From Selenomonas sputigena (lineage in GTDB: Bacteria > Bacillota > Negativicutes > Selenomonadales > Selenomonadaceae), in assembly GCF_026015965.1 (NCBI RefSeq), contig NZ_CP110383.1, positions 2,305,255 to 2,369,254 on the forward strand: DNA of 64,000 nucleotides. The letters run 5' to 3'. Positions 1 through 64,000 of the stretch are shown piece by piece. How positions within the stretch are numbered: the first letter of the stretch is position 1; every line of letters begins with the position of its first letter. A program made the translations under genes and the position numbers. The notes beneath the pieces are model-generated. The model did no database searches and was not told the origin of the DNA. It was given only the letters and a program-made list of their open reading frames with translations.

Positions 1-1
1 T

Positions 2-556
2 CGCGATCAGATTGTTGCAAAGCAGGTGGAAATCGTAGGTCTTGAGCAGCGCTATACGGACAAGCATCCGAGCGTACAGCAGGCGAGAAATGAGCTGCAG
101 CAGCTGCAGGAAAGTCTCAATGCTGAGGTTGTGGCAAGCGTTGATTCGAATGCGGCGACGCTGAATCCGGCGCATTCGGAACTTTTGAAAGAGCAAGCTT
201 TAGCTGCCGTCCATCTGGCGGTTGCTGAAGCGGGAGAAAAGAAACTCAAGGAGCAGCACGATAAAAAAGAAGCCGAAATCGGTCAGCTTCCCGATAATGT
301 GTTGGAGTATGTGCGCCTCGAACGTGATGCAAAGATCAAGAGTGAGGTCTATTTGAACCTCGTTAAGCAGAGCGAGCAGAGCAAGATTCAGGAAGCGATG
401 GACAGTATGGATATCCAGATTGTCGATTCGGCGAACCTGCCTGATGAGGACAAGCCTGTTGCTCCGAGAAAGAAATTGATCGCTGCGATTGGTTTTGTGC
501 TCGGCGTGCTTCTGGCTATGGGATATGGGTTGATCCTTTACAGAAGAGAGATATAG
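2..556 (+). CDS. Chain-length determinant / Wzz-type protein, C-terminal part
   Basis: The gene runs in from the left edge: the frame is open from base 2, so the true start lies outside the window. The visible 184 residues hold a long alpha-helical, Gln/Glu-rich coiled-coil stretch, a segment resembling the GNVR tyrosine-kinase-associated domain (about residues 100-145), a Pro-containing linker (PVAPRKK) and one C-terminal membrane segment ending in a short basic tail (YRREI). That layout is typical of inner-membrane polysaccharide co-polymerases that set chain length in Wzy-dependent pathways. Its place just upstream of a Wzx/Wzy locus fits this job. No kinase domain is seen in the visible part. 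Confidence 0.8.
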   Translation, partial: RDQIVAKQVEIVGLEQRYTDKHPSVQQARNELQQLQESLNAEVVASVDSNAATLNPAHSELLKEQALAAVHLAVAEAGEKKLKEQHDKKEAEIGQLPDNVLEYVRLERDAKIKSEVYLNLVKQSEQSKIQEAMDSMDIQIVDSANLPDEDKPVAPRKKLIAAIGFVLGVLLAMGYGLILYRREI

Positions 557-597
557 ATGTTTTCGAGAGAGATAGTTTCTATAAATTTTTAAGATAT

Positions 598-758
598 ATG
601 TTCAGTCGATATGCAAGAGTACGTGAGAGGATTTTAAGTCTATCTTTAGCAATGGTATCCTCAAAAAGCACACTGTGCATGTATCTTTATACATTACTGG
701 AGCTTAGCCGATTAGTCTGTGCGCTTCGGGTTTGATTTCTTGGTCTTTTATAATAGAC
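598..758 (+). repeat. Dispersed repeat, copy 1 (diverged)
   Basis: This intergenic DNA aligns by eye with the copy near 20.1 kb. Both carry ATGTTCAG followed by CG near the left end, and a core of the form TTACnGnAGCnTAGCC...GTCTGnGC...TTGAnnTCTTGG at the right end. It is the most diverged of five copies, and its core reading frame is broken by a stop. It fills the gap between the Wzz-type gene and the dehydratase gene. Confidence 0.6.
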
Positions 759-842
759 GGCAAAGTCATTTTGTATTTTGCGCTCGCTTTGAGCATTTTC
801 TTGTGAGATTTGGTTTCTGCCGAAAGGAAGCGTAAATTCGTT

Positions 843-2696
843 ATGATGTCGTTCATTTATGTGAAGGAAAAGTTTAAACTTATTTTCCTTGACTTTGTTA
901 TTTTAAGTGTCATGCCAGTGTTGGCTGTGCTTTTGCGATTTGATGGTGCTTTGCCGGAGTACGAGGCTGCAGTCTTGCATGTATGGCTTCTTCCTTCTGC
1001 TGTTCTTGGAGTAGGCATTTTTTATCTTTTTGGCATGTATCATCGAATTTGGCATTATGCACGTATTCGGGATCTCAATGCGATTGTCGGAGCTGTCACA
1101 TTGTCTTCGGCTGGAACATTTCTTCTTCTTTTCTTGGTTGGAAAAGATGTGCCAAAAAGTGTTTTTCTGATTTCATGGATGCTCGTTCTGGGCGGTATCG
1201 GTTTGAGCCGCTTGGCGTTTAAAATCAATTTGGATATGCTTTCCGGTGCTCAAACAGGACAACGGGCAGTGTTGATTATTGGTGCTGGTGATGCTGGTGC
1301 TATGCTTGTGCGAGAAATCGAACAAAATGATGCGGCGAGTGTTCGTATTGTCGGATTCGCAGATGATGACGTGAAGAAGATAGGCAATCGTTTGTCGGGA
1401 TTTCCCGTTTTGGGATCGATTGATCAAGTCCCTAAAATTGTTGAGACGCAAAATGTAGAGGAGATTATCATTGCAACGCCTTCAGCAGAAGGCGATGAGA
1501 TTCGTCGAATTACAGATATATGCCATCGCGTATCCTGCAAAGTCAAAACAATGCCCGGTCTTTATGAAATGATGGAAACGGGCAAGCGAAATATCGGTTT
1601 ACAGCAGCTTCGTGAAATACGCTTGGAAGATCTCTTGCGGCGCGATCCGATCAAACTGGATTTCGATAAAATCACACATTATATCGCAGGAAAGACGGTT
1701 CTGATCACAGGAGCGGGCGGCTCGATCGGGTCGGAACTTTCTCGTCAACTCAGTCATGCCGGAGCAAAGGAAATCTTGCTCTTGGGACGTGGGGAAAACA
1801 GTATTTATGAAATTTATCAAGAGTTGAAAGTAAAATTTCCAGAGCAATCCTATCGTACCGTTATCGCTAATATCACAGATAAAGCTCGTATGGAAGAGGT
1901 GTTTCGCAACTATAAGCCAGAGGTTGTCTTTCATGCAGCGGCGCATAAGCATGTTCCTCTGATGGAGATTCAACCAGTGGAGGCTGTTCAGAATAATGTG
2001 TTTGGAACGAAGAATGTAGCGGAGCTTGCAGATGCATATAAAAGTGAGATTTTCGTTCTGATTTCTACGGATAAGGCTGTCAATCCGACAAGCGTAATGG
2101 GGGCGACGAAGCGTGCAGCTGAACTCGTTTTGCAGGAAATTAATCAGCATAGCGAAACGAAGTTTGTTGCTGTCCGCTTCGGCAACGTCTTGGGCAGTCG
2201 TGGCAGTGTAGTGCCTCTTTTTGAACGCCAGATTGCGTCAGGTGGGCCTGTTACAGTCACAGACCCGGAGATGACACGCTTCTTTATGACTATACCTGAA
2301 GCAGTGCAGCTTGTTTTGCAAGCTGGAGGGTTGGCCGAAGGGGGTGAAGTGTTCCTGTTCGATATGGGGAAACCTGTAAAGATCAAAGACATGGCATGCG
2401 ACTTGATCCGCCTTCATGGACGTATCCCAAATAAGGATATAAAGATCGTTTATACGGGATTACGTCCTGGAGAGAAGTTATACGAAGAACTTCTGACGAA
2501 TGAAGAGGGAACGACGAGCACAAAGCACAAGAAGATCTATAGGGCGAAGATTATACCTATGCAAAAAGGTGCTCTTCAGAAAAATTTGGGTGTGTTGAAA
2601 AGCACGAGAGACCGACTGACGATACTTAAAACATTAAAATGTATGATTCCTACATACAAAAGCAAGCAATTGGAAGACACTAGAGAAGGAGCATGA
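843..2696 (+). CDS. Membrane NDP-sugar 4,6-dehydratase/epimerase, PglF/CapD (FlaA1) family
   Basis: The protein has about 617 residues. Four N-terminal membrane segments (about residues 10-120) lead into a CoA-binding-like Rossmann domain (IIGAGDAGA) and then a second extended SDR domain (LITGAGGSIGSE) with the catalytic STDKAVNP...ATKR region around residues 408-425. This is the full two-Rossmann, membrane-anchored form that converts UDP-GlcNAc to the 4-keto-6-deoxy sugar. The ATG at 843 (or 846) was chosen because AAAGGAAG lies upstream; a TTG at 810 is an in-frame alternative. The next gene starts a few bases beyond the stop. With the aminotransferase and sugar transferase that follow, it likely makes the reducing-end amino-deoxy sugar of the glycan. 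Confidence 0.88.
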   Translation: MMSFIYVKEKFKLIFLDFVILSVMPVLAVLLRFDGALPEYEAAVLHVWLLPSAVLGVGIFYLFGMYHRIWHYARIRDLNAIVGAVTLSSAGTFLLLFLVGKDVPKSVFLISWMLVLGGIGLSRLAFKINLDMLSGAQTGQRAVLIIGAGDAGAMLVREIEQNDAASVRIVGFADDDVKKIGNRLSGFPVLGSIDQVPKIVETQNVEEIIIATPSAEGDEIRRITDICHRVSCKVKTMPGLYEMMETGKRNIGLQQLREIRLEDLLRRDPIKLDFDKITHYIAGKTVLITGAGGSIGSELSRQLSHAGAKEILLLGRGENSIYEIYQELKVKFPEQSYRTVIANITDKARMEEVFRNYKPEVVFHAAAHKHVPLMEIQPVEAVQNNVFGTKNVAELADAYKSEIFVLISTDKAVNPTSVMGATKRAAELVLQEINQHSETKFVAVRFGNVLGSRGSVVPLFERQIASGGPVTVTDPEMTRFFMTIPEAVQLVLQAGGLAEGGEVFLFDMGKPVKIKDMACDLIRLHGRIPNKDIKIVYTGLRPGEKLYEELLTNEEGTTSTKHKKIYRAKIIPMQKGALQKNLGVLKSTRDRLTILKTLKCMIPTYKSKQLEDTREGA

Positions 2697-2701
2697 ATAG
2701 C

Positions 2702-3922
2702 ATGAAAGAGAGGAAAATCCCCTTTTCACCGCCGGATATTACGGAGGAGGAAATAGCAGAAGTTTCAAATGCCTTGCGTTCTGGCTGGATTACGACAGGA
2801 CCGCGCACCAAGCAGTTGGAAAAAGAAGTGGCAGCCTTTTGCGAAAGCTCGAATGGAATGGCGGTGTGTTTGAATTCAGCCACGGCAGCCTTGGAACTTT
2901 CCTTGCGCGTCCTTGGTATTGGTGTGGGAGATGAGGTTATTACTTCGGCCTATACCTATACGGCGAGTGCTAGTGTCATTGACCATGTAGGCGCTAAGAT
3001 TGTTTTGATCGATACGCAGCCCGGTTCATACGAGATGGATTATGACCAGTTGGAACAAGCGATTTCTACGCGGACAAAAGCCATTATTCCAGTGGATTTG
3101 GGTGGCGTCCCATGCGATTATGACCGTCTGTTTGGCATTGTGGAACGACAGCGTGAAAAGTTTTTCCCGCGTACGGAGATTCAACGCAAGATTGGGCGTG
3201 TGGCGATTGTGGCGGATGGTGCGCATGCATTTGGAGCTTCATACAAGGGGAAGAAGATCGGATCGGTTGCGGACTTTACGTCGTTCTCCTTCCATGCAGT
3301 CAAGAATTTTACAACGGCAGAAGGCGGTGCAGCACTTTGGAAGTCGATTCCAGGTGTGGATGATGCAGAGATTTATCATGAATATCAGTTGCTCTCCTTG
3401 CACGGACAGAACAAAGATGCGCTTGCCAAAACAAAGCTTGGAGCATGGGAATATGATATTAAGGGCACATACTACAAGTGTAATATGACCGATGTTTTGG
3501 CGGCAATTGGTCTCGTGCAAATGAAGCGCTATTCAGGGTTGTTGGTGCGGCGGCGTGAAATTATTGCACAGTACGATAAGGGGCTAAAGGATCTTCCTGT
3601 GGAGGTGCTGCCACATTTCACCGACGTTGCACAAGGAAGCGGACATCTATATCTCGTGCGGTTGTTGGATTTTGACGAAAAGAAACGCAATCTGTTTATT
3701 GAAAAGATGGCAGAAAAAGGTGTTGCGACAAATGTTCATTATAAGCCGCTTCCAATGCATACGGTATACAAGAATCTTGGCTTTGACGTCACTGCATATC
3801 CGAATGCGTACGCACAGTATGCAAATGAAGTCACCCTGCCGTTGCATACTTCTTTGACGGATGAGGATGTGGACTATGTCGTTTCAGTCTTTCGGGAAGT
3901 TTATCAAGAGATGAGGATATGA
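2702..3922 (+). CDS. DegT/DnrJ/EryC1/StrS-family sugar aminotransferase (PglE/WbpE-like)
   Basis: This is a PLP-dependent aminotransferase of 406 residues, full length for the family. The PLP lysine is in place (SFHAVKNFTT, K201), as are the cofactor-contacting ADGAHAFGA segment and the N-terminal GWITTGP substrate loop. Start 2702 has AAGGAG at 2686-2691 with 10-nt spacing; the earlier ATG at 2693 is almost on top of that site. Following a 4,6-dehydratase, it probably transfers an amino group to the 4-keto carbon of a UDP-sugar. The matching acetyltransferase (PglD) is not seen nearby, so the sugar may stay as a 4-amino form or be modified by an enzyme elsewhere. Confidence 0.88.
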   Translation: MKERKIPFSPPDITEEEIAEVSNALRSGWITTGPRTKQLEKEVAAFCESSNGMAVCLNSATAALELSLRVLGIGVGDEVITSAYTYTASASVIDHVGAKIVLIDTQPGSYEMDYDQLEQAISTRTKAIIPVDLGGVPCDYDRLFGIVERQREKFFPRTEIQRKIGRVAIVADGAHAFGASYKGKKIGSVADFTSFSFHAVKNFTTAEGGAALWKSIPGVDDAEIYHEYQLLSLHGQNKDALAKTKLGAWEYDIKGTYYKCNMTDVLAAIGLVQMKRYSGLLVRRREIIAQYDKGLKDLPVEVLPHFTDVAQGSGHLYLVRLLDFDEKKRNLFIEKMAEKGVATNVHYKPLPMHTVYKNLGFDVTAYPNAYAQYANEVTLPLHTSLTDEDVDYVVSVFREVYQEMRI

Positions 3923-4605
3923 TATTAAAAGAGTGGGAAGATCTTCCCGAGGATATGCAGCTTGAAGCAATCCGATCATATTATAATGTGTTGCATCATC
4001 GCAAGATTAGTTTATGTGTGCAATTCATAATAGATCGAGTATTGGCGTTCTTATTGTTGATTGTTTTATCGCCGGTATTCCTAATACTGGCGATATGGAT
4101 AAAATTAGATTCGAATGGTGAAGTTTTTTTCCGACAAGAACGTGTCACACGATATGGGAAGGTATTCCGCATCTATAAGTTTCGGACCATGGTGAAGGAC
4201 GCGGAGGCGATTGGTTCACAGGTGACGACGTTACATGATAGTCGAATTACAAAAGTGGGGAGGATGATACGTGCTTGCCGTTTGGACGAATTGCCACAAT
4301 TAATAAATGTCCTTATAGGTGATATGGGGTTTGTCGGTACGCGTCCAGAAGTGAAAAAGTATGTGGATTGTTACACGGATGAAATGAAGGCAACGCTCTT
4401 GCTGCCTGCTGGAATTACCAGTGCGGCCAGTATCCAATATAAAGATGAAGATAGGTTGTTGCAAGATGCAAAGGACATAGATTGTGCCTATGTGTATGAG
4501 ATTCTTCCCCAAAAGATGAAATGGAATCTTGATGCGTTAAAAAAAACAGGGGTGTTGTATAATTTTAAGATGATGTTTCTGACGGTTTGGAAAGTAGGGA
4601 GTTAG
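3919..4605 (+). CDS. Initiating phosphosugar transferase (bacterial sugar transferase, PglC/WcaJ-like)
   Basis: This 228-residue protein has a single hydrophobic anchor (about residues 33-56) followed by the conserved transferase core: FRQERVTRYGKVFRIYKFRTM, then RLDELPQLINVL and FVGTRPE. These mark the monotopic enzymes that move a phosphosugar from a UDP-sugar to undecaprenyl phosphate on the inner face of the cytoplasmic membrane. The length matches the short PglC-type form, without the extra N-terminal membrane bundle of WbaP/WcaJ. The start overlaps the aminotransferase stop (ATGA), so the genes are translationally coupled. It likely loads the sugar made by the two preceding enzymes. Confidence 0.9.
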   Translation: MILKEWEDLPEDMQLEAIRSYYNVLHHRKISLCVQFIIDRVLAFLLLIVLSPVFLILAIWIKLDSNGEVFFRQERVTRYGKVFRIYKFRTMVKDAEAIGSQVTTLHDSRITKVGRMIRACRLDELPQLINVLIGDMGFVGTRPEVKKYVDCYTDEMKATLLLPAGITSAASIQYKDEDRLLQDAKDIDCAYVYEILPQKMKWNLDALKKTGVLYNFKMMFLTVWKVGS

Positions 4606-4609
4606 TATC

Positions 4610-5506
4610 GTGGATTATGATAAAGAACAACTAAAAGCCATACAGGAAAAAGCGCTAGAAATATTACTATACTTTAAAGAGATATGCGATCAACATGGAA
4701 TACGTTTCTATGTTGGGAGTGGATGCTGCATTGGCGCTGTTCGGCATCATGGATTTATTCCTTGGGATGATGATATTGATGTGTTCCTGCTTCGGGAAGA
4801 TTACGAGAGGCTTCCTAAGGTATGGAATTCGTTTGCAGACACGAAACGATATGCCTATTGCAGGACGACCGAAACAGAAAATTATCACGATGCAGGTGCA
4901 TCGATTCGAGATAATAATACGACTTTCATTAATAAACACTGTGTAAATGATGATATCAACCAAGGTTTGCAAATTGATTTAATCCCCTTGGACCGTCGAG
5001 CTGACGGTATGCTTTCGCATAGCAAACAAGTCTTTTGGGCGATGGTGTATTCTCTGTTCAATGCACAGCGTCTGCCAGATAATCAAGGCGGCATGACTCG
5101 TCTGTTGGCTAAGATTGCGTATGGGATTTTCTCCAATAAGCGTATACGAGATAAAATTTGGCAGTATGCAGAACAGAAGATGCTTTTATCTCCGACAGAT
5201 TCATGGACATATTATACAGAATTAGTGACAGGATTAAAGGGGCTGACGCTAAAATATCCGAAAGATTTTTGGGATAAGCCATGTTATCTTCCCTTTGAGG
5301 GACACCAAATTCCTGTTCCTTCACGTTATGAGGAATACTTGACAATGGTTTTTGGAGACTATATGAAACTTCCTCCTCAAGAAGATCGAGTACCTAAGCA
5401 CAATACAGCTTATATCGATTTGAATCATTCATATAAAAATTATCGAGGGATTCATTATTTTCCACAGGGAAAGAATGAAAAAGTGGATAATGTGTTTTTA
5501 CTTTAG
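4610..5506 (+). CDS. LicD-family phosphotransferase
   Basis: The protein has 298 residues. The LicD signature is clear: GIRFYVGSGCCIGAVRHHGFIPWDDDIDVF near residues 30-60, with the DDDID acidic motif of this nucleotidyltransferase-like fold. Family members transfer phosphocholine, or ribitol/glycerol phosphate, from a CDP donor to a cell-surface glycan. The GTG at 4610 was chosen because AGGGAG lies 8 nt upstream. The next gene is an IspD/TarI-type cytidylyltransferase, which suggests that the donor is a CDP-activated polyol or similar group rather than choline, since no choline uptake or kinase gene is seen. Confidence 0.88.
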   Translation: MDYDKEQLKAIQEKALEILLYFKEICDQHGIRFYVGSGCCIGAVRHHGFIPWDDDIDVFLLREDYERLPKVWNSFADTKRYAYCRTTETENYHDAGASIRDNNTTFINKHCVNDDINQGLQIDLIPLDRRADGMLSHSKQVFWAMVYSLFNAQRLPDNQGGMTRLLAKIAYGIFSNKRIRDKIWQYAEQKMLLSPTDSWTYYTELVTGLKGLTLKYPKDFWDKPCYLPFEGHQIPVPSRYEEYLTMVFGDYMKLPPQEDRVPKHNTAYIDLNHSYKNYRGIHYFPQGKNEKVDNVFLL

Positions 5507-5540
5507 GGGTGTATATATGGGAATGTATAGGGGGGGACAA

Positions 5541-6260
5541 ATGAACATCGCCGTAATCTTTGCTGGCGGCACAGGAAAACGCATGAATACGCGATCGAAG
5601 CCGAAACAGTTTCTGGAGATGCATGGGAAGCCTGTTCTTATATATACGTTGGAGCATTTCGAACAACACGATGAAATTGATGGCATAGTCCTTGTTTGTA
5701 TTGAATCGTGGATTGAGTACGCAAAAGATCTCTTGGTAGACTTTCGTATTCGAAAAGTACTGGAAGTGGTGTCGGGAGGAAATACAGGACAAGAATCTAT
5801 CTTCCGAGGATTAGATGCTGCACTGAAATATGCGAAAGGTGCAGAGGATATTGTCTTGATTCACGATGGTGTCCGGCCTATGATTGATTCAGATACGATT
5901 TCATCATGTCTCGAGAGTGTGCAAAAATATGGAAGTGCCATTACGACGACACCTGCCATAGAGACGATATTCGTTCAACAAGGCGAACATGTGGGAAAGA
6001 TATTTAATCGTTCGGATTGTGCAATGGCACGTGCCCCTCAATGCTTTTACTTGCAAGATATTTACAAAGCGCATATCAAGGCGCAGCAGGAAAAACGGAC
6101 AGATTTTATAGATTCCGCAATGTTGATGCAGTATTATGGATTCTCGCTAAATACTGTGACGGGGCCTGTAGAAAATATAAAAATTACGACACCAACGGAT
6201 TTTTATTTGTTTCGTGCCTTTCTTGACGCGCAAGAGAATATGCAAATTGTAGGATTGTGA
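5541..6260 (+). CDS. IspD/TarI-type cytidylyltransferase
   Basis: This 239-residue enzyme shows the GT-A-like cytidylyltransferase pattern: VIFAGGTGKRM with a basic stretch (RSKPKQFLEMHGKPVL) at the N terminus, VLIHDGVRPMI in the middle and the C-terminal KITTPTDF. This motif set is shared by IspD (methylerythritol phosphate pathway) and TarI/Bcs1 (D-ribitol-5-phosphate). The LicD neighbour favours a CDP-ribitol-like donor for glycan decoration over isoprenoid synthesis, but sequence alone does not settle it. The start at 5541 follows a very strong AGGGGGGGA site; the frame stays open upstream into licD but lacks a better start. Confidence 0.82.
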   Translation: MNIAVIFAGGTGKRMNTRSKPKQFLEMHGKPVLIYTLEHFEQHDEIDGIVLVCIESWIEYAKDLLVDFRIRKVLEVVSGGNTGQESIFRGLDAALKYAKGAEDIVLIHDGVRPMIDSDTISSCLESVQKYGSAITTTPAIETIFVQQGEHVGKIFNRSDCAMARAPQCFYLQDIYKAHIKAQQEKRTDFIDSAMLMQYYGFSLNTVTGPVENIKITTPTDFYLFRAFLDAQENMQIVGL

Positions 6261-6276
6261 GGGTAATGGATAACTT

Positions 6277-6316
6277 CATCGTATCAAGTTAACGCTAGTG
6301 TTGACTTGATACGATG
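6277..6316. other. Perfect inverted repeat between cytidylyltransferase and SDR genes
   Basis: A perfect 13-bp inverted repeat (CATCGTATCAAGT ... ACTTGATACGATG) extends inward with TAAC/GTTG, giving a possible 17-bp stem with a 6-nt loop. No clean T-run follows, so it is not a textbook terminator. It may be an attenuator or mRNA-stability element inside the operon. Confidence 0.7.
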
Positions 6317-6361
6317 CGTATTTTAATTGCACTGAAGCAGTATAGGGAGAGAGGAATTTCT

Positions 6362-7429
6362 ATGTGGATTGAGAATCATGTATTTCATGAGGATATGGAA
6401 TATGTCGCAAATGCTTCCTTCCTACCGTGGGGAGATTTGAAAGGAAAGAAAATCCTTATTACTGGAGCTACGGGATTATTAGGATTTAATCTGATTTCTG
6501 CACTTTCCTATGTGGCACTGTATCGGAATATACCAATGCAAATTCTCGCATTGGTGCGCGATGAAAAGAAGGCGACGGAACGTTTTCGGGACCTTCTATC
6601 AGCGGGTGCCCCTCTTATCTTCCTTCGTGGCAATCTTGTGGATCTCCCACGAATTACATCCCCTATCGACTATATTGTTCATGGAGCAAGTCCTACGGCA
6701 AGTCGTTATTTTGCAGAACATCCAGTAGAGACCATATGTGAAAATTTTACGGGTGCGAGAATGCTTCTGGAACTTGCGCGTGTAAAGAAGTGCACGTCCT
6801 TTCTATTTCTCTCAAGTATGGAGATCTACGGTGCGCTTCGTCATAGAGAAAAAGTGAATGAAGAGAACGAAAGCCTTGTCAATACAATGCAGCCGCGTAG
6901 TTCTTATCCTGAGGCGAAGCGTATGATAGAGACTCTTTGCTCAGCCTATGCCTCGGAGTATTGTGTTCCAGCAAAGGCTATTCGCCTTGCGCAGACATTT
7001 GGTGCGGGGATACGTGATGATGAGAATCGCGTATTTGCACAGTTCATGCGATCGGCTTTGAGGGGAGAAGATATTATCCTCAAAACAAAGGGGGGAACAG
7101 AACACTCATATCTTTATACAGCGGATGCAATGACGGCAATATTGCTGGTTCTTCTTTGTGGTGAGAACAGTGAGGCATATAATGTGGCAAATGAAGAGAC
7201 TTACTGTTCGATTCGTGAAATGGCAGAGTGTGTAGCTAATCTGCCATACATTCGAGAGAAATACGGTTCGTCTGTTCATGTTGTTATTCATGAAGATGAA
7301 ACTGGTGCCACTATTTATCCTCCAGAGCTTTATATGAACCTTGATACGAAAAAGATTCAGAATCTCGGTTGGCAACCTCGTTGGGGGCTAAGGGATATGT
7401 TTGAGAGAATGATTGAATCTTGTTTATGA
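6362..7429 (+). CDS. NAD-dependent epimerase/dehydratase (extended SDR)
   Basis: The protein has 355 residues. It carries the Rossmann GxxGxxG motif (LITGATGLLGFN), the SSMEIYG strand and the catalytic YPEAK of extended SDRs, plus a C-terminal WxPRW-like segment. It resembles UDP-glucuronate decarboxylases and related nucleotide-sugar SDRs, but I cannot name the substrate. Its position directly after the cytidylyltransferase suggests that it acts on the same CDP-activated group. The ATG at 6362 was chosen because of the AGGGAGAGAGGA site just upstream; an earlier in-frame ATG (6314) lies inside the preceding inverted repeat and has no ribosome site. Confidence 0.82.
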   Translation: MWIENHVFHEDMEYVANASFLPWGDLKGKKILITGATGLLGFNLISALSYVALYRNIPMQILALVRDEKKATERFRDLLSAGAPLIFLRGNLVDLPRITSPIDYIVHGASPTASRYFAEHPVETICENFTGARMLLELARVKKCTSFLFLSSMEIYGALRHREKVNEENESLVNTMQPRSSYPEAKRMIETLCSAYASEYCVPAKAIRLAQTFGAGIRDDENRVFAQFMRSALRGEDIILKTKGGTEHSYLYTADAMTAILLVLLCGENSEAYNVANEETYCSIREMAECVANLPYIREKYGSSVHVVIHEDETGATIYPPELYMNLDTKKIQNLGWQPRWGLRDMFERMIESCL

Positions 7430-7453
7430 GTATTTTAACGGTGAGGGAGACTT

Positions 7454-8410
7454 ATGGTAAGTCCATCGAATGTGTTGGTTGTTATAGATGCGGGTGCATA
7501 TTATTTATTTAAAGATCTCTGTGAAGTGCCAACGATAAATAAATATATTATATCCACACCCACCAGCCCTTTTTTATCTATTGCATATAAGTTGCATACT
7601 AACAAGAAAATTGGGGAATATGTATGGCTTCCTTATCGCGATGTATGGTTTCATTATGAAGATATTGAGAGACTTCTGCCTTCTGATGGATATTTGCTTG
7701 TAAATAGCATGGCAATGTCATTGCCTACAGTATCTTTTTGGAAAAAATTAAAATATAGTCATCCGAAAGTGAAGTTTGTTTTAATCTTAGTAGATTCGAT
7801 GCATGGGCAGTCGAAACATATGCGAGAAGTAAAAAAGAGAATCCAATTTTTCCCGTGGGATATCATTTTATCCTACGATCAAAATGATTGTGTCGAGTAT
7901 GGATATCGGTATATAGGTTTCTCTTATTACTCTCATTATGATCATATATGCCCTTCTGCTAGTTCATCCGATCTGTATTATATTTCCTCATTAAAGGGGC
8001 GTGAAAATATCTTAAGAGAAATAAGTAAAGCGTGTGATATTAACGGAGTAAACAATCTTTTTAAAATATATAGTATCTGGAAAAATATTGATTATGGTGA
8101 GACATTGAGAAAGCCATTACCATATACTGCTGTTTTGGCAGATATTTTGTCTACAAATTGTATTTTGGAAATTTTACCAGAGGGTCAGCGAGCACAGACG
8201 CTTCGATATTTAGAAGCAATTTGTTATAAGAAAAAACTTTTATCGAATAATCCTGATATAAAAAATCTTCCTTTATATGATGAGCGATATATGCATTTTT
8301 TTGATCGAATCGAAGATGTTGACTGGGAATGGGTCAAGCGGAAAGAGTCTGTGAACTATAAGAATACTCTTGACATATCTTCTGCTGATTTATTAAATTA
8401 CTTATTTTAA
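7454..8410 (+). CDS. Putative GT-B-like glycosyltransferase of unknown specificity
   Basis: This 318-residue soluble protein is AT-rich. No textbook motif is certain, but the C-terminal half reads like a GT-B donor site: a segment like LYYISSLKGRENIL, then LEILPEGQRAQTLRYLEAI and KKLLSNNPDI, as in family members where a conserved Glu/Gln pair precedes the sugar-nucleotide loop. The N-terminal half looks like a Rossmann-type acceptor domain. It sits between nucleotide-sugar enzymes and the Wzy polymerase, where linkage-forming transferases are expected. The low GC of this gene and the next two is typical of variable O-unit genes acquired by transfer. Confidence 0.5.
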   Translation: MVSPSNVLVVIDAGAYYLFKDLCEVPTINKYIISTPTSPFLSIAYKLHTNKKIGEYVWLPYRDVWFHYEDIERLLPSDGYLLVNSMAMSLPTVSFWKKLKYSHPKVKFVLILVDSMHGQSKHMREVKKRIQFFPWDIILSYDQNDCVEYGYRYIGFSYYSHYDHICPSASSSDLYYISSLKGRENILREISKACDINGVNNLFKIYSIWKNIDYGETLRKPLPYTAVLADILSTNCILEILPEGQRAQTLRYLEAICYKKKLLSNNPDIKNLPLYDERYMHFFDRIEDVDWEWVKRKESVNYKNTLDISSADLLNYLF

Positions 8411-8446
8411 GCTGACTATAGTTGTATATATTCTATTGAGGGAATC

Positions 8447-9670
8447 ATGAAAAAAACACTAAATGTTTGTTTGATTATCTTTTTTTTATTGTATGCAATA
8501 GGGCAGTTTTCTTCTGATATAAAAATGCTCAGTCGAGTATTTTATCTGCTTTTTATATTTTTATCTGTATTCCTAGTTAGCTTTAGAAAGAAAATATTAG
8601 TTCCGATAAAAGTCAATGATATTATCTTTTTTATATATTTGTCTTGGTCGACATTATATGGAATACATAATGGTTTTTATCCATATACCCTTGATGAAAT
8701 GTTTGCCTTTGCTAGTTTGTGGTTGTCGTGGAAAATCGTCGTATTTTCGTATGAAAATAAATTGCTGTATGTAGCACTCATTCAGAAGTATTTATATTAT
8801 GTGATGATACTTTGGTTTTCTGTCTATGTATTTACAGGGATTGGTGCTGTTTTAGGTTTTATACCAGACAGTGTCATTATAGCAGCGTTGTCTGAATGGG
8901 TAAAAAACAGAGGCCAGTCAATAGAGATGGTTAGCGATATTTTACAAGGAACAACGGGCTTTTTGGGGATGTTACCACGCTTATCGACGGGCTTGAATAT
9001 AGTTCCGCTGATCATTTTGTTGTTACATAGTTACAAAAACAAGGGTATAAATCCTTTTGTCTGGTTTTTAGGTCTTTTATTTATTTTTATTGATTATGGA
9101 AGAGTAGATGTTTTTGTCTTTGTGATGGCTACGATGATTGCTATAATGCCTAGAATTAAAAAAGTATCGAATGTATACTGGGGAAGAATCTTATTGCCGG
9201 CTGCGATTGTTGTTGCTATCTTTTCTGTTCTTTTATTTGAAAGTGATGTATCGTATCTCTTTCAAAGCATATTTGTGAATGACCGGACATATGCATCTAA
9301 TTTGGAACGTATACAACAGTATGATTCCTTGATGGATGGGGTTATAGAAAATCCATTCTGGGGATCTGGTATGGGAGCATATATCGTTAATAATATCAGA
9401 AATGAAGTTAATTTCTGGGAATACGAGTTGCAAATTTTAGCTTTTGTGTTTCAACTTGGTATTGTTGGATTTATTCTTATTGTTATAAATTTTATTGGAG
9501 ACTACATATTGACAGTGTGGAAGTATACGAAAGGATGTCGTATAGGTGTATTTTTGATATATGTCATATGGATAGTTGCTTCGTGTATTCAAGGTGGAAT
9601 TTTTTTTGACGGAAAAATAATTCTTCCAATTCTATTTTTTATGTCGATAAAATCAGAAGAGGTCAACTGA
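8447..9670 (+). CDS. O-antigen/capsule polymerase (Wzy-like)
   Basis: This 407-residue, very hydrophobic protein has about 10-11 predicted membrane segments and a large periplasmic loop with a segment like ENPFWGSGMGAYIVNN, resembling the ligase/polymerase (Wzy/WaaL) family pattern. Primary sequence is poorly conserved in this family. The call rests on topology, size, AT-rich composition and position between transferases and a Wzx-type flippase. It is probably the integral-membrane enzyme that joins repeat units on the outer face of the cytoplasmic membrane. Confidence 0.72.
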   Translation: MKKTLNVCLIIFFLLYAIGQFSSDIKMLSRVFYLLFIFLSVFLVSFRKKILVPIKVNDIIFFIYLSWSTLYGIHNGFYPYTLDEMFAFASLWLSWKIVVFSYENKLLYVALIQKYLYYVMILWFSVYVFTGIGAVLGFIPDSVIIAALSEWVKNRGQSIEMVSDILQGTTGFLGMLPRLSTGLNIVPLIILLLHSYKNKGINPFVWFLGLLFIFIDYGRVDVFVFVMATMIAIMPRIKKVSNVYWGRILLPAAIVVAIFSVLLFESDVSYLFQSIFVNDRTYASNLERIQQYDSLMDGVIENPFWGSGMGAYIVNNIRNEVNFWEYELQILAFVFQLGIVGFILIVINFIGDYILTVWKYTKGCRIGVFLIYVIWIVASCIQGGIFFDGKIILPILFFMSIKSEEVN

Positions 9671-9735
9671 AAAAATGTTTGTATGAACAGAAGAACAATG
9701 TAAAAAATGAGATAGCTAGAAAGGGGCATGAAATC

Positions 9736-10635
9736 TTGTATCGACCGAAGATTACATTTATTACAGCTACATTTAATTCTGCAAGGACATTGGAGCAAAC
9801 TATATCCAGCATACTTAATCAAACGTATCAAAATATAGAATATATCATCATAGATGGTGGCTCTACAGATGGGACGCTTGATATTCTCAAAAAATATGGA
9901 GATAGAATTCGCTGGATGAGTGAGCGCGATAATGGTATTTGTGATGCGGTAGGAAAAGGGATCGATTTTTCTACGGGGGATTATATTAACATTCTTGGTT
10001 CGGATGATTCTCTTTCAGATCCCTGCATTATTGATGCTGTAGTAAAGGAACTTCAAGATAAACCGGATTTTTTATCGTGTAGTAGATATGATGTAGATGA
10101 GAAAACGTTATTACAGTATCCCTTTTGCAATACGCAGCGGATACGTAATGGGTTGACTTGCATTCCGACAGAAGGTGCATTTATTGGTCGCCATGTCCTA
10201 GAAAAATATCCTTTTGATCGGAACCTTAGGCTCATTAGTGATTACAAACTTTCTATACAGTGTCAGATGGATGAAAATATAAGGATTAAGTATAGTGATC
10301 TGTATACCGCGTTTTTTTCGACTTCTGGAGTCAGTTCGAATCAAGCTTTGGTTGAGGCTGAGGCTGTTGTAGTATACAAAAAATTGCATGTGAATCCACG
10401 AGACTATTATGGACCTGTTCCTCAAGGTGGAGCTTATGTAAAAAAAATTATACATGATAATTTACCATTGTCATTACTAATGTTAATTCTCTTAGTGAAG
10501 CAACAAGGATTAAGATATATATTTAAAGTTCTTCCTCTATCTGCATATCGTGCTTATATTCGTTTTAATCATCCAGATGCAGTAGAGCATATATGTAATA
10601 ATAAGCTATGCAGGTGGTGTCATCGTGGTATATGA
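9736..10635 (+). CDS. Glycosyltransferase family 2
   Basis: This is a GT-A fold transferase of about 300 residues. It starts almost directly with the GT2 core (ITFITATFNSARTLEQTI), then shows IIIDGGSTDGT and the metal-binding LGSDDSL (DxD-type), followed by a variable acceptor domain. The TTG at 9736 was preferred: AGAAAGGGG lies 9 nt upstream and the domain begins a few residues later. An upstream TTG at 9679 gives a longer form with 19 extra residues. It probably adds one sugar of the repeat unit on the cytoplasmic side. Confidence 0.85.
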   Translation: MYRPKITFITATFNSARTLEQTISSILNQTYQNIEYIIIDGGSTDGTLDILKKYGDRIRWMSERDNGICDAVGKGIDFSTGDYINILGSDDSLSDPCIIDAVVKELQDKPDFLSCSRYDVDEKTLLQYPFCNTQRIRNGLTCIPTEGAFIGRHVLEKYPFDRNLRLISDYKLSIQCQMDENIRIKYSDLYTAFFSTSGVSSNQALVEAEAVVVYKKLHVNPRDYYGPVPQGGAYVKKIIHDNLPLSLLMLILLVKQQGLRYIFKVLPLSAYRAYIRFNHPDAVEHICNNKLCRWCHRGI

Positions 10636-10677
10636 TATAAAATAGTGTTGGATAAAAGAGGCTATCGGGGGTAAACA

Positions 10678-12222
10678 ATGCGAGTAGCAAATGTATTACG
10701 CAACAGCATGTACTCCATGACATTGTATGTCGTGTTGGCTGTCCTCGGCATCTTGATACGGCAGGCGTTTACGCGCCATTTGCCTATAGAACTCTTAGGT
10801 CTTGAAGGATTGTTCACCAATGTGATTGCCCTTTTGTCCATTGCGGAACTGGGAATCAGTACTGTGATCAGCTATGGGCTTTATCGGGAAATTGCGAACA
10901 AGAACGAAGCTGAAGTCAATATACTGATGAGCATCTATCGGTATATCTATCTCTTGATAGGCACGTTGGTTGCCTTGATCGGCATCGTTTTGTTTTTCTT
11001 GTTGCCGTGGATTGTGCGAGATGAAAGCATCGCATGGGGTTATGTTCAATTTGTTTATGTGATTCAAATTTGTACAGTGCTCAGTACGTATTTCCTCGCA
11101 TATAGACGCACATTGTTTGCGGCGGATCAGAAGGATTATATCTGTGTTCGCATCGATCTCGTCTGTACATTTGCCGCGAATCTTGTGAAGTTCGCTGCGA
11201 TTGTTGTTTGGCAGAGTTATACGATGTATGCGCTCTCCGCGCTTGGATTCAACATATTGGCGAATCTGATCATCTCGCATCGGCTTGGCAAGGAATATCC
11301 ATTCCTGCATACGGTCAAGGTCACGATACAGGATTTGCGACAACGAAAATTTTTCGTGGATGTAAAGAATTTCCTGATTCACAAATTATCCTATATTGTA
11401 TATAGCGGGACGGATGCGATCATTATTTCCTCGATACTGGGACTGCGTACAGCTGGTCTTGTGGCAAATTATGTCCTTCTCTGTGATGGCGTTTACAAAC
11501 TCTTGTACAAGATGCTGCAGGGAATCATCCCTTCTGTCGCGAACCTAGTTTATACGGATGATAGGGAAAAAAGTTATCGTGTTTATCGTATGCTGGATTT
11601 TGCTTACTTTTTGATCGGAGGGTATATCGCTTGCATCTATGTCACTGTGCTTCAACCATTTGTGGCGCTCTTCTTCGGGGCAGAATTCTTGCTTGAGGAT
11701 GCCTATGTGAAGGCTTTGGCCGTCAATGTTTTTCTTGGCATGCAGTTTGAGAATGCATACAACTTCCGCAGTACGCATGGTGTGTTTGAAAATGATCGCG
11801 GCTATATGGTTCTATCTGCTGCAACAAATCTGATTTTATCAGTGATCTTGGCGCATTACCTCGGTGTTGTCGGTGTGATGATCGGCACGATTGCAGGTCT
11901 GTGGTTCATCGTCTATGGCCGCGTGCAGTTTGTCTTTCGTGTGATTTTTCGCCGAAGCATGAAGAAATATTGGTGGTGTCATGCGTGGTGGAGCATGGTC
12001 GTTCTTTTGGAAATCATGTTGATTAACGAGATATTGAGTGCGTCATTTTTCTCTTCAACGTATACGGGATTATTCGTCAAATGCCTATGTGCAGCGTTGC
12101 TAATGTTAGGGATGCAGGTTCTTGTATTTCATCGGTGCGAGGAGTTCCGCAGCGTATGTTTGTATGCCGTTGAGGCGAAGGACGTTCTTATGAGTAAGAT
12201 TCGGGGGAGGAAATTTCAATGA
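10678..12222 (+). CDS. Oligosaccharide flippase (Wzx / MATE-like PST family)
   Basis: This 514-residue membrane protein has about 12-14 hydrophobic segments. The N-terminal pattern ([21 protein letters not shown] followed by [13 protein letters not shown]) and the repeated membrane pairs are those of polysaccharide transporters of the MATE-like superfamily. It would move lipid-linked repeat units across the cytoplasmic membrane to the polymerase encoded two genes upstream. The stop overlaps the gmd start by 4 nt, so translation is coupled. Composition is closer to the chromosomal average than the preceding three genes. Confidence 0.87.
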
Positions 12223-13250
12223 AGAAAGCGTTGATTACAGGGATCACAGGGCAGGACGGTTCGTATCTTACGGAACTCTTGCTGGAAAAAGGCTATGAGG
12301 TTCATGGAATCATTCGCAGGCAGAGCAGTCAGAATACGGAGAGAATCGACCATATCTTGAATGATTCGGCGTTTTCCAAGCGTGTTTTCCTGCATTATGG
12401 AGATTTGACGGACTCCAGCAATGCACATGCGCTGATTCGGGAGATTCAGCCGGATGAAGTCTATAATCTGGCAGCACAGTCGCATGTAGCCGTATCCTTT
12501 GAGGTGCCGGAGTATACGGCGGAGGCGACAGGTGTCGGTACGATTCGTATGCTTGAGGCAGTACGCCAGAGCGGGCTGCCGATACGCTTTTATCAGGCAT
12601 CGACTTCAGAACTTTTTGGTGGCTTGCCAGAGACGGCACCTCAGAGCGAGTCAACTCCATTTTATCCGAAGAGTCCTTATGGGGCGGCGAAACTCTACTC
12701 TTTCTGGATTACGAAGAACTATCGTGAATCCTATGGGATGTTTGCCTGCAATGGAATCCTCTTCAATCATGAGTCGCCGCGGCGCGGTGAGACTTTTGTG
12801 ACGCGCAAAATAACGCTTGCAGTCACTCGAATTGCCAAGGGATTGCAGGAGAAGCTGACGCTAGGCAATCTTGAGGCAAAGCGCGACTGGGGCTTTGCGG
12901 GAGATTATGTAGAGGGAATGTGGCGCATACTCCAGCAGGATCAGCCTGAGGACTACGTACTTGCAACGAATGAGACGCATACGGTGCGTGAGTTTGTTGA
13001 GAGGGCTTTCGCTGAGACGGGCGTTCCGATTCGCTGGGAAGGCGAAGGGAGTAATGAGAAGGGCTATGACGCCAAGACCGGGAAGCTCCTTGTCGATGTG
13101 TCAGAGCAATTCTATCGCCCTGCAGAAGTCGAACTCCTCTGGGGGGATTCGACCAAGGCGGAGCATGAGTTGGGATGGAGGCGCAAGGTCGGATTTGCCG
13201 AACTGGTCAAGATGATGGTTGCAGCAGATTTGAAAAAGATACACGCCTGA
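12219..13250 (+). CDS. gmd: GDP-mannose 4,6-dehydratase
   Basis: The protein has 343 residues. The full Gmd pattern is visible: [19 protein letters not shown] at the N terminus, [12 protein letters not shown], the STSELFGG strand, the SPYGAAKLY catalytic motif and [19 protein letters not shown] in the middle. It converts GDP-mannose to GDP-4-keto-6-deoxy-mannose in the cytoplasm. Its partners are in the same locus: manC supplies GDP-mannose, and the fcl-like reductases and a 3-dehydratase-like enzyme can use the product. This makes it the branch point for fucose or dideoxy sugars in the glycan. Confidence 0.95.
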
Positions 13251-13260
13251 AAGGACGGGG

Positions 13261-14211
13261 ATGAGATTGCCGAATGTACGAGATGCATTCTTTTCTGAAG
13301 TCTATCAGATGACGGAGGAAGGGGAAGATATTGTCATCGTATCTGCGGATTTAGGTGCGCCGAGTTTGGATGAGTTCCGGCGCAGATTTCCGCATCGCTT
13401 TGTCAATGTTGGCATTGCAGAGCAGAACCTTCTCGCGGTTGCGTCCGGTCTTGCACTCAGTGGGAAATATGTGATTGCTTTCGGGTTGAATCCGTTTCCT
13501 GTGACGCGCGCATACGATCAGTTGCGCAACTTCTTGGGCGATCTCAAGATTCCTGTTACGGTTGCGGCATTGAATGCAGGGACGTGTGCGTCAGAATGTG
13601 GCTATACGCATATGCCGCTCGAAGATTTTGCAATGGTTCGCATGATTCCTTCCATCAAGATGGTAAATCCGTCCGATACCGCCATTGCGAAAGCGGCGGC
13701 GCGTGACTTGGTGGCAGCTTCGCAGCCAATGTATGTTCGATTTGATAAGTTTCTAATGGAAGAGCATTATCAAGAGCGTGAGGTGGATTTCCAAAAGGGA
13801 TTTTTTGAGATGCCAGCATCAGAACGATTTGCCGTCATTACGACTGGGAATTTTTCTTCTATGCTGAAAAATAGCATCAACACGATTAAGATTCAGGGCG
13901 AATCTCCTAGCCTCTTTGATTGCTATGCGTTCCCTCTGGATACGGATTTGCTGGCAGAACGGTTGAAGCCGTTTTCATGTATAGTGACGCTTGAGGATCA
14001 GACGCCTTGCGCGGGGCTGGGCTCCCTGATCATGGAGACTCTTTCTGCATATGGAATCGTCAAACGGATTCGTGCTCTGGGTGTTGAACCGAAGCATTGG
14101 GAAGGGCGCATTATGAACCGCAGCGCGATTTATGATGAAATGGGATATGATATAAAATCGCTTGGAAAACGACTGCAAAAGACCTTTGAGGAGATGATGG
14201 ATAATGACTGA
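13261..14211 (+). CDS. Transketolase-like protein, C-terminal (pyrimidine-binding) subunit
   Basis: This 316-residue protein matches the second half of transketolase: a pyrimidine-binding domain with FVNVGIAEQNLLAVASGLAL (the AEQ glutamate activates thiamine diphosphate) and a C-terminal domain. The partner half is the next gene, overlapping by 8 nt. Split transketolases usually have the N-terminal half first; here the order is reversed. Inside a nucleotide-sugar locus it is more likely to extend or branch a sugar than to serve the pentose phosphate pathway. That role is inference. Confidence 0.87.
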   Translation: MRLPNVRDAFFSEVYQMTEEGEDIVIVSADLGAPSLDEFRRRFPHRFVNVGIAEQNLLAVASGLALSGKYVIAFGLNPFPVTRAYDQLRNFLGDLKIPVTVAALNAGTCASECGYTHMPLEDFAMVRMIPSIKMVNPSDTAIAKAAARDLVAASQPMYVRFDKFLMEEHYQEREVDFQKGFFEMPASERFAVITTGNFSSMLKNSINTIKIQGESPSLFDCYAFPLDTDLLAERLKPFSCIVTLEDQTPCAGLGSLIMETLSAYGIVKRIRALGVEPKHWEGRIMNRSAIYDEMGYDIKSLGKRLQKTFEEMMDND

Positions 14212-15034
14212 AGCACGCGAATTTGAATCGTTGTATGCATTGTCCTATCAAATGCGGAAACGGTTTTTGGAAATTTTTACGCGATTGGGATTCGGTCATG
14301 TGACGAGTGCTTTTTCGGCAACGGAAATCTTAGTAACACTTTACAAAGAAGTTTTGCGTTACCAAGCAGACGATCCAGAATGGGGAGGCAGAGACCGCTT
14401 TGTTCTGAGCAAGGGACATGGGGCGGGAATGCTTTTTCCTATCTTCGAGGAGATTGGCTATCTGTCTCCTGAACAGATCGATGATATGATTCGCATTGGA
14501 GGCGACTACGAGTATATTCGGAGCCTGTTTCTGCCCGGTTACGATTTTTATGGCGGTTCTCTCGGTCATGGATTGGGAATTGCAGCAGGTTTAGCACTAG
14601 GCGCACGTTTGAATCGAGCGGATTGGCACACATATTGTCTCGTTGGCGATGCAGAGTGTTGTGAAGGATCTATTTGGGAAGCGGCTATGTTTGCAGGTCA
14701 TCAGGAACTGAGCAATCTTGTTGTTGTTGTGGATCGCAATGCGCTTGGCTGTTCAGATTTTACAGAGCACATGTTGCGTATGGAACCCTTTGCTGAGAAA
14801 TGGCGCGCCTGTAACTGGGATGTGCAGGAGGCGGATGGACATACGTATGAAGAGCTTGTCCCTGTGCTGAAAGCGAGTCGTTCGCCCCGCAGATCCAGAC
14901 CGCTTTGCGTTATTGCTGATACCATCAAGGGGAAAGGGTTGGAGTATCTTTATGACAAGCCTTTGATGCACGGCTATATGCCCAATAAACCCGAGGATAT
15001 CGAAAAAGTATTTAAGGAATTGAAGAGGTATTAG
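14204..15034 (+). CDS. Transketolase-like protein, N-terminal (diphosphate-binding) subunit
   Basis: This 276-residue protein carries the thiamine-diphosphate-binding half of transketolase: FVLSKGHGAGM, then GSLGHGLGIAAGLALGARLN and the GDAECCEGSIWEAAMFA motif (GDG-like metal/diphosphate site, here GDA), followed by VVVVDRNALG. It completes the active site together with the preceding subunit. The start lies inside the 3' end of that gene. Together with gmd and the 3-dehydratase-like enzyme it could transfer a two-carbon ketol unit to a 4-keto sugar nucleotide. Confidence 0.87.
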   Translation: MTEAREFESLYALSYQMRKRFLEIFTRLGFGHVTSAFSATEILVTLYKEVLRYQADDPEWGGRDRFVLSKGHGAGMLFPIFEEIGYLSPEQIDDMIRIGGDYEYIRSLFLPGYDFYGGSLGHGLGIAAGLALGARLNRADWHTYCLVGDAECCEGSIWEAAMFAGHQELSNLVVVVDRNALGCSDFTEHMLRMEPFAEKWRACNWDVQEADGHTYEELVPVLKASRSPRRSRPLCVIADTIKGKGLEYLYDKPLMHGYMPNKPEDIEKVFKELKRY

Positions 15035-15082
15035 GGGGATTTGTACGTGGTGGATTATTCGAGGCTGACATAGGAGTTGTTT

Positions 15083-16027
15083 ATGAAGAAGGATAGTAGG
15101 ATCTACATAGCTGGACATACAGGTCAAATTGGCTATGGCTTGGCAAAAAAATTACAATCGGATGGTTATGAAAATGTAATTTTAAGAACACATGATTCGC
15201 TGGATTTGTTGGATCAAAAGAGCGTATGGGATTTTTTTGAAAAAGAAAAACCGGAGTACGTATTTTATTGTGCGGGTACTCTTGGTACTATTGATTATTT
15301 TGTACAGGAAAAAGCTGCGGTTATTTACAATAATCTTATGATGCAAGCTAATGTGATTAACTCTGCTGTCAAGAACAATGTAAAAAAATTACTCTATGTA
15401 GGCAGTGGGGCTGTTTACGGCAGCCATACTTCTTCACCGTTTCAAGAGACAGCGGCGATAGACTCTATACAACAGGGCGGAATGGAGGCATACGCTGTTG
15501 CCAAGATCGCAGGGCTTGAATTGTGCAAACAATATCATGGCATTGCTGGGAGTAAATGTATCTCTGTTTTACCTACGCATGTGTATGGAACGAAGAATAT
15601 TTCTCGTATCAAGAACACTCTGGTTGAAGAGTTGTTGCAAAAAATGCACCAGGCGAAGCTGGAAGGCGCAAAAGAACTTGCGTTAGATATATGGGGAACG
15701 GGGAAGAAGTGTATTCGGCAGTTTATCTATTTGGACGATTTGGTGGATGCGCTTATCTATATAATGGACAACTATGATGAAGTTTTGCCGGTTAATATTG
15801 CGTCAGAGGAGGCTGTTTCTCTGGATGAATTGGCTCATATCATTCGAGAAATTATCGGTTATACAGGTACGCTGCATTATCAGGAAGATAAGACTGAAAA
15901 GACGGATGATCGCCTTATGTCGGTAGCATATTTGCGAGAACAGGGTTGGAAACCTCATTATACATTGCGAGAAGGAATCCAATCTTTCTATACATGGTAT
16001 CTTGATGAACTTCGGGAAAAAGGATAA
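15083..16027 (+). CDS. GDP-fucose-synthase-like SDR (fcl paralogue)
   Basis: This 314-residue extended SDR has the N-terminal motif RIYIAGHTGQIGYGL and YVGSGAVYGS, with a catalytic YAVAK. It is clearly related to the next gene (GDP-L-fucose synthase): the same opening, the same LRTHxxLDL segment, and the same YLDDLVDALIYIMDNYDE stretch. The canonical fcl GSSCIYP strand is replaced by GSGAVYG. Paralogues like this act as ColC-type epimerase/reductases or reduce branched-sugar side chains. The substrate is not decided by sequence. The ATG at 15083 was chosen for its AGGAG site 6 nt upstream. Confidence 0.8.
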   Translation: MKKDSRIYIAGHTGQIGYGLAKKLQSDGYENVILRTHDSLDLLDQKSVWDFFEKEKPEYVFYCAGTLGTIDYFVQEKAAVIYNNLMMQANVINSAVKNNVKKLLYVGSGAVYGSHTSSPFQETAAIDSIQQGGMEAYAVAKIAGLELCKQYHGIAGSKCISVLPTHVYGTKNISRIKNTLVEELLQKMHQAKLEGAKELALDIWGTGKKCIRQFIYLDDLVDALIYIMDNYDEVLPVNIASEEAVSLDELAHIIREIIGYTGTLHYQEDKTEKTDDRLMSVAYLREQGWKPHYTLREGIQSFYTWYLDELREKG

Positions 16028-16064
16028 TAGGTGTCGTGAAATAAAATTTTCGGGAGGTAGGCAA

Positions 16065-16997
16065 GTGGAAATTTCGGATAGGATTTACGTTGCCGGGCAT
16101 ACAGGGATGGTGGGTTCGGCTATTGTGCGCCATCTGCAAAAAAATGGATACTATAATCTGCTGCTGAGAACGCATCGTGAGCTTGATTTGACAGATCAGC
16201 AGGAGACAAGGAGTTTCTTTGAGCAGGAGCGCCCTGACTATGTATTTATCGCTGCGGCGAAGGTCGGTGGAATACAGGCAAACAGTACGTTTCCTGCAGA
16301 TTTTTTGTATGTAAATCTGATGATTAATGCGAATATCATCCATGCGGCGCATGAAGTCGGTGTCAAGAAGCTGTTGGCTTTGGGTAGTTCCTGCATTTAT
16401 CCGAAATTTGCTGACCAGCCGCTTCGTGAAGAGGCCTTTTTGGATGGCAAGCCTGAGCCTACGAATGAAGGCTATGCTATTGCAAAGATTTCGGCATTGG
16501 AGTTGGTGAAGTTCTTCCATCGTCAGTACGGTGACCCGTTTATCAGTTGTATGCCGACGAATATTTATGGGGAAAATGACAACTTCGATTTGCAGGGTTC
16601 ACATGTCATCCCTGCGATGATTCGCAAGTTTCATGCGGCAAAAATGGAGGGGGCGGATTCCGTTACTCTTTGGGGGACGGGAAGCCCGAAACGCGAGTTC
16701 CTCTATGTGGATGATCTTGCAGATGCGTGTGTCTTTCTTATGGATCATTATGATGAAGAAGGGCATATCAATATAGGCAGTGGCGAAGAAGTTTCCATGA
16801 AGGAATTGGCAGAAGGGATTGCGTCTGTTGTAGACTTTCATGGAACGTTGATCTATGATACGGAGAAGCCCGATGGTGCTCCGCGCCGTTTGGTCGATTC
16901 TACGCGTATTCATGAGCTTGGCTGGCAGCATAAGGTATCCTTGCGTGATGGAATCGAACGTTCATATCGATATTTTTTGGAGAATTACAATCAGTAG
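16065..16997 (+). CDS. fcl: GDP-L-fucose synthase
   Basis: This 310-residue enzyme has the complete WcaG/Fcl signature: VAGHTGMVGSAIVRHL, LRTHRELDLTD, FIAAAKVGGI, GSSCIYPKFA, the NEGYAIAKISALEL catalytic YxxxK region and PTNIYGENDNFD. It carries out the 3,5-epimerisation and 4-reduction of GDP-4-keto-6-deoxy-mannose to GDP-L-fucose. Start: GTG at 16065 with GGGAGGT 6 nt upstream; the longer frame open from 16002 overlaps the previous gene without a good ribosome site. Gmd and manC in the same locus complete a GDP-mannose to GDP-fucose route. Confidence 0.92.
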   Translation: MEISDRIYVAGHTGMVGSAIVRHLQKNGYYNLLLRTHRELDLTDQQETRSFFEQERPDYVFIAAAKVGGIQANSTFPADFLYVNLMINANIIHAAHEVGVKKLLALGSSCIYPKFADQPLREEAFLDGKPEPTNEGYAIAKISALELVKFFHRQYGDPFISCMPTNIYGENDNFDLQGSHVIPAMIRKFHAAKMEGADSVTLWGTGSPKREFLYVDDLADACVFLMDHYDEEGHINIGSGEEVSMKELAEGIASVVDFHGTLIYDTEKPDGAPRRLVDSTRIHELGWQHKVSLRDGIERSYRYFLENYNQ

Positions 16998-17021
16998 TTT
17001 TTAAAAGAAGGAGCGCATTGT

Positions 17022-18305
17022 ATGGAGCGGTATCGTGATCCTGTTCATGGTTTTATTGAGGTAAGACCATGGGAGAAGAAGATTATAGATTCTGCTCCGT
17101 TTCAGCGACTCCGTCATATCAAGCAGCTCGCTATGACGAATCTTGTGTTTCATGGTGCAGAGCATACGCGCTTCGGTCATTCGCTGGGTGTAATGTTTTT
17201 GGTGACGAGAGCATTTCACATGGCGGTTGAAAATGGAGCAGGGGAGTATCGTTTTTCGCGCAAGAAAATAGAATGGTATGAACAGATTCTTCGTCTTATT
17301 GCTTTGACGCATGATCTTGGGCATGCACCATTTTCACACGCGTCAGAATCGGTCTTTCCTGATGGGATTGAGCATGAAGATTTCACTGAGAAGATTATCA
17401 AAGAAACAGAGATTGCAGAGTACATCCATGCAATTGGAAAAGAATTTAAAACGAAGGATGAAAAGTACGATATAACACCGGATTTGATTTGTGACATTTA
17501 TCGAGGAAGAGATCCTGGTGAGAAATCAGAGTTTACGTTCCTTAAAAGCTTTATGGATGGTGAGCTGGATTGCGACAAGATGGATTACCTTTTAAGGGAT
17601 TCTCTTTATTGTGGCGTAAATTATGGAAAGTTTGACCTTGAGAGACTACTATCTTCTTTAACGATTGATGGAAAGGAAGGCTTTCCAAGATTGGCAATAG
17701 ATTATGGTGGTCTTAAGGTATTTGAAGAGTTTGTGTTGGCAAGGTATTTTATGTTTACGGAAGTGTATTTTCATCGTACACGCCGCTATTTCGATATTAT
17801 TTTAGGAAAAGCTTTGAAGACTATTTTGCCGAATGGAAAATATCCGGAGAAGGTAGGTTTATATCTGGAGTGGGATGATGAGAGGGTTTTTCAAGAATGC
17901 CGTAAACAAATTGATGATGTAAATTGTAAGAGCATTATAGCAAGGTATGTTTACCCGTGCGTTTTAGAGAGTCCCGCACATGCTGAGGGAGAACAATTAC
18001 GTACATACGATAATTTGAAAAAGCGACTATATAAAGAATTTGGGAAAGAATCTTTTATAGAAGATAGTTCTGCGGATAAGTTGCCACATAAAATTCCTGT
18101 TCGGTGTGAATTGGAAGATGAAAGAGCTATTATTTCTTTTAATAAGCGCATGAAAAAGAGAGTATCTGTCTCCGAGGAATCTTATATTATTCGGGCATTA
18201 GCGACTAAGATAGGAATTAGACGATTATATGCACATCCTATGGTTTCTGAGGAAGCAAAAAAGATTGTGAGAGATTGGTATGCTGCAGACGGGGAGGTAT
18301 CATGA
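17022..18305 (+). CDS. HD-domain phosphohydrolase (YwfO-like)
   Basis: The protein has 427 residues. The HD motif set is clear: H53 in HTRFGHSLG, H97-D98 in ALTHDLGHAPFSH, and a later conserved Asp in DGELDCDKMDYLLRD. The opening (YRDPVHGFIEV) is characteristic of the dNTPase-like group that includes Bacillus YwfO. Such enzymes hydrolyse nucleotides such as dNTPs; the exact substrate here is unknown. The next gene overlaps its stop and is a YwgA-type protein, the same pairing as ywfO/ywgA. Its position inside the glycan locus, between fcl and a dehydratase, is unexpected and suggests insertion as a module. Confidence 0.85.
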   Translation: MERYRDPVHGFIEVRPWEKKIIDSAPFQRLRHIKQLAMTNLVFHGAEHTRFGHSLGVMFLVTRAFHMAVENGAGEYRFSRKKIEWYEQILRLIALTHDLGHAPFSHASESVFPDGIEHEDFTEKIIKETEIAEYIHAIGKEFKTKDEKYDITPDLICDIYRGRDPGEKSEFTFLKSFMDGELDCDKMDYLLRDSLYCGVNYGKFDLERLLSSLTIDGKEGFPRLAIDYGGLKVFEEFVLARYFMFTEVYFHRTRRYFDIILGKALKTILPNGKYPEKVGLYLEWDDERVFQECRKQIDDVNCKSIIARYVYPCVLESPAHAEGEQLRTYDNLKKRLYKEFGKESFIEDSSADKLPHKIPVRCELEDERAIISFNKRMKKRVSVSEESYIIRALATKIGIRRLYAHPMVSEEAKKIVRDWYAADGEVS

Positions 18306-18808
18306 TGAAGATGCTTGAAAAATATGCGCTTCTTATTGGGGATATATGTATGGATGGTCAAACGGGCAAGAAGAAATTGCAAAAACTTATGTATTTAATT
18401 GAGCGAAAAGGTGTTCGGTTAGATTTGCGATATACTATTCACTTCTTTGGGCCGTATAGTTCAAGACTGGATCAAGCTGTTCATATTCTTGAAAATGAAG
18501 ATCGTTTAATCATAGATACATCGGGAAAGACGCACCGGATCATCATGAAGGGGTCGGTGCAGGGGAACCTTCTGGAAAAGGAAGAGAATTTCGTTAATGA
18601 AGTACGGGATGTTTTTTTTGATAAATCTCCAAGAGAGTTAGAAGCATTAACAACAATAGATTATGTTGCAACGTTTTTGTTGCATGGAAAAGCGACGAAA
18701 AAAAGTGTGATTGATCAGGTGCGGCGCATAAAGGGCAAAAAGTTTTCGCGTGAGGATTTGGAACAAGATTATGATTTCCTTATAGAGCAAGGATATATTT
18801 CTGCGTAG
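18302..18808 (+). CDS. YwgA-family protein, partner of the HD phosphohydrolase
   Basis: This 168-residue protein opens with a segment like GKKKLQKLMYLIERKGVRLD, followed by FFGPYSSRLDQAV, as in YwgA and the related Panacea/SocA-type adaptors (helical, winged-helix-like). It starts at the stop of the HD gene (ATGATGA) with GGGGAGG upstream, so the two are translationally coupled. Panacea-like proteins often act as antitoxins or adaptors; pairing with an HD hydrolase suggests control of that enzyme. This functional reading is inference; the family assignment rests on motif memory and on the gene pair. Confidence 0.65.
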   Translation: MMKMLEKYALLIGDICMDGQTGKKKLQKLMYLIERKGVRLDLRYTIHFFGPYSSRLDQAVHILENEDRLIIDTSGKTHRIIMKGSVQGNLLEKEENFVNEVRDVFFDKSPRELEALTTIDYVATFLLHGKATKKSVIDQVRRIKGKKFSREDLEQDYDFLIEQGYISA

Positions 18809-18830
18809 TGATTTTAGGAGGAGCAAGCAC

Positions 18831-20027
18831 ATGGAAAAGATCGGTGTAGGATATGCGTATGTCAGCGATGCTGAGAAACGTTATGTGAATGAGGCTTTAG
18901 ATTCTGGGCGGCTTTCGCAAGGAAAGATGGTTCATAAGTTCGAAAAAGAGTTCGCACGACTTCATGACCAAAAGTATGGTGTTGCCTGCAATAGTGGAAC
19001 GTCTGCCTTGCATGTTTGTTTGGAGGCAATGAAAGAAGTCTATGGCTGGGAAGACGGCAGCGAAGTTCTCGTTCCGGCGATTACTTTCATTGCGACATCG
19101 AATGCTTGCATTCACGCGGGTTTGAAGCCTGTGTTTGTGGATGTGGATCCGATTTCTTATAACATGGATGCTTCTAAGATGGAAGAACGTATCACGGATC
19201 GGACGGTCGCAGCGATTCCGGTGCATACATTCGGACAGCCGTGTGAGATGGATGCAATCATGGCTGTGACGGAAAAGTATGGTTTGCGTGTTTTGGAAGA
19301 CTGTGCAGAAGCACACTTTGCAACGTACAAGGGGAAAAAAATCGGCAGTTTCGGCGATATGGCAGCATTCAGTACGTATGTTGCGCATACGATCACGACG
19401 GGAATCGGCGGCGTCATTACGACGAATAATCTTACGTTGACGGAGATTTCCCGTTCGCTCATCGCACATGGACGTGCCTGCACTTGCGAGACTTGCTTGG
19501 CGTCTGATCCCAGGCAGGTCTGCAAATTGCGCATGCAGACGGAGATGGATAAACGCTTCATGATGGTTCGCATGGGATACAGCTATCGTATCGGTGAGCT
19601 GGAAGGCGCGTTGGGGCTTGGTCAGCTTGAGAATCGCGATCTCATTATGAATACGCGCAAGGAGAACGCGCATTATCTCAGCGAGGGTTTACAGGGAACA
19701 GAGAAGTATCTGCAACTTCCTGAATATCCGGATTATGTCGATCACTCGTTTATGATGTATCCGATTGTTATAAAGAAAGACGCTCCTTTCACGCGCGATG
19801 AGTTTACGCATTTCTTGGAGAAAAACAATATCGAGACCCGTCCCATGCTCCCGTTGCTGAATCAGCCGGTTTATCGGAAGCTGTTTGGCGATATCGAGAG
19901 CGATTACCCCGTTGCCGAGTGGTTGGATCATTATGGGCTTTATGTGGGCTGTCATCATGGGTTGAACAAGGAGCAGCTGGATAAGATTGTGGCGACAATT
20001 AAAGAGTTTTTGCAGGATAAGGTATAA
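18831..20027 (+). CDS. DegT-fold sugar 3-dehydratase with His at the PLP-Lys site and a Cys4 (Fe-S) motif
   Basis: The protein has 398 residues. The fold is that of DegT/StrS aminotransferases (opening SDAEKRYVNEALDSGRLSQG; D157 in LEDCAEAH for PLP). The internal-aldimine lysine is replaced by His186 in AFSTYVAHTITTGIGG, aligned with the Lys of FSFHAVKNFTT in the first aminotransferase. Just after it come C217, C219, C222 and C231 (C-x-C-x2-C-x8-C), close to the C-x-C-x2-C-x7-C [2Fe-2S] motif of CDP-4-keto-6-deoxyglucose 3-dehydrase (RfbH/E1). ColD, the GDP-sugar version, has the His but no cluster. With gmd upstream the likely substrate is GDP-4-keto-6-deoxy-mannose. No obvious E3 reductase is nearby. 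Confidence 0.82.
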   Translation: MEKIGVGYAYVSDAEKRYVNEALDSGRLSQGKMVHKFEKEFARLHDQKYGVACNSGTSALHVCLEAMKEVYGWEDGSEVLVPAITFIATSNACIHAGLKPVFVDVDPISYNMDASKMEERITDRTVAAIPVHTFGQPCEMDAIMAVTEKYGLRVLEDCAEAHFATYKGKKIGSFGDMAAFSTYVAHTITTGIGGVITTNNLTLTEISRSLIAHGRACTCETCLASDPRQVCKLRMQTEMDKRFMMVRMGYSYRIGELEGALGLGQLENRDLIMNTRKENAHYLSEGLQGTEKYLQLPEYPDYVDHSFMMYPIVIKKDAPFTRDEFTHFLEKNNIETRPMLPLLNQPVYRKLFGDIESDYPVAEWLDHYGLYVGCHHGLNKEQLDKIVATIKEFLQDKV

Positions 20028-20037
20028 ACTTTCAGGA

Positions 20038-20190
20038 CACATGTTCAGCCGTCACGCGAAGCGACATGCGTTGCTTCGCGCCCATTTCCTGCAACAGTTT
20101 CATCAAGGCGGCACGTCCTCACGCCTTACAGAAGCCTAGCCAATCGGTCTGCGCCTTCGGCTTGACCTCTTGGGGCTTCATGGTAAAATG
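20038..20190 (+). repeat. Dispersed repeat, copy 2
   Basis: This copy fills the gap between the 3-dehydratase and abiH genes. The left part has ATGTTCAGCCG (shared with copy 1) and an 8-bp inverted repeat (CGCGAAGC at 20055-20062, GCTTCGCG at 20073-20080). The right part is the conserved core CTTACAGAAGCCTAGCCAAT ... GGCTTGACCTCTTGGGGCTTCAT. Read in one frame the core gives LQKPSQSVCAFGLTSWGF, matching copies 3 and 4. Confidence 0.85.
20162..20189 (+). promoter_or_regulatory. Sigma-70-like promoter inside repeat copy 2
   Basis: TTGACC, a 16-nt spacer, then TAAAAT. The -35 lies in the conserved repeat core and the -10 at its right edge. It points at abiH, about 65 nt downstream, so the repeat may supply that gene's promoter. 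Confidence 0.5.
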
Positions 20191-20192
20191 AA

Positions 20193-20229
20193 GAATACGG
20201 GAAGCCTCTGTGAAGGTTTCCCGTATTTC
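20193..20229 (+). other. Leader hairpin before abiH
   Basis: GAATACGGGAAGCC pairs with GGTTTCCCGTATTTC across an 8-nt loop, with one G-T wobble. It would sit at the very 5' end of a transcript from the repeat-borne promoter. No T-run follows on the + strand, so an attenuator or 5' stabiliser is as likely as a terminator. Confidence 0.6.
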
Positions 20230-20255
20230 AGCATATCAAATTTGGGAGAAAAATG

Positions 20256-21476
20256 ATGAATATTCTTGTTATAGGAAATGGCTTTGATATCGAATATGGT
20301 ATTCCGAGTAGTTATAAGAATTTTTTGGATTTCGTTGATATTTTTAAGAACGTTTATTGTCGTAGAGAGACAATAGAGAAACTTAATAAGGCGGAGCGAA
20401 AAGCTTTTTTTACACAAAAATTAGAAGAAATATCAAAAATATATAGAGATATTTTCGGACTATGGAATACTAACGAATCTATCGACCCCTTATTTCGTGA
20501 GTTCTATGATATGATAAGTGATAACTATTGGATCAATTATTTTATTGATCCAATAGCTAGACTTGAAGGAAAAAGTAACTGGGTGGACATTGAAGCTGAG
20601 ATCTTACATGTTATACAAACATTGACTGAAAAACGAGAATTTATTATGCAATCAGGTTTTGATGCAACTGCCATGCGTAACCTGAACAAGAAGGATAAAA
20701 AATTCCTGCCCCTTTTTATGGAGAGCGTGATGAATGGATGGAGTGAGACGGGCGGAAAAGTAGAAAGAAAACAACAAATGAGCTATTGGCATCAGATGAA
20801 AGTCGTACTACAGGATGATTTTTCTAAGCTGGTTCGAGCATTAGAGTTATATATCAATTACTTCATAGATTTTGATAAAGTGAATAAGAGAAATATTTTT
20901 GATGGGATTGAATTTGATTATCTTATAACCTTTAATTACACAAATACATATCGAACTCTATATAACCGCACAATCTCTCAAGATTTTATTCATGGACAAG
21001 CTCAAGCAAATCGCAATAAGGAAGACAGTAATGTAGTTTTAGGAATTGAAGAATTCCTCGATGAAGGTCAAAAGGACAGAGATATAGAGTTTATTGGGTA
21101 TAGAAAATATTATCAACGTATTGTAAAACACTGTGATTTTTCCTATAGAACAGTATTAAATAAACCGCAGAATTCACTTAGCATATGGTTTTTTGGGCAT
21201 TCGCTTGCCTTATCAGATAAAGATATTCTTATCAATTTACTCCCTAGTTCGAATTTAGCATCTCAATTTTCTAAAACACCTAAAAATAATGTGCAAAAGG
21301 CTTACATCTGTTATTATAATCAGCAGACATTGGAGCAACAAGTTGTAAATTTAGTTCAAATTTTAGGACAGGACGCCTTAAATGATTTGGTTTGTGGTGC
21401 AAATCCTAAAATTGAATTTGTTTTTCAAGGTGACTTTAAGAGAAAACGAACGATAGCCATGAATGCGGAAAGGTAG
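20256..21476 (+). CDS. AbiH-family phage abortive-infection protein
   Basis: This 406-residue protein opens with MNILVIGNGFDIEYGIPSSY and FLDFVD, the hallmark N terminus of AbiH-family proteins, in which an IGNGFD motif is followed by a helical body. Members are known from lactococcal abortive infection; their biochemical action is not established. The gene is AT-rich compared with its neighbours manC and the 3-dehydratase gene, which suggests acquisition. It interrupts a set of GDP-mannose genes. The ATG at 20256 is preferred (GGGAG 7 nt upstream); the ATG at 20253 is adjacent. Confidence 0.82.
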   Translation: MNILVIGNGFDIEYGIPSSYKNFLDFVDIFKNVYCRRETIEKLNKAERKAFFTQKLEEISKIYRDIFGLWNTNESIDPLFREFYDMISDNYWINYFIDPIARLEGKSNWVDIEAEILHVIQTLTEKREFIMQSGFDATAMRNLNKKDKKFLPLFMESVMNGWSETGGKVERKQQMSYWHQMKVVLQDDFSKLVRALELYINYFIDFDKVNKRNIFDGIEFDYLITFNYTNTYRTLYNRTISQDFIHGQAQANRNKEDSNVVLGIEEFLDEGQKDRDIEFIGYRKYYQRIVKHCDFSYRTVLNKPQNSLSIWFFGHSLALSDKDILINLLPSSNLASQFSKTPKNNVQKAYICYYNQQTLEQQVVNLVQILGQDALNDLVCGANPKIEFVFQGDFKRKRTIAMNAER

Positions 21477-21477
21477 A

Positions 21478-22812
21478 ATGGGATATAGTATGCAGATAGT
21501 ATTACTTTCAGGTGGAGCTGGGAAACGGCTATGGCCTCTGTCCAATGATCTTTATTCTAAACAATTTCTCCGCATCTTGAGACGCGAGGATGGGACGCTG
21601 GAGTCGATGATTCAGCGTGTTTGCCGTCAAGTGCAGTGCGCCGCGCCGGATACGCCCATCACCGTTGCGACAGGTCGCGAGCAAGTCTCGTTGATTCGCC
21701 GCCAGCTTGGTTCTGGGGTGAACATTTCGGTGGAACCGTGCCGGCGTGATACGTTTCCTGCGATAGCGTTGGTGTCTGCCTATCTGCATGAAGTGCGCGG
21801 TATTCCTCTCGATGAGGCTGTAGCGATTTGTCCTGCCGATCCTTATGTCGATGAGGGATATTTTCGTGCCGTTGTGCAGTTGCTCGAAGAAGCCGAGAGG
21901 GAAGGTTCTGCGAATCTTGTCTTGATGGGAATCGAGCCGACGTATCCGAGCGAGAAGTATGGTTATATCATGCCTGTTTCGCAAGAGCCGCAGAGTATGG
22001 TGCAGTCGTTCAAAGAGAAGCCGGATAAGGAGAAGGCTGCAGAATACATCGAACAAGGCGCTTTGTGGAATAGCGGCATTTTCGCGTTCAAGCTTGGCTA
22101 TGCGCTCGATAAGGCTCGTGAATTGCTGAACTATACGGATTACGAGGATCTTTTCAATCGCTATGAAGAGCTTTCCAAGATCAGCTTTGATTATGCTGTG
22201 GTCGAGAAAGAGAAAAATATTGCAGTTCAGCGCTACAGTGGCACTTGGCTTGATATAGGCACGTGGAACACGCTTGCTGAGGTGATGCCAGAGCATACGA
22301 TTGGTCGCGTCACGATGGATGAGACTTGCAGGAATGCTCATGTCGTGAATACGTTGCCGATGCCCATCCTTTGCATGGGATTGAAGGATGTCGTGGTGGC
22401 AGCGAGCCCGGAAGGCATCCTCGTTTCGGACAAGGAGCGATCCAGCGCAATGAAGCCTTATGCAGAGCGACTTCATACGCCAGTGATGTATACGGAAAAG
22501 TCATGGGGCGAGTTTCAGATCATCGATGCAGAGACGGAGAGTTTGACCATCAAGATTACACTGAGTCCAGGACGCTCGCTCACCTATCATTTGCACGAGC
22601 GCCGCGATGAAACGTGGACGGTGATTGAAGGCCGTGGCTGGGTGAAACTCGACGGTAATGAGTTCGCTGTTGCTGAGGGGCAAACGGTGCGTATACCTAG
22701 GGGGTCTTTTCATACGATACGGGCAGAGACGCTGCTGAAGGTGATGGAGATTCAGACGGGTGAGGATATTGATGCGGAGGATAAGATTGTGTGGGGCGGC
22801 GAAATATGGTGA
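21478..22812 (+). CDS. manC: Mannose-1-phosphate guanylyltransferase / mannose-6-phosphate isomerase (type II)
   Basis: This 444-residue bifunctional-type enzyme has an N-terminal nucleotidyltransferase (VLLSGGAGKRLWPLSN followed by KQFLRIL, and FKEKPDKEKA in the sugar-binding region), the LWNSGIFAFK segment, and a C-terminal cupin (LTYHLHERRDETWTVIEGRG) of the phosphomannose isomerase type. It makes GDP-mannose for gmd. The ATG at 21478 has GGAAAGGT just upstream and follows the abiH stop by one base, so it is probably co-transcribed with it. Confidence 0.93.
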   Translation: MGYSMQIVLLSGGAGKRLWPLSNDLYSKQFLRILRREDGTLESMIQRVCRQVQCAAPDTPITVATGREQVSLIRRQLGSGVNISVEPCRRDTFPAIALVSAYLHEVRGIPLDEAVAICPADPYVDEGYFRAVVQLLEEAEREGSANLVLMGIEPTYPSEKYGYIMPVSQEPQSMVQSFKEKPDKEKAAEYIEQGALWNSGIFAFKLGYALDKARELLNYTDYEDLFNRYEELSKISFDYAVVEKEKNIAVQRYSGTWLDIGTWNTLAEVMPEHTIGRVTMDETCRNAHVVNTLPMPILCMGLKDVVVAASPEGILVSDKERSSAMKPYAERLHTPVMYTEKSWGEFQIIDAETESLTIKITLSPGRSLTYHLHERRDETWTVIEGRGWVKLDGNEFAVAEGQTVRIPRGSFHTIRAETLLKVMEIQTGEDIDAEDKIVWGGEIW

Positions 22813-22842
22813 AGTGGATATTACTCACTGGGAGGTTTTGTT

Positions 22843-24627
22843 ATGTCTGATTTGCTTATTAGAAATGAACCGATTCAGGCAGTATTTAGTTGGTATATGA
22901 ATGAAAAATTTTGGGTTAATAGAAAGTACCAGCGAAAACTGGTATGGACATTAGCAGAGAAAAGCAAGTTTATAAATTCGATCATGCGCTCTTATCCGGT
23001 ACCATTATTTTTATTGGCTGAAACAAGTCAATGTAATGAACAGGGGTATGAAATTATTGATGGGATGCAGAGGTTAGAGGCTGTTTTTAGTTTTTTGAGA
23101 GGAGATTATAGTGTTACTCTAGATGGAGAAAATGGTTTTTTTGACTTGTCTACAATGGCAGAAACGAAGGCCTTATTGGATAGTAATGAGATACAGCAAA
23201 ATACACCTGTTCTGTCACGAAAAATGTGTGTAGATTTGGCAAATTACCAAATCCCTTTGTCTATAACAAGGTTTCAAGAAGAAGAGGTAGAAGAGATTTT
23301 TAGAAGAATAAATGCAACAGGGAGATTACTTTCTCATCAAGATTTGCGTCAAGCAGGAGCGACCGAATATTTTTCTGAGTTGGTCAGGAAAATATCCAGT
23401 CAGATAAGACGTGACACTTCACCTTCGGATAGACTTCCTTTATCAAAGATGAGAGAAATCAGTCTTTCATCTTCAAAATTGCCGTATGGAATTAATCTGA
23501 AAGATGTTTTTTGGGTCAGACAGCAAATTATTACTGTTAATAATATGCGATTGTCTAGAGATGAAGAATTAATCAGTTACTTGTTAATGTACATATTGTT
23601 AGGAGACAAAATAGACCCGACCGCAAAAAATCTAGATGAGATTTATGGAGCTGAAAATAATTCAAAAAACATTATAAATGATATTGCTGTTGTTGTTGAG
23701 CGAGAAGGTGAGAAAGAAATTATTGAGCGATTTATTAAGGTTTTTGATGAATTTGAAAGAGTTTTGGAAAAGTCTAATCGATCATTTAGTTGGTTGGTGT
23801 TTGGAGATGAATCACATGCAAAAGTGAGAACTTTTCAAGTTGTATTTTTAGCTTTTTATAAATTGTTGACCAATGGAAAAATTCTAGTAAGTATAGATAG
23901 ACTGATTGAGCAACTATCAGGAATTGGAAAGCGTGAATTCAACAATATATCTTCTAGAAAATGGACGGCAAAATATAGAAATGAAAAAATAAATGCAATA
24001 GAGGGGATTATAAAGGATTGCTTTATGGACTCAGAACAGAGTAATCCTGCAGTTGATAATTGGGTAAGTAAACTGGAAAATATTCTTATGCAATCTAAAA
24101 TAGAACAACAACTTTTTGATTTTAAGGTGGGGGTGTATGATTTTTGTTCTAGAAAATATAATGAGCAATGTATAAGGAAATGTGTAAAAACCTTGACTGC
24201 AATGGCTAACATGAAAAAAAACACGACGGGATATATTCTTCTTGGTGTTGCAGATGATAAAAAAGATGCGGATAAGCACAAGAAACTATACGGAACAAAA
24301 CCAAAGTCGTTTAATAATTTTTTTATAGTTGGAGTTGATGGAGAAGTAGAAAAATATCATAAAAGTATGGATGAATACTATAATAGAATTAAGCAAGTTA
24401 TAGAGAAAGAACCTGTTGATGATTATATTATCTCATATATTACTAGAAATATGAGATTAGTTAACTATTATGATAGAAGCATTGTGGTTCTATCTTTGCA
24501 ATCAAAGGATAAACCTTTGCTATATGATCAAAAGTATTATGAGAGGCGTGGAGCCAATAATCACAGACTTGATGTAAACGAAGTATCTCCTCCTTATATG
24601 GCGGACTTGTTTTCACGCTTCCAGTAA
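22843..24627 (+). CDS. DUF262 protein with C-terminal AlbA_2 (Schlafen-like) domain
   Basis: The protein has 594 residues. The N-terminal 370 residues match DUF262 (ParB/GmrS-like NTPase): RKYQRKLVWT, VPLFLLAE, then the DGQQR-type motif as DGMQRLEAVFSFL (D73-R77) and FRRINATGRLLSHQDLR. The C-terminal part (about 435-594) fits the AlbA_2/Schlafen-type nucleic-acid-binding domain, with TLTAMANMKKNTTGYILLGVAD and a late ERRGANNHRLDV. It lacks the GmrD-type HNH (DUF1524) half. DUF262 proteins are common in anti-phage systems; here the effector would be the AlbA_2 part. It is AT-rich and stands at the left edge of the defence island. Confidence 0.75.
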   Translation: MSDLLIRNEPIQAVFSWYMNEKFWVNRKYQRKLVWTLAEKSKFINSIMRSYPVPLFLLAETSQCNEQGYEIIDGMQRLEAVFSFLRGDYSVTLDGENGFFDLSTMAETKALLDSNEIQQNTPVLSRKMCVDLANYQIPLSITRFQEEEVEEIFRRINATGRLLSHQDLRQAGATEYFSELVRKISSQIRRDTSPSDRLPLSKMREISLSSSKLPYGINLKDVFWVRQQIITVNNMRLSRDEELISYLLMYILLGDKIDPTAKNLDEIYGAENNSKNIINDIAVVVEREGEKEIIERFIKVFDEFERVLEKSNRSFSWLVFGDESHAKVRTFQVVFLAFYKLLTNGKILVSIDRLIEQLSGIGKREFNNISSRKWTAKYRNEKINAIEGIIKDCFMDSEQSNPAVDNWVSKLENILMQSKIEQQLFDFKVGVYDFCSRKYNEQCIRKCVKTLTAMANMKKNTTGYILLGVADDKKDADKHKKLYGTKPKSFNNFFIVGVDGEVEKYHKSMDEYYNRIKQVIEKEPVDDYIISYITRNMRLVNYYDRSIVVLSLQSKDKPLLYDQKYYERRGANNHRLDVNEVSPPYMADLFSRFQ

Positions 24628-24828
24628 TTACTATCTGTTCAAAAGAATGATATCAAATCCATGAGATATCATCAGAACTTGTGGGTAAATATGATGGACA
24701 GGCGACTCTATATTCTCATGGTAGACGGACATCAATATTAGAATACTGAAGTAGAATCATGTCAATCATGTTGTCGATATTTCTAAATCCATATGCCACA
24801 TGTCAGGATTTAATATACCATTGTTTAT
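24628..24828. other. Non-coding stretch before the IS remnant
   Basis: No gene was recognised. One weak hairpin (ATGATATC / GATATCAT, 24647-24672) follows the DUF262 gene without a T-run. The rest is AT-rich DNA without clear signals. Confidence 0.4.
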
Positions 24829-25470
24829 ATGGGTGCATCCTTTGAGCAGATTCAAAGTGGTGTTCATTCTCTTGATTATCATGATTGTTGCGAAATCAGG
24901 CAGACAAAAGCTGCTAGTGAATTGGAGATTTCAAAAAGCACCATGTACACGTGGAAATGTGTGCACCGTATGGGATATTTTGATCTTATACACGGCACAC
25001 AAACACCCACGAGTGCTATTATGTCTCTGTATGAAGAAATCTCCCAGCTTCGTGCACAATTCAAAGCGCAGGATAAAGAGATTCGGCGACTAAAGAAAGA
25101 GAACGACTTCCTGGAAGACACAAGCGCTTTTTTGCTGCTAGCCGTTTGAAGTCAACAAAAACGAACGTATGAAATTCATTGTGCTCAAGACTTCTGATGG
25201 CGCAATCAAAGGCAACATCAGCCTCTATTGCAAGATTCTCGATGTCACGAGGCAGGAATTCTATCAGTACTTGTCAAACGAAGATCGTTCGTGGAAATAT
25301 CAGGCGCTAGTCGATGCCATGATGCAGATTCATGCGGGGGATGAATGTAATGACACCTACGGAAGAATCCTCATGTGGTAAGCACTCAAAATTAAGCAAG
25401 AAGTTGGCAACTTTATTTGTAAAACATCGAAGGCAGTACTTCGCAGCATGAAGCGGGTGTCGGCAAAAGG
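24829..25470 (+). pseudogene. Decayed IS3-family element (orfA and start of orfB)
   Basis: The first part encodes an IS3-type OrfA: a helix-turn-helix stretch (RQTKAASELEISKSTMYTWK) and a leucine-zipper-like coil (EIRRLKKENDFLEDTSAF). One T appears lost in the T-run near 25128: restoring it gives the usual SAFFAASRLK ending that overlaps the next start (ATGA at 25169). OrfB then begins like an IS3 transposase (SLYCKILDVTRQEFYQYL) but stops at 25381 (YGRILMW then stop), and similarity fades near 25470. No DDE residues and no clear terminal repeats were found. Confidence 0.75.
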
Positions 25471-25662
25471 GCGAAGCCTTTACCGCGTATTGCTCGTTCT
25501 CTCCGAGAGTTTAAAGATCACTTTGAAGAGCAGGACGGATTTTTTTGGTTAAACAGCGCATAGCTGAGCTTGTTGATACGGGTTTCAAGGAATTCTGCGG
25601 ATTTTTTGCATGCGAAGTTTGAGAAAGCACTATGACGCTCTTATCTCAACATCTCCCATAAC

Positions 25663-25691
25663 TTGCCTGTTAGGAGGATACCTGTTATACT
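25663..25691 (+). promoter_or_regulatory. Sigma-70-type promoter of the defence operon
   Basis: TTGCCT, a 17-nt spacer, then TATACT, with an extended -10 TG one base upstream (TGTTATACT). It lies 145 nt before the start of the NERD-UvrD gene, beyond the IS3 remnant, and nothing else is encoded between. It is the best candidate to drive the whole 25.8-42.1 kb gene set. Confidence 0.65.
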
Positions 25692-25835
25692 CTAATATAT
25701 GAGAAGTATTTAATGGCCTATACTGCATAGAGGTTAGCCGACTTTGATGTGTTTTCCATCAGAAAGACAGCCATCCGTCTAATTTGGAGAAGAGTGTGAA
25801 TATCATGATATACGCAAAGGGTTAGGAGAACAGCC

Positions 25836-28800
25836 ATGGCGATGATGATCGATGCGAGGCCTTCCTTTCGCGGGGAAGCGAGAGTTTGGGAGAGTTTGGA
25901 GCGGCTGCTGCCGGATTCTGTTGTGGTTTACAATAACCGTGAGGTCAACGGGCGCGAGTTTGATTTTTGCTTGTTGATCGAGGGTGTCGGCATTTTGGTC
26001 ATCGAGGTCAAGGGGTGGCTGGCGGACAAGGTGCTTGTTGAAGGTGTTGATCGAATTCTCGTGGAGGGGCTTGATGCACCGCAGAGGTCACCGAAGAAGC
26101 AGGCGCGTGCCTATCGCTTTGCCCTGTTGAATAAAATCAGCGAGAAGTATAACAGCAGTCCCTGTGTGTTTGATATGGTCTGCTATCCGTTCATCAGCAA
26201 GGCGGAGTATCTTTCTGTGCGTTTGGATGTTGTTTCGGAAGAGACGCTTACGATTTTTAAGGAGGATTTGGAGAGCCGCGAGGCACTGCTTGAGAAAATC
26301 CATGGAGCGTATGATTCGCTGCGTCATGTTCCTCATGCGGAGTTTTCGGCGGAGTTTCTTCTGCGGCTGCGGCGGGATTGGGAACCGAATCTGCCGGAGG
26401 CTGTCCGACCGACGGAGGCGGCTGCTCAGCCATATTCGCTTCTTTCGATCCATCCGGGTGCGCTTAGGCGAGCTGAGGCGGAGCGAATCGTATCGGAGTA
26501 TTTCGCAGGAATCAAGCGCATTGTCTTTTTGGGCGACCGCACGTCGTATGAGCAGCTTGCCGCCGCTTTCGATGCGGGCTTCAAGCGGCGCAATATTGAG
26601 CCGAGTGCGAACGGCTTGCAGATCGGCTATGCGCATGGGCTTGTTGCAGGGGCGGATTCTTTTCGCACGTTCAACCTCGAGGTCTATTTCGTCGAGAATC
26701 TCATAGAGATTGCGGCGACGGATGTTGTGATTGAGGAGGGGGCGGCGGAGCGGGAGCTTTTAGAGAAGTTGTCGGCTGTTACGCTCTTCAATGCGCAGCA
26801 GTATCAGATCGAACATGCACCTGCAAATGCACATATCTTGGTTGAGGCGGGCGCGGGAACAGGAAAGACGTTTTCCATGGTTTCCCGCGTCGCTTTTTTG
26901 TGCGGCAAGAAGACGGCTGCTGTGACGAATCTCGCAGAAGAGATTGCGATGGTGACCTTCACCAACGACGCGGCGAACAATATGAAGGCGCGGCTGAAGC
27001 AGATGTTCGTCCATTCCTTCGTCTTGACGAAGCAGCCGCGCTTTTTGCGGCTGGTCGAGGAGGTGGATCGTGCTCATATTTCTACGATCCATCGCTTTGC
27101 CCTTGATATTTTGCGCGGGGAGGCGCTCTATACGGGACTGGGGACGAATTTCCGCATTGCATCGGATGCGTATTTGCGCGGGAAAATCTACGACGATTGT
27201 TTGAACGATTTTCTCGCAAGGATGGAAGAGGAAAATCCGAATTTTCTGCAGGAGATTCCCGTGCCGCTCTATGAGCTGAAGAAGAAGCTCATGAGCATGG
27301 CGGATCGCCTGTTGGCGAAAAGCGTTGACTTAAAGCGGCTCAAGCGGTCGCAAATGGGCGTCGTGGACGATCAGCCGATCCCGTATTTCAACGATTTGAT
27401 CGAAGAGGTCGTAGTCTTGGCGGAGGAAATCTATGGGCGGGAAATGCATGCCACCAATGCGCTGGATTTGACCGAATGTCTGATCCTCCTGCAGCAGGTG
27501 TTGGATGAGTGCCCGGAAAAGCTCCGCTCGCTCAAGAGCCGATATTTGTTCATCGATGAGTTTCAGGATACGGACGACGTTCAGATTCAGGTCTTCCGCA
27601 AGCTGCAAAATAAGGTGGACGCGGACTGCCACTTGTTCGTCGTGGGGGATTTGAAGCAGAGCATTTATCGCTTCCGCGGGGCGCGTCTCAGTGCCTTCAA
27701 GCAGCTGATGAGCGATGTGCGCATGGTCTGGGCATCATATTCGCTCACGCGCAATTATCGAAGCGACCGGCGGCTGTTGGAACGGCTTCATGAAGTCTTT
27801 TGCCGCATGGGCGAGCAGCAGTATCTTCCCTACCGCGAGGAGGCTGACCGCCTTTTCGGCAGTGTGGAGACGGGCATTGCCGAAGAGGATTTGTTTGGAT
27901 CGGTTCCGTGTCCGTCGAGGGCGGCGTTTTTCGATACGGTTATCGATGTTCTGCGTGCGCAGGAGGAGATCGCGGCCTCTCTCATGAAGGAGCGCGAGGA
28001 GCGGCGTCAGCAACCGCTTTCCAAGGCCGAGCGCACGATTGCCGTCCTGGTCAGAAGCAATTGGCAGGTAGAGAAGCTGACGGATGCGGCGAAGAAAAGG
28101 GGCGTCGAGCTTCACACGAAGTCTGGCGGCGAGCTCTATCAGCTGGAATCGACGCTGGACCTCTACAAGTTGCTGCTCGCTCTGGAAAACAGCGCGAATC
28201 CCGTTCATCTGGTCAACTTCATCGAGTCGAATTATACATGGCTGCGGCTCGATTATCAGAAGTATCGCGGCATGGAGTCTGCCGCCTGTCTTGCCGATTT
28301 GCGGCGCATTCTGGATGAGTTTTTTACGATTCACATGGAAAAGACGTGGCAAGAGGTTGTCAATGAGGCGCATGCACAGCCGATTCTTTTTGTCCTTCGT
28401 CACTTGTACGAAGCGCTGCAGCCATGGAAGAAGTACAGCTCGGAACAGGCCGAGCAAAGGTACTACATGGCGAACTACGAGTATCTGCTCGAACGCATTA
28501 TTCGATTTTCGCGTGCGGATGCGCTGACGCTCCATCAGATGACGGAGTACTTGAAGGTCTCGATCTTGACCGAGCAGAAGCAGCCGGCGCGCGACATCGA
28601 CTTTGATGACGAGGGGATTCAGCTCATCTGTACGACGGTGCACAAGGCGAAGGGGCTTGAGTATGGCACGGTCGTGCTGCCCTATACGGATGCGGACATG
28701 GGAGGCTTGAGCAAGGGCGGGCTTGATGCACATTATTCCGACGGCAAATTGGCGTATATTGTCTCGTTCGATAACGGGATCGAGGTTCGCAACTCTCACT

Positions 28801-28949
28801 ATGATGAGAACATGGAGACGCGCGAGCAAATTGCCGAGGAATCGCGCATCCTCTATGTCGCCTTGACGCGGGCGATTCGAAGCTGCGTGTGGATCTATCG
28901 TCCGAACCGCAATGCCGCTGTCACTTGGGGCTCGTTGCTGGAGGTATGA
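25836..28949 (+). CDS. NERD-domain UvrD/RecB-like superfamily 1 helicase
   Basis: The protein has 1037 residues. A NERD nuclease-like domain opens the protein (EFDFCLLIEGVGILVIEVKGW, with D43 and E57-x-K59 of the PD-(D/E)xK type). Walker A is AGAGTGKT (338-345), Walker B is DEFQDTD (from 574), then GDLKQSIYRFRGAR, and the C-terminal motifs are TVHKAKGLEYGTVVLP and YVALTRA. It is thus a UvrD-type helicase with a fused nuclease domain. The partner gene starts one base after its stop, as in AddA/AddB pairs, although this is not the housekeeping AddAB. Start: AGGAG precedes ATG 25836. It is the first gene of the phosphorothioation-linked array. Confidence 0.88.
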   Translation: MAMMIDARPSFRGEARVWESLERLLPDSVVVYNNREVNGREFDFCLLIEGVGILVIEVKGWLADKVLVEGVDRILVEGLDAPQRSPKKQARAYRFALLNKISEKYNSSPCVFDMVCYPFISKAEYLSVRLDVVSEETLTIFKEDLESREALLEKIHGAYDSLRHVPHAEFSAEFLLRLRRDWEPNLPEAVRPTEAAAQPYSLLSIHPGALRRAEAERIVSEYFAGIKRIVFLGDRTSYEQLAAAFDAGFKRRNIEPSANGLQIGYAHGLVAGADSFRTFNLEVYFVENLIEIAATDVVIEEGAAERELLEKLSAVTLFNAQQYQIEHAPANAHILVEAGAGTGKTFSMVSRVAFLCGKKTAAVTNLAEEIAMVTFTNDAANNMKARLKQMFVHSFVLTKQPRFLRLVEEVDRAHISTIHRFALDILRGEALYTGLGTNFRIASDAYLRGKIYDDCLNDFLARMEEENPNFLQEIPVPLYELKKKLMSMADRLLAKSVDLKRLKRSQMGVVDDQPIPYFNDLIEEVVVLAEEIYGREMHATNALDLTECLILLQQVLDECPEKLRSLKSRYLFIDEFQDTDDVQIQVFRKLQNKVDADCHLFVVGDLKQSIYRFRGARLSAFKQLMSDVRMVWASYSLTRNYRSDRRLLERLHEVFCRMGEQQYLPYREEADRLFGSVETGIAEEDLFGSVPCPSRAAFFDTVIDVLRAQEEIAASLMKEREERRQQPLSKAERTIAVLVRSNWQVEKLTDAAKKRGVELHTKSGGELYQLESTLDLYKLLLALENSANPVHLVNFIESNYTWLRLDYQKYRGMESAACLADLRRILDEFFTIHMEKTWQEVVNEAHAQPILFVLRHLYEALQPWKKYSSEQAEQRYYMANYEYLLERIIRFSRADALTLHQMTEYLKVSILTEQKQPARDIDFDDEGIQLICTTVHKAKGLEYGTVVLPYTDADMGGLSKGGLDAHYSDGKLAYIVSFDNGIEVRNSHYDENMETREQIAEESRILYVALTRAIRSCVWIYRPNRNAAVTWGSLLEV

Positions 28950-28950
28950 G

Positions 28951-31683
28951 ATGTCAATTGTCATATATACGTACAGCGATCCGTACAGATTGAAGGAAGA
29001 GCCGTATTGGGACGAGATCAAGGCGTGTCCCTACTTTTGTGCGGCGCAGACGCTGGTGAACGGGCTGAAATATCTGTATCGGGAAGATTTTGTCCAAGGG
29101 CGAGTGACCACGGTGAGGAATTTTCTTGAGGCGCTTTTCCCCTACTGGCAGAGCACGGCTTGTCGAATCAAGCAGCACGCCGCGATCGACCGTTGGATCG
29201 CCGAGTGCGCACTTCCCGCTGCAGGGGCGGAGGAACAGGAGCAGATGCGGGCGGCGCTCCTCGCAAATCGCGGCGAGGTGCTCGAAAGCATCCGCACGAT
29301 GGTGGAACTTGGCATCGACGCCGCAGAGCTTCGCGAGGAGGCGCTTACGCCGGCGCAGAAAATCGTCGTCGAACTTTTTCGGCTGTCGTCGACAGAACGC
29401 GGGCAGAGCTTCGCCTTTTCGAGTGATGTCGACGAGGCGGAAATGGACGAGGCGCTCTTGCACACGATGCAGGAGGCAGCCCACCAAACGCTTGACTGCA
29501 GCCGCATCGCGTTGGATCGTATCGTCATTCATGGCGTTCATCAATTTACGCCGATTATGCTGCGCGCGATTGAAGCGGCCGCAAAGCATAAGAAGGTCAT
29601 TCTGCTTTTCAACTATCAGCAGCAGTATCAAAATATTTATCAGACGTGGATTGATATTTATACGTCGTTCGACTGCCCGATGACGAACTTCGGCGGCGAA
29701 GCGTTTCGGCCGATCGGGCAAGATCCGATCAGCCGCGAAGGCAATCTTCTGGCAGACAAGATCGGGCGGCTGGTCGAGGGCGACGCCTCAGCTCCGGTGC
29801 AGACCGCGCCCTTTGAAATCCTTGAGTTTGACAATATGACGGAGTTCGCGGGCTACGCCGCCGATGTTTTTGAAAGCGCTGCACGCGTAAATCCTGCGAA
29901 TCCGCTGGCGATGATGCGCGAGCAGATTTATGCCGCCGACAGCTCTGTCAATGAGATCTTGAAGATCTATTTCCCCGAACAGTTCGGCGAGCGTCAGTTC
30001 CTCCACTATCCTCTGGGACGCTTCTTCGTCGCTATAGCGAATATGTGGGATATTGCGTCAAACAAGATGGTGGTTCGTGATGCGCGAGACGTCCGGGAAT
30101 GTCTTGATGCGGGAATCCTCAAAGAGGAGCATGCGGGACAGCTGTCGACGATCTGGGGCAGGATGTCCGCCTTGTTTGAAGGATGCGCTTCGATCGAAGA
30201 GATGCTTTCGCGTTTGCGTCGGCTGCGGAAGAATAAGCGATACATGACGGACGCGGAGAAAAAGGAATACGTGAGCCATCTCACATACTACAATGTCGCC
30301 CCTGATGAAATCGACCGGCTTGGAAAAGCGCTGGCGGAGTTGACGGAATTGGCGGCTTATTTCTATGAGGATTTTGAAAGGCAGCCGCATAATTTCAGCA
30401 GCTTCTATAAGAAGCTTAAGGCGTATTTGCAGCAGGATGTGCTCGATGCACATGTTTTGGACGAGGAGTTCAACGACATCCTCCGTCGCGTGCTTGTGCG
30501 TCTCGATGAGGTCGAGGACATTGAGGAGTCCGCTTCGTTTGCCTGTCTCAAGGCGACGATGTCGATCTACCTCGTGCAGGAAGCGAATCCCGCGCAAAGC
30601 GCACAGTGGATCGTGCGCAATTTCGAGCAGATCGACGGCGACATTTTGCGCAGTCTCAACGACAAGACGAACGGCGAGCCGACCATATATCACTTTGCTT
30701 GTCTGACGGATGAGGATCTCGCTGCGGCGGGGCGGGCGAAATTTCCGTGGCCGCTGACCGACTCCTTCTTTGAGGCGGCGCAGGATCCTGTCGATTGGAA
30801 GCATCAGGTCTATGTGAAGGCGCGCAGCGAGTATAAGAATTACAAACGGTATGCGCTGCTCTACGGGCTGGCGTTCAACCGTGCCGGGTTCAAGCTCAGC
30901 TACGTCAGGCGCGCGGGCGACAAGGAGCGTGAGCCGTACTACCTGCTGAAGATTCTCGGAGCGAAGAAACGCACCTTCGAGGACAGCCGCAGACATGCGT
31001 GGGTCGAGGACGTATCGGCGATTCAGACGATGGGCGTACCCTTGAAAAAGTACGACAAGTACGACAAGTACGATTACTTCCGTTACAGGATATGCAAATA
31101 TAAATTTTTGTTGGAGTCGATCATCGAGAGCACGACGGTATATAAGGAGCCGTTCCTGCTGTTGAAATATTTCGAGGTCATACTGGAAAACCAGGCGATG
31201 GAGAAACTGGCGGGTCTGGTGCGCAGTGAAACCGCCCTCGTCGAGTGTTTGCATGAAACGTTTGAGGAGCTTAGACCGTACTTCCCCTTTGTTTCCAATA
31301 TGAACCGCATGGACATTATGCGCAAGGTCAAGGGCCGCATGTCGAACGGCAAGGAGGCGAAGGTTTTTCCGCAGATCACAGCGAAGATGCGGCAATACAT
31401 GATGATTCGAGAATTGTTCATCCATAAGAAGCTGACCGATGGAAAAAATTCTCAAAATGATATTCTGCGCGGCAAGTTCGACGAGGTGTTCGACGATAAG
31501 ATCGCCGAGAGCTTGAACGAGGCCGCCCTGCAGAAGAAGTTTTGGAAAAGTCCCCATCTATGGTGCAGATACTGTGCCAATCAGGAGATTTGCACCGCCC
31601 ATGCGGAGGGATGGGGAAGTGAGGGAATCGCCTATGTTGCAGGAAAAGATGTATGTGAGATGCCCCGTAGATCCGGAAAGTGA
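28951..31683 (+). CDS. AddB/RecB-nuclease-like partner protein with C-terminal Cys cluster
   Basis: This 911-residue protein has the look of AddB: a helicase-like fold segment (VIHGVHQFTPIMLRAI followed by KKVILLFNYQ) and a C-terminal WCRYCANQEIC (C-x2-C-x5-C) as in iron-sulfur RecB-family nucleases, with a possible fourth Cys upstream (YRICKYKF). The nuclease motifs expected between them (G-x2-D, then D-Y-K) were not seen, so the nuclease may be inactive and only structural. No Walker A was found. A 9-nt in-frame repeat encodes KYDKYDKYD near 31048-31075. Start at 28951 follows GGAGGT. It probably works with the preceding helicase. Confidence 0.65.
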   Translation: MSIVIYTYSDPYRLKEEPYWDEIKACPYFCAAQTLVNGLKYLYREDFVQGRVTTVRNFLEALFPYWQSTACRIKQHAAIDRWIAECALPAAGAEEQEQMRAALLANRGEVLESIRTMVELGIDAAELREEALTPAQKIVVELFRLSSTERGQSFAFSSDVDEAEMDEALLHTMQEAAHQTLDCSRIALDRIVIHGVHQFTPIMLRAIEAAAKHKKVILLFNYQQQYQNIYQTWIDIYTSFDCPMTNFGGEAFRPIGQDPISREGNLLADKIGRLVEGDASAPVQTAPFEILEFDNMTEFAGYAADVFESAARVNPANPLAMMREQIYAADSSVNEILKIYFPEQFGERQFLHYPLGRFFVAIANMWDIASNKMVVRDARDVRECLDAGILKEEHAGQLSTIWGRMSALFEGCASIEEMLSRLRRLRKNKRYMTDAEKKEYVSHLTYYNVAPDEIDRLGKALAELTELAAYFYEDFERQPHNFSSFYKKLKAYLQQDVLDAHVLDEEFNDILRRVLVRLDEVEDIEESASFACLKATMSIYLVQEANPAQSAQWIVRNFEQIDGDILRSLNDKTNGEPTIYHFACLTDEDLAAAGRAKFPWPLTDSFFEAAQDPVDWKHQVYVKARSEYKNYKRYALLYGLAFNRAGFKLSYVRRAGDKEREPYYLLKILGAKKRTFEDSRRHAWVEDVSAIQTMGVPLKKYDKYDKYDYFRYRICKYKFLLESIIESTTVYKEPFLLLKYFEVILENQAMEKLAGLVRSETALVECLHETFEELRPYFPFVSNMNRMDIMRKVKGRMSNGKEAKVFPQITAKMRQYMMIRELFIHKKLTDGKNSQNDILRGKFDEVFDDKIAESLNEAALQKKFWKSPHLWCRYCANQEICTAHAEGWGSEGIAYVAGKDVCEMPRRSGK

Positions 31684-34600
31684 AACGGATCCGCGTGTAT
31701 TCGTGTGCGGTCAGATCACGAAGGTGGATGATTTCAAACATACGGTTACGGTGAAAATTCATGATCCGTTCGGCTGGTCTCTGTTCTTTGAAAACGTGTC
31801 CAAGGGATTGATCGAGTTCCCGTTGGATTCGGTGGAGCATTGCGGATTGTTTATCGGCTCGGAAGTCGTATACAAGAGGAAGGTCTGCACGATTCTTTCG
31901 GGACAGAAACTCGACGACGGCTTTTATGCGTACTATGTGCAGACGGAAGCGGATAAGGAAGTGCTTCGCGTGTCGGAAAAGGACATCGTCGTTCCGTTTA
32001 CGCATGGCAAGGTGAATCCGGTGAGCCAGCTCTCGCGCTATGAATTTCAAAATCCCTGTTGGTTCTTTGGTCATGCCGTAGTTTCGCGCAGCATGAATGT
32101 TTTGGACAATTCCATCTGCGGCTTCAAGGAGCTGGCGGGGGCGAAGATCTATCTTTTGCCGCATCAGGTCAATACGATCATGCGCTGCCTGCAGGAGCGC
32201 CCGTGCAGGTATATGCTCGCCGATGAAGTCGGCATGGGTAAGACGATCGAAGCGCTTTCCGTCTTGAAAATCTATATGAAGGATTCCGCTAAAAAGAACG
32301 TTTTGCTCCTCGTTCCGGATCCGTTGAAGGAACAATGGAAGACGGAAATGCTGCTGAAGTTCAATATCGGTGTGGGTCTTGGCAAAGATGACAACCGTGT
32401 GGTTTTGCAGTCTTTCTCGGAGCTAAAGGAGACGGATGCCGATGCGGCGTGGGATTTCGTCGTCGTAGATGAAGTGCATCGCTGTCTTTCCGACAAGCGC
32501 CTTGCATGGCTGCTTCATGGAATCAGCCGTGCAGCGGAAAATATCTTGCTTCTGAGCGCGACTCCCGTGCAGCAGCGCGAGGAAGAGTATCTCGACTTGC
32601 TGCGTCTTCTGCTGCCAAGCAAATACGATGCGTGCGATTTGGAGCACTTTCGTGCTCTCGTGGGCAAGCAGGGGAAGATCATTCAAAAGACGGCCTTGCT
32701 TTTGGATGATCTGGGCGACTATGAGGACGAGGTTCGGGTGGCGGAAGATGACGGAGAGGATCCACATGCGCTTGAAGATTGCGAGGAGCTGTTCGAGGAA
32801 ATTTTCGCGGATTTGGAGGCGATTTGCGATGAATTGGGGGACGATAAGCTTTCTCTTCTGCTGAAAAGGGTGGATTTTTCCGCAGAAGATCTCGGCGTCT
32901 ATGCGATGAAGGTCGTCATCTCCTATATTTGCGGCAACTACCAGGTCGAGAGCAACGTCATTCGCAGCCGCCGAAAAATCCTCGAGGAGAGCGACGACGG
33001 TACGCGCCTCTTGCCCACGCGCGAATTGCAGGAAGTTTCCTATGCGCTCGACAAGGATCGGAACACCTACGAGGCGATTTGTTATGGGCTCATCACCGAA
33101 TGGATGACGGAGCAGGCGGCAGACCTCGACATCGAGGGCGTACTTCGCCCGCTTTTGAGCGCGTTCTTCAGCTCGTCGTGGGCGTTTCGCGCAGAGCTTG
33201 AGCGCCTGGAAACGTGTGGGATTGAACCGGATGGCCGCTTGATGGAACATGCGGCGCAATGGGTAAAGGAGGAGGAGCATATTCTGGCGAATCTGCCGGC
33301 GATTCTCGACGATCCGCAGGCGTATGAAGAGGATTGCTGCACGCGCATGGCGTCGGTCATGAATCTTCTCTATGACGAGCTTTACGATCAAAAAATCGTT
33401 CTTTTCACCGATGAGCCAGCGACTTTTGCTGCCTATCAAAAGGCGTTGTCCTCTGTGTTTCCAGCAGAAGAGATCAGCTTCTTCGGGAAAGGGATGGCCG
33501 CAGAAGAGATCGAGCTGAACGCCTATCGCTTTCAGAATGAAGCCGCGTGCCGCATGATGCTTTGTGATTCCACCGGCGGCGAGGGGCGAAATTTCCAATG
33601 TGCAGATTACCTCCTTCATATCGATCTTCCGTGGGATGTCAGCCGCATCGAGCAGCGCATCGGGCGTCTGGATCGTTTGGAGCGTGACTCGGCAAGGTCT
33701 GTCGTCACGTCCGTCGTCGTTCATACGGAAGAGTCGTTCGAGGCGGCGCTGTTTGATTTTTGGAGCAAGGGACTGAAGGTTTTCACGCAGTCTTTGAGCG
33801 GCATGGAAATCATCATGAAGGACATCAACGAGGAGATTGTCTCTGCGGTTCGGAAGGATTTTGCCTACGGTCTTTTTTCTGCCGTACCGAAGATCATTGC
33901 ATCGGCGGAGCGTATGCGGGAAGCCGTGCGCAAGGAACAGAATTATGATGCTGCCGGCTTCCTGTTTCGCCCGATGTATAACGAATTGCGGCGCTTGATC
34001 GATTATTATGCGCAGAATGAAAATGAGCTTTTCGCCGTGACCATGACGAAGTGGGCGAGTCTGGCAGGCTTTCACGGTTTCGGCGGCGAAGACGGCGTCC
34101 TCACCTATCGGGCGGAGTCGTTTTCGCCCAAATCGGCGATGAATTCGCAGCTGATTCCGCCGCGATGGAATGAATACCTGTCCTCGGAGCAGAACCGCTT
34201 CCTCCAAAGCGTTCAGACAGCGTATGAAAAGAGTCGGGAAATTCGTTCAGAGAGGCGAGCCATTCGCGGGACGTTCAGTCGAAAGCAGGCGATCGAGAAC
34301 GACTATCTGCACTTCTTCGCTCCCGGCGATGAAATTTTTGACTGCATCGTAAAGAATGCCGTGCATTCCTGCAAGGGGCGCGCCGCCGCTTTTGCTGTGT
34401 ATGCCGATCTGCATTGGACGGGATTGGTTTTCACTTGGTCGATGGCGCCCAATGAAGCGCATCTTCTCGCACATGGACTGTCGCCGTATGCGCTGGGGGC
34501 TTATCGAAATTACTTGATGTCGGAACAGGTTGTCGTATCCGTCGACTTGGAAAATCCCGATGATCTTGCCGAAGGCGATGTCGTCCGGGAATACATGCGC

Positions 34601-35017
34601 ATCATTCGCGCGGGATGGAACAAGAAGGAGACGATCCACCTCGGCCAGAGAGGGGGCGGCTGTGGCTATCTCAAGGAGGAAATTGCCGACAAGGCGAATA
34701 TTGCCTGGTTCAAGCGCAAGTATCCTGAGGAGCGATGGCGGAAAATTGTCTGGCATGGATATAAAGCGGCCTATGAGAAAGCGTTGTATCAGTTCAAGCG
34801 CAGATCCAACCTGCGAGGGGTGCGCGAAGAAATGGAGCGCGCGTTGTCCGCCAGGGCGGCGGAACGCGCCTTTTACGGTGCGGATGATGCGGCGATGGAG
34901 GCCTTGAAAAAGGAGCAGGAGATCTTGTGGGAGGCCATGAGCAAACCGCGGATTATCCTTGAGTCTGCGGCTTTTGTTTGGATGGTGAAGAAAAGCGATG
35001 GAGAAGGCGAAGCTTAA
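31634..35017 (+). CDS. SNF2-type DEAD/DEAH helicase, DpdE-like
   Basis: The protein has 1127 residues. The N-terminal 170 residues are a helicase-specific domain; then come YLLPHQ, Walker A DEVGMGKT (197-204), VVDEVH (279-282) and LLLSATPVQQREEEYLDLLRLL. The second helicase lobe ends with STGGEGRNFQCADYLLHIDLP and RIGRLDRLER, as in SNF2/RapA-type translocases. Size, type and position before a RecQ-like gene resemble DpdE of 7-deazaguanine modification clusters. It overlaps the previous gene by 50 nt; ATG 31634 is preferred, and ATG 31649 is an alternative with AGGA upstream. It is likely a DNA translocase of the effector module. Confidence 0.75.
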   Translation: MLQEKMYVRCPVDPESETDPRVFVCGQITKVDDFKHTVTVKIHDPFGWSLFFENVSKGLIEFPLDSVEHCGLFIGSEVVYKRKVCTILSGQKLDDGFYAYYVQTEADKEVLRVSEKDIVVPFTHGKVNPVSQLSRYEFQNPCWFFGHAVVSRSMNVLDNSICGFKELAGAKIYLLPHQVNTIMRCLQERPCRYMLADEVGMGKTIEALSVLKIYMKDSAKKNVLLLVPDPLKEQWKTEMLLKFNIGVGLGKDDNRVVLQSFSELKETDADAAWDFVVVDEVHRCLSDKRLAWLLHGISRAAENILLLSATPVQQREEEYLDLLRLLLPSKYDACDLEHFRALVGKQGKIIQKTALLLDDLGDYEDEVRVAEDDGEDPHALEDCEELFEEIFADLEAICDELGDDKLSLLLKRVDFSAEDLGVYAMKVVISYICGNYQVESNVIRSRRKILEESDDGTRLLPTRELQEVSYALDKDRNTYEAICYGLITEWMTEQAADLDIEGVLRPLLSAFFSSSWAFRAELERLETCGIEPDGRLMEHAAQWVKEEEHILANLPAILDDPQAYEEDCCTRMASVMNLLYDELYDQKIVLFTDEPATFAAYQKALSSVFPAEEISFFGKGMAAEEIELNAYRFQNEAACRMMLCDSTGGEGRNFQCADYLLHIDLPWDVSRIEQRIGRLDRLERDSARSVVTSVVVHTEESFEAALFDFWSKGLKVFTQSLSGMEIIMKDINEEIVSAVRKDFAYGLFSAVPKIIASAERMREAVRKEQNYDAAGFLFRPMYNELRRLIDYYAQNENELFAVTMTKWASLAGFHGFGGEDGVLTYRAESFSPKSAMNSQLIPPRWNEYLSSEQNRFLQSVQTAYEKSREIRSERRAIRGTFSRKQAIENDYLHFFAPGDEIFDCIVKNAVHSCKGRAAAFAVYADLHWTGLVFTWSMAPNEAHLLAHGLSPYALGAYRNYLMSEQVVVSVDLENPDDLAEGDVVREYMRIIRAGWNKKETIHLGQRGGGCGYLKEEIADKANIAWFKRKYPEERWRKIVWHGYKAAYEKALYQFKRRSNLRGVREEMERALSARAAERAFYGADDAAMEALKKEQEILWEAMSKPRIILESAAFVWMVKKSDGEGEA

Positions 35018-37463
35018 TGAAGCTGTCGAGCGGTATTTGAACGGGGCAGGCGATCCGCCGATCTTGGATTTTGCCGATGCGGCGGATGCGCACGAACGTT
35101 TTCTGCTCCATGCGGCGAAGCGGCTTTTGAAGAGCTTTGCGCCTGAGCGACGGCAGGACGGCATGGAGGATTTTCTGCTGTCTTTGCGAAGCTACCTCCT
35201 CACGCTGCAGGGGGACATCCGCGTGGATGACGCTCCGATTCCCGAGGACAATGCCTATGGGCTTGTGCAGGACGCTTCGAACGGCAGGTGGCATGCCGTC
35301 GCGCAGTTTCCCGACTATGTCAATCGCATGTTCGCGGAAACCGTGTTCTTGGCACAGCCGGCATCGCACAGGACGTCCTCTGGCGGTTTTTCCCTTCATA
35401 CGGATCCCTTGATTCGCAGGCTCACGGGCTTTCGCCGCTTCAAATCCGTGGCGCAGAAGCTTGCCGTATATGGGGCGCTCCATCTGCCGGACGGCTATGC
35501 GGCGCTCATATCCCTGCCGACGGGCGGCGGCAAGAGCCTCATCACGCAGACGCTGGCGTATCAAAGAGAGGGCTTGACCATCGTCGTTGTGCCGACGGTG
35601 TCTTTGGCGATCGACCAAGTGCGCACGGCGAAAAAGATTGTACAGTCTGCCCATGTCGATGAAGAGATCTTTTTTTACAGCAGCGGCGCCGCCATCGCGC
35701 CGATCTTACAGGCGATCGAGAAGAAGGCGGCGAAGATGCTCTTCATATCTCCCGAGGCGCTGCTCAAGAACGAGGGCTTCGCCGAGGCGGTCAAGAAGGC
35801 GAATGCCGCGCGCTACTTAAGAAACCTTGTGATCGATGAGGCGCATATCGTCGTCGATTGGGGCGCGTCCTTCCGCGTCGATTATCAGTGTCTGGAATCG
35901 TGGCGCAGGATGCTTCTGGAGAGCAATCCCGGCATTCGGACGGTTCTTCTGTCGGCGACGTTTGATGAGCCTTGCTGCAGCGTTCTCAAAGATTTTTTCT
36001 CCGAAGGCGGCGAGAAATGGCTGGAAATACGTTGCGATGCTTTGCGCCATGAGCCGCGCTATATGCTCGTCAAGGCGAAATCGTATGACGACAAGCAGCG
36101 AAAGATGCTCGAACTCGTGCAAAAAATGCCGCACCCCATGATCGTCTATACGGCAAGGCCTGTTGAGGCGGAAGACGTCGCTGACTTCCTCCGCGCACAT
36201 GGGATCCGCAATGTCGAGACCTTCACGGGGCAGACGACGGGCGCTGTGCGAAAGGAACGGATCGACGCCTGGGCGGACGATCAGTTTTCCGTCATGGCGG
36301 CGACATCCGCCTTCGGCGTCGGCGTTGACAAGGGCGATGTGCGGACAGTGCTTCATCTGTACGTTCCGCCCAATGCCAATGCTTATTACCAAGAGCTTGG
36401 GCGCGGCGGGCGCGACGGCTTGCCGTGCCTGAGCATCATGCTGTGCACGGATGATGATGTACAGGCGGCCTTCCAGCGCATTTCCAAGCGGGTCATGACG
36501 ACGGAAAAGATTGTTGGACGCTGGAACAGCATGTATAAAAATCCTCATTCGAGGCGCATGAACAATCTCGTCTATCTCGACACGTCGATTTCTCCGAGCT
36601 ATGCCGACCGTGATGTTTTCGATGATGCGCCGACTTCCGACGCTGATCGGAATTGGAATATCTATGTGCTCTTATTTCTGCGCCGATGCGGACTGATTAA
36701 AGTCCGTGAGGTAATTCCCGATTCGTCGAAGTATGTATTTGTCGTTGAGATCACGGATGACGCGCTCCGTGCGGATGAGGAAGAGCAGATGGAGCGGATT
36801 GGCGGCTATCGTGAACAGGAGTGGGCGTATTACGTCAAGGCTTTCGGCTCGATGCGAACGGCGATAAAAAATTGCGGGCGCGACTGTTGGTCGGAGATGT
36901 TTTACGAGACATACGACAGAGTTTCGGAGTTCTGTGCCGGTTGTGATGCACATGACGAGGTATGCGACGCTGATTTTTTGGACTACCCGCTCAAAGTTCC
37001 CGTGCAGCTGCCGACGAAAACATTTGCTGCAGATCAGCTCGCTTTGTTTGCCGGAGCGAAGAGCATCATCACGATCCCGAGGCCGGAGGAGCGGGCGGCT
37101 CTCATGGAAGCTCTTTGCCGCTATCGGCTTGCAGCCTATATTTCCTGCGATGACGCCCTGTCGGAGACCGTCTTGGAGAAAATCAACGCGCCGACGCACT
37201 TCATGATTCTTTACAAGAAGGATTTGCAGGAGTTGATCAAGAAGAAAGCATACTACTACCTTTCCGGCATCATTGCCGTCGAGTACGGCGGCTCCGCGAA
37301 GGATGTATGGAACTTGCTGCAATACGTCGCCCAATATCTGAGCGAGCGTCAGGAAATCAAACTCGTCCATATTTTGCAAGAGAATACGTATTTTGAAGGA
37401 CAGGACAAGTCTTTTGCCGATCTTGTGGACGGCGCTGTACTGCCTGTGAGCGCCATCCTTTAG
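34998..37463 (+). CDS. RecQ-like helicase, DpdF-like
   Basis: The protein has 821 residues. After an N-terminal domain of about 140 residues it shows Walker A LPTGGGKS (173-180), VVVPTVSLAIDQ, VIDEAHIVVDWG and LLSATF, then a second RecA lobe with QTTGAVRKERIDAW, TSAFGVGVDKGDVRTVLH and the RecQ motif VI QELGRGGRDG. The zinc-binding RecQ-Ct is replaced by a different C-terminal region (with CAGCDAHDEVC). The layout fits DpdF, a RecQ-like protein that follows the SNF2 helicase in Dpd clusters. It overlaps the upstream gene by 20 nt. It is presumed to unwind or move on DNA during restriction. Confidence 0.75.
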   Translation: MEKAKLNEAVERYLNGAGDPPILDFADAADAHERFLLHAAKRLLKSFAPERRQDGMEDFLLSLRSYLLTLQGDIRVDDAPIPEDNAYGLVQDASNGRWHAVAQFPDYVNRMFAETVFLAQPASHRTSSGGFSLHTDPLIRRLTGFRRFKSVAQKLAVYGALHLPDGYAALISLPTGGGKSLITQTLAYQREGLTIVVVPTVSLAIDQVRTAKKIVQSAHVDEEIFFYSSGAAIAPILQAIEKKAAKMLFISPEALLKNEGFAEAVKKANAARYLRNLVIDEAHIVVDWGASFRVDYQCLESWRRMLLESNPGIRTVLLSATFDEPCCSVLKDFFSEGGEKWLEIRCDALRHEPRYMLVKAKSYDDKQRKMLELVQKMPHPMIVYTARPVEAEDVADFLRAHGIRNVETFTGQTTGAVRKERIDAWADDQFSVMAATSAFGVGVDKGDVRTVLHLYVPPNANAYYQELGRGGRDGLPCLSIMLCTDDDVQAAFQRISKRVMTTEKIVGRWNSMYKNPHSRRMNNLVYLDTSISPSYADRDVFDDAPTSDADRNWNIYVLLFLRRCGLIKVREVIPDSSKYVFVVEITDDALRADEEEQMERIGGYREQEWAYYVKAFGSMRTAIKNCGRDCWSEMFYETYDRVSEFCAGCDAHDEVCDADFLDYPLKVPVQLPTKTFAADQLALFAGAKSIITIPRPEERAALMEALCRYRLAAYISCDDALSETVLEKINAPTHFMILYKKDLQELIKKKAYYYLSGIIAVEYGGSAKDVWNLLQYVAQYLSERQEIKLVHILQENTYFEGQDKSFADLVDGAVLPVSAIL

Positions 37464-37471
37464 GAGGTCAT

Positions 37472-38251
37472 ATGTTTCGAGAAAAGATGAAGACGCCCGC
37501 CATCCCCGAGCGCGTGTACACGCTGTGCAAGATCGTCGAGAAAAAACCGCTGACAGTGCAAGAGCTGAAAAATAAGATGGAGCCTGACTACCTGCAGCAG
37601 TCGACATCGTATTTTGCAGATTACCGAGAGGCGGCGGAGGAGTTGGGACTGATCAGCGTCACGGATCAGAATGTCGAGCTTGCCGCATCCCCTTCGGCCG
37701 TGCGCTCGATGGCGGACATGCGGCGATATGTCAACGGCAGGCTGGAAGAGTTTGCTGACGGGCAGTTCTATCGGGTCACGAAGGCCTACTATGCGCGGGG
37801 GGCAAACGTGCTGCACGGGGAGCAGAATGTCGCCAATCTCGCGCCTTCGCTCGAAGAAGAGATCGGACGTCCGCTCGATGCCAAAGCGATGCGTGCATGG
37901 CGCTTTTGGATCGTATACCTCGGCTTTGGGTATTTGCATGGGATGTTCCTCGTGCCCAATGCCGATGTTTTTCTGCACGATCTCATGGACGGCACGGATT
38001 TTGAAAAGCATCATGCGTATTCCTTTGGTGAATTTATCGAAAAGATTCTGCCGCGCGCCGGAATCGTCATTGATGCTGATCCGTCGAACCGACAGCTCAG
38101 CTACGGCGTTTCCAACGGGCTGCGCACGCTGCACGATGCCGGCTTCATTCGCATGGAGCACATTCTCGATCAGCAGGACATCTGGAGCTTGTACCCGCTG
38201 AAGGCGCATGACGTTGAGACTACGGTCACGAACGTCACGATTCTCGAATAG
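37472..38251 (+). CDS. Uncharacterised 259-aa protein in DpdG position
   Basis: The N terminus looks like a winged-helix repeat (IPERVYTLCKIVEKKPLTVQELKNKM, then a second helical unit with YREAAEELGLISV). The rest is mixed alpha/beta without recognisable catalytic motif; YSFGEFIEKILPRAGIVIDA lies in the C-terminal half. Nothing membrane-bound or secreted. The ribosome site is strong (AGGAGG). Between a RecQ-like helicase and a large ATPase this is where DpdG sits in Dpd clusters, and that is the only reason for the label. A DNA-binding or adaptor role is a guess from the winged-helix look. Confidence 0.6.
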   Translation: MFREKMKTPAIPERVYTLCKIVEKKPLTVQELKNKMEPDYLQQSTSYFADYREAAEELGLISVTDQNVELAASPSAVRSMADMRRYVNGRLEEFADGQFYRVTKAYYARGANVLHGEQNVANLAPSLEEEIGRPLDAKAMRAWRFWIVYLGFGYLHGMFLVPNADVFLHDLMDGTDFEKHHAYSFGEFIEKILPRAGIVIDADPSNRQLSYGVSNGLRTLHDAGFIRMEHILDQQDIWSLYPLKAHDVETTVTNVTILE

Positions 38252-38261
38252 GAGGCAGGTT

Positions 38262-41200
38262 GTGGATTTAACGATTGCGAGAGAGCGGCTTGCCTCTGTC
38301 GTGAAGCCGGACTCGATCACATATTCCCAGGGCGATTTCCTGGCGACGCACGTTGCTGTCCAGCGTCTGCGTCTGGTGAATAAGTTCGACGTCGCGCCGT
38401 CGGAGGGCAGGGAGTATTCCGAAGAAGAGGTATATAGAAAATTCATCCTCAACAAAGAGAACAAGCATCAATTCATCGCTGTATACGGGCAGAGCGGCAC
38501 GGGGAAATCGCATCTGATTCGTTGGTTTGAAGCCAAGTATCGGCACAACAAGCCCGCGCAGGAGGTCGTGCTCTTCATTCGCAGGAGCGACAACACGCTG
38601 AAGGGCACGATCCGGCAGCTCTTGGATATGCCCGAGGTGCAGGAGATTGCCAACAAGGACGCCTATGACCGTTTGCTGAAAGCGGCGGCCTATGAGGATG
38701 AGAACAAGCTCAAGGGGCGGCTGTACCATGAAGTTCTGAACGAGGTGGAACACGACGAGGAAGAGCGCTCGATTCATCTGAAAAATATCGAGAGGAAGCG
38801 TCTGATCGCCTTTTTGAACAACGAGGTGGTGCGCGTGCGCCTGGAAGCGGCGGACGGCCCGATCGAGCGCATTTATTCGAAGATCGCCGAAAATTCCCTC
38901 GTGGACAGGGATACGATCGCGCAGTTCACCGCGGAGGATTTCTTCATTTCGGCAGAACTCAGTGATCAGATCGAGCGCGCCGGCGTCGATCCCAAGGCGA
39001 TGAAGATGGTGCGCGCCTTGATGGCGGATGAGGACGGCAGGGAAGAGGCGGAAAAGGTTGCCGCCTATCTGAACCAGTTTGTCAATGACGTCGTTCAGCG
39101 CTGTGCAGGCATTGCTGCCGGCGATTTTCGCGATATCTTCCGCGACATACGCAGGGAGTTGTTTCGGCTCGGCAAGAGTCTGACGCTCTTCATTGAGGAC
39201 GTCACATCTTTTACGGGCGTCGACGATGCGCTGCTCGACGCCCTGATCGTTGAGCATACGGGCATGAATGAGGGGGAGAAGCTCTGCCGCATCTCGTCGA
39301 TCATCGGCACGACGGGCAACTACCTGCAGCACAACTTCCGCGACAATCATAAGGATCGCATCACGCAGTACGTCTACATTCCGAGCGACGCTTTCGATGA
39401 AGCGGGGCTGTTTGAATTCGTCGGACGCTACCTCAACGCGATGTCCGTGCCCGAGTCTCGGATCGCCGACTGGCTGGAAAATGCAGCCGAGCCTGCGGAC
39501 TATCCCGTGCATACGGTGAAAGAGGGAAAGAATTGGGAGTTTGTGTCGATCGAGTTTGACAAGAAGCTGTGCCTCTATCCGTTTACGAAAAACAGCATTC
39601 GTTATCTCTATCAGCACGCCCTGAAGCAGAATCAGCAGACGCCGCGCTACATCATCCGCGATGTGATCGAGCCTGTGGTCAATGATATTTTGAACGGCAG
39701 AGAAAAATTCCCGAGCCTGCCATGGAGCCTTGTGCGGACGAATACGACGCTGAGCTACCGCATCGAGTCGCAGATTCGAGACGAGCAGGAGGCGGCGCGA
39801 GTCCTGCGCTTTTTAAGCATCTGGGGAGACGGCACGCCCGATCAATTCACGAAAGACGGCGTCGTCTATCAGGCGGGCGTCCGAAGCGACATCCTCGAAG
39901 AGCTTGCCATGCCGCCTCTGCGCCTGTCCGAAGTCGAAGCGCCCAAGACTGCAGCGGCCGCCGCTCCTGCCGCTGCCGCCGCTCACGCATCGGTAGCTGG
40001 GAAAAGCCTGGCGGCGAGCCTCGCAGAAACGCCCGTTGAGCCGCCCGTCGTTTCTGTAGGAAGGGTGGAAAAGGTCGAAAGGGCTGTCGCGGTCTTGAGC
40101 AAATGGGTCGAAGGACAGGCGATTGACGTTTCCTCAACAGGCGGCACGAGCGGCGCTCTGCGCGCTGCCCGCGACGACATCGCCAAATATTTGCTGTCGG
40201 CAATTCCGTGGCAGGCGGAGGGGATTTCCCTCGATCAGATGGGGAAGATCCAGGATTCCAGTGCGCCCCTCGTGGATTTTGAGAATCAAACGAGGGAGCG
40301 CACGCAGGGGCTTTATACGATGCCTGCCAGCCGCGAGTCCATGCACATTATCGCGGCCTTTTTGCGTTGGCGCGAATATGGCGGGCAGAGCTGGGCTTAT
40401 CCCGAGTCGGATTTAGACGCGTACTTCATCACTTCGTGGACTTCGCGCATAAAAAGCGCTCTGCTCAAAGCCGTGCGCGAAAATGCGGATGCAGACGCCT
40501 CCTATATCGAAGCCGCCATCGCCGCTGAAATCTACCGGCAGATTCTTGGCGGCGAGTTTCGCGAGAAGAGCTTGAAGAATCTGACGGTGCGTCATCTCTT
40601 TGAGAAGAAGGAGAAGAAAGCGGCGGCAGACAGCCATGTGCGGGAGTGGAGCGCCCTTTGTGCGCTGCTCTCGCAAAAAGGCGCCGACGAGACAAACAGG
40701 AAAACGGTTCGTCAATATTTCAACATCACGCAGGGCGACGGCGGTTCCGTGATCGTTCTGGATGAGCCGAATCTGGCGCGCACGCTGCGCAAAGTTAAGT
40801 CGAACAGGCTCTCTGTGCCGGAGACGGCCTTCGAGATGCAAGATCCCGTCAAGCGCAGGCGCGATGTGTTCGACCATTTGAAAAAGATCGTTGAGCGCGT
40901 CGGCAAGGTCGCCGATGCCGAGCAGGAGAAGGCGCGGGGCATGATGGAAAAGATTCGCGCCTTTTGGGGGACGGATGAGTTCGATGACGGCGAGGCTATG
41001 GAAGAGGAAGATCTTCTGATGCTGGCGGAACGCGTCAAAGCCTTCTACGATGAGGCCAATCGCACACAGTTCTCCGTGGCGTTCTTTTCGACTGATCCGG
41101 TGAAGAAAGGAGCAAAGCAGATCGCCAAGGCACTGAGTGATGTCGGCGGTGCGTTGGAAGAGAAAGATCCGTTGGCGGTGCTCCTGGCGTTTTCGGGCGA

Positions 41201-41402
41201 TCCTCTGACGGACTTGAAGCCTTTGCTCGACTTGTTCGAGCGATTGGAAGCCGACTTCAAAAAAATCGACGCCGAGATGGCAAAGCGGCGGGCGGCGTTG
41301 GGCGGAGAAGATTCTGAGGAGCATTCAGCCGCTCGCTATGAGAAGGAACTGCAGAAGCTTGAGGAGAGCCGTTCCTGCTTCTCGAAGGAGGTGCAGGCAT
41401 GA
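38262..41402 (+). CDS. Large P-loop ATPase (1046 aa), DpdH-like
   Basis: Walker A GQSGTGKS lies at 76-83 in AVYGQSGTGKSHLIRWFE, and a Walker-B-like LTLFIEDVTSF lies near 310. An Ala/Pro-rich linker (about residues 560-590) separates the ATPase half from a helical C-terminal half that ends in charged coiled coil (EKELQKLEESRS). It is the largest conserved-looking member of the array besides the helicases, and sits where DpdH sits. Start: GTG 38262 with AGGAGG 6 nt upstream; an earlier in-frame ATG overlaps the previous gene. It may act as the sensor/gate that couples recognition of unmodified DNA to the helicases; this is inference. Confidence 0.65.
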   Translation: MDLTIARERLASVVKPDSITYSQGDFLATHVAVQRLRLVNKFDVAPSEGREYSEEEVYRKFILNKENKHQFIAVYGQSGTGKSHLIRWFEAKYRHNKPAQEVVLFIRRSDNTLKGTIRQLLDMPEVQEIANKDAYDRLLKAAAYEDENKLKGRLYHEVLNEVEHDEEERSIHLKNIERKRLIAFLNNEVVRVRLEAADGPIERIYSKIAENSLVDRDTIAQFTAEDFFISAELSDQIERAGVDPKAMKMVRALMADEDGREEAEKVAAYLNQFVNDVVQRCAGIAAGDFRDIFRDIRRELFRLGKSLTLFIEDVTSFTGVDDALLDALIVEHTGMNEGEKLCRISSIIGTTGNYLQHNFRDNHKDRITQYVYIPSDAFDEAGLFEFVGRYLNAMSVPESRIADWLENAAEPADYPVHTVKEGKNWEFVSIEFDKKLCLYPFTKNSIRYLYQHALKQNQQTPRYIIRDVIEPVVNDILNGREKFPSLPWSLVRTNTTLSYRIESQIRDEQEAARVLRFLSIWGDGTPDQFTKDGVVYQAGVRSDILEELAMPPLRLSEVEAPKTAAAAAPAAAAAHASVAGKSLAASLAETPVEPPVVSVGRVEKVERAVAVLSKWVEGQAIDVSSTGGTSGALRAARDDIAKYLLSAIPWQAEGISLDQMGKIQDSSAPLVDFENQTRERTQGLYTMPASRESMHIIAAFLRWREYGGQSWAYPESDLDAYFITSWTSRIKSALLKAVRENADADASYIEAAIAAEIYRQILGGEFREKSLKNLTVRHLFEKKEKKAAADSHVREWSALCALLSQKGADETNRKTVRQYFNITQGDGGSVIVLDEPNLARTLRKVKSNRLSVPETAFEMQDPVKRRRDVFDHLKKIVERVGKVADAEQEKARGMMEKIRAFWGTDEFDDGEAMEEEDLLMLAERVKAFYDEANRTQFSVAFFSTDPVKKGAKQIAKALSDVGGALEEKDPLAVLLAFSGDPLTDLKPLLDLFERLEADFKKIDAEMAKRRAALGGEDSEEHSAARYEKELQKLEESRSCFSKEVQA

Positions 41403-42055
41403 TCTTTGATGTGCTCGATCAAAAAATGAAAGATATGAAAGCCCTGCGCCAGAGGGAAGAGCGACGGGCGAACCAAAAGCAGCAGGCGGCTCTCGATCAG
41501 AAGTACCGTGCTTTGGTCGAGGAGGCGGAAAGATTTTCTGACTCCTTGGCGTGTGTTCGCGATACGCTGGAATTTCCCATTTCGGAGGAGCTTCGGACAG
41601 ACTGCCTGACGCTGCTCGATGAGCTTGAGGCTGCCGTGAGCACCGGGTACGCTGTGCAGGAAAGCGTGGAAAAAGCGAAACGCCGCTATGATGCGCTTCA
41701 CGGACAGATGAAAAAGGCGTGGTCGGCATATTTCCGCAGTTATACGGCGGGTACATGGAACACGCTGCGCGTTATTCGAGGAATCGACGAAGAAAAGACA
41801 GATCGCTGTATGGAAGAGATTCAGACAGCGAAAGACTGGTCTGCAGAGACGAAGGTATTTATAGGTTTGAAAGCGGCAATGAAACGTGCCGCTGATTTGA
41901 TCCAGAGTTTGGAGATGGAAGAGGAGATGGTGGAGTTTCTGACGAAGATGACCTCGGGCAAAGCCACGGCAGCCGATCTCAGCGAGGGAGTCGTGGCCTG
42001 GCTTCGCAAGGAAGGGCTGGAAAAGAAGATCCGGCTGTCGTTTCTTGCCCACTGA
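41399..42055 (+). CDS. Uncharacterised 218-aa helical protein
   Basis: I do not recognise this protein. It is soluble, strongly helical and charged, with coiled-coil character in the first 60 residues (LDQKMKDMKALRQREERRAN) and around 85-110. There are no Cys motifs or catalytic patterns. It overlaps the large ATPase by 4 nt (ATGA), so it is probably made in fixed ratio with it and may be its partner subunit. It is the last gene before the internal promoter and dndC. Confidence 0.75.
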   Translation: MIFDVLDQKMKDMKALRQREERRANQKQQAALDQKYRALVEEAERFSDSLACVRDTLEFPISEELRTDCLTLLDELEAAVSTGYAVQESVEKAKRRYDALHGQMKKAWSAYFRSYTAGTWNTLRVIRGIDEEKTDRCMEEIQTAKDWSAETKVFIGLKAAMKRAADLIQSLEMEEEMVEFLTKMTSGKATAADLSEGVVAWLRKEGLEKKIRLSFLAH

Positions 42056-42083
42056 TGCGCGGCGCTCATTTGCACTTCGCTGA

Positions 42084-42112
42084 TTGACTTTTGCATGGAG
42101 AGCTCATATACT
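42084..42112 (+). promoter_or_regulatory. Internal promoter for dndCDEA
   Basis: TTGACT, a 17-nt spacer, then TATACT. It lies in the only real gap of the array (100 nt), 43 nt before the dndC start. It would let the modification genes be expressed without the effector genes. Confidence 0.7.
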
Positions 42113-42155
42113 CAAGAAATATTGATCAGAGGAACAGGAGCACGATACGACGATT

Positions 42156-43670
42156 ATGGGAAATGTGACGAAGGAAAATATCGCCTCCATGATGGCGACG
42201 ATCCAAGAGCTCTATTTGTCCGATGACATCCCTTGGATGATTGGCTATTCGGGCGGCAAGGACAGCACTGCCGTCGTGCAGCTCGTCTGGCTGGCGCTCG
42301 AGGCTCTTCCCTTGGAGAAGAGGAAGAAGTCCGTGCATATCATGAATACCGATACTCTGGTGGAGTCGCCGGTCGTCTCCAAGTGGGTGGAGAGGTCGCT
42401 TGCAGTGATGCGTGATGCTGCTACAGCGCGTCAGCTGCCTTTCATTCCGACGCGGCTCTTGCCCGACTACGATCATACGTTTTGGGTGAATCTTCTCGGC
42501 AGGGGTTATCCGTTTCCGCGCATGAAGTATCGCTGGTGCACGGATCGGCTGAAGATCCGTCCCGTGAACGACTTTATCAAGAAGAAACTCGCTGAGCACG
42601 GCGAGATCATTCTCGTCCTGGGAACGCGCAAGACGGAGAGCGCGCGCCGCCATCGCACGATGACGAACCTTGAAAAGAAGCGGGTTCGCGAGCTTTTGAG
42701 TCCCAATCCGACACTGGCCAATGAGTTGGTGTTTTCTCCGCTGGAAGCATGGTCGAATGATGATGTTTGGATGTTTCTGATGCAGTACAAGAATCCTTGG
42801 GGCTATTCCAATCAGGATCTTTTGACCATGTATCGCGGGGCGACGGCGGACAACGAATGTCCTCTGATGCTCGATGAGAGTTTGCCGTCGTGCGGCAAGA
42901 GCCGTTTCGGCTGCTGGGTCTGCACCATGGTCGAGAGCGACAAGTCGATGGAAGCGATGATCGCCAACGACGAGGAGAAGGAATGGATGCTGCCGCTGCT
43001 GGAATTTCGCAATGAATTCGGCGATCTGGCGCACGATCGCGAGCGCCGCAGCTTTCGGCGCATGCGCGGACACCTGCAAGGCAGTCATGGACAGCTCTTT
43101 CACGGGCCGTACAAAAGGGAGGTTCGCGAACGTTGGCTGCGCCGCCTGTTGGAGATTCAGAAGAAAATTCGGGAAACGGGACCGGAGGAGTTTCGCGATC
43201 TTGAGCTGATCCACCTCGAAGAGCTGCAGGCGATTCGCCGCATCTGGGTTCTGGAAAAGCATGAATTTATCGATTCTGTTCCGACGATTTATGAAGATGT
43301 GATGGAAGAGCCGTTCTGTGATCCGACATGGCTGCCCTTGGATAATTTTGCCAAGGACGAGTGGGATGTTTTGGCGGGGGTCTGCACGCGCATGTACGGC
43401 GGGGAAGAGCTGGCTTTTGAAATGATGTATACGCTTGTCGATCTCGAGAACCGCGCCTCGGGGATCGGCGCGCGCAAGGGGCTCCTCGAGGCGATGGAGG
43501 CCGCGATCGGGCGCTCCTTCTACAAGGACGAAGCCGATGCAGTGCGGTATTATACGGAACGCATGAGACGAAAAAAGGAATTGGGCGCAGAATATAACGA
43601 AGCGTTTTTGGATGCCGCCTTGCCCGACCGTTCGCAAGAACCTTTGGATATTGAGGATGAAAGCCGATGA
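42156..43670 (+). CDS. dndC: DNA phosphorothioation protein DndC (PAPS-reductase-like)
   Basis: The protein has 504 residues, the usual DndC length. The ATP-pyrophosphatase loop SGGKDS (32-37) activates the DNA backbone or sulfur carrier, and the family's cysteines are present: C128 in YRWCTDRLK and C235, C246, C253, C256 (the last three in LPSCGKSRFGCWVC), which can carry a 4Fe-4S cluster. DndC works with DndD and DndE to replace a non-bridging phosphate oxygen by sulfur, using sulfur from DndA. The start ATG has AGGAG 15 nt upstream, which is long; no better start was found. It is coupled to dndD by a 4-nt overlap. Confidence 0.95.
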   Translation: MGNVTKENIASMMATIQELYLSDDIPWMIGYSGGKDSTAVVQLVWLALEALPLEKRKKSVHIMNTDTLVESPVVSKWVERSLAVMRDAATARQLPFIPTRLLPDYDHTFWVNLLGRGYPFPRMKYRWCTDRLKIRPVNDFIKKKLAEHGEIILVLGTRKTESARRHRTMTNLEKKRVRELLSPNPTLANELVFSPLEAWSNDDVWMFLMQYKNPWGYSNQDLLTMYRGATADNECPLMLDESLPSCGKSRFGCWVCTMVESDKSMEAMIANDEEKEWMLPLLEFRNEFGDLAHDRERRSFRRMRGHLQGSHGQLFHGPYKREVRERWLRRLLEIQKKIRETGPEEFRDLELIHLEELQAIRRIWVLEKHEFIDSVPTIYEDVMEEPFCDPTWLPLDNFAKDEWDVLAGVCTRMYGGEELAFEMMYTLVDLENRASGIGARKGLLEAMEAAIGRSFYKDEADAVRYYTERMRRKKELGAEYNEAFLDAALPDRSQEPLDIEDESR

Positions 43671-45616
43671 TCATCAAGAAGCTCACGCTGCAGAATTTCG
43701 GCGTCTATGCCGGGGAAAACACCTTCTCTTTTTCGCATACGCGCCCTATCGTCTTGATCGGCGGCATGAACGGCCACGGCAAGACGACTTTTCTCGAAGC
43801 GATCCTCCTCGCGCTTTACGGCGCGAATTCCATCGCTTATAAAGAGAGTGCGCACAGATCGTATGGGAAGTACCTGCGCGCCTATGTGAACAAGAGCAGC
43901 GGCGAGAAGCGTGCCTCGGTGGAGCTGACATTCCTCATGGACGAGAGCGAGCAGAGTGAATATCAGATTCGTCGTGCTTGGACCGCAGCCAAAGGGGACG
44001 GAGAGACGATCACCGTTTGGGAAAATGGCGCGTACAGCGAATTTTTGACGGCAAATTGGGCGATGTTTGTGGAAAACATTCTCCCGTCGGCGCTGGCACG
44101 CTTTTTCTTTTTCGACGGGGAAAAAATCGCCGAATTGGCGCTTGATGAAAACAATGTGCAGATGAAGGACTCCGTGCGCTCCATGCTGGGGATCGGCGTT
44201 CTCGACGGTTTGAAGGGCGACCTCTCGCGCATCGTGCGGCGCTTGGCGCGCGGCGGAAAAAAGGAAGACGCATCTGCCAGCTTGGAGGATCTGCGGCAGG
44301 AAAAGGAGCGCCTGGCGGCGCAGCTGACCGGGCTGGAGGCAGCGGGCGCACGCCTGGAGATGCAGGCAAAAGAGCGGCAGGCGGCGATCGATGAACTGCA
44401 CCGCCAATATGAGATCAAGGGCGGCGCGGCGGCGCAGGAGCGGCAGAGCCTCATGCAGCGCCGCGCGGATCTTTTGGCAAAAATCGAGCGCAACAAGGGC
44501 GCGCTGGCGGAATGCGCCGCCGGCGAATTGCCGTTCGCCTTGGTGCGCGATCTCATCAGCGAGGTCAAGCTGCAGTCGGAGGATGAGCACGATGATTTGA
44601 TCATGAGGCAGGCGCTCGGCATGATGGAAGGGATGCTCGAAGGATATGCCGCCAAGCACGAAGGCGCACGGCAGGCGAACGCCGATTTCTTGGCGTACGT
44701 CCGCGAAGAGACGGAGCGAACGGCGGCAGAGCCGCTTTATCAAGTGTCGGATCATGCTCTGTTCCAACTCAATGCGCTGCTCGATCATCTGCTTGCCGAG
44801 AGTGTGGAAACGGCGCGGCGGCTGCTGGGCGAAAAAGCGTTGCTGCAGAAAAAACTCGACGAGGCGGAGCGCCATCTCGCTGTGGATCTCGATGAAAAAA
44901 CTCTCGGCGCGTTGTTCAGCCGCATCAAGGAGGAGGAATCCGCGCTCGTGCAGCTGAAGCTCGATCGGACGGCAAAGGAGCAGGAAACGGCTGCTTTGCG
45001 CGCGGCGCTTCATGCCGCCGATGCCGAATATCGAAAGCAGGCGGAAGCATATCTGCACGATGCGGAGCTGCGTGACGATCGGCAGCGCATGAGAAAATAC
45101 GCCAACATGGCTCTGCGCCTGACGGAAGAATTTACCGTCGAGCTGCAGAGGCGAAAAATCGGCGTGCTCGGCGATACCGTCACAGAATGCTACAAGAAGC
45201 TGGCGAACAAGAAGAACATGATCGAGCGGATCGTCATGGATGCGGATACCTTGGAACTTGCCTATCTGGACGATCGAGGCGAAAAGGTGGCGAAGGACTC
45301 GCTGTCAGCGGGCGAAAAGCAGCTGATGGTAATCGCTGTCCTCTGGGCGTTGGCCATCTGCTCGAAGAAGAAGCTCCCCGTGATCATCGATACGCCGCTC
45401 GCGCGTCTTGACTCCATGCATCGGACGTCGCTCGTCACGACATATTTCCCGCAGGCGGGAAGTCAGACGATCATCCTGTCGACAGATGCGGAGATCGATG
45501 AAAATTATTACACAATGCTGAAGGATTCGGTCGGCGATGAATTTACGCTGCACTACGATGAGGCGACAAAGAGCACGACGATTTTGAAAGGATATTTCCG
45601 CGACGATGATCATTAA
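43667..45616 (+). CDS. dndD: DNA phosphorothioation ATPase DndD (SMC/Rad50-like)
   Basis: This 649-residue protein has the ABC-ATPase head split by coiled coils: N-terminal LTLQNFGVYAG and Walker A GMNGHGKT (33-40), the signature DSLSAGEKQLMV near 545 and Walker B LPVIIDTPLARLDS (Asp at 575). Long Arg/Glu/Ala coils lie in between (about 200-500), without a zinc hook. DndD nicks or remodels DNA to support sulfur incorporation by DndC; ATPase activity is required. Start overlaps the dndC stop (ATGA) and the end overlaps dndE by 11 nt. Confidence 0.95.
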   Translation: MIIKKLTLQNFGVYAGENTFSFSHTRPIVLIGGMNGHGKTTFLEAILLALYGANSIAYKESAHRSYGKYLRAYVNKSSGEKRASVELTFLMDESEQSEYQIRRAWTAAKGDGETITVWENGAYSEFLTANWAMFVENILPSALARFFFFDGEKIAELALDENNVQMKDSVRSMLGIGVLDGLKGDLSRIVRRLARGGKKEDASASLEDLRQEKERLAAQLTGLEAAGARLEMQAKERQAAIDELHRQYEIKGGAAAQERQSLMQRRADLLAKIERNKGALAECAAGELPFALVRDLISEVKLQSEDEHDDLIMRQALGMMEGMLEGYAAKHEGARQANADFLAYVREETERTAAEPLYQVSDHALFQLNALLDHLLAESVETARRLLGEKALLQKKLDEAERHLAVDLDEKTLGALFSRIKEEESALVQLKLDRTAKEQETAALRAALHAADAEYRKQAEAYLHDAELRDDRQRMRKYANMALRLTEEFTVELQRRKIGVLGDTVTECYKKLANKKNMIERIVMDADTLELAYLDDRGEKVAKDSLSAGEKQLMVIAVLWALAICSKKKLPVIIDTPLARLDSMHRTSLVTTYFPQAGSQTIILSTDAEIDENYYTMLKDSVGDEFTLHYDEATKSTTILKGYFRDDDH

Positions 45617-45989
45617 ACAAGTGCGCCTTTCTCAACAGGCGAAGGACCAGCTCTCCCGCTTGAAAGGCAAGACGGGCATCAAAAATTGGAATATTCTCTG
45701 TCGCTGGGCGCTTCTCTATTCGCTTGCAGAAAAAAACGTGCCCGCGGATCTTCCTCTTGCTGCAGACAGCAATCTGGAAATGTCGTGGTACACGTTCGGC
45801 GGCGAATATTACGAGATCTATGAGGCTTTGATCAAGGCGTGGTGCATGCGCATGGAGATCGAGGCGGATGATGAAACGGCGGCGAAGTATTTTCTCCTGC
45901 ACCTTGAGCGTGGCATCGCATATCTCTCGGGCACGGGCTTCATCAAGAGCATGGATGACTTATTGGGATTGGCGGTGAAGAAATCATGA
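45606..45989 (+). CDS. dndE: DNA phosphorothioation protein DndE
   Basis: This 127-residue protein has the recognisable DndE opening (RLSQQAKDQLSRLKGKTGIKNWNILCRWALLYS), a small helical protein that binds nicked DNA in the modification complex. The length matches the family. It overlaps dndD at its start and dndA at its end (ATGA), so the four-gene module is tightly coupled. Confidence 0.93.
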   Translation: MIIKQVRLSQQAKDQLSRLKGKTGIKNWNILCRWALLYSLAEKNVPADLPLAADSNLEMSWYTFGGEYYEIYEALIKAWCMRMEIEADDETAAKYFLLHLERGIAYLSGTGFIKSMDDLLGLAVKKS

Positions 45990-47137
45990 GCATCTATTTG
46001 GACTGGAACGCATCCGCACCGATCGCGCCCGAGGTCGTAGAGACGATGATGGAAGTATACCGAAATCAGATCGGCAACGCAGACAGCCGCACGCATGCTT
46101 ACGGCGAGGCTGTGCGAGCCGTTGTGGAACATGCGAGGAAACAGGTGGCGGCGCTCTTGGGCGTGACTTCTGCCGAGGTGTTCTTCACGAGCGGCGCGAC
46201 GGAAAGCAGCAATATCGCAATCCAAGGCCTTGCGGCATATGCCGAGCAGAGCGGCAAGCGCCATATCATCACGTCCGCCATCGAGCATAAGGCGGTTCTG
46301 GAGACGGTGAAGGCGATGGGGCGGCGGGGCTTCGATGTGGACATCGTCGCACCCGAGCCGTCCGGCCGCGTGGCGAAAGAGAAGATCATGGAAAAGCTGC
46401 GAACGGATACCCTACTCGTCAGCCTCATGCATGTCAACAACGAAACGGGAGTTATCCAGCCCGTGGAAGAACTGGGCGCGGAGTTGGAAAAGAGGGAAAT
46501 TCTCTTTCATGTAGATGCTACGCAAAGCTGCGGTAAGCTCGTCGATGAACTGCGGCGGCTGAAATACCGCATGCTCTCTTTCAGCGCGCACAAAATGCGC
46601 GGTCCGCAGGGCGTCGGCGTGCTCGTGCTCAAAAAGCGCGATTATAAGCTGCCTCCCGTAAAGGCGATCCTTTACGGCGGCGAGCAGGAGCGCGGCATTC
46701 GTCCGGGCACGATTCCCGCAGCTCTCGCGGCAGGCTGCGGCAAGGCCTGTGAGCTTGCCGCCATGCGATACAAAGAGGATGTCAGAAAACTGCAGCAGAT
46801 CAAAGCGATGCTGCTGCAGATGATCGATGAAGCGGGGCTTTTGTACTCGGTCAACGGCGCGGCGGAATTCTCTTTGCCGAGTACGCTCAACCTCTCTTTG
46901 CACGGCATCTCCGCAGAAGCCTTGATGATCGCCGCAAGAGGTGGCTGCGCCATCTCCAATGGCTCGGCATGCACGTCGAAGAGCTACGCTCCGAGCTACG
47001 TCCTCAGAGCCATGGGCGTCCCTGCGGAGCAGATTGAAAGCTCCATCCGCCTCAGTTGGGGCGCAGAGACGGATGCAGCACTGCTAAAAATCGAGTTCGC
47101 CAAACTGTTGACAGCGGCGAAGGCACTTGTGCAGTAA
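45986..47137 (+). CDS. dndA: Cysteine desulfurase DndA (IscS-like)
   Basis: The protein has 383 residues. The PLP lysine is K203 in SFSAHKMRGPQG, H101 stacks on the cofactor (AIEHKAV), and the catalytic Cys329 sits in SNGSACTSKSYAPS. It supplies persulfide sulfur to DndC. Being the last gene of the dnd set (not the first, as in Streptomyces) is common in other bacteria. The family is shared with housekeeping IscS/NifS; the operon position justifies the DndA name. No terminator is seen in the 89 nt to the convergent gene. Confidence 0.92.
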   Translation: MSIYLDWNASAPIAPEVVETMMEVYRNQIGNADSRTHAYGEAVRAVVEHARKQVAALLGVTSAEVFFTSGATESSNIAIQGLAAYAEQSGKRHIITSAIEHKAVLETVKAMGRRGFDVDIVAPEPSGRVAKEKIMEKLRTDTLLVSLMHVNNETGVIQPVEELGAELEKREILFHVDATQSCGKLVDELRRLKYRMLSFSAHKMRGPQGVGVLVLKKRDYKLPPVKAILYGGEQERGIRPGTIPAALAAGCGKACELAAMRYKEDVRKLQQIKAMLLQMIDEAGLLYSVNGAAEFSLPSTLNLSLHGISAEALMIAARGGCAISNGSACTSKSYAPSYVLRAMGVPAEQIESSIRLSWGAETDAALLKIEFAKLLTAAKALVQ

Positions 47138-47226
47138 GGATAGAGATCGCTTTTGATGCGGAGTAAAGTGTTTGGGAGACGGTATGATGCCCGAAACAAG
47201 ATCCTGCGCCTGCACGGCGACATGGA

Positions 47227-48420
47227 TCACGTCAGAAGCCAGTCACGGGCATTGATGCGCCGTATCCCGTCATATTGCGCTTCCGGATCTTCATCCATGG
47301 TCAGAAGGATCTTCGGATAATGATCGCGAATCAGGCGGAGCGGACGTAGCTCGCGCTCCAGTGTGGACTCGTCGCGAACCGTAAGAGCAACCTGATAATA
47401 TACCACTCCCGCTCTGCCCTGTGCCACGAAATCTACTTCAAAAGAATTCACCTTGCCGATATAGACGTCATATCCACGGCGCAGGAGTTCCAGATACACG
47501 ACATTTTCCAAGATATGGCCGGCATCCACGTCGCGCGTGCCCAGGAGAAGATACCGCAAGCCGATGTCTGCTACATAATATTTTTCCAAAGTCCTCAGAT
47601 ATTGCCTGCCCTTTATATCGTATCGTTTCGCCTGATAAATGACATAGCTTTCTATGAATGACGTCAAATATTTTTCGACCGTCTTGGAATCAATCTTCCT
47701 GCCGTCTGAAGTCATCGTATCTGCAATCTTTTTCGAGGAAAGCGGACTGCCTATGCTTGAGAACACGAAGCGCAGGACGCTCTTCAGCATCATGACATCC
47801 GTGATTCTTTTGCGGTTTACAATATCCTTGACGACGATGGTGTTATATATTCCTTCCAAATAGTCGCGAACTGCATTTGGATCGTCTTTCAGCGCCAGTG
47901 CGTAGGGAAACGAGCTGCTTTGCAGATACTCCGTATAGAGAATCCCTCTCTCTGCTGGTTTTCCTGCGCCCACCCAATATTCTTTGAAAGAAAGGGGAAG
48001 CATTTCGATCTGGACATACCGCCCGGCAAGCAGGGTAGCGATCTCGCTCGACAGCATGTAGGCGTTCGATCCTGTAATATACAAATCGATATTTTTTTTG
48101 ATATACAGACTGTCGACGACCTTGGGGAAGTCATGGACATGATGCACTTCGTCCAAGAAGATATACGTCATCTTGCCCGAAGCAAGCCGGCTTTTCAGAT
48201 ATTGATACAGCACCTTGCGATCCGTGAGATCCTCATAGTCCATATCCTCGAAGTTGATGGCGATGATCTGCTCTTCCTGCACGCCTTGCTTGCGCAGCCA
48301 ATCTTGATACATTTCCAAAAGAGTAGACTTGCCGCATCGCCGGATTCCTGTCACAACCTTGATGACTTGTTTGTCCTTGAAAGCAATCAACCGCTTCATA
48401 TATTCTTGACGCTCGATCAC
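47227..48420 (-). CDS. AAA+ ATPase with DUF4143 domain
   Basis: This 397-residue protein belongs to the widespread AAA_14/DUF4143 group. Walker A is GIRRCGKST, Walker B is TYIFLDEVHHV, the sensor is LYITGSNAYML, and LAGRYVQIEMLPLSFKEYW marks the transition to the DUF4143 C-terminal half, which has an endonuclease-like fold (YLELLRRGYDVYIGKVNSFEVDFVA). The biological role is unknown; these genes are mobile and often sit in accessory DNA. The start codon is GTG 48420 with AGGAGCGGAGG-type purines upstream. It converges on dndA, so it marks the right end of the defence array. Confidence 0.9.
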   Translation of the reverse strand: MIERQEYMKRLIAFKDKQVIKVVTGIRRCGKSTLLEMYQDWLRKQGVQEEQIIAINFEDMDYEDLTDRKVLYQYLKSRLASGKMTYIFLDEVHHVHDFPKVVDSLYIKKNIDLYITGSNAYMLSSEIATLLAGRYVQIEMLPLSFKEYWVGAGKPAERGILYTEYLQSSSFPYALALKDDPNAVRDYLEGIYNTIVVKDIVNRKRITDVMMLKSVLRFVFSSIGSPLSSKKIADTMTSDGRKIDSKTVEKYLTSFIESYVIYQAKRYDIKGRQYLRTLEKYYVADIGLRYLLLGTRDVDAGHILENVVYLELLRRGYDVYIGKVNSFEVDFVAQGRAGVVYYQVALTVRDESTLERELRPLRLIRDHYPKILLTMDEDPEAQYDGIRRINARDWLLT

Positions 48421-48453
48421 GATATTTTCGCCTCCGCTCCTGCTCTTTGTATT

Positions 48454-48517
48454 ATTATACCATAAAGTTTCAAAAACAGATAGTTTTAGGATTTAAATAC
48501 GAAAACTATCTGTTTTT
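48454..48517 (-). promoter_or_regulatory. Extended -10 and 16-bp inverted repeat upstream of the DUF4143 gene
   Basis: On the minus strand, TGGTATAAT (-10 at 48454-48459) precedes the gene; no good -35 is seen. The region where the -35 would be is covered by the left arm of a perfect 16-bp inverted repeat (48472-48487 and 48502-48517, spacer 14 nt), built on ACAGATAGTTTT. This could be an operator or a large hairpin. Confidence 0.5.
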
Positions 48518-48521
48518 GTAT

Positions 48522-48601
48522 ATTGTGCGCCGCCCTTACAGAAGCCTAGCCAATCAGTCTGCGCCTGTGGCTTGACTTCTTGGGGCTTCATAGTAGAATT
48601 A
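48522..48601 (+). repeat. Dispersed repeat, copy 3
   Basis: The core CCTTACAGAAGCCTAGCCAAT...GGCTTGACTTCTTGGGGCTTCAT is nearly identical to copies 2 and 4, with its reading frame kept (LQKPSQSVCACGLTSWGF). It begins at ATTGTGCGCCGCCCTT, so the left hairpin part is absent. TTGACT, 16 nt and TAGAAT form a promoter-like pair, but no convincing gene follows: 48602-48920 has no recognisable feature beyond the ribosome site of the next gene. Confidence 0.8.
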
Positions 48602-48920
48602 TACCAAGTGGATGTCACTCATGCGATTTTGTTTTCCAAAGGGATTGACATTTCAAGGATTCCAGTAGATTATTGGTCTGCGAAGTTCGAGTCAGAACCC
48701 CATGACCGATGTGGATCGAGTGGTGAAGCTGCTGTGCGGTACTGGAAGGGGAAATTCTTGCTCTGAAGGCGTGTAGGTGGGAAGTCTGAGCAAATAAAAT
48801 GTGCAGATGGATGCGTTGTTGCGATTTTCCGATAATGACAGTGCGAATGCATGAAGATGAGGAAATGAATTTATCGGTGATGCTTTAGAGAAAGTGCATC
48901 GACGTTTTAAGGAGCGGGAT

Positions 48921-50222
48921 ATGGCAACAGAACATCCATTCAACCGCCGCACATTCCTCAAGTTTGTGGGCGGTGCGGCGGTCATCGTGGGTGGCGGCTT
49001 TCTGGCGCAGCGGTTTGATGTCCTCAGACGGGCGGCGAAGCGGTTCGACAAGATGGCGAATCCTCGAAAGATCGAGGCGGACTTCGTCCGGCAGATCATC
49101 ACGCGCGATCCTTCCGTCTCGCGTACGATCATGTGGCAATCGGAGGCGGCGGAGAGCGCGGCGGCGGTCGAGTGGCGCGAAAAGGACGCGCAGGCGGTGC
49201 AGCGCGCGGCGGCATCGAACGAGGATTTCACGGATGACGGGTGCGCGGCGGTGCTGCATATGGCGAGCATTGAGGGACTGACGCCGGGCAAGTCCTACGA
49301 GTACCGGTTGGTGAACGGCGAGGAGGCGAGCGAGTGGTGGCCTTTGACGACGCCGGCGGAGCGCGATGGCTTCAAGGCGCTGATCTTCCCCGATTCGCAG
49401 TCGAGCGATTATTCGGTCTGGCGAGACGTCGCGCAAGGAGCATGGCAGCGCAACCCCGATGCAGGCTTTTTTGTCAACATGGGCGATCTCGTCGATAACG
49501 GCGAGGATCATACGCAGTGGGATGCGTGGCTTTCGGCGGTCGCGCCCATGATCGAGCAGATTCCTTTTGCGCCCGTCATGGGAAATCATGAGACATACGA
49601 CAGGAATTGGCAAGTACGTTTGCCAAAAGCATATTTGCAGGAGTTCGCCGTGCCGGACAACGGCAGCGAGGCGTTCTCACGCTATTACTATTCGTTTGAC
49701 TATGGGATGTGCCATTTCGCTGTGCTCAATACGCAGATGGACGAGACGGCGGATTTCAAGCAGGGGCTTTTGGAGGAGCAGCTCTCGTGGCTGCCCGAGG
49801 ATATGGAAAAGAGCCGCAAGCAGTGGAAAGTCGCGCTCCTGCACAAGGATGTGCTGCAGTACCGCATTCATCAGCGCCCCGAACGCACGGAGGGATTTTC
49901 CGACATAGGCGAAGCGTTCATGCCCGTTTTCGATAAGCTCGGCGTCGATCTCGTCCTTACGGCGCATCTGCACACCTATCGCAATCGCGGTCATATCGAG
50001 GCATTCCGCCGCTCGGCGAAAGGACCCGCCTACATTCTGACGGGCGTCGCAGGCGATGTGCGCTACCCGAATCTCTGGATCGACCATGCACTCGATGAGG
50101 TAGTCGCACCGCAGCCCGAGACGGATAATTATCTCGTCTTGGAAGCGAAGGATGCGCAGCTCGCCGTCGAGTGCTTCCTGCCCGACGGCACGAGGATCGA
50201 CCGCGTGAAAGTGGTGAAATAA
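48921..50222 (+). CDS. Tat-exported metallophosphoesterase with fibronectin-like N-terminal domain
   Basis: The protein has 433 residues. The N terminus carries a twin-arginine signal (FNRRTFLKF, then a hydrophobic AAVIVGGGF), so it is probably exported folded. A purple-acid-phosphatase-like beta domain (about 45-150) is followed by the phosphoesterase motifs: a first Asp in FPDSQS, GDLVDNG, MGNHE, a mid His in LLHKD, and the last TAHLHTY. It hydrolyses phosphate esters with two metal ions; the substrate is unknown. ATG 48921 follows AAGGAGCGGGAT. The 3' end is partly duplicated on the other side of the dinJ-yafQ pair. Confidence 0.87.
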   Translation: MATEHPFNRRTFLKFVGGAAVIVGGGFLAQRFDVLRRAAKRFDKMANPRKIEADFVRQIITRDPSVSRTIMWQSEAAESAAAVEWREKDAQAVQRAAASNEDFTDDGCAAVLHMASIEGLTPGKSYEYRLVNGEEASEWWPLTTPAERDGFKALIFPDSQSSDYSVWRDVAQGAWQRNPDAGFFVNMGDLVDNGEDHTQWDAWLSAVAPMIEQIPFAPVMGNHETYDRNWQVRLPKAYLQEFAVPDNGSEAFSRYYYSFDYGMCHFAVLNTQMDETADFKQGLLEEQLSWLPEDMEKSRKQWKVALLHKDVLQYRIHQRPERTEGFSDIGEAFMPVFDKLGVDLVLTAHLHTYRNRGHIEAFRRSAKGPAYILTGVAGDVRYPNLWIDHALDEVVAPQPETDNYLVLEAKDAQLAVECFLPDGTRIDRVKVVK

Positions 50223-50265
50223 TTGCCGAGAGCATGTTGCCTGAAAAAGCGGCTAGGAAAGCGGT

Positions 50266-50544
50266 TTATTCGCCGAATAAATCAGCATGTGTTCCTGTGG
50301 CGGTTGCTGAAAGAATGAGCATGTCCTCATGAATTTGGTATATCAGCAGCCAATCCGGTTCGATATGACATTCGCGGAAGTCCTTCAGATTTCCGCCAAG
50401 TGCATGATCTCGATACTGCTCCGGCATGTTCGAGCCTTTTTGCAGCAATTGCAATGTCTTGATAAGCTTGGAGATGTCTTTGCCTCGCTTTTTCACGCGG
50501 CGGACATCTCTTTTCATGCGATTCGTATAGACGATCTCGTACAT
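50266..50544 (-). CDS. yafQ: YafQ-family mRNA interferase toxin
   Basis: This 92-residue RelE-superfamily protein has the YafQ pattern: YEIVYTNRMKRDVRRVKKRG, then YRDHALGGNLKDFRECHIEPDWLLIYQ and a late TGTHADLF. His residues in the H-x-L-x-G and ECH segments match YafQ's ribosome-dependent RNase site. It is co-encoded with its antitoxin, starting one base after the dinJ stop. Confidence 0.88.
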   Translation of the reverse strand: MYEIVYTNRMKRDVRRVKKRGKDISKLIKTLQLLQKGSNMPEQYRDHALGGNLKDFRECHIEPDWLLIYQIHEDMLILSATATGTHADLFGE

Positions 50545-50545
50545 G

Positions 50546-50815
50546 CTAATCCTCCAGCATGGATGCTACGGCTTCGTCGGCTGAATCGAAGGGACCGTGC
50601 AAGTTTCGGCGTTGGCGGCTGTCCTCGACGGCTTCTTTCAGATCCGCAGGGAGTCCGGTATGCGAGTGTGCGATGGGGAAGGGGATTCCCTCATGTGCGA
50701 TGGCGGCTTTGAGGAAGATCTGTATGGCCGTGGACGTATCAAGGCCGAGGCTGAAGAACAGCCGATCGGCATTTTCCTTGACGGCATCGTCTACGTTGAT
50801 TTGAAGAGTCGTCAT
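50546..50815 (-). CDS. dinJ: DinJ/RelB-type antitoxin
   Basis: This 89-residue protein has the ribbon-helix-helix N terminus of DinJ (TLQINVDDAVKENADRLF, then GLDTSTAIQIFLKAAI), which binds its own operator, and a C-terminal toxin-binding tail. The ATG at 50815 has AAAGGA upstream; the frame is open further up, but without a better start. The pair sits inside a partly duplicated metallophosphoesterase region. Confidence 0.88.
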   Translation of the reverse strand: MTTLQINVDDAVKENADRLFFSLGLDTSTAIQIFLKAAIAHEGIPFPIAHSHTGLPADLKEAVEDSRQRRNLHGPFDSADEAVASMLED

Positions 50816-50838
50816 GATAGTACCATCCTTTCTTTCAT

Positions 50839-50958
50839 GTCGCACCGCAGCCCGAGACGGACAATTATCTCGTCTTGGAAGCGAAGGAGGAAGCGCTCGC
50901 CGTTGAGTGCTTCCTGCCCGACGGCACGAGGATCGACCGCGTGGAAGTGGCGAATTGA
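50839..50958 (+). pseudogene. Duplicated 3' fragment of the metallophosphoesterase gene
   Basis: About 120 bp repeats the last part of the upstream gene (50103-50222) at roughly 90 percent identity and in the same frame: VAPQPETDNYLVLEAKE, then AVECFLPDGTRIDRVEVAN and a stop. The changes are mostly silent or conservative. It looks like the surviving tail of a second, adjacent phosphoesterase gene, the rest of which was replaced by dinJ-yafQ. Confidence 0.85.
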
Positions 50959-50976
50959 TGCTCTTGGCCGTACAGC

Positions 50977-51207
50977 TTATGCGGCGCTCGTATAGTCCAT
51001 AATGAAGATTTTGCTGGCGACTTTTTTCAAACCTTCCAAGATGTCGTCGATTCTTTCCATCACGGAGGCGGCATAAAGTGTTTCGCCGCATTGTTCGCAT
51101 TTCCAACAAGGGACTCTCTCGATGATGATATAGCAGTTTTCAAGCTGGGTGAAATATGTTGCAGTGGATTCTTTCATCGTGCCGGTCTTGCAAAGCAAGC
51201 ATTTCAT
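50977..51207 (-). CDS. YgiT-type zinc-finger protein (MqsA-like N-terminal)
   Basis: This 76-residue protein has CLLCKTG (C-x2-C) near the start and CWKCEQCGE (C-x2-C-x2-C) in the middle, giving the paired CxxC zinc ribbon of YgiT/MqsA antitoxins. The usual MqsA DNA-binding domain is absent, as in the short YgiT group that pairs with DUF4258 toxins. The ribosome site AAGGAGG overlaps the end of the preceding DUF4258 remnant, so they formed one operon. Confidence 0.82.
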   Translation of the reverse strand: MKCLLCKTGTMKESTATYFTQLENCYIIIERVPCWKCEQCGETLYAASVMERIDDILEGLKKVASKIFIMDYTSAA

Positions 51208-51208
51208 T

Positions 51209-51472
51209 TCAAATATCCTCCTTTCGTGTTTTGTAATCGTTGCTCCATTTCGCTGGATCGGGGAAGTATGCCGTTATGATTCGGCTGGCGCTTCCTTCGT
51301 CGCTTATCACCACATGGATATAGCGGTTTTCTTTCGTAACTCCTAGAATCAAACAGCTTGGATAGGGATAATCACAAGGGTATTGTTCAATGATCTCTCC
51401 TGTCGCAACGGCGGTTCGTATGTCTTTTGCCTTGATGTTCCTTAACCTGAAGCATGTGCTGTTATGAATACG
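51209..51472 (-). pseudogene. Truncated/frameshifted DUF4258 toxin-like gene
   Basis: One frame encodes NIKAKDIRTAVATGEIIEQ, then YPCDYPYPSCLILGV and HVVISDEGSASRIITAYFPDP, the typical DUF4258 core and end, stopping just before the YgiT start. There is no ATG, GTG or TTG at a sensible place, and the expected N terminus (HA-x-x-R) appears in another frame (ITAHASG then stop near 51442), so one or more bases seem lost. The antitoxin-like gene would then lack a working toxin. Confidence 0.65.
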
Positions 51473-51496
51473 GCATCTTCATCGTAAACTACACGC

Positions 51497-51593
51497 ACAA
51501 ACATCCACTTTGTGGACATTGTGCACCGCCCTTACAGAAGCCTAGCCAATCGGTCTGCGCCTGCGGCTTGACCTCTTGGGGCTTCATCGTAAT
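51497..51593 (+). repeat. Dispersed repeat, copy 4
   Basis: This copy has both parts: a small hairpin (TCCAC TTT GTGGA, 51504-51516), ATTGTGCACCGCCCTT, and the core CAGAAGCCTAGCCAATCGGT...CTTGACCTCTTGGGGCTTCAT. The frame reads HPLCGHCAPPLQKPSQSVC, then ACGLTSWGFIV. It lies between the DUF4258 remnant and the phosphoethanolamine-transferase promoter. 51594-51703 holds nothing further that I recognise. Confidence 0.85.
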
Positions 51594-51703
51594 GCTTGCG
51601 AAGGTTCTTTATGTCAATCATACGCGTCTCCTGACGGAAATCCATGTGGATAGAAAAGACTTTTTTATCATTATAGCAAAAAACGTCCTTATGGAAAATC
51701 CTC

Positions 51704-51732
51704 TTGACGAAAGCGGGGGCTTTCCCTATACT
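51704..51732 (+). promoter_or_regulatory. Sigma-70 promoter for the phosphoethanolamine-transferase operon
   Basis: TTGACG, a 17-nt spacer, then TATACT, 95 nt before the gene start. It is one of the best promoter matches in the window. Confidence 0.7.
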
Positions 51733-51826
51733 TAGAAGAACATGGGGGAGTCCGTTTCGACCTTTGACAATGCGGTGCGGCGGCTCTTTTCCAAAATTAC
51801 AACATAGACAAAGGATGCGGTTTTCC

Positions 51827-53656
51827 ATGCGGTTTTCCATAGAGGAGAAGAACGAGGGCATGCGGTATGTCGTAGCGGCTTTCGTTTTTTATTTTGTGCT
51901 CGTTTCTTTCTACATCAATATCGGCGAGGACATGACGCCGGCCAATTATCTGCCGTGGCTTCTGCCCGTGATCGGTGCGCTCGCGCTCTTCCAGTATGGC
52001 GCACGAAAGCGGCTGTTTTCGCTGAACCACGCGCCGCATCTCTTCGCGGGCGTCCTGTGGTGCGTGACCTTTCCGCTCCTTTACTCGTGGTCGTACGCTA
52101 CGCCGTGGTACGTCTCGCTCATACGGCTCGACTTTCTGTGCGGCACGGGAATCTTCCTCTTGCTCGCATCCTGGCAGTCGCTGGCATTTTCCTACGGAAA
52201 GCTCTCGCGCCCCGTCGCCGCGCTCTTTGCCGCGCTCGACTTTGTGTGCCTTGCGATTCCTTTCGTGCAGATCGTCTACTTCTCGATTTACCAGCACTGC
52301 CTGACGCCCGCATCGCTCATGGCGCTCTATCTGACGAATCCCGATGAGAGCGTCGATTTCCTTGAGGCGATGCTCGGCATCCCCGCACTGATTGGTATCG
52401 TCATCGCTTTTTTCGCCTTCCTGTGGCTTTGCTATCGCGGCAACATGCGCCAAGCGCGTCATCTGGCGGCGCATCCGCTGACGGCGGGCAAGCGGGCGGC
52501 TCTTTTCCTGCTCGGCTGCGTCCTCGGCGTCTACATCCCGTTCTTCGTCTTGCCGGAGACGTCGATCGCGCTGAGCTGGAAGGAGGTCTCCGACTACGTC
52601 GCCGAGACGCAGGAGTACAGCGCCTACTATGACGAGCGTTTCGCCGGACTCAAGCTCGATACGCCCGAGGACACGCTTGCCGCCAAGGCGCCGGGCACGG
52701 TGATCGTCGTCATCGGCGAGTCGGCGTCGCGCACGTTCATGAAGGCGTACACGCCGACATTCCCCTACGATGATACGCCGTGGCTCGCCGCGCGCATGGA
52801 AGATCCCGACTTCGTCGTCTTCCGCCACGCATATTCGTGCTGGTCACAGACGGTGCCTGTCTTGCAGCGTGCACTGACGGAGCAGAGCCAGTACAACGAC
52901 AAGGAATTCTACGACTCGACGTCGCTCATCGATGTGGCGAAGAAGGCGGGCTACGATACGTACTGGTTCAGCAACCAGGGGCGCTACGGGCAGTACGACA
53001 GCGCCATCACGCTCGTCGCGAAGACGGCGGATCGCGCGGAGTGGGTCGATGACTCGTACCTCTTCACGGAGAAGTACGACGAGAATCTTCTGCAGTATCT
53101 GACCGAGATCGACGGATCGAAGAACAACTTCATCGTGCTGCACATCATGGGCAGCCACATCTACTACAACAACCGCTATCCCGCCTCGTTCGAGCGCTGG
53201 GTCAATGCGGCGGGCGGCGCAGGAACGAATGCCGAGTCGTATGCGAACAGCATCCTCTACACGGACGACAATTTGCGGCGCATCTTCGAGTACGCGCGGG
53301 ACAATCTGAACCTGCAGGCGATGGTCTACTTCTCCGATCACGGAGAGGACTTGGTGATTTCGCACAATCCCGACGTGTTCAACTTCCACATGGTGCGCAT
53401 CCCGATGTTCGTATACATGTCGCCCGCCTGCCAGGCAGCGGAACCTGCGGTCGCGGCGGCCTTGAGGGGTCACGAAAGCCAGTACTTCACGAACGACATG
53501 ATCTACGACACGGTTGCCGGCATCTTGCATGCGCAGTCGAACCATTACGATGCGACGCAGGACTTCTCTTCGACCGCCTATCGCTTCACGCGCGACAATC
53601 TGACGACGATGCTCGGGCAGCACGCGCTGACGGAGGATGTGGAGGAAGAAAAATGA
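51827..53656 (+). CDS. Phosphoethanolamine-transferase/sulfatase-like membrane protein (EptA/CptA family)
   Basis: The protein has about 609 residues. Five N-terminal membrane segments (to about residue 225) are followed by a periplasmic alkaline-phosphatase-fold domain: VIVVIGESASRTFMKAYTP (nucleophile region), SCWSQTVPVLQRALT, FIVLHIMGSHIYY and VYFSDHGEDL near the end. These enzymes move phosphoethanolamine from phosphatidylethanolamine to lipid A, core sugars or other surface glycans, which fits a diderm. Several starts are possible; ATG 51827 was chosen (AAAGGA 11 nt upstream), in a 12-bp tandem duplication that creates ATG 51815 as well. It is coupled to the next gene. Confidence 0.85.
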   Translation: MRFSIEEKNEGMRYVVAAFVFYFVLVSFYINIGEDMTPANYLPWLLPVIGALALFQYGARKRLFSLNHAPHLFAGVLWCVTFPLLYSWSYATPWYVSLIRLDFLCGTGIFLLLASWQSLAFSYGKLSRPVAALFAALDFVCLAIPFVQIVYFSIYQHCLTPASLMALYLTNPDESVDFLEAMLGIPALIGIVIAFFAFLWLCYRGNMRQARHLAAHPLTAGKRAALFLLGCVLGVYIPFFVLPETSIALSWKEVSDYVAETQEYSAYYDERFAGLKLDTPEDTLAAKAPGTVIVVIGESASRTFMKAYTPTFPYDDTPWLAARMEDPDFVVFRHAYSCWSQTVPVLQRALTEQSQYNDKEFYDSTSLIDVAKKAGYDTYWFSNQGRYGQYDSAITLVAKTADRAEWVDDSYLFTEKYDENLLQYLTEIDGSKNNFIVLHIMGSHIYYNNRYPASFERWVNAAGGAGTNAESYANSILYTDDNLRRIFEYARDNLNLQAMVYFSDHGEDLVISHNPDVFNFHMVRIPMFVYMSPACQAAEPAVAAALRGHESQYFTNDMIYDTVAGILHAQSNHYDATQDFSSTAYRFTRDNLTTMLGQHALTEDVEEEK

Positions 53657-54411
53657 TTTTCTTCTCGATGCTGATCTTGGGGGCGCTCATCGGCTTCGTC
53701 GGCGCGGGCGGTGCAGGCGTCGTCATCACGCTCCTGACCGTCGGCTTCGGCGTGCCGATCCATACGGCGCTCGGCGTCGCGCTCGCATCGATGCTCTTTA
53801 CGATGCTCTCGGGCGCCATCAGCCATTTCCGCGAGGGCGAGGTCGTCGTCAAGACGGGTGCGGTGCTCGGTGCGGGCGGCGTCCTCGGCGCACTCTTGGG
53901 CGCGGAGGTGTCGAACGTGATGCCGTCCGAGGAGCTTGGCTTTCTGACGGCGCTGATGCTGCTCCTGTCGGCATTTACGCTCTACATGAAGGTCTATCGA
54001 GCCGAGTTTCTCGACCGCATCTTCCATGTGCGCGGCGAGCTTCTTGCGGGCAGGAAGCTCGTCGTCTACGGACTGGCGCTCGGCTTCGTCAACGGCTTCT
54101 TGTCGGGCGCGTTCGGCATCGGGGCGGCGGCCTTCATCCAGCTCACGCTGCTCTGCGTCTTCGGCGTGCCGCTCCTGCAGTCGATCGGCACATGCATGAT
54201 GGTCATTTTGCCGATTTCGGCGGCGGGCGGTCTCGGCTACATGATGAACGGACGGCTCGATCTCGACATCTTCGTGCAGACGCTTCTCGGGCTGATGATT
54301 GGGGCTTTCGTCGGAGCAAAATGCACACATCTCGCGCCACGCCCTTTATTGAAAGCCGCTATCGTTGGAATGCCGACGATCGGCGGTTTCATCATGCTCT
54401 TCTTCCGTTGA
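53653..54411 (+). CDS. TauE/SafE-family sulfite/organosulfonate exporter
   Basis: This 252-residue membrane protein has about 7-8 segments arranged as two repeats, with the GxxGxGGGxxxxP-like start (LIGFVGAGGAGVVIT) and the second-half GFVNGFLSGAFGIGAAAF. That matches TauE/SafE transporters for sulfite or related anions. It overlaps the transferase gene by 4 nt, so one mRNA makes both; a functional link is not obvious. A rho-independent terminator follows. Confidence 0.88.
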   Translation: MIFFSMLILGALIGFVGAGGAGVVITLLTVGFGVPIHTALGVALASMLFTMLSGAISHFREGEVVVKTGAVLGAGGVLGALLGAEVSNVMPSEELGFLTALMLLLSAFTLYMKVYRAEFLDRIFHVRGELLAGRKLVVYGLALGFVNGFLSGAFGIGAAAFIQLTLLCVFGVPLLQSIGTCMMVILPISAAGGLGYMMNGRLDLDIFVQTLLGLMIGAFVGAKCTHLAPRPLLKAAIVGMPTIGGFIMLFFR

Positions 54412-54415
54412 AATA

Positions 54416-54457
54416 CCGCTGTTTTTCCATCGTGCAGGGAAAATAGCGGCTTTTTAT
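54416..54457 (+). terminator. Rho-independent terminator after the TauE gene
   Basis: CCGCTGTTTTTCC pairs with GGGAAAATAGCGG (mismatches in the middle), loop of 8 nt, followed by CTTTTTATT. Confidence 0.75.
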
Positions 54458-54477
54458 TATTTCATCCCCAAATATTC

Positions 54478-54506
54478 TGGACTGGGGAGAAAAGTCGTGG
54501 TATAAT
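54478..54506 (+). promoter_or_regulatory. Promoter of the small coiled-coil gene
   Basis: TGGACT, a 17-nt spacer, then TATAAT, with an extended -10 (TGG before TATAAT). It lies 18 nt before the GGAGGGAAAG ribosome site region. Confidence 0.6.
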
Positions 54507-54524
54507 AACATCGGAGGGAAAGAA

Positions 54525-54941
54525 ATGGAAGATAGCACAAATTTGCGCGAATGGACGCGCCACGATATAGAAAACTTGGATGAAAATGTCCGCCGTGTGA
54601 GCGAGCGCCTGGCGAGCGGCGAGGCGAAGCTGGCAGCGATCGACGAGAAGCTGGCGGAGTTCGATGCACATTTCGCGGCGCTCGACCGCCGCTTCGCCGA
54701 GCTGAACGCACGCTTCGAGGCGTTCAATGCGCGTTACGAGGTGGCGAGCGGGCAGATTTCGGAACTCGAAAAAGAGACGCAGGAAGCGTGCCGCATGACG
54801 CAGGAGGTACGTCGCAGCACGGCCTACATCAACGCGCGTCTGGAAGCCCTGGAAATGGCGGCGATGGCGGTAGACCTCGCGCCGCGCCGCGAGGTGCTCA
54901 AGGTGCTGCAGGTGACGGGCGGCAAGGAAACGATGAATTGA
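54525..54941 (+). CDS. Small coiled-coil protein of unknown function
   Basis: This 138-residue protein is almost entirely helical. Heptad-like repeats run from about residue 15 to 110, with near-periodic units such as LAAIDEKLAEFDAHFAALDRRF and FAELNARFEAFNARY. There is no signal peptide or membrane segment. It has its own promoter and a terminator behind, so it is a single-gene unit. The repeats resemble proteins that scaffold or bind the cell envelope or nucleoid, but nothing specific can be claimed. Confidence 0.8.
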   Translation: MEDSTNLREWTRHDIENLDENVRRVSERLASGEAKLAAIDEKLAEFDAHFAALDRRFAELNARFEAFNARYEVASGQISELEKETQEACRMTQEVRRSTAYINARLEALEMAAMAVDLAPRREVLKVLQVTGGKETMN

Positions 54942-54980
54942 TTTCCTTGTAAGTGTTCATACGACAGGAAGAGAGAAGGG

Positions 54981-55016
54981 GACTGTGCGTAAGTCGGCTT
55001 GTGCACAGTCTTTTTA
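54981..55016 (+). terminator. Rho-independent terminator after the coiled-coil gene
   Basis: GACTGTGC pairs with GCACAGTC (8 bp, loop 14 nt), followed directly by TTTTTATTT. Confidence 0.75.
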
Positions 55017-55037
55017 TTTGCAAGAAGCATGAAATTA

Positions 55038-55066
55038 TTGACAAAAACACTTTCTTGCGCTAAAAT
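55038..55066 (+). promoter_or_regulatory. Promoter of the fur/perR gene
   Basis: TTGACA (perfect -35), a 17-nt spacer, then TAAAAT. The leader of about 140 nt contains TTAGA ... TCTAA (55104-55121), a weak palindrome that might serve autoregulation. Confidence 0.75.
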
Positions 55067-55208
55067 AAACTTAGTGAGATTGCTTTTTAACGACGATTCA
55101 TTGTTAGAAAAAAGAATCTAAGAAAGCAGTCTTTGAGGAACGAGGCTTTTCCGCGGGCGGCTCTTGCGTTCGCACTCGGATGTGCCTGTGTGCAAGGAGG
55201 AGAACATC

Positions 55209-55634
55209 ATGGTGATGCAGGAAGTGACGACGCTGCTGCGCGAGAAGGGGTTCAAGGTGACGCCGCAGAGGCTTGCTGTTTACGACGTGCTCTGTCATAC
55301 GAAGGCGCACCCGACGGCGGATATGATCTACGGCGAATTGCAGCCGACGTATCCGACGATGAGCTTGGCGACGGTCTACAAGACGCTCGATATTCTGAGC
55401 AAGGTCGGTCTGGTGCAGGTCTTGAATGTTGGCGAGGAGAGCTTCCGCTACGATGCGAACACGACGAGCCATCCGCATATCTGCTGCGTGAGCTGTGGTC
55501 GTGTGGACGATGTCTACAAGGCGGATACGGGCGATCTCGTCGAGCAGGTGGAGAACGAGACGGGCTACGCCGTTTCGGGCAAGCAGCTGTATTTTTACGG
55601 CATGTGTCCCGCCTGCCGCAAGGCAGCGCATTGA
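55209..55634 (+). CDS. Fur-family regulator, PerR-like
   Basis: The protein has 141 residues. The winged helix is at the N terminus (GFKVTPQRLAVYDVLCHTKAHPTAD, then SLATVYKTLDIL), followed by the dimer domain with FRYDANTTSHPHICCVSCGRVDDV (metal ligands, with the Asp and His positions used by PerR) and the structural zinc cysteines CVSC and CPAC. His34 sits at the position of PerR His37. It could sense peroxide (PerR) or iron/zinc (Fur/Zur); sequence favours PerR, not decisively. ATG 55209 follows AAGGAGG. It is not linked to an obvious target gene here. Confidence 0.85.
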   Translation: MVMQEVTTLLREKGFKVTPQRLAVYDVLCHTKAHPTADMIYGELQPTYPTMSLATVYKTLDILSKVGLVQVLNVGEESFRYDANTTSHPHICCVSCGRVDDVYKADTGDLVEQVENETGYAVSGKQLYFYGMCPACRKAAH

Positions 55635-55652
55635 TCATAGGGCAGCCAAAAA

Positions 55653-55691
55653 GAAAACCGCAGTCACCCTTTCGGGATGTCTGCGGTTTTT
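55653..55691. terminator. Bidirectional terminator between fur and icd
   Basis: AAAACCGCAG pairs with CTGCGGTTTT (10 bp) and an inner CCC/GGG pair. T-runs on both sides let it stop transcription from fur (+) and icd (-). Confidence 0.8.
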
Positions 55692-55752
55692 CTGTATGAG
55701 GGGGCGTTTCATGCGCCGGCTTTGACGCATGGAACGGCTTCTCTTTTTCTCT

Positions 55753-56754
55753 TCAAAGCTTTTCAACGATCGCTTTCGTGTATTCGTGCGTCGTCGCCGT
55801 GCCGCCGAGGTCGGGGGTCAGGCTCTTCGCTTCCTTGAGCGTTGCGTCGACGGCGCGGCGGATGCGGGCGGCTGTCTCGTTGTCGTCGAGGTGTTCGAGC
55901 ATCATGCAGGCGGACCACAGGAATGCCGTGGGGTTCGCGATGCCTTTGCCCGCGATGTCGGGCGCACTGCCGTGCACGGCTTCGAACATCGCCAAACGAT
56001 CGCCGATGTTGCTCGACGGCAGGAGGCCGAGGCCGCCGATGAGTCCGCTCGTGAGATCGGACACGATGTCGCCGTAGAGGTTCGGCATGACCATGATGTC
56101 GAAGTTTTCGGGGTGCATGACGAGCATCATGCAGACGGCGTCGACCATCTTGTCGTCGGCTTCGATGGCAGGAAATTCCTTGGCGACTTCGTAGAAGACG
56201 GAGCGGAAGAGTCCGTCGGAGAGCTTCATGATGTTTGCCTTGTGGACGCACGTGACCTTCTTTCGCCCATGCGCTTCGGCGTAGCGGAAGGCGGCGCGGC
56301 AGATTCGCTCGCTCTTCTCGCGCGTGATGATCTTCGTCGCGTGCATGGTATTTTCGTCGATTTCTTCCTCGACGCCGACGTAGAGGTCTTCCGTGTTCTC
56401 GCGGAAGGTGATGAGGTCGACCTTGGGAAAGGGCGTTCTGACGGCTTCGTTTGACTTCGCGGGGCGGATGTTCGCATAGAGGTCGTACTTCGTGCGAAGC
56501 GTGACGTTGAGTGAACGGAAGCCCTTGCCGACGGGGGTCGTGATGGGGGATTTCAAAAGGACGTGCGTCTTTTCAAAGGAGGCGAGTCCGGCTGTCGGAA
56601 TCAGTGCGCCGTTTCGCTCGTACTCGGCTTCGCCGACGTTAAAGATTTCGTATGCGAGGTTTGCGCCCGCCTTTTCCAGGATTTCGAGGACGGCATCCGT
56701 GATTTCAGGGCCGATGCCGTCGCCTTTGAATACGGTGATGGTGTTCTTCGTCAT
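55753..56754 (-). CDS. icd: NAD(P)-dependent isocitrate dehydrogenase
   Basis: This 333-residue enzyme is of the short isocitrate/isopropylmalate dehydrogenase type: FKGDGIGPEITDAVLE, the substrate loop SLNVTLRTKYDLYANIRP, RENTEDLYVGVEE, and the C-terminal NLYGDIVSDLTSGLIGGLG with AVHGSAPDIAGKG. The ENTEDLY and NVTLR residues fit isocitrate better than isopropylmalate. It converts isocitrate to 2-oxoglutarate for glutamate synthesis. Its start is directly after the citrate synthase stop (TGA then ATG), so both are in one operon. Confidence 0.9.
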   Translation of the reverse strand: MTKNTITVFKGDGIGPEITDAVLEILEKAGANLAYEIFNVGEAEYERNGALIPTAGLASFEKTHVLLKSPITTPVGKGFRSLNVTLRTKYDLYANIRPAKSNEAVRTPFPKVDLITFRENTEDLYVGVEEEIDENTMHATKIITREKSERICRAAFRYAEAHGRKKVTCVHKANIMKLSDGLFRSVFYEVAKEFPAIEADDKMVDAVCMMLVMHPENFDIMVMPNLYGDIVSDLTSGLIGGLGLLPSSNIGDRLAMFEAVHGSAPDIAGKGIANPTAFLWSACMMLEHLDDNETAARIRRAVDATLKEAKSLTPDLGGTATTHEYTKAIVEKL

Positions 56755-58095
56755 TCAGCGTTCCTCCCTCGGCACATAGTCTACCATCGTGCCGACGTAC
56801 TTGGCGGCGGGGCGCACGATGCGGTTGTCGTAGAGCTTGTGCTCGACGTTGTGCGCGATCCAGCCCGCCGTGCGCGAGAGCACGAAGAGCGGCGTGAAGA
56901 GGTCGCGCGGGATGCCGAGGATCTCGTAGGCGAGGCCGCTGTAGAAGTCGATGTTGCTCGACATGCTCACGTCTTTCTTCTCGCTCAGATAGCGTTTGGC
57001 GACGCGCTCAAAGCGCACGAAGAAGTCGAATTTTCTTTCGACGCCTTTCTTCGCCGCGAGCCTGCCGATATGATCGCGGATGACTTCGGCACGCGGGTCG
57101 GACAGCGTGTAGACGGCATGGCCGATGCCGTAGACGAGTCCCGAGGGGTTGTCGAGCTCCTTGTTCAGCAGACGCTCGATGACGCGCTCGATGGCGGCGT
57201 CGTCGGCATCGAGTCCGACAGCTTCGATGACCTTGTCCATCATGTTGGCGACGCGCACGTTGGCGCCGCCGTGGCGCGGGCCTTTCAGCGAGCCGATGGA
57301 GCTGGCGATTGTCGAGTAGAGGTCGGTGTCGGTCGAGGAGACGACGACGTTCGTAAAGGTCGAGTTCGTGCCGCCGCCGTGGTCGGCGTGCAAAAGGAGC
57401 AGGATGTCCAAGAGACGCGCTTCGTCCGGCGTGAACTTGCCGTCGAGGCGCAGCATGGAAAGGATGTTTTCGGCGGTCGAGAAGCCCTGCTGCGGATAGT
57501 GCAGCACGAGGCTCTCGCGGCCGAAGTAGTGCGTCTTGGCGTTGTAGGTGTAGCATGCGATGGACGGCAGCTTCGCCATGAGATTGACGCCCTTGATGAG
57601 AGTCCGATAGACGTCGGTCGCGTCCGGGTCGGGGTCGTAGTTGTAGAGCGCGAGGATCGACTGCTGGAGCTGGTTCATGAGGTTCTTGCCCGGATGGTGC
57701 AGCAGGTGTGTTTCGAGGAAGCCTTCGGGCAGTTCGTAGCCTTCCTTGAGGCTTTGACAGTAGCGCCGAAGGTCGTCTTCCGACGGCAGGTAGCCGAAGA
57801 GCAGCAGGAAGCACGCTTCTTCGTAGAGATAGGAAGAGCGGTCGGCGGAATTGACGAGATCCATGACGTTGATGCCGCGATAGAACAGCTCGCCGTCGGC
57901 GTCGACCTTGTGGCCGTCGTCGTCGACCTTGTAGCCGACGACGTCGGCGACGCGCGTCAGGCCGATTAAGACGCCCGTCTTGTCCTCGTTTCTGAGGCCG
58001 CGCTTGACGTTGTATTTTTTGAAGAGATCTTTGGCGATTGTCGTGTAGTTCTGCGACTTGCCGTAAAATTGCGCGAGATGGATTGCCTTGTCCAT
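56755..58095 (-). CDS. gltA: Citrate synthase
   Basis: The protein has 446 residues. Citrate-synthase residues are visible: LLHADHGGGTNSTF (catalytic His), GSLKGPRHGGANVRVANMM, GIGHAVYTLSDPRAE and FVLSRTAGWIAHNVEH. It belongs to the longer eukaryote/Firmicute-like type with an N-terminal extension. It condenses oxaloacetate and acetyl-CoA. A much longer frame is open upstream, but that part is antisense to the aconitase gene; the ATG at 58095 has AAAGGGG upstream. It is followed by icd and divergent from acnA, together giving the oxaloacetate to 2-oxoglutarate branch. Confidence 0.92.
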   Translation of the reverse strand: MDKAIHLAQFYGKSQNYTTIAKDLFKKYNVKRGLRNEDKTGVLIGLTRVADVVGYKVDDDGHKVDADGELFYRGINVMDLVNSADRSSYLYEEACFLLLFGYLPSEDDLRRYCQSLKEGYELPEGFLETHLLHHPGKNLMNQLQQSILALYNYDPDPDATDVYRTLIKGVNLMAKLPSIACYTYNAKTHYFGRESLVLHYPQQGFSTAENILSMLRLDGKFTPDEARLLDILLLLHADHGGGTNSTFTNVVVSSTDTDLYSTIASSIGSLKGPRHGGANVRVANMMDKVIEAVGLDADDAAIERVIERLLNKELDNPSGLVYGIGHAVYTLSDPRAEVIRDHIGRLAAKKGVERKFDFFVRFERVAKRYLSEKKDVSMSSNIDFYSGLAYEILGIPRDLFTPLFVLSRTAGWIAHNVEHKLYDNRIVRPAAKYVGTMVDYVPREER

Positions 58096-58389
58096 GGCAA
58101 TGTCCCCTTTCAGATGAACAGCTTGGATTGACCATGCCCACGGAAATGGTCTTTCCGAAAAGCACAAATGCATTATAGCACGCAGTCCAAATATATAAAA
58201 TGGGTTATTGCTCCTATAATAAAATTTGCATAGAAGTGTTGACGCTTGCGCCGCTTTGTGATAACTTAACGAAAGGAAAGGACGGGTACATTCGTCGTTT
58301 CCAATGAAAGGAAAAGCAAAGGCGGCTTTGCCGAGGTCTGCGCATGGCTGCGCATCCTGCGGCGGGGCGGCGGCAAAGGGAGTGTCTTT
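58096..58389. promoter_or_regulatory. Divergent promoter region of gltA-icd and acnA
   Basis: On the minus strand a TATAAT (58172-58177) lies 77 nt before gltA, with a weak TTTTAT -35. On the + strand TTGACG (58239-58244), 17 nt and TAACTT (58262-58267) could serve acnA, about 120 nt upstream of its start. AT-rich DNA around 58190-58230 lies between them and could hold a shared operator. No strong palindrome was found. Confidence 0.45.
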
Positions 58390-60318
58390 ATGACGGCAAA
58401 AGCGTTGACATTGACGGAAAAGATCCTGCACGAGCATCTCGTGACGGGCGAGATGAAAAAGGGAGCGCCGATCGGCATACGCATCGACCAGACGCTGACG
58501 CAGGATGCGACGGGCACGATGGCATACCTGCAGCTTGAGGCGATGGGCGTCGATCAGGTCAAGACGGAGCTTTCCGTCAGCTATGTCGACCACAACACCT
58601 TGCAGAGCGGCTTCGAGAACGCCGACGATCACAAGTATCTGCAGACGGTCGCGAAGAAGCACGGCGTCTTCTTCTCGCGCCCCGGCAACGGCATCTGTCA
58701 TCAGGTGCACCTTGAGCGCTTCGGAAGGCCGGGCGCGACGCTCCTCGGCAGCGATTCGCACACGCCGACGGGCGGCGGCATTGGCATGCTCGCGATCGGC
58801 GCGGGCGGCCTCGATGTCGCGTGCGCGATGGCGGGTGAGCCGTTCATGCTGAATATGCCGCGCGTCGTCGAGGTGCGTCTGACGGGAGCTCTTCAAAAGG
58901 GCGTGAGCGCCAAGGACGTCATCTTGAAGGTGCTTTCCATGCTCACGGTCAAGGGCGGCGTCGGCAAGGTCATTGAGTATACGGGCGACGGCGTCAAGAC
59001 GCTTTCCGTGCCCGAGCGCGCGACGATCACGAACATGGGCGCAGAGCTTGGTGCGACGACGTCGGTCTTTCCGAGCGACGAGGTGACGCGCGAATTTTTG
59101 CGTCGCGAAGGGCGCGAAGATGTGTTCCGCGCACTCGCTGCCGATGCGGGTGCGGTCTACGATGAGCGCTATGCGATCGACCTTGCGGCGCTCGAACCAT
59201 TGATCGCTCTGCCGCACATGCCCGACGTCGTCAAGACGGTGCGTGAGGTCGCGGGGCAGCCGATCGACCAGGTCGCCATCGGCAGCTGCACGAATTCGTC
59301 GTACCGCGACATCATGACGGTGGCGTCCATCTTGGACGGCAAGCGCGTCGCGCCGAACGTCTCGCTCGTCTTGTCGCCCGGCTCGCGCCAGGTGCTCTCC
59401 ATGGTCGCGGAAGCGGGCGGCCTCGCCAAGATCCTCGCGGCGGGCGCACGCCTCCTTGAGTGCACATGCGGCCCCTGCATCGGCATGGGGCAGTCGCCCG
59501 TGACGAATGCGTGGTCGCTGCGCACGTTCAACCGCAATTTCAAGGGCAGGAGCGGCACGCTCAGCGCGAACGTCTGTCTCGTCTCGCCTGAGACGGCAGC
59601 GGCAAGTGCCATCCGTGGCGTCATCATCGATCCGCGCGAAGCCGACTTTGAGCTGCCCGCTGAACCGCAAGCCTTCCTCGTCGATGACTCGATGATCTAT
59701 GCGCCCGAGCGCGAGCATCCCGAGAGCGTCGAGGTCGTGCAGGGGCCGAACATCCGCCCGCTGCCCGAGAACACGCCGCTCGCCGCTGCGATCGAGAAGG
59801 AAGTCGTCATCAAGGTCGGCGACAATATCACGACTGACCACATCATGCCGGCGGGCGCGAAGGTTCTGCCGTACCGCTCGAACATCGAGAAGATCTCCGA
59901 GTTCGTCTTTCGCGACGTGCAGGAGGGATTCAAGGCGCATTGCCAGAAGGCGGGCGGCGGCGTCATTGTCGCGGGCGAGAACTACGGACAGGGTTCGAGC
60001 CGTGAGCACGCGGCGCTCGCGCCGATGTATCTGGGCATCAAGGCGGTTCTGGCCAAGAGTTTTGCGCGCATCCACGCGGCGAACCTCGTGAATTTCGGCA
60101 TCGTGCCACTGCTCTTCGACGAGGTGGCGGACTACGAGTCGATCGCCGAGGGCGACGTGCTCTTCCTCGACTTCTCCGCGCTCGCGCCGGATGCGCCCGT
60201 CCGTGTGGAGAACCGCACGAAGAAGACGAGCTTCAGCACGTACCATGCGCTCTCAGCGCTCGACATCGAGATGCTGAAGGCGGGCGGCAAGCTCAACTAT
60301 ATCAAGAACAAGCAGTAA
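58390..60318 (+). CDS. acnA: Aconitate hydratase (short, mitochondrial-like bacterial form)
   Basis: This 642-residue enzyme has GSDSHTPTGGGIGMLAIGAGG, IGSCTNSSYRD and the iron-sulfur cysteines (SCTNS and ECTCGPCIGMG), and the swivel domain with AGENYGQGSSREHAALAPMYLG followed by AKSFARIH. It converts citrate to isocitrate between the two divergent neighbours. The shorter length (compared with about 890 residues of AcnA) matches the AcnX/LeuC-like group also used in Clostridia and Negativicutes. It has its own terminator. Confidence 0.92.
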   Translation: MTAKALTLTEKILHEHLVTGEMKKGAPIGIRIDQTLTQDATGTMAYLQLEAMGVDQVKTELSVSYVDHNTLQSGFENADDHKYLQTVAKKHGVFFSRPGNGICHQVHLERFGRPGATLLGSDSHTPTGGGIGMLAIGAGGLDVACAMAGEPFMLNMPRVVEVRLTGALQKGVSAKDVILKVLSMLTVKGGVGKVIEYTGDGVKTLSVPERATITNMGAELGATTSVFPSDEVTREFLRREGREDVFRALAADAGAVYDERYAIDLAALEPLIALPHMPDVVKTVREVAGQPIDQVAIGSCTNSSYRDIMTVASILDGKRVAPNVSLVLSPGSRQVLSMVAEAGGLAKILAAGARLLECTCGPCIGMGQSPVTNAWSLRTFNRNFKGRSGTLSANVCLVSPETAAASAIRGVIIDPREADFELPAEPQAFLVDDSMIYAPEREHPESVEVVQGPNIRPLPENTPLAAAIEKEVVIKVGDNITTDHIMPAGAKVLPYRSNIEKISEFVFRDVQEGFKAHCQKAGGGVIVAGENYGQGSSREHAALAPMYLGIKAVLAKSFARIHAANLVNFGIVPLLFDEVADYESIAEGDVLFLDFSALAPDAPVRVENRTKKTSFSTYHALSALDIEMLKAGGKLNYIKNKQ

Positions 60319-60320
60319 CG

Positions 60321-60363
60321 CAGAAAAACGTCCAAGAGGCATGAACTCTTGGACGTTTTTGCG
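60321..60363 (+). terminator. Strong terminator after acnA, bidirectional with rpn
   Basis: AAAAACGTCCAAGAG pairs with CTCTTGGACGTTTTT (15 bp perfect, loop of 7), with T-runs on both sides. It can stop acnA (+) and the convergent rpn gene (-). Confidence 0.9.
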
Positions 60364-60370
60364 TTTAGCA

Positions 60371-61288
60371 TTATTCAATGTGGTATTTTTCAAAAAGACG
60401 TTTCCTTACCGCTTCGTTGTTGGACGCTTCGCGCGCTTCCTCGATTTTTCCTGCTTCAAGGAGCAGGGACATGAGGCGCGTGACACGGCTTTCGCCTCGC
60501 GCTTCGCCCCGTGCTTCGCCCCGTGCTTCGCCTTCCTCAGCGGCAGCCTGCAGACTGGAACGATAGTCCATGATCGCCATTTGCCGATTGACGTAACGAA
60601 GATACTCGTCCGGATTGCACAGGAAAAGCTTCTCGGCTTCCATCGCTTCTTTGATTGCAGGTTCGCTCATGGCCAATTCCTCCCTTTCCAGATCTGTGAG
60701 TTTGTTTGCAAAGTACGCAAGCCAACGTTCCATTTTTGATAATTCGCCGATCTTTTTTTGCGGAGCTTTTATATACTTTGGAATTTCTATAAAATGCAGT
60801 TCCATGTCCTTGTTCAGGCGGTCACCTGTTTTGGGATTGTAGATACTGTACATCGCTACCGGTTCCGACTGCGGCAACAGCTCAAATGCAAGGAGGTTGA
60901 TCGTAATAGCAGGGCGCAGGACGCGATAACCTTCACCGCGCGAAAGAGAAAGAAGGTACAAGCGCGCCCAGTAGAACAACGTGCGGCGCTGCATATCGTT
61001 ATAATTAATGACCTGTACTTCTACATCGACCAGTTCGCCCGTATCAAGCTCGCAGGCAATGTCCAGACGCGACAGTTTTCCGCCATCGGCGTCAGGCGGC
61101 ATCTCCGTTTGCCGAAACGTAATCTCACGGATCTCATGCTCCAACGATTCTTGCAGCACGGCATTCAGAAAATCAATGGTGATCTGCTTGCGTTCCTCTT
61201 TGCCGAAGATAAATTTGAAAGCAACATCGTTCATCGGATCGAAGCGCTGTTGCTCGAATGCTTGGAAAATCTGTGCTTTCTTTGACAT
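60371..61288 (-). CDS. Rpn-family (PD-(D/E)xK) recombination-promoting nuclease / transposase-like protein
   Basis: This 305-residue protein starts like Rpn/YhgA proteins (RFDPMNDVAFKFIFG followed by LIDFLNAVL-like text) and has the nuclease core LDIACELDTGELVDVEVQV (D-x-n-E-V-Q). The middle has RTLFYWARLY. A tandem repeat near the C terminus encodes GEARGEARGEAR (60491-60536). Rpn proteins promote RecA-independent recombination and are related to transposases; copies vary in number between strains. GGGAGG precedes the ATG. Confidence 0.85.
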   Translation of the reverse strand: MSKKAQIFQAFEQQRFDPMNDVAFKFIFGKEERKQITIDFLNAVLQESLEHEIREITFRQTEMPPDADGGKLSRLDIACELDTGELVDVEVQVINYNDMQRRTLFYWARLYLLSLSRGEGYRVLRPAITINLLAFELLPQSEPVAMYSIYNPKTGDRLNKDMELHFIEIPKYIKAPQKKIGELSKMERWLAYFANKLTDLEREELAMSEPAIKEAMEAEKLFLCNPDEYLRYVNRQMAIMDYRSSLQAAAEEGEARGEARGEARGESRVTRLMSLLLEAGKIEEAREASNNEAVRKRLFEKYHIE

Positions 61289-61506
61289 TTTTCCTCCCTT
61301 CGTTCAGGTGGGGAGCCAGTTGCTCTTTTTCATATTATAGCATATCTTTTCGGGGCAAGGCAGGGAATTATTTAGCACAGAATATGGTTTGCTTTATCCG
61401 GCGCAGCTGAAAAACGAATGGCGAGCAGCAGTCCTAGTCAGTCCCGGCATTTTGTGATATACTGGAAATACGATAGAGAGTCGTGTTGCTGGGAGGAGAC
61501 TGAGAC

Positions 61507-61860
61507 ATGAAATACGACGTCACGATCACGAATATCGGCAGCCTTGCGCCGAACTTCTTGGAGAACAGTTCAAGCATCATCCTGCTTGACGAGGGTGTGC
61601 GCCCGAACCTCACGGAGATGGTCGTCGAGCATACGGCGGGGGAGCTGACGGACGACGTCAAGGTCGGCGATACGCTGACGATGGGGGCGAAGAGGAAGTA
61701 CAAGGTCGTCTCCGTCGGCGAGGCGGTCAACGAGAACCTTCGAAAAGACGGCCACTGCACGATCGTTATCAACGCCGAAGGCTCGATGCCCGGACAGCTC
61801 ATCGTCAAGGGCAGCCTGCCGCCGCGCCTCAACTTGGGCGACAAGATCACGATCGAGTGA
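61507..61860 (+). CDS. PTS glucitol/sorbitol-type IIA component (orphan)
   Basis: This 117-residue protein fits the GutA/SrlB IIA family: KYDVTITNIGSLAPNF, then YKVVSVGEAVNENLRKDGHCTIV and LPPRLNLGDKITIE. In that family the phosphorylated His is in the first third; here no clear His is seen at the N-terminal site (the closest is EHTAG at about 41), so phosphotransfer is uncertain. No IIB/IIC or dehydrogenase genes lie nearby. An extended -10 TGATATACT (ending near 61461) gives a promoter about 45 nt upstream, and GGGAGGAG precedes ATG. Confidence 0.8.
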   Translation: MKYDVTITNIGSLAPNFLENSSSIILLDEGVRPNLTEMVVEHTAGELTDDVKVGDTLTMGAKRKYKVVSVGEAVNENLRKDGHCTIVINAEGSMPGQLIVKGSLPPRLNLGDKITIE

Positions 61861-61923
61861 GAAATATGAAAGGAAATTCCTTTGTCAAGGCTTGCGTCGA
61901 GAAAAAGGTTATGCTATGATATG

Positions 61924-62123
61924 TTCAAAGCAGAAGTTGCCTGAGGTGCACGTGAGCTTTTCATTATGTCTAACCTACAGTTTTCTAAGGGAATCCGGCT
62001 AGGCTTGCGGATGCTGGATCGCCTTCGAGCGAATAGCAGAAACAAGACTCAAGATGCCCACCTGCGAGTCGCAGGTTTTAGACATATAAAGCAAACGACA
62101 TTTTGGACATCTGCTTTGAAAAG
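61924..62123 (+). ncRNA. ssrS: Candidate 6S-type RNA (about 200 nt)
   Basis: The two ends are perfectly complementary: TTCAAAGCAGA (61924-61934) and TCTGCTTTGAA (62110-62120). After a bubble of about 25-30 nt on each side, a second stem forms between ATGTCTAA (61966-61973) and TTAGACAT (62078-62085), with small hairpins inside (CGCC TTCG AGCG-type and CCTGCGA/TCGCAGG). A closing stem, large central bubble and terminal arm at about 200 nt are the shape of 6S RNA. A promoter TTGCGT-N17-TATGAT (61892-61920) would start transcription at its 5' end. No riboswitch or SRP RNA motif was seen. Confidence 0.55.
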
Positions 62124-62171
62124 GGGTCGCTAGAAGATTTATGGCTGGTGGTCTCTTTTCGCCTTGTGTGG

Positions 62172-62224
62172 AGTCTGTAAAGCAGCCTTTCCAGTCGGAT
62201 GCTTTACAGGCTCTATGCTTTTTT
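62172..62224 (+). terminator. Terminator downstream of the RNA candidate
   Basis: GAGTCTGTAAAGCA pairs with TGCTTTACAGGCTC (14 bp with one G-T), loop 15 nt, followed after six bases by a T-run. It lies about 50 nt beyond the 3' stem of the RNA candidate. Confidence 0.55.
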
Positions 62225-62230
62225 GTGTAG

Positions 62231-62330
62231 CTTAGCGTGAACCCCCAAGGGGTCGAGCCGAAGGTGTAGGATGATTTGCGAGGTTTTGCTAAGGACGATG
62301 CACAATGGCCGCGAAGCGGATGTTGGTGCG
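62231..62330 (-). repeat. Dispersed repeat, copy 5 (reverse orientation)
   Basis: Reverse-complemented, this stretch reads AACATCCGCTTCGCGGCCAT, then TGTGCATCGTCCTTAGCAAAACC and ...CTTCGGCTCGACCCCTTGGGGGTTCA, matching copy 4 over both parts with no length change. The frame is kept as SLAKPRKSSYTFGSTPWGFT. The hairpin TCCGC TTC GCGG differs from copy 4 by one paired change. It lies against the dinB stop. Confidence 0.75.
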
Positions 62331-62335
62331 GGCAT

Positions 62336-63496
62336 CTATTCTTTCTTCGGATTTTTGTCGATGAGCGGCGCTTTGGTGATGATGCTTTCACCGAAGCGCT
62401 TTTTCAGTGCGTCGATTGCGCCGTAGAGGCGCTCTTTTTTTTCGTCGCGAAAGAGCGACGGTAGGGCGCTCGGCTCGAAGTTCTCGCCCGTGACGCCGAG
62501 GAGGCGGATGCCGCTCTTGATGCCGAGCTCGCGGAAGAGGTCGCGTGCCGTCTGGAAGATCGGCTCGTCGTGCGCACTTGCTTCAAAGAGCGTGCGGCTG
62601 CGCGTGAAGGTCGTGAAGTCGGCGCGGCGCACCTTGAGCTGGATCGTGCGTGCGGCGACGCCTGCGAGGCGCAGCCGCCAGCCGACCTTCTCGGCGAGCG
62701 CCAAAAGCTCGCGCTCGGCTTCTTCGGCGCTTTCGAGGTCGCGCTCGAAGGTCACTTCCTTGCCGATGGATTTCGCCTCACGGTCAGGCTCGACGCGCCG
62801 CTCGTCGCGCCCGAAGGAAAGTTCCTTCAAGGCATGCGCCGCGCGTCTGCCAAGGCTGCGTGCGAGCTTCTTTTCGTCGGCCTGCTGCATCTCGCCGATG
62901 GTCTTGATGCCCTGCGCGAGGAGTTTTTCTTCCGTGTGCCTGCCGACGCCCCAGAGGCGGCGCACGGGAAGCGGTGCGATGCGCCGAACGGCGTCTTCTG
63001 CGCGAATCTCGACGAGTCCGTCGGGCTTTTCGAGGTCGCTCGCAAGCTTGGCGAGGAACTTGTTCGGCGCGATACCGACGGAGGCGACGAGCGCGGTTTT
63101 TTCGCGGATTTCCGCCTTGAGCCTTTGGGCGAGGACGCGCGGGCTGGGCGCGAGAAGCCCCATGCCCGTGACGTCGAGGAAGGCTTCGTCGATGGAAAGC
63201 GGCTCGACGAGCGGCGAGTAGCGCGAGAAGATGGCGAAGATCTCGGCGGAGACGGCGCGATAGAGCGCGTAGTTTCCCTGTACGAAGATGCCGTCGGGAC
63301 AGCGGCGGCGCGCCGTCGCCATGGGCATGGCCGAGTGTACGCCGCTTCGGCGCGCTTCGTAGGAGGCGGTCGCGACGACGCCGCGCGAAGAAAGCCCGCC
63401 GACGATGACGGGCTTTCCTCTGTATTCGGGGTGCTCACGCTGCTCGATGGCGGCGAAGAAGGCGTCCATATCGACGTGAAGAATCGTGCGCTGCAT
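62336..63496 (-). CDS. dinB: DNA polymerase IV (Y family)
   Basis: The protein has 386 residues. The polymerase motifs are intact: ILHVDMDAFFAAIEQREHPEY (first metal Asp), VVATASYEARRSGVHSAMP, PLSIDEAFLDVTG (SxDE active site) and the helix-hairpin-helix region (LPVRRLWGVGRHTEEKL). It makes error-prone bypass synthesis during DNA damage. No beta-clamp motif stands out at the C terminus, although the tail has ALPSLF, which resembles one. No LexA box was identified upstream. Confidence 0.93.
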   Translation of the reverse strand: MQRTILHVDMDAFFAAIEQREHPEYRGKPVIVGGLSSRGVVATASYEARRSGVHSAMPMATARRRCPDGIFVQGNYALYRAVSAEIFAIFSRYSPLVEPLSIDEAFLDVTGMGLLAPSPRVLAQRLKAEIREKTALVASVGIAPNKFLAKLASDLEKPDGLVEIRAEDAVRRIAPLPVRRLWGVGRHTEEKLLAQGIKTIGEMQQADEKKLARSLGRRAAHALKELSFGRDERRVEPDREAKSIGKEVTFERDLESAEEAERELLALAEKVGWRLRLAGVAARTIQLKVRRADFTTFTRSRTLFEASAHDEPIFQTARDLFRELGIKSGIRLLGVTGENFEPSALPSLFRDEKKERLYGAIDALKKRFGESIITKAPLIDKNPKKE

Positions 63497-63533
63497 TTTA
63501 TTCGCCTCCCTGTGCGTTGTGCGGGAAAAGGGA

Positions 63534-63563
63534 AATCGGAGAGGCTTTTCGGCTTCCCCGATT
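63534..63563 (-). terminator. Possible terminator after the SNF2 helicase gene
   Basis: On the minus strand AATCGG pairs with CCGATT with a GGAAGCC/GGCTTTT-like inner part, followed by TTTCCCTTTT. It is weak but correctly placed between the helicase stop and dinB. Confidence 0.4.
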
Positions 63564-63567
63564 CATT

Positions 63568-64000
63568 TTATTGGAAAAGGGCGGTGATTTCCTCCTCCGA
63601 CAGCTTTGAGAGGAAGTTCTCGCCGGGCTGGATCATCTGGTCGATCAGCGCTTTTTTCTTTTCCTGCAGTTCATAGATCTTTTCTTCGATCGTGTCCTTC
63701 GTGATGAATTTCAGCACCTGCACGTTGTTTTTCTGACCGATGCGGTAGGCGCGGTCGGTCGCCTGATCTTCGACGGCGGGATTCCACCACGGGTCGTAGT
63801 GTATGACCATGTCGGCGCCCGTGAGGTTCAGCCCCGTGCCGCCCGCTTTGAGCGAGATGAGGAAGAGCGGCTCTGCGCCCGCGTTGAAGTCGCGCACGCG
63901 GCGCATGCGCTCAAGGGCGGGCGTCGAGCCATCGAGGTAGGCATAGCTGAGATTCATGGCGTCGAGGCGCGCGGCGATGTGGCTTAGCATCGTCGTGAAT
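63568..64000 (-). CDS. SNF2-family helicase, C-terminal end (partial)
   Basis: The frame is open to the right edge, so only the last 144 residues are seen. They hold the end of the second RecA lobe: YAYLDGSTPALERMRRVRDFN, LISLKAGGTGLNLTGADMVIHYDPWWNP and DRAYRIGQKNNVQVLKFITKDTIEEKI (motifs V and VI of Snf2/Rad54-type translocases), ending with EEEITALFQ. It looks like the common Firmicute SNF2 helicase (with or without an SWIM zinc finger further upstream), unlike the DpdE-like one in the defence array. Confidence 0.92.
   Translation of the reverse strand, partial: FTTMLSHIAARLDAMNLSYAYLDGSTPALERMRRVRDFNAGAEPLFLISLKAGGTGLNLTGADMVIHYDPWWNPAVEDQATDRAYRIGQKNNVQVLKFITKDTIEEKIYELQEKKKALIDQMIQPGENFLSKLSEEEITALFQ

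Follow-up and report, generated by a model that had tools for sequence, protein, structure and literature searches.

A histidine-type DegT protein with a four-cysteine loop, a probable iron-sulfur GDP-sugar 3-dehydrase, in a GDP-mannose locus of Selenomonas sputigena

The window, the whole 64,000 nucleotide stretch of Selenomonas sputigena DNA analysed here, is part of a single-contig genome of 2.61 Mb and contains a set of sugar genes around the DegT-type gene P0001 (Table 1). An earlier reading made from the sequence alone (the sequence-only reading) had placed P0001 in a GDP-mannose locus and this was borne out by the presence of gmd, two fcl-like genes and a manC-like gene. No CDP-glucose pathway genes were found within 5 kb of P0001 in the window. 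The two Fcl-like proteins differ in the Cys109/His179 pair, which we take to be the epimerase residues of Fcl: the pair is present in fclB, in ColC and in E. coli Fcl and absent from fclA. FclB scored 471.7 bits against a curated profile cut-off of 500 and kept the Cys/His pair. A tree of Fcl-like proteins (33 sequences) placed it, together with its Centipeda counterpart, on the Fcl side and not on the ColC side. Genes of other kinds are interleaved with the sugar genes at 17022-18808, 20253-21476 and 22843-24627 (HD-domain, DarG-C-like, AbiH and GmrSD/NsnA-like), and in Centipeda (L038), too, HD and DarG-like genes separate fclB from the dehydrase.

Table 1. Genes and sequence features of the P0001 locus (window coordinates)
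Feature	Position	Strand	Basis or remark
gmd, GDP-mannose 4,6-dehydratase	12219..13250	+	60% to E. coli Gmd
Split transketolase, C-terminal/pyrimidine half	13261..14211	+	Domain match
Split transketolase, N-terminal half	14204..15034	+	Pfam/profile match
fclA, Fcl-like reductase in which the Cys109/His179 pair (E. coli Fcl) is missing	15077..16027	+	Alignment
fclB, GDP-L-fucose-synthase-like	16002..16997	+	52% to E. coli Fcl, 40% to ColC
P0001, proposed PMP/[2Fe-2S] GDP-4-keto-6-deoxymannose 3-dehydrase, DegT fold, His for Lys	18831..20027	+	Sequence, profile, tree
Cys158-Ala159	19302..19307	+	Ala159 is the E1 C193 position, Cys158 the E1 C192 position
His186 codon at the PLP-lysine position (E1 His220, ColD His188)	19386..19388	+	Alignment
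Gly214-Arg215...Cys217-x-Cys219-x2-Cys222-x8-Cys231, proposed cluster-binding loop	19470..19523	+	Motif, conservation
manC-like mannose-1-phosphate guanylyltransferase	21463..22812	+	Pfam domains pass; below NCBIfam equivalog cut-off

P0001 is an open reading frame of 398 amino acids with an ATG start, and an AGGAGG sequence is located 5' of the start codon. The protein matched DegT_DnrJ_EryC1 (Pfam PF01041, E 2.8e-98). His186 aligned with the lysine that is catalytic in DegT aminotransferases, and with the E1 residue that is lysine in the H220K mutant, and the position was histidine in all 60 rows of the relatives' alignment (A3), so that none carries the catalytic lysine of an aminotransferase. 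Four cysteines follow within a short stretch (C217, C219, C222 and C231, spaced C-x-C-x2-C-x8-C), and the corresponding G-R-x-C-x-C-x2-C-x8-C DNA pattern had a single match in the window and no match in 100 shuffles. Both the histidine at the PLP-lysine site and the four clustered cysteines had been picked out by the sequence-only reading and were confirmed. An AlphaFold2 model of P0001 built on the 60-row alignment had a pLDDT of 92.8 and a pTM of 0.91, and its weakest part was the region of the proposed cluster loop (residues 221-240, pLDDT 57-58). Fold matches to the PDB were GDP-perosamine synthase (Z 52.2) and E1 (Z 51.3), a tie by the rule of the tool, and ColD (Z 49.3). A control AlphaFold2 model of a true RfbH (alignment A6, 49 rows) matched E1 with a Z of 60.1 and its next match with a Z of 51.0. 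The predicted fold of P0001 is consistent with a subfamily of its own and does not discriminate between functions.

Searching the genome with P0001 recovered two further DegT proteins, a lysine-type protein at 2693-3922 of the window and a classical RfbH (L002, also L230) at C1:100117-101280. This RfbH has EDNCDA and a C-x-C-x7-C loop, and an rfbG homologue is found some 3 kb away. For the E3 reductase the genome gave only a weak match (best E 5.1e-5), and the CDP pathway of the genome, with its RfbH and rfbG homologue, may also use another electron donor.

Named relatives, 63-96% identical to P0001, come from Centipeda, Selenomonas, Pelosinus, Fonticella and related MAGs. Of 380 genomes searched across the class (E up to 1e-110), 23 contained the family, with 24 matches including the window's own; some of these genomes are the same as those of the named relatives. 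The Tyr-x2-His pair and the four loop cysteines were present with constant spacing in 24 of 24 matches, a conservation that within the Negativicutes partly reflects relatedness. Among 398 genomes sampled across the phylum, the only family-strength match was that of the window, and three further matches came under a limit of 1e-90 (4.9e-93 to 5.4e-91). The same histidine and the same four cysteines were also found in P0002 of the Solidesulfovibrio magneticus plasmid pDMC1, which is 38% identical to P0001. Viral contigs were scanned with a DNA-level pattern that names only the Tyr-x2-His pair and the G-R/Cys spacing. The scan found five stretches, and in four of these (L255, L256, L257 and L259) the pattern lies in frame in a His-type DegT protein related to P0002 at 39-57%; no open frame carries the motif in the fifth (L258). 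The histidine and four cysteines thus occur at 35-40% identity to P0001 in P0002 and in four of the five viral stretches. With P0002 as the query, one relative at 30% was found among the viral contigs.

The cysteine layout was compared to that of E1. Counted on the alignment, E1 has cysteines at 192, 193, 251, 253, 257 and 261, and we take C193, C251, C253 and C261 to be the ligands of its [2Fe-2S] cluster, the set reportedly given by Agnihotri in 2004. C217, C219 and C231 of P0001 aligned with E1 C251, C253 and C261 in a common G-R-x-C-x-C...C-x2-R frame, the E1 C193 position is Ala159 in P0001, and Cys222 is an extra cysteine at no E1 ligand position. The sequence-only reading had assigned P0001 the RfbH/E1 layout with a last spacing one residue longer than in E1, and neither part stood. 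Alanine occupies an E1 ligand position with Cys222 completing the four, and the spacing had been taken from gaps that are not homologous: the x8 gap of P0001 begins at C222 and the C253-C261 gap of E1 (x7) matches C219-C231 (x11).

The C193 position was compared over 163 non-identical His-type rows, among them E. coli O55 ColD twice, with loci L001, L004, L005, L080 and L082 set aside from the layout comparison as copies or off-target. Alanine was found in all 22 distinct four-loop-Cys sequences and in four viral ones found later. Rows with an E1-type loop and a residue at this position had cysteine in 78 of 80 and alanine in 2 of 80, with two more rows gapped; the RfbH rows came mostly from one scan, as the best 80 of 111 relatives. 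Rows without a C-x-C loop, two of them RfbH-like (L200, whose loop is altered, and L223, which is truncated), had cysteine in 56 of 59 and alanine in 3 of 59, so that a cysteine at the C193 position alone marks no cluster. The upstream cysteine and Cys222 never occurred together in the compared rows, which are kin and represent few independent events. Cys158 was considered as the fourth ligand instead of Cys222 and rejected, as all four loop cysteines are retained in P0002, L256, L257 and L259, which read EDAAEA at this site.

Two viral RfbH-like proteins have loops of their own. The protein from Synechococcus phage S-H68 (L147:3884-5179) has a C-x-C-x11-C loop of the same length as that of P0001, keeps the upstream cysteine and is without Cys222. 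The L200 loop reads C-x2-C-x3-C with the first cysteine changed to tyrosine, a possible cluster variant.

Trees were built without the Cys loop and without positions 158, 159 and 186. Near-copies and some long branches were removed, which kept 62 of 87 rows in the first tree and 58 of 91 in the tree with viral relatives. In the 62-row tree the new four-Cys group of P0001 (NEW4C) was supported at 100/99, RfbH at 100/97 and the lysine aminotransferases at 100/99, with the 16 lysine rows beyond a 100/99 branch from the histidine rows. ColD of E. coli O55 and a Haladaptatus protein with histidine at the catalytic site (L146, FFSHH) grouped together and joined RfbH at 100/99 with 62 rows and 100/100 with 58 rows. 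A single clade of NEW4C and RfbH was rejected (p-AU 9e-64), as were a single clade of all cluster-type rows (p-AU 1e-82, and 1.3e-12 in a later test with viral relatives) and one of all cluster-free histidine rows (p-AU 2.7e-6). The phylogenetic check proposed in the sequence-only reading therefore sets P0001 apart from ordinary aminotransferases, and the distinct subfamily suspected there is supported by the separate clade and the AU tests.

The sister of NEW4C was a set of His-DegTs without any loop cysteine. Six are bacterial (L056-L061, from Elusimicrobia, Armatimonadota, Chloroflexi and other MAGs), and the histidine was present and the loop cysteines absent in 59 of 59 matches on IMG/VR viral contigs (L086-L144), 15 to 31 of which were placed in the trees. 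Some of the 59 adjoin gmd and fcl, which suggests 3,6-dideoxy GDP sugar synthesis by phages or mobile islands, the contigs being putatively viral. The Solidesulfovibrio-like four-Cys group (97/91) fell outside the branch joining NEW4C and the cluster-free set (100/98). The four-loop-Cys rows were not one clade in the best tree, but a single clade was not rejected with the viral relatives included (p-AU 0.067; 0.027 with P0002 alone). The fewest changes of the cluster trait were two among the histidine rows and three with the lysine rows scored as cluster-free. Three changes are reached by one gain and two losses or by two gains and one loss, and parsimony favours neither. On these trees ColD and the sister group may each have lost the cluster.

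Gene neighbourhoods of the relatives were counted without short or reference loci (L002, L004, L005, L010, L011, L018, L027, L029, L032, L081 and L145). gmd lay within 5 kb of 12 of the 14 four-Cys members with complete flanks, or 11 of 13 when L033 and L042, which are one stretch twice, were counted once, and of 15 of 23 overall. The exceptions were P0002 and the window, where gmd lies 5.6 kb upstream, within the same cluster. The counts were 10 of 81 for RfbH rows and 22 of 65 for the cluster-free sisters, which are mostly viral contigs and no matched control. A frequent order was gmd, an fcl-like gene and the dehydrase, often with manC next. In the tree of Fcl-like proteins, 12 dehydrase neighbours (11 without the duplicate) formed a clade with E. 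coli O55 ColC at 100/100. ColC and the dehydrase share one reading frame in L045, L046 and L047 (L046 in full is P0004), an Fcl-type half is fused to the four-Cys dehydrase in L049 (P0005), and both domains were found by Pfam in P0004 and P0005. Six of the 24 class-wide open frames are 708-732 amino acids long, which fits fusions and may represent the same genomes as L045-L049.

CDP pathway genes were also found near some four-Cys dehydrases: in 3 of 23 rows (L041, L044 and L052) rfbG lay at most 5 kb away. L041 and L052 have rfbF, rfbG and RfbH, and L053 has RfbH; with a classical RfbH in the same stretch, a CDP dehydrase is already present at these loci. In L044 rfbF and rfbG lie beside the four-Cys dehydrase with no RfbH in the 17 kb stretch, so the dehydrase may have a CDP role there. 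A ThDP E1-alpha/transketolase-C pair lies beside the dehydrase in the Solidesulfovibrio locus and in L259, and split transketolase genes lie near 8-9 of 81 RfbH rows. Split transketolases adjoin 3-dehydrases in the window (13261-15034), in L049 and, beside RfbH, in L041 and L053, with the E1-alpha type in L036 and L259, hinting at branched 3,6-dideoxy sugars.

As described in the review PMC8987622, E1, SpnQ and ColD expel the C3 hydroxyl using PMP and a catalytic histidine; in E1 and SpnQ the intermediate is reduced by an iron-sulfur cluster, and in ColD it is hydrolysed and glutamate restores PMP. The Cys loop in the E1 frame places P0001 with the chemistry of E1 and SpnQ, and the gmd and ColC partners place it on the substrate of ColD. 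From the sequence features, conservation, phylogeny, gene context and fusions we propose, with a probability of about 70%, that P0001 is a PMP-dependent nucleotide-sugar 3-dehydrase with its own [2Fe-2S] cluster, acting on GDP-4-keto-6-deoxy-D-mannose as a counterpart of ColD. What stood of the earlier idea of an iron-sulfur 3-dehydrase layout in a GDP setting was the 3-dehydrase-type His-DegT and the GDP-mannose context; the E1 cysteine layout did not. The cluster-free sisters, the ColC neighbours, the ColC-dehydrase fusions and the classical RfbH elsewhere in the genome went beyond what that reading had anticipated.

The substrate would be the product of the adjacent Gmd. PMP would form a Schiff base with the C4 keto group of the sugar, a proton would pass from PMP to His186 with expulsion of the C3 hydroxyl, and the resulting 3,4-ene intermediate would undergo two single-electron reductions via the cluster to give GDP-4-keto-3,6-dideoxymannose. 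The cluster would be held by the four cysteines of one loop (217, 219, 222 and 231) and not by three loop cysteines and Cys193 as in E1. As the genome has only the weak E3 match a general electron donor would be needed, and the electrons would presumably come from a general ferredoxin/flavodoxin system as for SpnQ. In PMC7851689 purified E1/E3 was not brought to activity, so that a failed assay, taken by itself, would not disprove a cluster-dependent activity. In many relatives a ColC-type epimerase/reductase would act next to produce GDP-L-colitose. FclB is Fcl-like and not ColC-like and a split transketolase is present, so the end product of the window may be a sugar other than colitose; there a branched 3,6-dideoxy sugar may be made from the 4-keto sugar through the split transketolase and the reductase that lacks the epimerase residues. 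The review PMC12247030 reports that ThDP enzymes branch CDP-4-keto-3,6-dideoxyglucose and that split transketolases have been proposed to branch keto sugars. With this precedent and the adjoining ThDP/split transketolase pairs, a branched GDP-3,6-dideoxy sugar is a reasonable candidate for the product of the window locus.

The four cysteines could instead bind zinc or nothing essential, and P0001 would then be a cluster-independent dehydrase that uses PLP/PMP and glutamate like ColD and has its enamine hydrolysed. A GDP-heptose enzyme with PLP/glutamate is described in PMC10440746. The cluster-free sisters (L056-L061 and the 59 viral contigs) have the same FSTYVAH-type signature and in part the GDP context; they show that the fold can work without the cysteines, which counts against the cluster, and the genome is without a close E3 reductase. 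However, the four cysteines are invariant in the 24 class matches and in the distant Solidesulfovibrio-like group and share the frame of the E1 cluster ligands, and we consider a cluster-independent enzyme unlikely. P0001 as ColD itself was rejected on the four loop cysteines and on the placement of ColD with RfbH in the trees.

A classical RfbH/E1 member acting on CDP-4-keto-6-deoxyglucose would fit RfbH being the best NCBIfam model for P0001 (256.7 bits), E1 being tied with the first structural match and L044 having adjoining rfbF/rfbG with no RfbH in the stretch. That score is under the curated NF011936 cut-off of 423, where the true RfbH from L053 reached 603.6, the joint clade with RfbH was rejected, the full set of C193, C251, C253 and C261 is not present, the genome has a separate RfbH near its rfbG homologue and the context is that of gmd. 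The tree and the ligand set rule out P0001 as an RfbH family member and we give this reading hardly any credence. GDP-perosamine synthase was the best PDB sequence match (214.8 bits) and first by fold, tied with E1, which would fit P0001 being a sugar aminotransferase that descends from that enzyme and has lost the lysine, or being a homologue with no activity or with a regulatory role. Histidine in place of lysine throughout the relatives' alignment, the lysine rows on their own side of the tree (100/99) and the operon and fusion with ColC make these readings very improbable, and P0001 as a lysine aminotransferase was rejected by the histidine at the lysine position and the separate lysine rows.

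The pairing of a B6 cofactor with an iron-sulfur cluster in the 3-dehydrases is rare, and we know of no settled reason why E1 and SpnQ use the cluster when ColD deoxygenates without one. Two sister clades, one cluster-type and one cluster-free and each found in part near gmd, would make this question directly testable on similar active sites. An iron-sulfur GDP-sugar 3-dehydrase was not found in the open-licence PMC papers searched. If the proposed function of P0001 is true it would be a second cluster-binding solution on the DegT fold and would point to a ColD-free colitose route in anaerobes. A more extended scenario, which we offer tentatively and expect to fail in some part sooner than to hold as a whole, is a GDP-specific branch of iron-sulfur 3-dehydrases with the fourth ligand moved into one loop, whose closest sister sequences, often found on viral contigs, would have lost their cluster in an event separate from that in ColD, and whose product in the window and in Solidesulfovibrio passes to a ThDP enzyme making a GDP-linked branched 3,6-dideoxy sugar. 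Reductive (iron-sulfur) and hydrolytic (glutamate) C3 deoxygenation would then have switched more than once on one fold.

Among known systems, E1/DdhC/RfbH (PDB 3bcx, 3bb8; NCBIfam NF011936) shares with P0001 the DegT fold, histidine for lysine, the G-R-x-C-x-C...C loop and, as predicted for P0001, C3 deoxygenation. P0001 differs from E1 in the alanine at C193, the added C222, a spacing from the second to the last shared cysteine of x11 and not x7, the lack of the N-terminal extension of E1, its separate clade and its GDP context. ColD (PDB 2gms, 3b8x; E. coli O55 copy L081) has the same histidine and gmd and manC context, the ColC partner seen in many relatives of P0001 and probably the same product. 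Unlike P0001, ColD has no loop cysteines and, according to PMC8987622, no cluster, and together with the Haladaptatus protein L146 it falls with RfbH whereas the P0001 family falls elsewhere. SpnQ, a dTDP-4-keto-2,6-dideoxyglucose 3-dehydrase compared by description only, resembles the proposed P0001 in its [2Fe-2S] cluster, PMP and use of general ferredoxin/flavodoxin systems (PMC8987622) and differs in its dTDP substrate and antibiotic pathway. GDP-perosamine synthase (PDB 3bn1) is the best sequence match in the PDB, ties for first by fold and acts on the substrate proposed for P0001, but it has its catalytic lysine and no Cys loop. The cluster-free His-DegT sisters are alike in clade and FSTYVAH-type site and lie partly beside gmd and fcl; in contrast to P0001 they have no loop cysteines, and most carry a cysteine at the E1 C193 position.
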